DNA of 31,298 nucleotides, from positions 1-31,298 of IMG/VR virus record IMGVR_UViG_3300006926_002033; one strand, given 5' to 3'. Within the stretch, counting starts at the first letter, position 1; the number at the start of each line of letters is the position of its first letter. The notes beneath the pieces are model-generated. The model ran no database searches, had not been told where the DNA came from, and saw only the letters and a list, made by a program, of their open reading frames with translations. This DNA is from a virus. Below are positions 1 to 31,298 of the stretch, piece by piece. The translations under genes and the position numbers were made by a program.

Positions 1-8
1 ATATTAAA

Positions 9-956
9 GTGAAAAACGTTCTTATCACAACTTACCCGTTTGGTACTTTGAATAAATCGCCTATTGATATTTTAATGCAAATAGAATATTTGGGTTACAA
101 ATATTATTTAAATAAATTCAAAAGAAAGCTAACAGCCAAAGAGCATATTGAACAATTAAAAAAATATGATCCTGAAATTATTATAGCAGGTACTGAAAAA
201 TATTCAAATGATATTTTAAATAATTGTCCTTCACTTAAACTGATCTCTAGGGTTGGGATTGGATTAGATTCAATTGACTTAGCTGAGTGTAATAATCGCA
301 ATATACTTGTAACAAATACACCAGATGCTCCAACAAATGCTGTTGCAGAATTAACAATTGGACAAATTCTTTCTTTAATTAGGCGCACATGGATCGTTAA
401 TAATGAAGTAAAATCAGGTAAGTGGTCAAGATATATTGGTAAAGAACTCATAAATTGTCGTGTAGGCGTAATTGGTGTAGGAAGAATCGGCAAATCAGTT
501 ATAGAAAAGTTAAAAAGCCTACAACCAAAAGAAATTTTATATACAGACATTGATAGTGAAAAAAAATATTTTGACAATCATACATGGGCAAGTAAAAAAC
601 AAATTTTAGAAGAATGTGACATTATTACAATTCACATCCCCCTAAACTCAAATAATATTAATTACATTGGCAAGAAAGAGCTCAAATTGATTAAGACAGG
701 CGCAATGATAATCAATACTTCTCGTGGAGGTATAGTTAATGAAAATGACTTATACGACTGGTTGTCTAGTAATCCAGGTGCTTCTGCAGCAATAGACGTA
801 TTTGACAAAGAACCGTATGTAGGAAATCTTATAAATTTAGACAATATTTTACTAACTCCCCACTTAGGTAGCTGTTCATATAAATCTCGACATGATATGG
901 AAGTAGGCGCAGCAAAAAATGCCTTAAACTTTATTAGAAGAGAAATGAATGACTAA
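9..956 (+). CDS. D-2-hydroxyacid dehydrogenase, phosphoglycerate-dehydrogenase-like
   Basis: NAD-dependent oxidation or reduction of a 2-hydroxyacid/2-ketoacid; the substrate is unknown, but a sugar-acid or phosphorylated hydroxyacid intermediate of the adjoining sugar island is likely. Visible are the dinucleotide-binding G156-x-G158-x-x-G161, an acidic residue D180 that would hold the NAD ribose, and the family catalytic set R239 (in NTSRGG), E268 (in DVFDKEP) and H285 (in TPHLGS). The 315-residue length fits a PGDH-type enzyme without a C-terminal ACT domain. The start is GTG, 8 bases from the window edge; the frame is open to the edge, so an upstream start is possible, although the N-terminal KNVLITTYPFG looks like a natural beginning. 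The last 8 bases overlap the next gene, indicating translational coupling. Confidence 0.88.
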   Translation: MKNVLITTYPFGTLNKSPIDILMQIEYLGYKYYLNKFKRKLTAKEHIEQLKKYDPEIIIAGTEKYSNDILNNCPSLKLISRVGIGLDSIDLAECNNRNILVTNTPDAPTNAVAELTIGQILSLIRRTWIVNNEVKSGKWSRYIGKELINCRVGVIGVGRIGKSVIEKLKSLQPKEILYTDIDSEKKYFDNHTWASKKQILEECDIITIHIPLNSNNINYIGKKELKLIKTGAMIINTSRGGIVNENDLYDWLSSNPGASAAIDVFDKEPYVGNLINLDNILLTPHLGSCSYKSRHDMEVGAAKNALNFIRREMND

Positions 957-1941
957 TATAGGTATTATAGGCTTTGGAAAAATGGGCCAAATAAGATATG
1001 AAACACTCTGCAAAAGAAATGACACTAAGATAATTTCAATTTATGAAAAAGAATTAAACAACTTAGTACCGGATGAACTAAAATGTTCATCAGTAGAAGA
1101 AATTATAAATAATAAAAATATCGATGCAGTATTTATTTGCACACCTAATATTTTTAATAAAAAGTATTCAATACAGGCACTAGATTCAAATAAACATGTT
1201 TTTTGTGAAAAGCCACCTGCTTTTACAGCAAATGACGTAGAGGAAATTATTAAATGTGAAGAAAAGAATAACAAGAAGCTGATGTATGGATTTAATCATA
1301 GACATCATGAAAGCATTCTTCATATGAAAAAGCTGATAGACTCTGGTGAATTTGGAAAAATTTTGTGGCTCCGCGGCAGATATGGAAAAAGCGTAGATAG
1401 CGAGTTTTATAACAACTGGAGATCTAAAAAAGAGTTTTCTGGAGGAGGCATATTTTTAGATCAGGGCATTCATATGCTTGATTTATTTATATATCTTTCA
1501 GGAGAGTTTAATATTGTCAAGTCTTTGGTGTCTAATCTATATTGGAATTTAGACGTCGAAGACAATGTTTTTGCAATTTTTGAAAATACAAAAACAGGCG
1601 TAACAGCCTCGCTGCATTCAACAATGACGCAATGGCGACACTTATTTTCTCTTGAAGTTTTTCTAGAAAGAGGTCACATTACATTGAATGGGTTAGTTAC
1701 ACCAAGCGGCTCGTATGGAACAGAAGAACTATCAATTGCAGGAAATACGCTTGCGCCCTCAGCAAATTTAATAAAAAAAGAAGTAATCATATATAAAATT
1801 GACAATTCTTGGAAATATGAAATTGATCATTTTATAAATGCAATTAACTTTGATAAGAATATTGAAGTAGGCAATTCACACGATGCGCTAAAATTAATGA
1901 AAATGGTTGATAAGGTATATACACAAGGAGGCGTAAAATGA
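949..1941 (+). CDS. Gfo/Idh/MocA-family NAD(P)-dependent oxidoreductase
   Basis: Predicted to oxidise or reduce a hydroxyl of a sugar, inositol or nucleotide sugar using NAD(P). The N-terminal Rossmann fold carries G8-F-G10-K-M-G13. The family EKP motif is at residues 86-88 (CEKPPA), with the lysine as the usual catalytic residue. GGGIFLDQGIHMLD gives the D170-x3-H174 pair typical of the family. Length 330 is normal. The ATG overlaps the end of the preceding gene, and its TGA overlaps the ATG of the next gene in an ATGA arrangement. Family members act in inositol catabolism, aminocyclitol synthesis and UDP-sugar acid synthesis, so the substrate cannot be named from sequence. The neighbouring cyclase makes a cyclitol or heptose-derived substrate a reasonable guess. 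Confidence 0.9.
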   Translation: MTNIGIIGFGKMGQIRYETLCKRNDTKIISIYEKELNNLVPDELKCSSVEEIINNKNIDAVFICTPNIFNKKYSIQALDSNKHVFCEKPPAFTANDVEEIIKCEEKNNKKLMYGFNHRHHESILHMKKLIDSGEFGKILWLRGRYGKSVDSEFYNNWRSKKEFSGGGIFLDQGIHMLDLFIYLSGEFNIVKSLVSNLYWNLDVEDNVFAIFENTKTGVTASLHSTMTQWRHLFSLEVFLERGHITLNGLVTPSGSYGTEELSIAGNTLAPSANLIKKEVIIYKIDNSWKYEIDHFINAINFDKNIEVGNSHDALKLMKMVDKVYTQGGVK

Positions 1942-2528
1942 AAAATGATAAAAAATGGTTTGCAAGTCGTCTTAAAGAATATAATCATGCATTATCAATG
2001 AACGATAAAAAAATTATAGATAATTTAGCTGTATTTAAAAAAATAGTACTTGATGCAAGAGATAATAATAAAACAATTTATTTTGCTGGAAATGGAGCAA
2101 GTACAACAATTGCAAGCCACGCCGCTCTTGATTTTACAAACCAACTGGCAGTTAAATGTCATGCACTTAATGATCCAAACTTTATTACATGCTTTGCAAA
2201 TGACTTTGGATATGATGATTTTATGGCTCGCTCAATAAAATTATACGCTGAAAGTGATGATGTAATAGTTTTAATAAGCTCATCTGGCCAGTCTCAAAAT
2301 GTAATTAATGCAGCGAAAGTTGCAAAAGAAATGAAATGTAAAGTTGTAACATTATCTGGGTTTGATTATAACAATCCACTTCAAAAGCTTGGTGATATTA
2401 ATTTATGGCTCGATAGCAAGCAATACAATATAATTGAATGTATTCATATGTTCTGGCTGGTGATGGTATGTGATGTGATTGTTAACGAAGAAGCAGAGCT
2501 AATTGGTCTTCATGGTCGAAAATTATAA
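1938..2528 (+). CDS. SIS-domain sugar isomerase, GmhA-like (sedoheptulose 7-phosphate isomerase type)
   Basis: Closest in pattern to GmhA, which converts sedoheptulose 7-phosphate to heptose 7-phosphate. The 196-residue length matches GmhA. Phosphosugar-binding motifs are visible: GNGAS at 51-55 and SSSGQSQN at 114-121. GmhA metal or catalytic positions appear partly kept: H61 is present, the following acidic residue is D65 rather than the usual E, and the helix IIECIHMFW near 165-173 keeps H170. The substitutions mean activity on sedoheptulose 7-phosphate is likely but not certain; another ketose or aldose phosphate is possible. A strong AGGAGG at 1926-1931 precedes the ATG, which overlaps the upstream stop by 4 bases. 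Together with the cyclase at 3186 it points to a heptose or C7-cyclitol theme. Confidence 0.85.
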   Translation: MKNDKKWFASRLKEYNHALSMNDKKIIDNLAVFKKIVLDARDNNKTIYFAGNGASTTIASHAALDFTNQLAVKCHALNDPNFITCFANDFGYDDFMARSIKLYAESDDVIVLISSSGQSQNVINAAKVAKEMKCKVVTLSGFDYNNPLQKLGDINLWLDSKQYNIIECIHMFWLVMVCDVIVNEEAELIGLHGRKL

Positions 2529-2543
2529 CTTTAGGAAAGCTTC

Positions 2544-3185
2544 ATGAAAACAGTATTGATTACAGGCGGTTCCGGAGGAATAGCTTCCGGAATAGCAGGT
2601 GTACTAAAAGACTTAAATTTTAAAATTTTAATGCCAGGAAGAGAAGAGTTAAATGTAACTTCTACTGAGTCTATTCATGATTATTTTGAGTCACACGGTC
2701 CGTTTGATATTGTAATTAATAATGCAGGTGAAATCTATATTAGTGATATTAGTACGTCTGATACCTGGTTGTGGGAGAATGTTATTAATGTAAATCTTTT
2801 TGGAACATATAGGGTAATAAAGGAAGCTGTAAGACAAAAAAATGATGTTACAATAGTAAACATATCATCAATGTCAGCATATCAATACTTTAAAGGTTTT
2901 AGTGCATATGCAAGTTCAAAAGCAGGTATTGTTGCATTAACAAAATGTTTAGTTGCTGAAGGTGTCACAGCATATGTGATATGCCCGGGCAGCGTCGATA
3001 CAAAATTTAGACAAAAGCTCTTGATAAATGTCACAGCAGAAGAGAAAGAAGCACACCATATTTGTGATAAAGACATGCTAATGCCTACTGAGATTGGAGA
3101 AATTATTTATGACATACTCTGTGAAAAATATGAAGTAGGTAGCAGTATTTTAGTAAGAAAAAATGATATATTTGAGGTGAGGTAG
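2544..3185 (+). CDS. Short-chain dehydrogenase/reductase (SDR)
   Basis: Classical SDR fold for NAD(P)-dependent oxidation or reduction of a sugar or cyclitol hydroxyl. It shows the cofactor loop TGGSGGIASG (7-16), the structural NNAG (59-62), catalytic serine in NISSMS (around 108), and the active-site pair Y122-x3-K126 (YASSK). The post-catalytic segment CPGSVDT is also typical. At 213 residues it is shorter than the usual ~250, with a compact N-terminal half. An AGGA at 2533-2536 lies 7 bases before the ATG. The stop is immediately followed by the GTG of the cyclase gene with no gap, so the two are probably co-translated and act in the same pathway. The substrate cannot be assigned. Confidence 0.88.
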   Translation: MKTVLITGGSGGIASGIAGVLKDLNFKILMPGREELNVTSTESIHDYFESHGPFDIVINNAGEIYISDISTSDTWLWENVINVNLFGTYRVIKEAVRQKNDVTIVNISSMSAYQYFKGFSAYASSKAGIVALTKCLVAEGVTAYVICPGSVDTKFRQKLLINVTAEEKEAHHICDKDMLMPTEIGEIIYDILCEKYEVGSSILVRKNDIFEVR

Positions 3186-4289
3186 GTGCATAAATTCTCA
3201 ATAGAACATGTCGATTTTAAGTTTTCAAATGACGACATTTTACATAACTTTGTAGTTAAGTCAAAGCTTAAGGACTATGATGTGAGAATTGTTGATGAAA
3301 GCATTCTAGACACTGTGGCTAGCGTGTACAGCGATGGAAATATTGTATTGTTAGACAGCATGGTGTACAGCCTATATTTCGACCAGATCAACGCAAAGAT
3401 CCCGCCTTCTGACATATTTTTAGTAGATGCATTTGAAGAGAAAAAAACAATAGAGACAGCACTTAAAGTTATTGAGTTTTTAAATTATAAAGAATTTCAT
3501 AAGAAGAATAATCTTTTAGTTATCGGCGGTGGGATCACGCAGGATATTGGCTCTTTTGTTGCAGCGTGTTTTAAGCGTGGTCTCAGTTGGACTTTTTTAC
3601 CGACAACACTGTTGGCTCAATGTGATAGCTGCATAGGTTCGAAATCAGGATTAAATTATGAGGGCATAAAGAATCAGATAGGATTATTTTCACCGCCGGA
3701 CCTGATTGTTATAAACACAAATTTTTTACCAACGCTGACAGATGAAGAAGTAAAGTCAGGACTCGGTGAAATACTGAAAGTGTATCTTATGGCAGGCTCA
3801 AGTTTTTTTAATTTTTATGATAATCATGTTACGGAAGGTGAAATAAACGACTTTAGTATCTGGCCAAAATTAATAATGAACAGTCTAGTTATAAAGAAAC
3901 AGATCATCGAATTTGACGAGCTAGAACACGATACACGTCGCTCGCTAAATTATGGCCACACAGTTGGGCATGCTGTTGAAACTTTGTCTGACTACAAGAT
4001 CCCGCACGGACAAGCAGTAGCACTTGGGATCTACGCGTCTAATGAAATCAATAATACAAATACAGATAAAATGAAAAGCCAGCTGTTATCGTTGATATCA
4101 AATAAAGAAGTGCTTAAAAGTATTGATTATCACTATATGAAAAGAGTTTTAATTAGTGATAAAAAGTCAGTTGATTCACATGTGATGATGGTTTTTGTAG
4201 ATCCTGCGATCGGAGAATCAAGGCTAGAGTACATCGATGTAGACATTCTGATATCGAAGATAAAAAAAGTAATCAGCGAGTTATACTAA
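3186..4289 (+). CDS. Dehydroquinate-synthase-like sugar phosphate cyclase
   Basis: Member of the dehydroquinate synthase fold, NAD- and metal-dependent enzymes that close phosphorylated ketoses into carbocycles. The nucleotide-binding GGGITQDIG lies at 114-122, the substrate segment FLPTTLLAQCDSCIGSKSGL spans about 137-156, and likely metal ligands are E195 (GLGEILK), H258 (YGHTVGHAVE) and H274 (IPHGQAVALG). The 367-residue length is normal. The family includes dehydroquinate synthase, 2-deoxy-scyllo-inosose synthase and the sedoheptulose-7-phosphate cyclases such as 2-epi-5-epi-valiolone synthase. The adjoining GmhA-like isomerase and the absence of any other shikimate gene argue mildly for a secondary sugar cyclase rather than an aromatic-pathway enzyme. 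GTG start, with GAGG and AGG just upstream; the TAA overlaps the next ATG by one base. Confidence 0.87.
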   Translation: MHKFSIEHVDFKFSNDDILHNFVVKSKLKDYDVRIVDESILDTVASVYSDGNIVLLDSMVYSLYFDQINAKIPPSDIFLVDAFEEKKTIETALKVIEFLNYKEFHKKNNLLVIGGGITQDIGSFVAACFKRGLSWTFLPTTLLAQCDSCIGSKSGLNYEGIKNQIGLFSPPDLIVINTNFLPTLTDEEVKSGLGEILKVYLMAGSSFFNFYDNHVTEGEINDFSIWPKLIMNSLVIKKQIIEFDELEHDTRRSLNYGHTVGHAVETLSDYKIPHGQAVALGIYASNEINNTNTDKMKSQLLSLISNKEVLKSIDYHYMKRVLISDKKSVDSHVMMVFVDPAIGESRLEYIDVDILISKIKKVISELY

Positions 4290-5002
4290 TGATAGTTGCA
4301 ATTCAGACAGCGAGAAAGGGAAGCAAGACAGTTGTTGATAAGAACATATCAGATGTCAATGGAAAGCCGCTGTTTCTTCATTCTATTGACATAGTAAATG
4401 AATCAAGACTCATTGATCATGTGTTTGTTAGCACAGATTGCCCTGTAATCAAATCATGCTCAAAAGATGGAAAATTTTGTGTGATAGACAGACCTGAGTA
4501 TCTTGCAGGAGATAAAAGCTCGCATCATGAAACAATGATACACGCAATATTGGCAGCAGAGATAGTACTGCGTGAAAAAATTGATCTCATCGTTTTCTTA
4601 TTAGGAAACACAATTTGTGCACCGTCAGAAGATGTAGATATGTGCATACAGGATATGATAAATAATAAAAAAATTGACTCAATACAGTCTGTTTCTAAGT
4701 TCAATATGTTCAATCCATATAGAGCCTACACAATCAGCCCATCAGGAAATTTAATAAACTTCATTGACTCTTCAAACATAGAAGCTGCAAATGATAAAAA
4801 TAGCGCAGGCGATGTCTGGTTTAACAATGGATCGTTTTTTATTTGTAGAAGAGACACGGTAATATTGAAGAAAGGTTTGAGTCCTTTCCCATGGTTGGGC
4901 CATAATATCAAGCCCTTCAAAGAAGATACGAAAATGGAAGTCGATGCACAGTGGCAACTTAATTGGCTAAGAAACAGTTTTATGGAAAAAAATGAAAAAT
5001 AA
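4289..5002 (+). CDS. Divergent CMP-sugar synthetase (acylneuraminate cytidylyltransferase-like)
   Basis: Belongs to the NeuA/KdsB-type cytidylyltransferases, which activate sugar acids with CTP. The N-terminal nucleotide loop is altered: IQTARKGSKTVVDKN (5-19) replaces the usual PARGGSKG...KN, keeping AR, GSK and KN but losing the P and the double glycine. Further family-like blocks are NGKPLFLHSID, the STD of VFVSTDCP, and LLGNT where QATSP would be expected. Compared with the canonical paralogue at 6610, the pyrimidine-binding region is clearly modified, so the substrate or even the nucleotide may differ. It starts at an ATG overlapping the cyclase stop (TAATG), suggesting it activates the product of that cyclase. 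Size (237) is normal. Confidence 0.78.
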   Translation: MIVAIQTARKGSKTVVDKNISDVNGKPLFLHSIDIVNESRLIDHVFVSTDCPVIKSCSKDGKFCVIDRPEYLAGDKSSHHETMIHAILAAEIVLREKIDLIVFLLGNTICAPSEDVDMCIQDMINNKKIDSIQSVSKFNMFNPYRAYTISPSGNLINFIDSSNIEAANDKNSAGDVWFNNGSFFICRRDTVILKKGLSPFPWLGHNIKPFKEDTKMEVDAQWQLNWLRNSFMEKNEK

Positions 5003-6593
5003 AAATGAACTAAGGGTGCTATCAGAGAAGATAAACTCATTACCGAACTGGGACAGATGGAATAATTACAAGGATATCTACGACACTAGCAAGATAACAG
5101 AATCTTTTTTAGAGTCAATTCTTTTTCAGTCAGAAGAAGAAAGTGTGCTTGATTTCGGTGCAGGCTTTGCTTTGAATTCGTTCTATGCTAAAAAGTCAGG
5201 CTTGAAAATAGATGCACTGGATATTGATACAGAAGAAGTTAGAAAGACATTTAAAGAAGTTCACAAGATATTAGATCTAGAAACAGATCTTTATGATGGC
5301 ATCAATGTTCCGTATGAAGATGAGTCATACGATAAGATAATTTTCAAGGCATCAATTACAAAATTTATAAGCACAAATACTTTAGATATTTTTGATGAGC
5401 TTGTAAGAATATCTAAGCCTGGTGCTACATGGTATATTGCACCTCCGTACATGTATCCAAGATTTATAGCTGCCGTGACAAAAGCAGCCGGCAAAGCGCT
5501 ACTAAGTAATTTAAGCGTAGACAGCACTATCAATTCTGTTTATGGAGAAGTTTTAAAAAAGAATATATCAATTGTAGTGTGGGACTGGACAAAAAGATCA
5601 ACATTTGCAATATGGACCCGTGACGACATCGTATCTGACATAGGCTGGACTCCAACTGCTGCGTTTGAAAGAGAATCGCTGACAACTTGTTTTAAGTATG
5701 ATATACCTAGCGCGACGTCATTTGTTCCTGTTCACGGTGTACACCTGTTATATCGAGATTTATTTGATGCCATTATGTCACTCGCACCAGCTTTAGGAGT
5801 AGAGCAAGAAAAAGCGAACCAACTCGGCCACGCTTTCAAAGTATTTGTGAAAGAGAATCTTGACAAGATCAATGAAACACCTGAAGTAGCGAATACAAAA
5901 AAATTATCGATAATTCCTAACGGCCAGTGTGGCCTCTCTGTCAAAGACAATAAGACATACATCGTTGCACGTGGTGCTTCAGCATCTCAAATACCCAACC
6001 TTGAATTAGTAGCTGCACCTGATGAGTGTGTGATATACGTGAATGACTGGAAGGAAGAGCTAACGACTTATGATTTTTCAAGATTCTCTGAAAAGAGTCT
6101 TAATATACATTTTTTAAATAGAGGCATTAGTTTAAATAAGCTTAAAACTAGGCAGTATTTTGATAAAAAGTTTAATTTACTTCAGCTAAATTGTGAATTT
6201 TCAGAACAGGACCATGCGGCCATCTCAGAACTGTATAAAGAGGCAGCAGACAATAGCATTAATCTTGCTTGGCTGCCACATGACATAATAACTACCCCTG
6301 TTAAAACAGCTGGATTACATGCTGTATTCTATGCAGTTAAAATCTTAAAAAGAAAAGAAATTGAGATATTTGGTCTAGATTTTTTTGAGTGCAATTATAT
6401 GACAAAGCATGTTGTGACGGGAAAACCTGAACCAAGAGAGTACCAGCCTGCCAAAGGAAAGATTGCTAAGGGCCAGTTTCTTGATCTAGTTAAGAGCAAT
6501 CCAGGTGTTAAGTTTACAATCAATACTTTTGCAAAGTTTGATGAAAAAGAACTTAAAAATATTAAAAACTTAACAGTTAACCATTTAAAATAG
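4992..6593 (+). CDS. Methyltransferase fused to a sialyltransferase-like glycosyltransferase domain
   Basis: Two-domain protein of 533 residues. The N-terminal half is a class I SAM-dependent methyltransferase: motif I VLDFGAGFA (52-60), acidic loop DALDID (74-79), and a post-motif region around ISKPGATWYIAPP (140-152). The C-terminal half (about 303-533) resembles the GT29/GT42 or DUF115-like sialyltransferase fold: YIVARGASASQIPN (323-336) in the place of the nucleotide-binding GNGPS loop, then TPVKTAGLHAVFYAVKI (435-451) and IEIFGLDFF (457-465), which match the usual glycine-rich helix and GxDFY strand. It starts 11 bases inside the preceding cytidylyltransferase and lies between two CMP-sugar synthetases, fitting transfer from a CMP-sugar donor, perhaps with methylation of the sugar or acceptor. 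The methyltransferase call is firm; the glycosyltransferase call is pattern-based. Confidence 0.72.
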   Translation: MKNKNELRVLSEKINSLPNWDRWNNYKDIYDTSKITESFLESILFQSEEESVLDFGAGFALNSFYAKKSGLKIDALDIDTEEVRKTFKEVHKILDLETDLYDGINVPYEDESYDKIIFKASITKFISTNTLDIFDELVRISKPGATWYIAPPYMYPRFIAAVTKAAGKALLSNLSVDSTINSVYGEVLKKNISIVVWDWTKRSTFAIWTRDDIVSDIGWTPTAAFERESLTTCFKYDIPSATSFVPVHGVHLLYRDLFDAIMSLAPALGVEQEKANQLGHAFKVFVKENLDKINETPEVANTKKLSIIPNGQCGLSVKDNKTYIVARGASASQIPNLELVAAPDECVIYVNDWKEELTTYDFSRFSEKSLNIHFLNRGISLNKLKTRQYFDKKFNLLQLNCEFSEQDHAAISELYKEAADNSINLAWLPHDIITTPVKTAGLHAVFYAVKILKRKEIEIFGLDFFECNYMTKHVVTGKPEPREYQPAKGKIAKGQFLDLVKSNPGVKFTINTFAKFDEKELKNIKNLTVNHLK

Positions 6594-6609
6594 ATAAAAT
6601 AGGTGATCA

Positions 6610-7260
6610 ATGAAAATTTTTGCCGTAATACCTGCAAGAGGTGGGAGTAAGGGTGTTCTTAAGAAAAACCTTTATCCGCTTAATGGAAAGCCCTTACTAC
6701 ATTACAGCATCAACGCCGCGCTTTCATGCCCGCTTATTGATGCCGTATACATCTCATCAGATGATAATGAAATTCTAGACTACGCAGAAGATGAGGGTGC
6801 TCGCACAATAAAAAGACCCACGGAAATATCAACTGATACATCAACTTCTGAGTCTGCATTATTACATTTTGCTGAAAATGTAGAATTTGATCATCTGATA
6901 TTCTTACAGGCAACTTCTCCTTTGATGACACCTGAGCTACTAGAGGCAGCGCTAAGTGTTTATATTAGAGGCAAGTATGATTCTGTAGTCTCTGTATTTG
7001 AAGATCATGGATTCTGGTGGTACTATGATGACCCGCTGTATAATCCGATGAATAGGCACATGAGACAGGAAAATGCAAATAAGCGATACAAAGAGTCTGG
7101 AATGTTTTACATAACTTCTAAAAAAGCACTGCTGGAATCAAAATGTCGATTTTCAGGTAAGAGTCATTCATTTGTACATTCAAGAATAGTGGGATATGAT
7201 ATAGATGATTTAGATGACTTTAAGATAGTCGAAGCAATTATGGAGAAATTAAATGTTTAA
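6610..7260 (+). CDS. neuA: CMP-nonulosonate synthetase (acylneuraminate cytidylyltransferase)
   Basis: Activates a sialic-acid-like sugar with CTP to give CMP-nonulosonate. All hallmark blocks are present: VIPARGGSKGVLKKN (6-20), NGKPLLHYSI, YISSDD, RPTEIS, the FLQATSPL block and a C-terminal YDIDDLDDF with metal-binding acidic residues. The 216-residue length fits the compact bacterial enzymes. An AGGTGA precedes the ATG. The last 8 bases overlap the neuB-like gene, and NeuA/NeuB adjacency is the classic arrangement of sialic, legionaminic and pseudaminic acid loci. Which nonulosonate is activated cannot be read from sequence. Compare the divergent paralogue at 4289. Confidence 0.9.
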   Translation: MKIFAVIPARGGSKGVLKKNLYPLNGKPLLHYSINAALSCPLIDAVYISSDDNEILDYAEDEGARTIKRPTEISTDTSTSESALLHFAENVEFDHLIFLQATSPLMTPELLEAALSVYIRGKYDSVVSVFEDHGFWWYYDDPLYNPMNRHMRQENANKRYKESGMFYITSKKALLESKCRFSGKSHSFVHSRIVGYDIDDLDDFKIVEAIMEKLNV

Positions 7261-8104
7261 CCCTTACGAGAATAGTGAGCTACCTTTTATCATTGCAGAA
7301 GTTGGCATCAATCACAATGGTTGTTTAACAACAGCAAAGAAATTAATTGATGTAGCAGCGCAGTCAGGTGCAAATGCTGTTAAATTTCAGAAAAGAACTG
7401 TTGATGTAGTGTACACTCAAGAGTACTTAGCAGGTCATAGGGAGAGCCCATGGGGAACTACGCAGCGCGATCAGAAAGAAGGATTAGAGTTTGGTCATTC
7501 TGAGTACAAAGAGATTGATGAGCACTGTCTTAAAGCAGGGATCATATGGACAGCGTCCGCATGGGATATTAATAGTCAGCGCTTCTTAAGAGAGTTTAAT
7601 GTGCCTTTTAATAAGATAGCATCAGCAATGATAACAAATATACCCTTTCTCGATGCAGTCGCCTCAGAAAGAAAGCATACTTTTATTTCAACTGGAATGA
7701 CAGAGTATGAAGATGTTGATACTGCTGTATCAGTTTTTGAGGGCTATAATTGTCCATTTACTCTTTTCCACACAGTGTCAACTTATCCTTGCGAGCTAGA
7801 GGATTGTAACATTAGTATGGTCACTAGTCTTATTGATAAATATGAATGCCCGGTAGGCTATAGCGGCCATGAAAAGGGAATTTTGCCATCTGTGCTTGCT
7901 GTTTCTCTCGGCGCTGTTGCAATTGAGAGACATATCACACTTGACAGGACAATGTACGGTTCAGATCAGTCTGCTTCGTTAGAGCCATATGGTTTTAAGC
8001 GACTCATTAGGGACTGTAAGAATGCCAAGACTATTCTGGGTGACGGTGAAAAAAGATTTATAGATGAAGAAAGAGTTATAGCTGATAAGCTAAGATATTT
8101 TTAG
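7253..8104 (+). CDS. neuB: N-acetylneuraminate synthase-like enzyme, short form without SAF domain
   Basis: Condenses phosphoenolpyruvate with an N-acyl sugar (ManNAc-like) to form a nonulosonic acid. TIM-barrel motifs are clear: IAEVGINHNG (14-23), VKFQK (43-47), STGMTEYED, the GYSGHEKG block and IERHITLDR followed by GSDQSASLEP. The protein ends at ADKLRYF, exactly where the C-terminal antifreeze-like SAF domain of ~345-residue NeuB enzymes would begin, so at 283 residues it is the barrel only. I know of a SAF-less subfamily with the same GSDQ-ASLEP signature, so this need not be a broken gene. GGAG at 7242-7245 precedes the ATG. No NeuC-type epimerase/hydrolase is seen in this window, so the precursor must come from elsewhere in the phage or from the host. 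Confidence 0.9.
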   Translation: MFNPYENSELPFIIAEVGINHNGCLTTAKKLIDVAAQSGANAVKFQKRTVDVVYTQEYLAGHRESPWGTTQRDQKEGLEFGHSEYKEIDEHCLKAGIIWTASAWDINSQRFLREFNVPFNKIASAMITNIPFLDAVASERKHTFISTGMTEYEDVDTAVSVFEGYNCPFTLFHTVSTYPCELEDCNISMVTSLIDKYECPVGYSGHEKGILPSVLAVSLGAVAIERHITLDRTMYGSDQSASLEPYGFKRLIRDCKNAKTILGDGEKRFIDEERVIADKLRYF

Positions 8105-8108
8105 TAAT

Positions 8109-8879
8109 ATGAACTTATCTGTATTACAAGGTAGATTATCTTCTCCAGAAAACGGCTATCAGGAAACACCAGTTGATTGGCACAGAGAGTTTAAGCTGTT
8201 AAATGAAGTGGGCTTATCACATGTAGAGTGGGTTATCACAAAAAATCAATTTTTTAATAATCCATTTTTCACTAATGACTTAGATAAGTTTTCTATTAGC
8301 GCTGTCTGTGCAGATAATGCAGTTGATAATAATATTTTTAATAGAGATTTTTTTATAGGAAGCATGTATCCGATTTGTGAAAAGAGCATAGCGCATGGAA
8401 TTGACACAGTAACACTTCCGCTGCTGGATGAGTCAAAAGTAGATACTGATGAGAAGAAGCAAAAGATAATCAGCTTGCTTATTGAGTGCTGCAAAAGATA
8501 TCCACAGCTTAGAATTAATATAGAGGCTGAGCTTGATTCGAAAAATTTACTAGACATTATCCTGTCTCATGAGAATTTAAAAGTTACATACGATACAGGA
8601 AATTTGACAGCTATGAACTTTGATCATGAAGAGTACATAGCTGAGACCTTTAATCACATCACTAATGTTCACTTAAAGGATAGAAAATTCAACAAAGGTG
8701 AATCTCAAATTTTATTTGAAGGAGATACTGACTTTGATGTGATTTTTAGCACACTATCTACATTAGGATATAAAGGTTTTTTTACATTGCAAGTTGCAAG
8801 AGAGAAACCTGGAAATGAAATTGATCATATAAAAAAAATAGCAAACACATTTAGGAGGATGTATGAACAATATTTTTAG
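8109..8879 (+). CDS. Sugar phosphate isomerase/epimerase, xylose-isomerase-like TIM barrel
   Basis: Predicted metal-dependent sugar isomerase or epimerase of the AP-endonuclease-2/xylose-isomerase fold. Metal ligands expected for the family are seen in NIEAEL (Glu), VTYDTGN (Asp), NVHLKDR (His) and the final strand FTLQVARE (Glu). The segment EGDTDFDVIFSTLSTLGYKG is the typical penultimate block. The 256-residue length is normal. The gene follows neuB after 4 bases and has a weak ribosome site; its end overlaps the next SDR by 17 bases, which itself has a strong AGGAGG inside this gene. It probably supplies or modifies a sugar for the island, but family members act on many substrates, so no specific reaction is claimed. 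Confidence 0.82.
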   Translation: MNLSVLQGRLSSPENGYQETPVDWHREFKLLNEVGLSHVEWVITKNQFFNNPFFTNDLDKFSISAVCADNAVDNNIFNRDFFIGSMYPICEKSIAHGIDTVTLPLLDESKVDTDEKKQKIISLLIECCKRYPQLRINIEAELDSKNLLDIILSHENLKVTYDTGNLTAMNFDHEEYIAETFNHITNVHLKDRKFNKGESQILFEGDTDFDVIFSTLSTLGYKGFFTLQVAREKPGNEIDHIKKIANTFRRMYEQYF

Positions 8880-9681
8880 ACTTGACGGGAAGATAGCATT
8901 AATTACTGGTGCAGGAGGGCTGCTTGGACCGAAACACGCAGAAGCGATTATTGAGTTTGGTGGCAAGGTCATTTTAACTGACCACCATTTAAATAGGGTT
9001 GAAGAAAAGGCATATCAGCTTAATGAGATGTACGGCGCAGGTAGTGCCACAGCTTATCACATGGATGTAACTGATCCACGGTCTGTACGAGCAGTTGTTG
9101 ATCACTGTGACAGGATTGATATTCTCATTAATAATGCAGCGAAAGATCCAAAAGTGAAGAAATCAGGGAGTTTGACACCAGAAAGCAGATTTGAAACGAT
9201 GACATCAGAGTATTGGCAGGAAGGAATTGATGCGGCGCTTAATGGTACATTTTACTGTTCGCAAGCAGTTGCAAACAAAATGATCCGCGATAATGTGAAG
9301 GGAGTAATACTCAATATCTCTTCTGATCTTGGCGTAATTGCGCCAGATCAACGAATATACAGAAAGCCAGGAACACCTGATCATCTGCAGAATGTAAAGC
9401 CAGTGACATACTCAGCTGCAAAGTGGGCAATTGTTGGAATGACAAAATATCTTGGTGTGTACTTTGCTCAGAAGGGAATCAGAGTTAACTGCTTGAGCCC
9501 GACAGGTGTCTACAATGACCATCCTGAAGAGTTTGTTGCTAAGTTATCAAACATTATTCCAATGGGTAGAATGGCAGACATTGATGAGTATAAAGGTGCA
9601 ATAGTATTCTTGTGCTCTGATGCTAGTTCTTACATGACAGGCGAGAACATGGTCATTGATGGTGGAAAGACAGTATGGTAG
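8863..9681 (+). CDS. Short-chain dehydrogenase/reductase (SDR), full-length classical type
   Basis: NAD(P)-dependent oxidoreductase with the classical SDR features: TGAGGLLG (15-22), LINNAAKD (NNAA at 90-93 in place of NNAG), serine of NISSDLG (around 153), Y183-x3-K187 (YSAAK) and C-terminal IDGGKTVW. The 272-residue length is normal, with a long substrate loop after the catalytic serine (about 158-181). Similar enzymes occur in bacterial O-antigen and capsule loci beside NeuA/NeuB-type genes. The AGGAGG at 8853-8858 strongly supports the ATG. It overlaps the upstream TIM-barrel gene by 17 bases and the downstream cupin by 7, so these three are likely made together. It is not a close copy of the shorter SDR at 2544. 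Confidence 0.9.
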   Translation: MNNIFRLDGKIALITGAGGLLGPKHAEAIIEFGGKVILTDHHLNRVEEKAYQLNEMYGAGSATAYHMDVTDPRSVRAVVDHCDRIDILINNAAKDPKVKKSGSLTPESRFETMTSEYWQEGIDAALNGTFYCSQAVANKMIRDNVKGVILNISSDLGVIAPDQRIYRKPGTPDHLQNVKPVTYSAAKWAIVGMTKYLGVYFAQKGIRVNCLSPTGVYNDHPEEFVAKLSNIIPMGRMADIDEYKGAIVFLCSDASSYMTGENMVIDGGKTVW

Positions 9682-10064
9682 AGACCGTCGCTCGATTCTT
9701 ACCAAGAAAGATCAACTTGTATATGAAACATGTTGACAAGGGCTGGGGCTGGGAGCGATGGATATGCAACGGCCCAGAGTATTGTGGAAAGCTTTTATTT
9801 TTTGAAGCTGACAAAAGATGCTCTTGGCACTATCATAAGCTAAAAGATGAGGTCTTTTATTTACAATCTGGCTTAGTGATCGTGAATTATTCAGAAGATG
9901 ATGATCTAGAAAATGCATCACAACAAATATTGAACCCAGGTGAAAATTTCCATGTCTATAGAGGTCTAAGACACCAGATGATAGCCCTTCAGGATTCAGA
10001 GTTGTTTGAATTTTCAACTCAGCATTTTGATGAGGATAGTCATAGAATAGTTAAGGGTGATTAG
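9675..10064 (+). CDS. Cupin-domain protein, sugar-metabolism type
   Basis: Single-cupin beta-barrel protein of 129 residues. Cupin motif 1 is visible as H52-Y-H54-x4-E59 in WHYHKLKDEVFYLQSG, and motif 2 as PGENFH with H93, followed by GLRHQM with H100. The upstream GWGWERWI resembles the KxWGxE beginning of sugar-isomerase or epimerase cupins such as the phosphomannose-isomerase type. This suggests a metal-bound sugar isomerase/epimerase, but a non-catalytic sugar-binding role cannot be excluded. The ATG lies inside the end of the SDR gene (7-base overlap). An internal Met17 could also serve as start, just before the conserved domain, but has no clear ribosome site. The tight packing ties it to the SDR and HAD genes. 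Confidence 0.8.
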   Translation: MVETVARFLPRKINLYMKHVDKGWGWERWICNGPEYCGKLLFFEADKRCSWHYHKLKDEVFYLQSGLVIVNYSEDDDLENASQQILNPGENFHVYRGLRHQMIALQDSELFEFSTQHFDEDSHRIVKGD

Positions 10065-10068
10065 TTTT

Positions 10069-10389
10069 ATGAAAAAAATATACTGTTTTGACATTGATGG
10101 TACAATTTGTACAATCACAGACGGTACGTATGAAGATGCTACACCCCATAAGGGAAGAATTGCAATGATCAATAGGCTTTACAATGAAGGACACATAATA
10201 AAGTATTTTACTGCAAGAGGGTCTACGACAGGGATAGATTGGTCTAAAGTTACAGAAAGCCAGCTGTCAGACTGGGGTGCTAAGCATCATGAGCTTCACT
10301 TCGGTAAACCACATTACGACATGTATATTGGTGATAAAGCGCTAAGTGATAAAGTATTTTTTGGAACGACAATATTTGAGGAATTTTAA
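10069..10389 (+). CDS. Small HAD-like phosphatase, capsule-biosynthesis type
   Basis: Haloacid-dehalogenase-fold protein, probably a phosphatase removing phosphate from a sugar intermediate. Motif I is D8-I-D10-G-T, motif II the T48 of YFTARG, motif III K80 in FGKPHYD, and motif IV YIGDKA with D89; many relatives have an extra Asp at the glycine of motif IV. The whole pattern, including TESQLSDWGAKHHEL before motif III, matches short HAD proteins common in polysaccharide loci. I chose ATG 10069, giving 106 residues, because AAGGG (10053-10057) lies 11 bases upstream; a GTG at 10057 in the same frame would sit on that site. The TAA overlaps the next ATG by one base. Confidence 0.85.
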   Translation: MKKIYCFDIDGTICTITDGTYEDATPHKGRIAMINRLYNEGHIIKYFTARGSTTGIDWSKVTESQLSDWGAKHHELHFGKPHYDMYIGDKALSDKVFFGTTIFEEF

Positions 10390-11243
10390 TGAGCATTCCA
10401 ACAATAGGAATAGTCGGCCAGGGCTTTGTAGGCTCAGCAATACGAGTAGGCCTTGAGAATTTTTATGAAATTCTAACGTATGATTTAGACGAGACAAAGT
10501 GTAACTCAACACATGAAGATGTGTGCTTGAAAAGTGATATAGTTTTTATTTGTCTTCCTACGCCTATGCGCACATCAGGTGAATGTGACACCCGGATACT
10601 TGAACGTGCAATTAATAAAATAGAGAGTGTATGTTTTAAGTCGTATGAAACAAATAATCCAATACTTGTTATAAAATCAACAATTCCTCCAGGCACAACT
10701 GAAAGAATAAATAAAAATTGTAAGTTATCTGTTTGTTTCAGCCCAGAATTTTTAACAGAAGCAAATTCTTTTGATGACTTTAAAAATCAGACGAGAATTA
10801 TTATAGGTGGGCCCCGTCCAGAAACAGGAAAAGTAAAGCAGATGTTTAGACGTGCATTTCCTGAGATTCCGATAATTAAGACAGGATCAAATACTGCAGA
10901 GACTGTTAAGTATTTTATTAATTGTTTCTTGGCTACAAAAGTTATATTTGCAAATGAAATGTATGATATATGCTCTGCTGCAGGAATTGACTTTGATAAA
11001 GTTACAGAGTACGCATTATATGACAAGAGAATTGGGAGTAGCCACTTGATGGTACCAGGCCCAGATGGTGATAGGGGATTTGGTGGCCACTGTTTTCCAA
11101 AGGACATGGAAGCCTTGATCTACTTTGCCAAGCAGATGTCTATAGATCCAAAACTTTTAAAAAATGTATTGGATAAAAATGATTCATTGAGAAAAAATAG
11201 AGACTGGGAAGTAATGAAAGGCCGGGCAGTAAGTGACGACTAG
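10389..11243 (+). CDS. UDP-glucose/GDP-mannose dehydrogenase-family protein, short form
   Basis: NAD-dependent four-electron oxidation of a nucleotide sugar to a uronic acid is the family reaction. The N-terminal Rossmann fold shows G10-Q-G12-F-V-G15. Catalytic residues appear present: SPEFLTE with E119, K173 and N177 in ETVKYFINCF, and the nucleophile C234 with D238 in GFGGHCFPKD. Typical enzymes are ~390-450 residues; this one stops at 284, shortly after the central helix, so the C-terminal nucleotide-sugar-binding domain is missing. The stop is followed by an intact overlapping gene, so I see a compact protein, not an obvious frameshift. GAGGA upstream supports the ATG, which overlaps the HAD stop. 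A changed substrate or assembly with another subunit is possible. Confidence 0.88.
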   Translation: MSIPTIGIVGQGFVGSAIRVGLENFYEILTYDLDETKCNSTHEDVCLKSDIVFICLPTPMRTSGECDTRILERAINKIESVCFKSYETNNPILVIKSTIPPGTTERINKNCKLSVCFSPEFLTEANSFDDFKNQTRIIIGGPRPETGKVKQMFRRAFPEIPIIKTGSNTAETVKYFINCFLATKVIFANEMYDICSAAGIDFDKVTEYALYDKRIGSSHLMVPGPDGDRGFGGHCFPKDMEALIYFAKQMSIDPKLLKNVLDKNDSLRKNRDWEVMKGRAVSDD

Positions 11244-12135
11244 TTTAGTGACAGGAGGCTGTGGTTTTATAGGAGGGCATATTGTTGATAGGTTAGTTTC
11301 CCTCGGCCACCACGTCACTGTTATAGATGATTTGTCTGCACCAGAAAATGAAGATTTTTACTTCAATAAAGATAAATCAAGTGTAGCGTACGTGATCAAA
11401 GATGTGTCAGAAGATGATTGTAATGAGTATTTTTCTGGTGTTGACTATGTTTTTCATCTGGCGGCAAGAAGTCGAATCCAACCGACCATAGACGATCCAG
11501 AGCAGTGTTTTAGGGTGAACGTTCTAGGCACACAGAGGGTCCTGGAGTGGTCCAGGATGTCCGGTGTGAAGAAACTTGTATATTCAGGTACGTCATCATT
11601 GTATGGTAAACAGAATCCAATTCCGTTCACTCCAAACATGCCCGCGCACTGTCTTAATCCGTACTCGATGTCAAAGTGGATGGGTGAGCAAGTTTGTGAG
11701 CTATACTTTCAACTGTACGGATTGCACAGTATTGTCTTGCGATATTTTAATGTTTACGGCCCTAGGGAACCGCTAAAAGGCCAGTACGCACCGGTGATCG
11801 GACTTTTTAAACGCCAAGAGGCAAATGAAGAGCCGATAACACTTGTTGGAAACGGTCTTCAAAGAAGAGACTTTACGTACATTGATGATGTTGTCGATGC
11901 AAATATGTGTGCAATAGGCGCAGATGGAATTAAACACGGTGTTTATAATGTGGGAACAGGAAGAAATTATCCGATAATTGAGATTGCACACATGATAAAA
12001 AGAAAAAGTTCAATTGTTCACATCCCATCCAGACCAGCCGAGGTCAGAGAGACGCTAGCAGATATTGAATCTACGATAAGAGATCTTGGATGGGCACCGA
12101 AGTTTAAGTTGAGGGACACAGTAAATTCTTATTAA
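11233..12135 (+). CDS. NAD-dependent nucleotide-sugar epimerase/dehydratase (extended SDR)
   Basis: Extended SDR of 300 residues acting on a nucleotide sugar, for example UDP-GlcNAc or UDP-uronate C4 epimerisation. It shows TGGCGFIGG (7-15), the acidic IDDLS near 31-35, HLAARS (75-80), catalytic serine in YSGTSSLYG (117-125), Y144-x3-K148 (YSMSK), RYFNVYGPRE and the substrate-binding RRDFTYIDDVVDA. The start is GTG, overlapping the end of the UDP-sugar dehydrogenase by 11 bases; this pairing of dehydrogenase and epimerase is common in uronic-acid sugar pathways. The protein ends early after LRDTVNSY, slightly shorter than most relatives. It closes the sugar island; a short A/T-rich gap with a weak hairpin follows. 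Confidence 0.9.
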   Translation: MTTSLVTGGCGFIGGHIVDRLVSLGHHVTVIDDLSAPENEDFYFNKDKSSVAYVIKDVSEDDCNEYFSGVDYVFHLAARSRIQPTIDDPEQCFRVNVLGTQRVLEWSRMSGVKKLVYSGTSSLYGKQNPIPFTPNMPAHCLNPYSMSKWMGEQVCELYFQLYGLHSIVLRYFNVYGPREPLKGQYAPVIGLFKRQEANEEPITLVGNGLQRRDFTYIDDVVDANMCAIGADGIKHGVYNVGTGRNYPIIEIAHMIKRKSSIVHIPSRPAEVRETLADIESTIRDLGWAPKFKLRDTVNSY

Positions 12136-12138
12136 AAA

Positions 12139-12158
12139 AATAACATTTTCTCGTTATT
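12139..12158. repeat. Short A/T-rich inverted repeat after the sugar island
   Basis: A 6-bp stem (AATAAC paired with GTTATT) encloses an 8-base loop in the 41-base gap between the epimerase stop and the nuclease start. It is preceded by an A-run and followed by TATTAATT. It is too weak to call a terminator with confidence. It is worth recording because a longer hairpin lies on the other side of the nuclease gene. The GAGGA at 12166-12170 downstream is the nuclease ribosome site. Confidence 0.3.
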
Positions 12159-12176
12159 ATTAATTGAGGAAATTAC

Positions 12177-13022
12177 ATGGAAGATAATAAAGTTACTGCA
12201 ACATTTCCAACAGGAAAGTCACACATCTCTTTCTCTGAATTAAAGATATGGAAGGAGTGCACGTATAGACACAAGCTTGCTTATATTGACAAGCTTGATG
12301 TATTTGAGCCTTCACCGTACTTAGACTTTGGGACTGCAGTTCATGAAGGCTGCGAGTCTCTCTTGACGACAAAGTCTGTTGACAAGGAGAAGATACTTTC
12401 AGAAGTTAGAAGTGCTTGGGATAAAAATGGGTTTGGTAAGCCAGAGTGGTATGAAAAAATGCCAGGTTGGTATAAGCATGAGCCCGTTGATGTCTGGTGC
12501 ACTTGGGCATTAAACATGTGGGATGAAGTACCACAGTTCTTAGATAAAACATTCCCTGGCTGGGAGTGCTTTAAAGCTGAGGAAGCATTATACGAACCAA
12601 TTGAGGAAAAGGATCTGACATTCAAGGGGTTTGTTGACGCCATTATAAAGGTACCTAAGAAACGAGGCACAGGTTTCAACTATTGGATAATTGATTGGAA
12701 GACTTCACAATCATACGGATGGAGAAGACAAAAGAAACAGGATATCTTGATGACAGCGCAATTGATTCTCTACAAGTACTTTTGGTCAAAAAAGCATGAC
12801 ATATCACTAAGTGACATACGCTGTGGCTTCATTCTTTTAAAGCGCGGAGGAAAACCAGGAAAGATATGCGAGCTGGTTGATGTATCAGTCGGACCTAAGT
12901 CTCTAGCAAAAGGGATAAAGATAATGAACGACATGATCTCTGCAGTGCGAAGAGGAATCGCGCTAAAGAATAGAAATAGCTGCACATATTGTCCTTTTTA
13001 TGGCACAGAACACTGCACGTAG
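12177..13022 (+). CDS. PD-(D/E)XK nuclease, Cas4/AddB-like with putative Fe-S cluster
   Basis: Predicted RecB-family DNA exonuclease for phage replication, recombination or host DNA degradation. The nuclease core is readable: the start-of-core SHISFSELKIWKECTYRH, GTAVHE with H56, D154 in FKGFVDAI, D173-W-K175 in WIIDWKTS, and Q195-x3-Y199. Four cysteines are placed as in Cas4/AddB iron-sulfur nucleases: C28, then C269, C272 and C280 in the C-terminal CTYCPFYGTEHC. The 281-residue length fits stand-alone phage exonucleases of this type. GAGGA lies 6 bases before the ATG. It is flanked by intergenic gaps on both sides, each with an A/T-only hairpin, so it may be a separate transcription unit. 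No CRISPR repeats or other cas genes are nearby. Confidence 0.88.
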   Translation: MEDNKVTATFPTGKSHISFSELKIWKECTYRHKLAYIDKLDVFEPSPYLDFGTAVHEGCESLLTTKSVDKEKILSEVRSAWDKNGFGKPEWYEKMPGWYKHEPVDVWCTWALNMWDEVPQFLDKTFPGWECFKAEEALYEPIEEKDLTFKGFVDAIIKVPKKRGTGFNYWIIDWKTSQSYGWRRQKKQDILMTAQLILYKYFWSKKHDISLSDIRCGFILLKRGGKPGKICELVDVSVGPKSLAKGIKIMNDMISAVRRGIALKNRNSCTYCPFYGTEHCT

Positions 13023-13026
13023 TTTA

Positions 13027-13056
13027 AAAATTATTATCATGAGTTATAATAATTTT
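13027..13056. repeat. Perfect 11-bp A/T-only hairpin with embedded TATAAT
   Basis: The left arm AAAATTATTAT (13027-13037) and right arm ATAATAATTTT (13046-13056) are exact reverse complements around an 8-base loop CATGAGTT. It sits in the 58-base gap after the nuclease gene. The right arm ends in TTTT, so it could be a weak terminator. It also contains TATAAT at 13045-13050, a match to a bacterial -10 box, though no good -35 (only TTTAAA-like sequence) is seen. The ribosome site AAGGGG for the glycosyltransferase lies just downstream (13066-13070). Terminator, promoter and operator are all possible. Confidence 0.5.
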
Positions 13057-13080
13057 AATTCAGTAAGGGGTTATCAATAG

Positions 13081-14340
13081 ATGACTGAAAATGGGAAGCT
13101 TAAAGTTTTGGTTTTGTCTGATCACGCGTTATCAACAAGCGGCGTTGGAACGCAAACTAGACACTTAATTAATGGTCTTTTGGAAAAAAACAAGTGGTCA
13201 TTCAGACAGTTTGGCGCTGCACTAAAGCATAATGACTACAAGACAATTGTTGTTAATGAAGACTTTATTATTAAACCAATTGATGGGTTTGGATCACCTG
13301 AAGTTATACGTGTGGCTCTCGCGACAGAAAAACCAGACATTATGTTCATTTTCACAGATCCAAGATTTTTTACGTGGCTTTTTGATATAGAGGATGAGAT
13401 ACATCAAATATGTCCAATTGTCTGGTGGCATGTTTGGGACAACTATCCATATCCCGAATTCAATAATTCCTATTATGATGCTACGGATAAGATTAACTGT
13501 CATTCACACATGACATACAAGATGATCAAAGAGAACGGTAGGCATGCTGACAAGACATCTTTTATACCTCATTCGATTCCAAATGAATTGTTTCATAAAC
13601 TTTCAGACGAGGATATTGAAAAACACAAGAAGAATCTATTTGGTGACAGGAATGATAAGTTTACAGGAATATGGGTTAATAGAAATGCAAAAAGAAAGAG
13701 ACCAAATGATGTTCTTGAGTCGTGGAAATTATTTCTAGATAAGTTAGAAGAGGACGAAGGCCACCGCTCTGCTAAGCTGATAATGCACACAGATCCGTTG
13801 GACGGTGAAGGCCCGAACTTATTCGTAGTGTGTGAGATGCTGGGTATTGTTGATAACGTTTTCTTTTCAAGAGACAGACTTGACTTTGAAAAAATGAATG
13901 TTCTGTATAATGTTTCTGACTTTTGCATAAATATTTCATATGCAGAGGGCTTCGGATTGTCAACACTTGAGTCGATGATGACCGGAACACCGATAATCGC
14001 TGCTAAAACAGGTGGTTTGACCAGACAGGTAACAGATCACAGGGATCAAACAGAAAATGGTGTTGCATTGGATATTGATACTACCGTGATGGTGGGTAGT
14101 CAAACAGTCCCTTACATCTATGAGGATTATGTCTCTAATGAGAACACTGCGAAAGCTATAAGATCGCTGTACGACGAAATTCAAGACGAAACCAGAAAAA
14201 GAATTTTGAGTGAAAAAGTTTTAAGTTACGCGACGACAGAGTTTAATTATCAGAAAACTATTGATTTGTGGCACGAAAGTATGTTGGATGCTATCGAAAA
14301 ATTTAAAGATAGAGAGAGCTGGTCTAAGAAGACGTTTTAA
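13081..14340 (+). CDS. GT-B glycosyltransferase, family 4-like
   Basis: Retaining glycosyltransferase that would transfer a sugar from a nucleotide donor to an unknown acceptor. The N-terminal domain has the glycine loop STSGVGTQTRHL near residues 19-30. The C-terminal domain carries the family signature YAEGFGLSTLESM with E289 and E297 forming the EX7E motif, followed by GTPIIAAKTGG. The 419-residue length is normal for GT4 enzymes. No membrane segment or signal peptide is apparent, so it should act in the cytoplasm. It follows the nuclease gene after a 58-base gap with a hairpin and its own ribosome site, and is followed at once by a second GT-B gene, so the two likely act in sequence. Confidence 0.87.
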   Translation: MTENGKLKVLVLSDHALSTSGVGTQTRHLINGLLEKNKWSFRQFGAALKHNDYKTIVVNEDFIIKPIDGFGSPEVIRVALATEKPDIMFIFTDPRFFTWLFDIEDEIHQICPIVWWHVWDNYPYPEFNNSYYDATDKINCHSHMTYKMIKENGRHADKTSFIPHSIPNELFHKLSDEDIEKHKKNLFGDRNDKFTGIWVNRNAKRKRPNDVLESWKLFLDKLEEDEGHRSAKLIMHTDPLDGEGPNLFVVCEMLGIVDNVFFSRDRLDFEKMNVLYNVSDFCINISYAEGFGLSTLESMMTGTPIIAAKTGGLTRQVTDHRDQTENGVALDIDTTVMVGSQTVPYIYEDYVSNENTAKAIRSLYDEIQDETRKRILSEKVLSYATTEFNYQKTIDLWHESMLDAIEKFKDRESWSKKTF

Positions 14341-14348
14341 GGTTGAAT

Positions 14349-15524
14349 ATGAAAGTTTTATTAAGAGCACCGCTACTAACTAACAGCGGATATGGTGTAC
14401 ACTCTCGACAAATATTCGAGTGGCTAGTCGGTAGAAATGATGTTGACTTGCACACAGAGTGTTTGATGTGGGGACACTGTTCGTGGCTGATCAATACAGA
14501 CTTACACGGAGGTTTAATAGGGCAGATAATGCATCACTCCCGTCCAATAGAGAAAGGTCAAAATTTCGATGTGTCTTTTCAGGTGCAGCTTCCAAACGAG
14601 TGGGATCCAAATTTAGCTAAAAAAAATATTGGTGTATCTGCATTTGTTGAAACAGATCGTTGTAATCCTGAGTGGATCAATCACTGTAATAAAATGAGCA
14701 GAGTCATAGTTCCGTCGACATTTACAAAAAACGTCGCTGTAAGGTCTGGGAAGCTGTCAACACAAATTGATGTTGTTCCTGAGTGGTATAATCACAGTAT
14801 TATTAAAAAGTCAGCATGTGATAAAATAGCTAAATCTGATAAAAGATATAAGTTCAACACGAGATTTAATATCATGATAATGGGTCTGCTAACAAGCATG
14901 AATACAAATGATGATAGAAAAAATTTAGTTAACACAATTAAATGGATAATTGAGACGTTTAGCGGCAATAAAGATGTTGGAATTGTCCTTAAGACAGGCT
15001 TAGGCCGGGATACTGTACAGGACAAATTGATATGCGAGGCCAACATAAGAAAGATAGTTGACGAGTTCAGAAAATCAAGCTTATTTCCCAAGATTCACTT
15101 TTTGCATGGACATATGCAACCCAATGAACTAGGTGCACTTTATACTTCATCAGGTATAAAAGTTTTTGCATCTGCAACTAGAGGAGAGGGATACGGTCTG
15201 CCAATAATTGATGCGGCAGCAGCAGGAATTCCAATTATAGCAACAGGCTGGTCTGGACATTTTGAGTTTTTAGATCGTGACTTAGTGAGTTGTGTAGACT
15301 ACAAGCTTAATGAGATAGCAAAATCAAGAGTTGACAATTCAATATTTTTAGATGGGTTCCGGTGGGCAGAACCTGATAGAGATAGTTTTTGCAATGCACT
15401 AACTGACATTTATGAAAACTATAAAATTGCAAAGGGCAAAGCAAATAAATTGAAGAAAAAAATAGTACCAGGCTTCCATAAAGAGAACATTAAGAAGTTA
15501 TATGATAAAATTCTGGATGAGTAG
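14349..15524 (+). CDS. GT-B glycosyltransferase (second of a pair)
   Basis: Predicted cytoplasmic glycosyltransferase of 391 residues. The N-terminus has LLTNSGYGVHSRQIFEWL, a donor/acceptor glycine loop, and the C-terminal domain has TRGEGYGLPIIDAAAAG with E280 and D288 (EX7D variant) followed by GIPIIATGWSGHFEF. I chose ATG 14349 because AAGG at 14339-14342 is well placed; a TTG six bases upstream in the same frame is a less likely start. It begins 8 bases after the first glycosyltransferase. Possible targets are the virion surface, host glycans or modified phage DNA; T4-like phages do use glycosyltransferases on DNA, but nothing here proves that. The two proteins share fold but not close sequence. 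Confidence 0.86.
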   Translation: MKVLLRAPLLTNSGYGVHSRQIFEWLVGRNDVDLHTECLMWGHCSWLINTDLHGGLIGQIMHHSRPIEKGQNFDVSFQVQLPNEWDPNLAKKNIGVSAFVETDRCNPEWINHCNKMSRVIVPSTFTKNVAVRSGKLSTQIDVVPEWYNHSIIKKSACDKIAKSDKRYKFNTRFNIMIMGLLTSMNTNDDRKNLVNTIKWIIETFSGNKDVGIVLKTGLGRDTVQDKLICEANIRKIVDEFRKSSLFPKIHFLHGHMQPNELGALYTSSGIKVFASATRGEGYGLPIIDAAAAGIPIIATGWSGHFEFLDRDLVSCVDYKLNEIAKSRVDNSIFLDGFRWAEPDRDSFCNALTDIYENYKIAKGKANKLKKKIVPGFHKENIKKLYDKILDE

Positions 15525-15532
15525 AGAAAAAT

Positions 15533-15856
15533 ATGAATGAAGTAGGAATATATATAGGATGCATCTGTGCTCTGTTGCTTATCTGTATTTTCTTGACAAA
15601 AAAGCTTTACGATTTTTCTATTGTAATACTCAATGTAGAGGAATCGCTAGAAGCGTCTCTTGATATTTTAGATGAAAAATATAAATCAATGAATAAAATA
15701 TTAGAAACACCAGTTTTTTTTGACTCTATTGAAGTGAGACAAGTTTTATCTGATATTCGTGATTGTCACAATGCTGTTCTTGTAGTTGCAAATAAATTAA
15801 CAAATAACATAGGACTAACAGGTGATATTAAAGAAACGAGTAAAGAAAGCAAGTAG
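15533..15856 (+). CDS. Small single-pass membrane protein, unknown function
   Basis: 107-residue protein with one strong hydrophobic segment near the N-terminus (about residues 5-21, IYIGCICALLLICIFL) followed by TKK, then a charged, probably helical domain. The short N-terminus and following lysines suggest a membrane anchor with a cytoplasmic helical tail. I do not recognise the family. It starts 8 bases after the glycosyltransferase stop and its last 35 bases overlap the GTG-started sigma-like gene, an unusually long overlap. Proteins of this plan are common hypothetical genes in T4-like phages. Confidence 0.72.
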   Translation: MNEVGIYIGCICALLLICIFLTKKLYDFSIVILNVEESLEASLDILDEKYKSMNKILETPVFFDSIEVRQVLSDIRDCHNAVLVVANKLTNNIGLTGDIKETSKESK

Positions 15857-16568
15857 CGGTACCAAAAAGCCAAAGAAAACATTGTACTTTGGTAAGGAAG
15901 CACATCAGGCCATAGTAGAGTATCAACAAGCAGAGAGCAGTGATGACAAGCATGAAATTTATGTGCACAGAATTCGAAATTCATTTGATAAGTTAACAGA
16001 AAATTTAATTTACATCCATGGGTTTTCAAGGGACAAGGAACACTTTAAGATACTTAAATCTGACTGTGTTTCTTTTTTATACGAAACATTAGAGAAGTTT
16101 GATAAAGATAGAGGGTCAAAGGCCTTCTCTTACTTTAACGTCTGCGCAAAGAATTTTCTAATAATAAGAAGTAAAAAATCAACAAAAAGCCGAAGAAGAA
16201 ATGTTAGCTTAGAAGACTTTACAAGTATGAGTGCATCAGAGAAAAAAGCCATAGAGAATTATAAAATAATTCCTGCGCAAGATGATATAATGGTCCGCCG
16301 CGAGGATAGGGTGATACTAAACGATATCCTGTTAAAAATAAACACACGCGTCAACAATCAGAATGAAAAACTGTGCATAGAAGCTATTATAAAAGTTTTT
16401 GAAAATATTGAAAATCTAGATTTTTTAAATAAACGTGCAATCTTTGTGTATCTAAGAGAGATCTCTGGGTTGAATCCTAAGCAGCTAAGTGTTGCCATAT
16501 CAAACATAAGAAAGTATTATAGAGAAATTGTCGGAAATGATGATTTTTACATGCTTTTCAAGACTTGA
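15822..16568 (+). CDS. Late-transcription sigma factor, gp55-like
   Basis: Likely a phage sigma factor directing host RNA polymerase to late promoters. A sigma region-2-like block is visible at about 75-128, especially LEKFDKDRGSKAFSYFNVCA and the following basic IRSKKSTKSRRR, the pattern seen in T4 gp55 relatives (FD..K...F.YF...). The C-terminal part (about 205-236, YLREISGLNPKQLSVAISNI) looks like a helix-turn-helix, which T4 gp55 lacks. At 248 residues it is longer than T4 gp55 (185). GTG start at 15822, with AGGA at 15811-15814 and no better in-frame ATG; this overlaps the upstream gene by 35 bases. Placement just before baseplate genes fits control of structural gene expression. Confidence 0.65.
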   Translation: MILKKRVKKASSGTKKPKKTLYFGKEAHQAIVEYQQAESSDDKHEIYVHRIRNSFDKLTENLIYIHGFSRDKEHFKILKSDCVSFLYETLEKFDKDRGSKAFSYFNVCAKNFLIIRSKKSTKSRRRNVSLEDFTSMSASEKKAIENYKIIPAQDDIMVRREDRVILNDILLKINTRVNNQNEKLCIEAIIKVFENIENLDFLNKRAIFVYLREISGLNPKQLSVAISNIRKYYREIVGNDDFYMLFKT

Positions 16569-16576
16569 GGAAAGAA

Positions 16577-16930
16577 ATGAAAAAGGATGTCAAGACCCTC
16601 ACACAGACAGAAAAAAAGTTACAAGATTTTGCAGACTTGTTGGACTCGCTTAGCAACGCAGAAGATAAGAAAAAATTATTGTGGCGCGAAGCATACCAGA
16701 ATGCGCTGGAAGACAGGGAGAGCGCTAATATTTTAGTGACAGACCTATTGCTTCAGATAAGAGGTAATATCACAAATCATCAAACATACGGTTCAACAAT
16801 GTCAAAGTATCTAGAGAGAATGGCAAAATCAAATGATCAGATACTAAAACTAGCAGAGTTAATTGCAAAGGAACAGGAAGGATTAAACGTAGTTTCTGCC
16901 GACGATATATTTAATGAAATAGGCGGTTAA
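16577..16930 (+). CDS. Small helical protein of unknown function
   Basis: 117-residue, highly charged, probably all-helical protein. Notable stretches are KKLLWREAYQNALEDRESAN, then YGSTMSKYLERMAKSNDQIL and a C-terminal VVSADDIFNEIGG. I do not recognise it with certainty. Because it follows the sigma-like gene directly and ends 2 bases before the gp5-like gene, a late-transcription accessory role (comparable in position to a co-activator) or a baseplate-assembly helper are the two ideas, both inferred only from position. ATG 16577 is chosen because AGGAAAG (16568-16574) is adjacent; the TTG at 16565 would lie before that site. Confidence 0.72.
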   Translation: MKKDVKTLTQTEKKLQDFADLLDSLSNAEDKKKLLWREAYQNALEDRESANILVTDLLLQIRGNITNHQTYGSTMSKYLERMAKSNDQILKLAELIAKEQEGLNVVSADDIFNEIGG

Positions 16931-16932
16931 TT

Positions 16933-18717
16933 ATGGCAAATGGGTCAAATAGTGACGGAGTTGATCCCCGTCATTTCAAAGGTACCTCACCCGGTGTGCT
17001 TCATCCTAAACCTACGGGTGTGCAGAGCGGTCAGACATCGCAGTCACGAAGCTACAATTTTTTGACTGCAATTGTTAAAGAAGTGATATCAAACCCTGAA
17101 GAGCTATTTTTAGATAGAATAGCTCATGCTTCATCAGGCGATCCAGTTGAGAATCCAGCCGGCGATATCTCTGTGAAGCAGCAGCTAAGAGGCGCCTCAG
17201 GTGATCTTATCAGTATAGCGAATAAAGAGTGGGCCCCGTATGTTCCAATAAACTCAATCATCGCGCATATCATCGATGATCAAGCGGCCCCAGGTGCCGC
17301 GAAAGATGTCATTTGTTTTCCATTTTTTCCACCGCACCTATCACTTCCAGTAAAACCTGGTGAGTATGTGTGGCTAATTCAGGAGGATAACAAGGGTTCT
17401 GATGTCTACTACTGGATGTGCAGGAAGGTTGGAATAAGACAGGTAGATGACATTAATCTTACACACTTAGAACGACAAAATGATGTAATCGACGCGTATA
17501 GAGCTTGGGAGAAGGGAACACCTCTCTCTGATGATAAAGTAGGTACGGTATCTGCATTTGAGAAAGCAACCGACGGTACCGGCTTAGAATCTGGTACTTC
17601 TTTTACTGAGATACACAGAACTTCCATAGCATTCAAGGAAGAGTTCACAGGTGAGCCTGTGCCACGACACGCGAAGGACTGTGCTGACTTACTTCTGCAA
17701 GGGTCAAATAATGCACACATTATGTTAGGCACTGAAAAGTTTACAATTCCTGAGGAAAATGAGAAGGACGACAGGGAACTAGCGCCATTTGAACCCACAA
17801 GAATGACTGGTGAGGCAAAGGTCGGCGCGCTAACAAAAAGAAAACCGCTGTCACCTGAAATTGACTTATGCGTAGGCAGAAAGATCGGTGATCTTTTAGA
17901 CTTTGCTGCAAAGACAAAGGATGACATGCCAGCACTGGGATTATCTGAGAGCATGGCCGTGATGATAGGGGCCAGACCGACATCTGAAATTGACCTGCAC
18001 CACATGGAAGTGGATAAGACACAGGAGGTCCAGGATAAGTTTGTAAAGGACAAGACAGTTAAAGAGTTTATTGACTTCAATGCGTTGAACTGCTTAGGTA
18101 GGATATATATGACGAACTCAATTGACATAGACAGAACATTTGGGTTTGTCATGAATGAGAATATCGTAGCTCGACCGGATACTAGCGGAGGTGCTGAAGG
18201 CTTCATCGGTCTAGATCCTAATGAGCGAGATGATGAGAACTCAGCAGACTTAGACGTAACGGGTGATCAAGGGTACCCTTCAGAGCTAGTTGAAAGCATG
18301 AACTATGGAGCCATCGCAATTTACTCAACCAACTTAAGGCTACGTTCAGATGCAACGACAAAAATTTATAATAGCCTCGGCAAGAGCATGATCACGATGA
18401 CACCGCAAGGGGACATCTTCCTTCAGGCCAACACAGACGGCGGCGCAAAGATAATCCTTGAGGCTGATGGGAACATTCGTATAGTTCCAGGTGAGAACGG
18501 CCTTGTGAAGATAGGTGAGGACCTGAAAACAGAGGACGAGGAAAATGCTGGAATGAGGCCAGTGTGTGGCGCGATAACAGCAACTTCCTATGATCCAGCA
18601 CCCGGTAGAAATGGACCATCGCTGATGGCACCCGGATTAGTCACAGGTGCTGCAGGCGGAGTTGAGCAAGGTGCCGGAGGCACCGGTGTCCTTGCGTCTA
18701 ATGTGATACTAAAGTAG
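16933..18717 (+). CDS. gp5: Baseplate spike protein, gp5-like OB-fold with beta-helix-like tail
   Basis: Predicted trimeric puncturing spike at the baseplate centre. Residues about 100-170 match the gp5/VgrG OB-fold: VPINSIIAHIIDDQAAPGAA, then CFPFFPPHLSLPVKPGEYVW and SDVYYWMCRKVG. Near the C-terminus (about 455-535) are repeats resembling the spike stem: STNLRLRSDATTKIYNSLG, MITMTPQGDIFLQAN and LEADGNIRIVPGENGLVKIG. The 594-residue length is near T4 gp5 (575), but I see no lysozyme domain in the middle; that part (about 180-450) is acidic with no recognised enzyme motif. AGGCGG upstream supports ATG 16933, 2 bases after the preceding stop. It is the first gene of the baseplate block, and base composition is clearly more G+C-rich than the sugar island. 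Confidence 0.75.
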   Translation: MANGSNSDGVDPRHFKGTSPGVLHPKPTGVQSGQTSQSRSYNFLTAIVKEVISNPEELFLDRIAHASSGDPVENPAGDISVKQQLRGASGDLISIANKEWAPYVPINSIIAHIIDDQAAPGAAKDVICFPFFPPHLSLPVKPGEYVWLIQEDNKGSDVYYWMCRKVGIRQVDDINLTHLERQNDVIDAYRAWEKGTPLSDDKVGTVSAFEKATDGTGLESGTSFTEIHRTSIAFKEEFTGEPVPRHAKDCADLLLQGSNNAHIMLGTEKFTIPEENEKDDRELAPFEPTRMTGEAKVGALTKRKPLSPEIDLCVGRKIGDLLDFAAKTKDDMPALGLSESMAVMIGARPTSEIDLHHMEVDKTQEVQDKFVKDKTVKEFIDFNALNCLGRIYMTNSIDIDRTFGFVMNENIVARPDTSGGAEGFIGLDPNERDDENSADLDVTGDQGYPSELVESMNYGAIAIYSTNLRLRSDATTKIYNSLGKSMITMTPQGDIFLQANTDGGAKIILEADGNIRIVPGENGLVKIGEDLKTEDEENAGMRPVCGAITATSYDPAPGRNGPSLMAPGLVTGAAGGVEQGAGGTGVLASNVILK

Positions 18718-18726
18718 GAGTGTATT

Positions 18727-19728
18727 ATGGGAGCATTAAAAGATGTAGGTGCAATTGGTGATGAGGCTGAGGACTCTTACGATCAATTCAGGGCCGCTAC
18801 ACAGCAGACGCTGATAGACGGATACGCTTACGTAATTCCGGGACTTGAAGCTTCATCAGTGCCTATACCTCTGCATGAGGATGAAGGCGGCCTCCCAGAG
18901 CCAGTCAGGCTTGCAGCTGCTGGCATACTGACCACACACTACGATGACTTCGATGCTATGTGGGGAGACATGTACTTCAAAACAATGGAAGCTATTGATG
19001 ATAACTTCCCGTCGGCAGGCATGCCACCTGTTACTCCGCTTATCGATCCAACAGTGCCACTTATTCCTATACTCACATTGGATCTAGGTATCCCGGACCT
19101 CCCTGAGTGGCTTCTTAAGCACCTCCCTCCGCTAATGATTAATCCAACCTGGCCACCTGATTTTTTGGCTGCAGTGACTAAGGCATTGGCTTGTGAGCCA
19201 AAAGATCTTGCAAATATGTTAGTTGATATGGACAAAGACGGCGTCGTAGAGGCAGATAGAGTTATTGAGGCATTTGAAGCAATCTGTCCGATTACGATAC
19301 CCACGATTACTATTCCTCCCATTCCGCCCCCGCCATTCCCGTGGGCATTCAACTTTGCTCCTGTTCCATCGATAGGCTTCCTCATTCCAAACTGGGAGTG
19401 GCCGAATCTTAATTTTTCGTTTTCATTGCTCTTAGAAATTGTTATAAAAGCAGGAATTAAATTTGGAGCAGCGATACCAGAGCTTATCTTAAAGATAGTC
19501 AACGGGATCGAAGAATTTCTTATTGCTTGTGTAATGTTTTTGATAGAAACTATTATCGCTATGATCATGGAGGTCATGGCATTTTTATTGAAGATGGTCA
19601 CATATGTAGCAGGTCTTATGACATTTCTTGCAAAAATAATTCCCGGTATGATAGTCGCAATTCTCGGTTGGGCCTTAGGAACCGGCATGATAGCTTACAT
19701 AGCCGCTGGCTACTTTGATTTAATCTAA
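18727..19728 (+). CDS. Proline-rich phage protein with very hydrophobic C-terminus
   Basis: 333 residues, family not recognised. The N-terminal ~90 residues are acidic and helical. Residues 100-210 are proline-rich, with PPIPPPPFPW near 197-206. An EF-hand-like loop DMDKDGVVEADR (167-178) has D, D, D, G at the expected places but R instead of E at the last ligand position. From about 233 to 330 the protein is almost continuous hydrophobic helix-like sequence (LLLEIVIKAG, FLIACVMFLIETIIAMIM, IIPGMIVAILGWALG), enough for several membrane spans. It lies between the gp5-like spike and gp25, with GGAG at 18717-18720 before the ATG. A baseplate hub, tail-tip or membrane-entering protein are plausible; none is proven. 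Confidence 0.75.
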   Translation: MGALKDVGAIGDEAEDSYDQFRAATQQTLIDGYAYVIPGLEASSVPIPLHEDEGGLPEPVRLAAAGILTTHYDDFDAMWGDMYFKTMEAIDDNFPSAGMPPVTPLIDPTVPLIPILTLDLGIPDLPEWLLKHLPPLMINPTWPPDFLAAVTKALACEPKDLANMLVDMDKDGVVEADRVIEAFEAICPITIPTITIPPIPPPPFPWAFNFAPVPSIGFLIPNWEWPNLNFSFSLLLEIVIKAGIKFGAAIPELILKIVNGIEEFLIACVMFLIETIIAMIMEVMAFLLKMVTYVAGLMTFLAKIIPGMIVAILGWALGTGMIAYIAAGYFDLI

Positions 19729-19786
19729 CAGCCACATTGAACTTATTTTACAGGTGTATATTTATAGATGCGGAGAATAATGTAAC

Positions 19787-20308
19787 ATGAGTGATGCAAC
19801 AAATGCAACAGTCTCGAAGTTTAGCTTTAAGAGCGTGGGCAACGTCGTTACTGCTAGAAAGTTTGATAATACTTCTACTATAGCATCGTTAGAAAGAAGT
19901 ATCGGTATTATTACACCTATCAGGCAGAGTGGTAAGGGTGAAATATTTGACATGCACACAGACGTCAGAGAGCAGTTAAAGGATAATTTAAAGAATCTCA
20001 TCATGACTAACCAGGGTGAACGACTATGTCGTCATGCTTTCGGTGCAAACTTAAAAAGTGTGCTTTACGATTACACAAAAGAGAAGGAGTATATAAATTT
20101 AGTCTCAGGATTGATAAGGCAGGCAACTGAGCAATCTATGCCTGCGCTTGATATCACAGAGGTTGAGGTGCTTGTTTTGAATAATCTTGAGAAGAATAAT
20201 GCAAACTTAGCAGGCTTGGCAAAATTAAAGTTAAGAGTAATTTTTTCTGTGCCGAGTATTCGTATAGAAAATTTAGGCGTTGAAGTTGAAATGTTTATCG
20301 GAGGATAA
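19787..20308 (+). CDS. gp25: Baseplate wedge protein gp25-like (GPW/gp25 family)
   Basis: Small baseplate wedge component that joins the wedge to the sheath and hub in contractile tails. The GPW/gp25 core is at about 55-100: MHTDVREQLKDNLKNLIMTN followed by QGERLCRHAFGANL, matching the family pattern of a helix ending in NPGERL. The 173-residue length is longer than T4 gp25 (132) because of an N-terminal extension of about 45 residues. The gene follows a 58-base gap; GGAG at 19772-19775 is 11 bases before the ATG, a longish spacing, and no better start exists (an ATG at 19780 runs into a stop). Position immediately before gp6 is as in T4. Confidence 0.9.
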   Translation: MSDATNATVSKFSFKSVGNVVTARKFDNTSTIASLERSIGIITPIRQSGKGEIFDMHTDVREQLKDNLKNLIMTNQGERLCRHAFGANLKSVLYDYTKEKEYINLVSGLIRQATEQSMPALDITEVEVLVLNNLEKNNANLAGLAKLKLRVIFSVPSIRIENLGVEVEMFIGG

Positions 20309-20314
20309 TTTAAA

Positions 20315-22159
20315 TTGGCAAGAAATATTAAAAAAGAAGTAGCAAAGCACAAGGATATATCGTATACAAATCGTGACTTTGACAGTATTAGGAATGAGCT
20401 AAAAAGATACACAGCTACACACTTTAATCAAAATATTGTTGATATAAGTGATGCATCGTTAGCGGGCCTTCTAATTGACCTTGCTGCGTATGTGGGTGAT
20501 GTGATGTCGTACTACATAGACCATCAGTTTAATGAGACATCAATTGAGACAGCAATTGAGACTGAGAATATTGAGAGGTTCATTAGAGAGGCCGGCGTTG
20601 AAGTAGCTGGTCCGTCACCTGCACTTTGTGAGGTGACATTCAGAATTAGAGTTCCTGCAACGCTTAATAATGGTGAGTACTCTCCGAATAGTGTGTATCT
20701 ACCTGTAATTAAATCAGGGTCAGTTGTCTCGTCAACAACAGGTGTTGACTTTGAGTTACTTGATGATGTTGACTTTTCAGAAACTGACGCAGATGATGAG
20801 CTAGTTGCAACATTCAGGATTGGCCAGCTATCCGGATCAACACCTCTTAACTTTATTTTAGAAGCGACAGGTGTGTGCACAAGTGCAAAGTCAAAGACAG
20901 ATTCATTTCCAATAGGCGATACTGTTGAACCGTTTAGAAAAATTACATTGACAAAGACCGATGTCACAGAGCTAGTGTCTGTCTACGATAACGATGGCGA
21001 CAATTACTATGAGGTGAGTTCTCTGACCCAGGATACTGTTTTCAAACGTCATGCGAATAGTAGACAAGATGCAGAGTACGCTCCCGAGCGCCTGCAGATT
21101 CTTCATGCGCCGAAGCGATTTGTCAAATTTAGAACATCAACAACAGGAAAGACAACGATAAGATTCGGCTCCGGTGATGAGACAAAGTTCGATGAAGACA
21201 TAATCCCAGATCCTTCAGATCACGCAGTCACGCTTTACGGTGATAGGGAGACATCAACAAAGATCACGATTGATCCTAACAGTTTCCTGGAGACACAGAC
21301 ATTAGGCATCTCTCCTAGAAATACAACAATAACAGTGAACTACAGATATGGTGGAGGTCTAAAGCATAATGTGGGAGCTGGTTTACTAAATTCTGTAAAG
21401 ACGTTGATCACGTCTTTTGGAACAGCAACACCAACATCCGTCGCATCATCAATCAGAGCGTCGACAACTGTGATCAATCAACAGCCAGCAGCAGGCGGAG
21501 AGGATGAGCCAACGCTAGAAGAGTTAAGAAATATCGCGCTGTTCAATAGAAACTCACAGAACAGGGTCGTCACTAGAGAGGATCTCATAGCAAGAGTGTA
21601 CGGAATGCCAACTAACTTTGGAAGAGTATTCAGAGTGTCTGTAAGAGATAATCCAAATAATCCACAAGCTGCACAACTTCACATAATTTCTAGAAATTCT
21701 AATGGAAAATTAATACTGTCGCCTGACACTCTAAAGGAAAACTTAGGCTTCTATTTGAGCCAGTTTAGAATAGTATCTGATGCGATAGACGTTCTCGATG
21801 CAGCTATAATTAATATAGGAATAAACTATTCAGTCACAGTTGATGCAGATAGGAATTCGAATACAGTTTTGAATATCATTAATGCTAAATTAGGAAAATA
21901 CTTTAATATAAAAAATTGGCAGATTGATCAGCCTGTTATCACCGGCGAGCTTGAAAATATCGTGCTAAATACTGCCGGCGTAGTTTCAATTGTGGAGTTT
22001 TCAATAGTTGGTAAGTCAGGAGTAATTGATGACTTGGTTTATACTGATGTCTCATATGATCCAAGAAGATACATGGATAGAGGGTATCTATTTCCACCAC
22101 GAGGTGGAATGATAGAGCTCAAGTATCCTAATGACGACATTGTCGGGAGTGTTACATAA
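20315..22159 (+). CDS. gp6: Baseplate wedge protein gp6-like (baseplate J family)
   Basis: Major structural wedge protein of the contractile-tail baseplate. The N-terminus has the gp6 signature DISYTNRDFDSIRNELKRY (14-32) and SDASLAGLLIDLAAYVGDVM (45-64) followed by YYIDHQFNE. The C-terminal half contains the baseplate-J core: NRVVTREDLIARVYGMPTNF, then a domain with LNIINAKLGKYFNIKNWQID and PVITGELENIV. At 614 residues it is close to T4 gp6 (660). It uses a TTG start at 20315, supported by GGAGG at 20300-20304 and by the conserved N-terminus, with no in-frame ATG until about 45 codons further on. The stop overlaps the next ATG (TAATG). Confidence 0.92.
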   Translation: MARNIKKEVAKHKDISYTNRDFDSIRNELKRYTATHFNQNIVDISDASLAGLLIDLAAYVGDVMSYYIDHQFNETSIETAIETENIERFIREAGVEVAGPSPALCEVTFRIRVPATLNNGEYSPNSVYLPVIKSGSVVSSTTGVDFELLDDVDFSETDADDELVATFRIGQLSGSTPLNFILEATGVCTSAKSKTDSFPIGDTVEPFRKITLTKTDVTELVSVYDNDGDNYYEVSSLTQDTVFKRHANSRQDAEYAPERLQILHAPKRFVKFRTSTTGKTTIRFGSGDETKFDEDIIPDPSDHAVTLYGDRETSTKITIDPNSFLETQTLGISPRNTTITVNYRYGGGLKHNVGAGLLNSVKTLITSFGTATPTSVASSIRASTTVINQQPAAGGEDEPTLEELRNIALFNRNSQNRVVTREDLIARVYGMPTNFGRVFRVSVRDNPNNPQAAQLHIISRNSNGKLILSPDTLKENLGFYLSQFRIVSDAIDVLDAAIINIGINYSVTVDADRNSNTVLNIINAKLGKYFNIKNWQIDQPVITGELENIVLNTAGVVSIVEFSIVGKSGVIDDLVYTDVSYDPRRYMDRGYLFPPRGGMIELKYPNDDIVGSVT

Positions 22160-23682
22160 TGTACAGAATACTGTCTGCATCGCATGACAATTACATAACT
22201 GATAAGATAATCAATAATTCTTTTAGAGCTAAGGATGCAAATGCAGGTCAAGCTGGAACACTTGATCTTTTTAAGATCTGTAACGAGACATCCTTAACAG
22301 GTTCGAAGGAACAAATTGAATTATCTAGAATTTTAATAAAGTTTGATTTAACTCCTGTAACAACAATGCAAGATAACGCAAAAATTGACGTAAATAGTAG
22401 TAATTTCAAGTGTATATTAAAACTCCATGATGTGTATGGTGGCCAAACGACTCCTTCTAATTTTCACATTATTGTTTTTCCATTAACGCAAAAGTTTGAT
22501 GAAGGCAGTGGGTATGATGTGTCTCAGTTTGAAGACATAGACTCATCAAACTTCATAACAGCATCAGTTACATCAGGCACACCTGTGCTGTGGAACCGGC
22601 AAGGTGCTTTGGCATCAGGAAGCTTAGGTGACTCAGGAATTGATGTGATTGTAAGCGGAGCGCTTGCAGGGCCTTCGGGAACAGAGACAGTCGCGATAGC
22701 ACAACAGCAGTATTTTGAGAACGGAGAAGACGACCTATACGTTGATGTGACAAAATTTGTATCAGGTGTGTACTCATCGCAGATAACAAATCATGGATTT
22801 TTAATTGCATATTCTGGAAGCTATGAACAAAATGATAAGACATATTACGTTAAAAGATTCGCGTCAAGAAATGTCTCCAACACAGCAATTCGACCAAAGC
22901 TCATAATAAAGTATGACGATAGCGTGCATGACAATCATTCAGATTTTATATTTGATGTAACTTCGTCAATCTATCTGAATAATTTTCATTATAGTGATAC
23001 AGCAAATATACTGTCGGGCGCAGGTGCTACAGCGTTAACAGGAAATGAGTGTATGGAAGTAAAGATCGAAAGTGGAAGCTTCAAGAAGTCATTTAATGTA
23101 TCGCAGGCTCTCCGAGGTGTCAACAGAATGACAGGGATGTACTCAGCTTCATTCGCTATTAGCAGCTTTGAGTCGACACTAAGAGATGACTTGTTATACT
23201 CAGGTAGCATCACGTTCAGAGAGGTATGGGGATCTACAGACGGAACTGTTTCTTTTCTTTCATCTTCTTTGACGATTAATAACAATAGTAGACTTGCATT
23301 CGAGAGTAAGCATCAAAATTTACTTGTTTCTCTGCTAAACCTAAGAGAGTCTTATAAAGTGGGTGATGTTGTTAAGATAAGAGTGTTCTCAGAGGACAGA
23401 AACAGATCCGTTGTTTTTAAGAAGCTCCCAATTGAAAATACTAGTCAGGTATATCATGAGATGTATTTTAGAGTAAGAGATTTTCAAACCGATGATATTA
23501 TCATACCTTTCGATACGACAAATAAGTCAACAAGGCTTTCAACAGATTCATCTGGTATGTATTTTGAGTTTTACGTTGATTCACTACCAAGAGGTAGGAC
23601 ATATGTCTTTGATTTTTTGATCAAGAAAAATGGGTTTGATACAATCATAACTGATGCAGCATCCAAATTTAGGGTTGAGTAG
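22159..23682 (+). CDS. Structural protein with DNRLRE/CBM96-like beta domain
   Basis: 507 residues, probably virion-associated. The N-terminal ~255 residues resemble the DNRLRE or CBM96-type carbohydrate-binding fold: SRILIKFDLTPV (56-67), IVFPLTQKFDEGSGYDVSQF (105-124), a tryptophan in VLWNRQGA (143-150), and TYYVKRFASRNVSNTAIRPK with LIIKYDD (228-254), the characteristic ending of that domain. The second half (about 260-507) is beta-rich with no recognised family; it contains a segment ending DFLIKKNGFDTI. It begins in the gp6 stop (TAATG) and precedes the LamG proteins, so a baseplate-rim or fibre-attachment role is likely. The domain call rests on pattern, not on a search. Confidence 0.72.
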   Translation: MYRILSASHDNYITDKIINNSFRAKDANAGQAGTLDLFKICNETSLTGSKEQIELSRILIKFDLTPVTTMQDNAKIDVNSSNFKCILKLHDVYGGQTTPSNFHIIVFPLTQKFDEGSGYDVSQFEDIDSSNFITASVTSGTPVLWNRQGALASGSLGDSGIDVIVSGALAGPSGTETVAIAQQQYFENGEDDLYVDVTKFVSGVYSSQITNHGFLIAYSGSYEQNDKTYYVKRFASRNVSNTAIRPKLIIKYDDSVHDNHSDFIFDVTSSIYLNNFHYSDTANILSGAGATALTGNECMEVKIESGSFKKSFNVSQALRGVNRMTGMYSASFAISSFESTLRDDLLYSGSITFREVWGSTDGTVSFLSSSLTINNNSRLAFESKHQNLLVSLLNLRESYKVGDVVKIRVFSEDRNRSVVFKKLPIENTSQVYHEMYFRVRDFQTDDIIIPFDTTNKSTRLSTDSSGMYFEFYVDSLPRGRTYVFDFLIKKNGFDTIITDAASKFRVE

Positions 23683-23693
23683 TGGTAGTTTAA

Positions 23694-26600
23694 ATGTCTA
23701 AGAAACTTTTTGATAGAAATGTACCTGGTAAGCTTTTTAAGCCAACTTTCCGAAGAGAAGCCAGGCAATCAGCTGCTCATCTCAATAAGCCTGAGGACAC
23801 AAAATACACATACGCTGCGTTTAAAGACACAAACTTATTTAGCACATCTTCATACAGGTACGGAGACAAGGATTATCTAGTCTCAACACAGCAAGCAAAT
23901 GTTGACTTTTCAAAATTTGAGAACCACACGTTTTTTCACTCTGCAGTTGCTAATGTCAATGAGGCATTTGATAGAATAGTCAACTTTTATCCTTTTGATG
24001 GAACAAAAAAAGATATTGAAGAGTTTGAAGACACCTTAACGGGTTTTGAAAAGTATGTTTTTAATTCTTTTCCAAAGAACGTAGGCTATCTTGTTTTTTC
24101 AGGATCTAAAGCTGCAGGATCAGGAAATTATATAGAGGTTGTTGATAGATCAGGCGCTGCAATCAACTCGATATCAGATGACAGGTCAGGAAAGGTCGTG
24201 ATGGATCCTGCTTCGAACCCTTTCACAATAGAATTCTTCTATAATGCTCCTGAACTAGCAAATGATAATCAGGTCATTGCCCAAAAGAGGAGCTCGCTGT
24301 CAAATTCAATAACAATTGCGCTGTCTCAGTCAAATAGCACGTCAACGGGAAGCATAATCTTTGGTGTGACATCTGGATCGAATTACTCTTATGTAACAGG
24401 AACACTTTATAAGGGTTCGTTTAATCACGTCGCTGCGATTTATGACATAGAGGGGGATCAAAAGACAAAGCTGATAATAGATGATGTAGTCTACTCTTCA
24501 AGCATGTCAACAACATTTTCAACACTGCACTACTCAGCAAATAGCTTGTACATAGGAACAGGCTCACAGGTTCGTTTAAATAATCTCATATTCGACCCTC
24601 AAGAGACACTGTCAGGTGCAATGGACACTTTTAGATTCTATCATGTAGTGAAGGATCGTGCGACAATCAAAGATGAAAAGACAAAAGATGTGTACGCATC
24701 AAGTGACCTAAAACTTCAGCTAAGATTCAATGAGCCGTCTGGAAGTTACACAGGTAATGACATAGTTCTTGACAGCTCAGGAAATTCTTTACACGGCATA
24801 ATAACAAATTTTGATAGTTCATTTAATAGGACAACCGGCTCAAATAATCCAACAGGAAATGAGTGTGTTGAGAGGAGTATAGTGCTCTTTCCTGACTTCC
24901 CTCAGATAACAGCACTGAATACTGCGCTTTTGACAACTGGGAGCGAGTACGACACGTATAATCCGAATCTAATTACAAAGTTGATACCTCCACATTATTT
25001 TGAAGAATCGAATTATTTAGATAATTTTGATGATGACCTGGGAAAACTAGGCGAGGCATTTTCAACATTCACAGACTTTAATGTAGGTAAGAAGTCGTCA
25101 GATCTTCCAGGCGCTTCTCTCTTGGTCAAGTTTTTACTGATATGGGCAAAAGCGTTTGATGAGTTAAAAATAACAATTGATACTATAAGTAATTTTAATC
25201 ATGTTAAGTATGAAGACTATGAGTCAGTTCCAGACCCCCTGCTTAGAAAGAAAGCTGAGTCAATAAATATAAGACTTCCCTCACTTTTTAGAAACTCAGA
25301 GCAGTCACAGCTGATAGAGGGAATTAACTTATCAGAAGACTTCACAAATGCAACTAAGTCGCTTAATGACCTTCAAAATCTGATATGGAGAAGAATCCTA
25401 TCAGATACAGTAAACATGCGGAACACAAAAGGGACAATTGGTTCACTAAAAAGTGTGTTCAGGTCTGCAGGAATGGAGCCTGACAACATACTGGCTTTTA
25501 GAGAGTATGGAGGATCCAGATTAAAAAGCCTTAACGGTTCTAGGGAAAGAAAAGTTGACGTATTGAAATTTCTAAACTTTTCAGGATCAATGGAAAAGAC
25601 TGTAGGGTCAGTTGATAATGAAGGCTATCCAGATAATTTTCCAAAGATAAAGTCAGGTTACTTGTCTAGCTCGAGGGTTGAAACAGGCGTTCCGTTACCT
25701 GGTCCGTCAACTCTGGCAATAGGCACCATCGAAGTCGAGGACGTTTCTACTATTACTGACGGAATGCTACTGAACATAACAGACTCGATCGGAAAAATAA
25801 TAACATTTGAATTTGATGATGATGATTCAACAACAGCAGGAAATGTTGGAATTCCAATCCAAGCATCAGAATCTTTGATGGCAGAAAAGATACTTCAGAA
25901 AGTTACAGGAAGCTTTAGTGGTTCTATGACAGGCTCTCTAATCTCAGCGGGTGCAGCAGACGGAACATGTGTGTTAACACAGAGCTTAAGGGCCCGGACA
26001 AATCTTGGTAATACTACAATTGACGGGTCAGTATCTTCAGCAGACGTAACAATCGTTAACTTTAACGGTGGCGCCGGGTTCCTCTTTCAAAATAGTGATG
26101 AGCACGGAACACACGGAATTTCAACTGTGAGATCAGATGGCCTTTTAACTTCAGGTTCTTTTACGTATGAGGGGTTGTATGACTGGGAGCATGGTTACAT
26201 AGGAGCACCAGAGAGCCTGATCAGGCTGGTTGTGACAGGAACAACTGCTCCCAGTAACACAGAGTCAGTGATAGCTAATCTTGTTGGCACATCAACTCGC
26301 CTAGACTTGTTTATAAGTGACAGCCCTACAAGCACTGATGTGAAACATTTATTCCTGACAGGCGCAAATGTCTTTGACAAGGATATATGGGGAGTCTCAT
26401 TCGGTAGGCGCGCCCCTCATGATCTTGGTGCGACTACTAGACATGAGTACTTTCTAAGAGCAACAAAACAAGAGAGCGGCCGACTGTTGGAGTCTTACCA
26501 CACTGCATCACACTATGCAGATCAGTCAGACTCTGTGTTCAATAATGCAACAGACACATATAATTCGTCAGGATCAATCTTAGTGATAGGTGAGCAAACT

Positions 26601-27557
26601 CTCCAGGGAGGCTCAAGCGGCAAGTTCTTGAATAACTCTACAGGCGCAGACACATACACACTAGCACACTCTTCTAGTTTTACCGGTCTGATTTCAAATT
26701 TACGATTCTGGTCAAGGTACACATCAGACACAGAGTGGAAGGAAAGAGCAAAGAATTACGTCAGCGTCGGACTTGATAATCCAAGCGTAAATTATAACTT
26801 CACAAGTACAACTACAGGTTCATTTGAGAGACTGAGGGTTCATACTTTTGGAAAGCAAGCAACAACATCTTCAGATGCATCAGGCGGCACAATGTTTTTT
26901 GACTTTAGTCAAAATAACAATCATCTTGTGGGTAGCAATTTTGAACCTAGCAAGACAGTTTTCAAAGCGCTTAGAGCAGATTATGAGATACTTTCAGAGA
27001 AATTTGACCTCAATTACGCAAAGACTAAAGTTCGAGTGAGAAGCTTTCAAGACCCGACATTAATTGATGATTCTAAGTATTGCTCAGTCGCACCTGCGTA
27101 TGAAGTCGCACCTAGTGAGGAGGTAGTAGATGATAATAGACTGTCAATTGACATGTCAGTCATGAAAGGTCTAAATGAAAATATCTTGACTATGTTCTCG
27201 GATTTCGGAGCTATTGATAATGCGTTAGGAAGACCGAACCTTATATTTGGTGCATCATATCCAGAATTGTCCCACTACAGAACAGTGTACTTCAATAATG
27301 TGCTAGAACGCATGGACTTATCTAAGTACAGGACACTTTTTAAGTGGATTGATAACGCATTCACTGACATGATGTACGATCTGGTTCCAAGGACAACAAA
27401 CTTTATGGGAATTAACTTTATCTATGAGTCACACGTTCTTGAACGACATAGATTACAATATACTTTTGATGAGATATATTTAAAAGCGCTACCTCGTGAT
27501 CCGTCAAGGGGAAACTTGCTTCTAAGTCAGTTCGTGGGTGTCATCAGTAAGTTCTAA
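23694..27557 (+). CDS. Giant LamG-containing tail protein with tail-protein-I-like domain
   Basis: 1287 residues. Domain order as I read it: N-terminal 1-125 unassigned; LamG/concanavalin-like module about 130-345 (FTIEFFYNAPE, FNHVAAIYDIEGDQKTKLII, MDTFRFYHVV); a tail protein I/gp7-like wedge domain about 470-625, with SLNDLQNLIWRRILSDTVNM then RNTKGTIGSLKSVFRSAGM and AFREYGG; a small beta module about 690-790 with FEFDDDDST and FNGGAG; a second, weaker LamG-like module about 820-1012 (SNLRFWSRY); and a C-terminal wedge-like region to 1287. The mix of baseplate and lectin-like domains suggests a wedge protein that displays sugar-binding lobes at the host-contact face. It begins 11 bases after its neighbour. 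Confidence 0.82.
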   Translation: MSKKLFDRNVPGKLFKPTFRREARQSAAHLNKPEDTKYTYAAFKDTNLFSTSSYRYGDKDYLVSTQQANVDFSKFENHTFFHSAVANVNEAFDRIVNFYPFDGTKKDIEEFEDTLTGFEKYVFNSFPKNVGYLVFSGSKAAGSGNYIEVVDRSGAAINSISDDRSGKVVMDPASNPFTIEFFYNAPELANDNQVIAQKRSSLSNSITIALSQSNSTSTGSIIFGVTSGSNYSYVTGTLYKGSFNHVAAIYDIEGDQKTKLIIDDVVYSSSMSTTFSTLHYSANSLYIGTGSQVRLNNLIFDPQETLSGAMDTFRFYHVVKDRATIKDEKTKDVYASSDLKLQLRFNEPSGSYTGNDIVLDSSGNSLHGIITNFDSSFNRTTGSNNPTGNECVERSIVLFPDFPQITALNTALLTTGSEYDTYNPNLITKLIPPHYFEESNYLDNFDDDLGKLGEAFSTFTDFNVGKKSSDLPGASLLVKFLLIWAKAFDELKITIDTISNFNHVKYEDYESVPDPLLRKKAESINIRLPSLFRNSEQSQLIEGINLSEDFTNATKSLNDLQNLIWRRILSDTVNMRNTKGTIGSLKSVFRSAGMEPDNILAFREYGGSRLKSLNGSRERKVDVLKFLNFSGSMEKTVGSVDNEGYPDNFPKIKSGYLSSSRVETGVPLPGPSTLAIGTIEVEDVSTITDGMLLNITDSIGKIITFEFDDDDSTTAGNVGIPIQASESLMAEKILQKVTGSFSGSMTGSLISAGAADGTCVLTQSLRARTNLGNTTIDGSVSSADVTIVNFNGGAGFLFQNSDEHGTHGISTVRSDGLLTSGSFTYEGLYDWEHGYIGAPESLIRLVVTGTTAPSNTESVIANLVGTSTRLDLFISDSPTSTDVKHLFLTGANVFDKDIWGVSFGRRAPHDLGATTRHEYFLRATKQESGRLLESYHTASHYADQSDSVFNNATDTYNSSGSILVIGEQTLQGGSSGKFLNNSTGADTYTLAHSSSFTGLISNLRFWSRYTSDTEWKERAKNYVSVGLDNPSVNYNFTSTTTGSFERLRVHTFGKQATTSSDASGGTMFFDFSQNNNHLVGSNFEPSKTVFKALRADYEILSEKFDLNYAKTKVRVRSFQDPTLIDDSKYCSVAPAYEVAPSEEVVDDNRLSIDMSVMKGLNENILTMFSDFGAIDNALGRPNLIFGASYPELSHYRTVYFNNVLERMDLSKYRTLFKWIDNAFTDMMYDLVPRTTNFMGINFIYESHVLERHRLQYTFDEIYLKALPRDPSRGNLLLSQFVGVISKF

Positions 27558-27568
27558 GGAAATAAAAT

Positions 27569-29593
27569 ATGTCAACTAAAACTTCCACAGCAAGTAATAT
27601 ACTGGACTTAGACGCATTAAATGAACGATTAGCGTTTGTTGATAAGTCTGCAGACGCCTCACTGATGCCTGTGACAGCATCTTTGACGTATGTTTCGACA
27701 CCCGCGACGCAACGAATCGGCCTAGAGATAGAAAGAGTAACTGTCGTGGAAAAATCTTACGAGGAAACGGAAGCTGGTGGATCCAGGCTAGGGACAGTTA
27801 CTGTATTCGGTGAGAATAGTGACACATCAGTTATTGATATGTACCGGCAGGGAAAGAATGTTATTACGATGAACCACCTTGCTAAGGGAATACTTCCGTA
27901 CATCTCCATCAACACGCAGAAGATCATGGAAATTGATGGAACAGTTCGCCACCAGATGCAGAATGAAGAATACGGCCAGGGCAGTCTTCATAAGGTCTTT
28001 GACGATGTAAAGAATAAAATTCGACCTTTCGAGGATTATCCAGGGAAGTTAGATCCGGTTGCATTTGTCGAGTCAGGAAACTACATCATGCAGTACATGA
28101 TCATCAATGATCTGACTAGAGACTTAGACCAGTACATAGACCCAGACACGATGGACGGTGTCATTGAGGTATTTGAGATACGTCGCAGAAATGCAAATAC
28201 AAACTCTGCAGATATACAGATAAATGGAATTAGATGTGATCTCTCTACAGGCGACTGGAACTTTGATCAGAAAGGAAGCTCTGTTATTGACACAAAGTAT
28301 GAGAAGGTGCAAGGTGTGTATGACTGGTACGAGGACTCACAGGAGAGCATATTCCCAGAGACACTTTTTGAAAGAAGGTTAGGCATGCCCTTAACAGGTG
28401 CTTTTGTAGTTGCTGGAAGAACGCTGTCTCTTGATGGTTTCATAGCAGACGGGTATTATAATATTGCACCTTTCAACGACACAGAAAACTACATTGGAAG
28501 TAGCTATGAGCACGTAAGATACGCACTTTCTACAGTATCGACCAGCTCTATCGATCCAGGACCTGTGTATTCTTTTAATAAGACATTCACTACAAAATTA
28601 GGTTCTTATGAATATGATATGGCAGACGACGCTGTTGCAGTTTGGACTTTTACAGGCTCGCTCGCAGATGACGGTTCTGATACATGGTTGAATAGTGCTA
28701 AAAACGGTAACACAATAACACTAGGAGTATTAGAAGATGTTGCTTCTAGAACACCACACCAAACGGCAACAACGCCGTCAGCAGTAATTAGCCCAGTATA
28801 TACACACAACTTCAAGTATGGTGGATCAACTTCTGCGCTCTGGGCAGAACACCACTCATCACTAAGTTTCGGCGATGGATCAACAGACAGCCCATTTTCA
28901 ATAACAGCCTGGATAAGATTAGATTCCACTGCTATGTCGTCTAATAATACAATTCTCCATAAGGGCGGAAGTGCTTCAAATTATCAGTATCGATTTACAT
29001 GTGACTCCGGTAGACTAAAACTCTTTTTAGGCGATGCTTCTGCATCAACTGCTAGGATTATCCAGCAGAGCACAAACACTTTATCACACTCAACATGGTA
29101 TCATGTTGCTGCGACATATAACGGATCATCTCTCGAAGGCGGCATGAAAATATATATCGATGGTGCCGTTGAAGTTAGTAACTCCACAAACTCTGGTGGC
29201 ACTTATGTAGCGATGGAATCTTTTACGGGCGCAACAGATGGTTTAGCTATAGGTGGAACTGTAAGCACGCTATATTCAATTGCAAACATTTATGATGGTA
29301 ACATGGCAGAAATTCAGATGTGGGAGAAAGAACTATCTGCAGCAGAAGTATTAACGCTTGCAAGCATTAAAGACGGAATACAGTATGATCCTGTAGAGGA
29401 TCCAGATGCTGTAAAAGCGCTAAATAATATTTTAACTAGCTCGTATTTCGATATCAGCGACATAGGTTCACGATTTACTTCAGCTAATACAGGGTTTATA
29501 TTTCCAAAGAATATAGTGTCTGCTAGTAACGTAAGTGGAATAAGTAATCACTTAGGTGTAGACTCAATAGCCTTCGGAGGCTTTCTCAAGTAA
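27569..29593 (+). CDS. Baseplate/tail protein with LamG domain inserted near the C-terminus
   Basis: 674 residues. Residues 1-350 form an acidic beta-rich backbone without a recognised family. A LamG domain occupies about 354-605: DDAVAVWTFTGSL at the start, SLSFGDGSTDSPFSITAWIR, STWYHVAATYNGSS, MKIYIDGAVE and MAEIQMWEKELSAAEV. After it, a 65-residue tail (DPDAVKALNNILTSSYFDIS to AFGGFLK) looks like a continuation of the backbone, so the LamG seems to be an insertion. AAGGAAA just upstream supports the ATG. The stop overlaps the ATG of the next LamG gene. Likely a host-receptor or glycan-binding component; the LamG module is closely similar to the next gene's. Confidence 0.82.
   Translation: MSTKTSTASNILDLDALNERLAFVDKSADASLMPVTASLTYVSTPATQRIGLEIERVTVVEKSYEETEAGGSRLGTVTVFGENSDTSVIDMYRQGKNVITMNHLAKGILPYISINTQKIMEIDGTVRHQMQNEEYGQGSLHKVFDDVKNKIRPFEDYPGKLDPVAFVESGNYIMQYMIINDLTRDLDQYIDPDTMDGVIEVFEIRRRNANTNSADIQINGIRCDLSTGDWNFDQKGSSVIDTKYEKVQGVYDWYEDSQESIFPETLFERRLGMPLTGAFVVAGRTLSLDGFIADGYYNIAPFNDTENYIGSSYEHVRYALSTVSTSSIDPGPVYSFNKTFTTKLGSYEYDMADDAVAVWTFTGSLADDGSDTWLNSAKNGNTITLGVLEDVASRTPHQTATTPSAVISPVYTHNFKYGGSTSALWAEHHSSLSFGDGSTDSPFSITAWIRLDSTAMSSNNTILHKGGSASNYQYRFTCDSGRLKLFLGDASASTARIIQQSTNTLSHSTWYHVAATYNGSSLEGGMKIYIDGAVEVSNSTNSGGTYVAMESFTGATDGLAIGGTVSTLYSIANIYDGNMAEIQMWEKELSAAEVLTLASIKDGIQYDPVEDPDAVKALNNILTSSYFDISDIGSRFTSANTGFIFPKNIVSASNVSGISNHLGVDSIAFGGFLK
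28628..29383 (+). other. LamG domain of the 27569 gene
   Basis: Marks the lectin-like module (residues about 354-605). Compare with 29710-30387: both contain LSFG(D/N)G(S/T)TD-PFS-AWI, a (W)YHVA-TY-GS strand, a (M)K(I/L)Y(I/V)-G strand, and AE(I/V)-MW near the end. Boundaries are estimated by eye. Confidence 0.7.
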
Positions 29594-31298
29594 TGCCAAA
29601 ATTACAATTATCAAATGTGCAACAAGCCGAGTACGATCTAACTAAGAATTTTTCTAATATTGGTAGCGCGCTAGCTCCAAAACAATATAGGTCATACTCT
29701 TCTTCACAAAACTTAGTTTTACATGTAAAGTTCAATAACAGCGCCGCGTCAGATGCATCAAATCATGATCATACAATCACATTCCCGATAAGTGGTGTAA
29801 CATGGACAGATTCCTCGGGCTTTGATTATAATTTTGTACAGATACTACTTGATGGAGCAACAAATTATTGTAGTGTCGCAGATTCAGATGACTTAAGTTT
29901 TGGGAATGGAACGACTGATGTACCTTTTTCTGCCTGCGCGTGGATCATGCCCACTGCCTCCAAATCCAAAAGTTACATAATATCTAAACGCGCTGCAAAT
30001 ACTACAGGTTTAGAATATGTTTTCTATCTTGATGCCCTTACGCTGGTTGTTATCCTCTATGATCAATCAGCATATCCAGCAAGTATTTTTACGTGGACCA
30101 GCGCGGCAGTTGTGTTGAATGAGTATTCGCATGTTGCTTTTACATATGATGGATCAGGTAATTCTAGCGGAATAAAATTATATGTCAATGGGGAAGAAAA
30201 AGCTCCTGACAGTCATGGAATGGCCAACGGTTCCTATGAGTCAATGGTAGCATCATCAGCTAATGTGCATATCGGAACAACTTGGGAGCATGAGGCAGAC
30301 ACAGTTTTCCCAGGATATATCGCAGAGGTAGCAATGTGGAGGGATGTCGCACTTCGAAGTGATGAGGTCTACGCTGTTTTTGCTGGATCGATAAACGGTG
30401 TAATTGACAGGTGGCAGTCAGGTATTATATCTGAACCGCCGAGATCACGCATAAGAAGATACGACTCAATGACAGGGTCATATCCTACAGTGTTAAGATC
30501 AGGTGACCCGTATAGATCAGGCCAGTACACGAACGCATTTGATGATAGGAATACGATACACTTCGGCAAGATGATTAAAAGTGACTTTATCTTTGACGTA
30601 AAGAGTAAGTATAAAGACTTCTATTTTTATAATGTTGTATCGTCAGATAGTGACTGGACATACTCTACGGGTATGGAAATCAGATTTGAGACAAGAAAGA
30701 AAAAGAGAAATAAAAGGAGGAAAGGCAGGCGCAGAACGGGCAGGCCTATCAGAGACGGCGCTCTTGTCTTCGCAGGCCCCGGGGATAATAACCTGAGCGG
30801 TGGCGGCGGATCGGACCCAGATGAAAGATACATTTCGACAACAGAGAAGGTCAGAAATCCAGAAATTGAGTTCACACTCATGCAAGGACCGTATAATAAA
30901 ACAAATAATATGTACCTCAAAGGTCTTAGGCTGTGGAATGGCACAGAAGATGAGTCATTAAAGTTACAGATAAGCACTGATAATGAGGCGTGGGTTGATG
31001 TGAAGACATTCAACGTGATCAACCCATTCGAGCCTTCCACACTCACGTCTAGGCTGATATCAGGGCTCGTAGACTATAACATTACGCTTCCTGCTGATTC
31101 ATCTACAGAGTCAGAAGACGGTGATGCTCAAAAGGTACGGATAAGGGTCCACCTCGGTATGCATGATTTTCCTGCGATGGGTGATGGGAATGATGAGTTT
31201 TATGTGAGACTCGCGCAGACAACGATGTCTGATGCTGCAAAAGCGGTATGGGCTATAAGTGACATCACAATTAAGTCAGCGAGGGGTACAGTGAACTA
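29593..31298 (+). CDS. LamG-containing tail protein, 3' end beyond the window
   Basis: Starts at an ATG overlapping the previous stop (TAATG) and stays open to the window edge, about 568 residues so far. A LamG module lies at about 40-265: LSFGNGTTDVPFSACAWI, YSHVAFTYDGSG, IKLYVNG and GYIAEVAMW. Residues 266-360 form a separate domain (SGQYTNAFDDRNTIHFGKMI). Then comes an unusual lysine/arginine tract (about 368-384) and a glycine-rich linker (LSGGGGSDPDE, 401-411). The part after 412 is beta-rich (LRLWNGTEDESLKLQIS; WVDVKTFNVI). Motif order and spacing in the LamG match the preceding gene. I infer a surface-exposed baseplate or fibre protein. Confidence 0.85.
   Translation, partial: MPKLQLSNVQQAEYDLTKNFSNIGSALAPKQYRSYSSSQNLVLHVKFNNSAASDASNHDHTITFPISGVTWTDSSGFDYNFVQILLDGATNYCSVADSDDLSFGNGTTDVPFSACAWIMPTASKSKSYIISKRAANTTGLEYVFYLDALTLVVILYDQSAYPASIFTWTSAAVVLNEYSHVAFTYDGSGNSSGIKLYVNGEEKAPDSHGMANGSYESMVASSANVHIGTTWEHEADTVFPGYIAEVAMWRDVALRSDEVYAVFAGSINGVIDRWQSGIISEPPRSRIRRYDSMTGSYPTVLRSGDPYRSGQYTNAFDDRNTIHFGKMIKSDFIFDVKSKYKDFYFYNVVSSDSDWTYSTGMEIRFETRKKKRNKRRKGRRRTGRPIRDGALVFAGPGDNNLSGGGGSDPDERYISTTEKVRNPEIEFTLMQGPYNKTNNMYLKGLRLWNGTEDESLKLQISTDNEAWVDVKTFNVINPFEPSTLTSRLISGLVDYNITLPADSSTESEDGDAQKVRIRVHLGMHDFPAMGDGNDEFYVRLAQTTMSDAAKAVWAISDITIKSARGTVN
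29710..30387 (+). other. LamG domain of the 29593 gene
   Basis: Marks the lectin-like module (residues about 40-265), a paralogue of the preceding module but located near the N-terminus of its protein instead of the C-terminus. The boundaries are estimates by eye. Confidence 0.7.

Follow-up and report, generated by a model that had tools for sequence, protein, structure and literature searches.

LamG modules and their differing turnover in three successive proteins from the baseplate region of an uncultured, probably marine myovirus

The ConA-like fold is used by many glycan-binding domains. Among marine myophages, the pelagimyophages possess a structural operon with concanavalin-type domains together with a variable glycosyltransferase island (PMC7029224), and genes for host recognition are established hotspots in marine phages (PMC3909814). 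Domain mosaicism has been documented for the receptor-binding and baseplate proteins of phages (PMC10684548). The locus analysed here resembles the pelagimyophage cluster in having glycosyltransferase and sugar-nucleotide genes ahead of the baseplate genes (PMC7029224). It encodes three successive proteins, C, A and B, each of which carries a LamG domain at a site with its own pattern of occupancy among related viruses.

Gene order and baseplate context

The window, that is the whole stretch of DNA analysed, is a 31,298-base IMG/VR virus record (IMGVR_UViG_3300006926_002033) which probably derives from an uncultured, marine myovirus lineage; a phage collection search retrieved no close isolate of this lineage and a scan of GTDB genomes no relative of protein C. 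The layout resembles part of a contractile-tailed phage, with sugar/glycosyltransferase genes followed by wedge genes and then by C, A and B (Table 1). The sugar-gene run upstream of the baseplate genes (1-15524) contains epimerase-like and dehydrogenase-like genes and glycosyltransferases and has the appearance of a host-recognition cluster. Of the wedge genes adjoining the cassette, the gp25-like one has a weak match, and the gp6/J-like one matches its PHROGs with E values around 1e-15; this clear upstream wedge gene places the C-A-B cassette in the tail baseplate region. The backbones of A, B and C match no Pfam or PHROG family, and structure prediction for the A and B backbones gave low-confidence models, too weak for naming.

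As the window ends inside B, the full-length protein of 1772 aa is visible in contig L003/L016 only, which is co-linear with the window and 99.87% identical to it over 9.7 kb. tblastn matches spanning 2774 and 2435 bases had raised the suspicion of extra inserts, which was dropped because of this co-linearity and identity. The differences between the window and L016 are unevenly distributed, 17 of 36 falling within the 140 bases 18774-18914 at the start of a 333-aa open reading frame (18727-19728), and L017 and L008 differ from the window by the same set; this stretch resembles a tract of local recombination or a variable patch.

Table 1. Positions of the baseplate-region genes, LamG domains and A-site features in the window
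Feature	Position	Strand	Basis
gp25-like baseplate wedge protein	19787..20308	+	weak: PF04965 E 7.7e-5, below cut-off; phrog_261/43 E 0.004
Baseplate wedge subunit (gp6/J-like)	20315..22159	+	phrog_6 E 2.4e-15; phrog_219 E 4.9e-15
Protein C, large structural (baseplate-region) protein with its own LamG	23694..27557	+	open reading frame, 1287 aa; Pfam LamG; orthologues in 80 loci
LamG of C (aa 152-326)	24147..24671	+	Pfam, profile match; vertical inheritance with the backbone
Protein A	27569..29593	+	open reading frame, 674 aa
Whole A insertion (~aa 325-620, LamG and linkers)	28541..29429	+	gap in alignment with L009 and 13 other relatives; boundaries good to ~10 residues
LamG core of A (aa 417-595)	28817..29353	+	Pfam 67.5 bits, profile match, confident predicted beta-sandwich
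Conserved C-terminal A tail (..GTDSIAFGG.K type), where the backbone resumes past the insertion	29429..29590	+	alignments with relatives
Protein B, cut by the window end	29593..31298	+	1772 aa in near-identical contig, L003:8025-13343
LamG core of B (aa 86-260)	29848..30372	+	Pfam, profile match; position common to many B orthologues

LamG domains and their sites among relatives

The three domains all exceed the curated cut-off (27.6 bits) of the Pfam family Laminin_G_3 (PF13385; ConA-like lectin/glucanase superfamily), with matches at aa 435-594 of A (67.5 bits), aa 87-259 of B (69.2 bits) and aa 174-325 of C (48.9 bits), the last of which was overlooked in the initial annotation. That annotation had described LamG modules in A and B that share motifs in the same order and spacing and lie near opposite ends of their proteins, a description that proves accurate: both modules are well over the cut-off, motif spacing is similar (78/15/53 in A, 77/15/49 in B), and the A module ends at about aa 595 near the C-terminus, followed by a tail of ~79 aa that ends in ~55 aa of conserved backbone, while the B module begins at about aa 86 of 1772. 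The A module, the only one folded, is predicted to form a ConA-like beta-sandwich (pLDDT mostly 70-90 over aa 440-540), and in Foldseek the model matches pentraxins and the lectin-type domains of sialidases (E ~1e-7). It also matches the lectin-like domain of clostridial neurotoxins, a likeness that concerns the common fold only and gives no indication of a toxin.

When viral contigs were scanned with single proteins, A and B retrieved nothing beyond near-copies of the virus and C a single relative at 50%, and an alignment of LamG alone was too divergent as a scan query. Relatives were gathered with an alignment profile of C, which yielded 80 related loci; 50 were scanned for LamG, absence of the domain being called relative to the profile cut-offs. 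The reference tree, built from C without its LamG, places the window virus in a 20-member clade (100% SH-aLRT). Relatives without LamG exist for either gene.

In the case of A, the other complete orthologues of the 20-member clade all lack LamG, and orthologues without the insertion measure ~230-430 aa. The A body and the C-terminal tail align on either side of the insertion, so LamG was gained in the lineage of the window virus; the A LamG is a lineage-specific insertion and the sole gain among near relatives. The distant L061, L070 and L090 carry LamGs at the A site, read here as independent; the trait needs 3 separate changes on the tree. In other relatives a LamG is located near the A N-terminus instead. 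At the exact position of the A LamG, the orthologue of L023 (L023:13505-15130) has an unrelated domain of ~190 aa. A orthologues altogether range from ~230 to 1195 aa across L016-L094, and those of L071, L073 and L086 contain long unclassified stretches, either alongside LamG or in its place.

The N-terminal LamG of B, on the other hand, is spread across the tree, and its presence or absence needs at least 12 changes. The state differs between sister pairs or near neighbours (L025/L033, L024/L092, L050/L059 and L019/L021), and B orthologues with an empty site include L092, L025, L030 and L021. Given this spread, the B module of the window is no insertion special to the window virus; its site is old and shared with most B orthologues, and the module is not a local insertion. 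The initial view that both modules are inserted consequently stands for A, whose module is absent from the backbone of close relatives, but not for B.

In 19 viruses both B and C carry LamG, and there the two domains differ in tempo. Identity between B LamGs averages 27-30% in every bin of backbone identity from 36 to 65% (r 0.39), climbs among the closest relatives only, and lies not far above the average of 23% for pairs of B with C LamGs, whereas identity between C LamGs rises from 33 to 53% over the same bins and tracks the C backbone (Mantel r 0.90). C LamGs form a single clade in the LamG tree and the domain is always present among the relatives scanned. The divergence of the B LamG, decoupled from that of its backbone, is consistent with a fixed position whose occupant is replaced time and again or changes very fast, and the flat identity could reflect saturated fast divergence instead of replacement. 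Near-identical contigs, few in number, display no excess diversity in the modules (1 difference in the A module, 0 in B).

Further length variation is visible outside the LamG domains when the window proteins are compared with those of L009, whose C is 53% identical. Protein C has an insertion of ~125 residues at aa ~668-795 that is absent from L009 and elsewhere found only in L018 and a near-copy, and B (L003:8025-13343) has a ~180-residue insertion in its C-terminal half (aa ~1210-1395), also absent from L009 and with no family match. That these two inserts and the A insert of L023 represent one second module family was considered, and was unsupported by iterative profile search or family libraries.

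Origin of the modules and competing explanations

The arrangement of A and B had initially been interpreted as a module duplicated and transplanted between neighbouring genes. The genes are adjacent, motif order is the same with similar spacing, and in an unselected set consisting of the relatives' modules and a few phage isolates A is the best match of B (71.6 bits), the A-B score ranking near the top. The two modules nevertheless share only 31.4% identity over 156 residues (BLASTP, E 1e-17), and their score of 72 bits compares with 71 (A) and 70 (B) bits against an unrelated Winogradskyella phage, so that they resemble each other no more than they resemble unrelated LamGs. In the same unselected set the A module finds its best match in A of L061 (97 bits), behind which follow B proteins of other viruses, with its own B at 72 bits. 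An IMG/VR pattern scan with FG[DN]GxTDxPF, the first motif of the initial annotation, retrieved 101 open reading frames in viral contigs, and as 101/101 encode LamG with the motif within the domain, the motif marks a LamG subtype and is no sign of copying. When these were joined to the comparison, the B module ranked 69th of 152 for A and the A module 30th of 137 for B, ranks that are harsh since selection by a motif common to A and B favours close outsiders. The best viral LamG match of A is an outsider (102 bits, 42% identity), and that of B reaches 95 bits at 40% identity; within the joined set the best identities are 44% for A and 39.5% for B. LamG trees are poorly resolved; in the smaller, careful one A and B are not paired, and forcing them to be sisters worsens the log-likelihood by 12.7 (p-AU 0.25). 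Combined with a LamG position common to most orthologues in B but not in A, these results render it highly improbable that one gene's LamG was recently copied into its neighbour in the window virus or its immediate ancestors. Most likely, the A and B modules were acquired separately from a large viral LamG pool and not copied from one another; what endures of the proposed module movement is turnover in both genes, not the exchange of a recently duplicated module between them.

A p-AU of 0.25 does not statistically reject sisterhood of A and B, and at such divergence the two may have a very old common origin. In the larger LamG tree, the A module falls among the B-site LamGs of relatives plus the A module of L061 (SH-aLRT 80, weak), and 13/32 A and B modules of the group carry an A[EDQ]xxhW signature, compared to 1/121 outsiders and 0/70 C modules, a weak signal that LamGs of the A and B sites in this virus group may have some ancestry in common. 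These observations, with the unrejected sisterhood, would suit an old exchange within the virus group in which the A LamG came from the B-site LamG of a related virus and has diverged since. Support is weak, though, the placement moves in the smaller tree, and the top score of A belongs to the outsider at 102 bits, and we regard such an exchange as unlikely.

We consider it probable that a baseplate cassette has fixed docking sites into which divergent lectin modules are taken up again and again, those of A and B having been acquired separately. C, A and B would be successive structural proteins of a cassette with fixed sites for interchangeable domains, in which the LamG of C is the old, vertically inherited part. 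At the N-terminal site of B (aa ~75-290), LamG would have come on and off over a long time, with the resident domain replaced or diverging much faster than the remaining protein, and the A site just ahead of the conserved C-terminal tail would normally be empty, its LamG having been gained in the window lineage. The modules of A and B are most likely recognition modules on the tail baseplate; we infer that recombination brings them in and that they bind surface glycans, thereby tuning adsorption. A broader version, in which C-A-B serves as a plug-in receptor platform whose docking sites recruit lectin domains and others, by recombination, out of a pool that unrelated phages also draw on, the frame and the C LamG being vertical, is put forward tentatively. 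It is rather doubtful that the B LamG instead stays in place and diverges very fast under diversifying selection, with absences as losses: close pairs do retain related B-site LamGs (L026/L047 81%, L029/L033 44%) and many B LamGs are mutual best matches, but identity is flat over the 36-65% backbone range, several B LamGs are closer to outsiders than to any relative, and at least 12 changes of state are needed. Neither does a role of the LamGs as structural or assembly parts, in baseplate packing or particle decoration and not in receptor binding, appear likely for the cassette; the constant presence of the C LamG and its conservation with the backbone are as for a structural domain, but the A and B modules come and go and change rapidly, behaviour that recognition domains should show, and the nearby sugar-gene cluster resembles described host-recognition clusters (PMC7029224).

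Relation to known systems

The giant gp7-type baseplate proteins of cyanomyoviruses (P-SSM4, S-RIM2, QB2) are likewise LamG-bearing proteins from the baseplate region of seawater phages. They differ in that one giant protein stands against three of moderate size in the window virus, in the LamG tree their LamGs are separate from the A and B modules, and no similarity was detected between the window proteins and the gp7 backbones. Module turnover at this locus, unusually clear though it is here, belongs to a form of domain mosaicism already known from phages, with which it has in common one domain type on differing backbones, enriched in tail and baseplate proteins (PMC10684548). Exchanges classed as 'contemporary' in that study require at least 50% identity, and both the A-B pair (31%) and the best outside match (44%) are under this threshold. 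While the available portion of the pelagimyophage host-recognition cluster study contains no per-site analysis of module turnover (PMC7029224), the present comparison contributes a site-by-site contrast of fixed (C), exchangeable (B) and newly gained (A) lectin modules with mapped insertion sites. These sites are a natural first place to seek determinants of the cells infected, and the vertical LamG of C next to the fast-changing one of B provides a clean internal control for module turnover.
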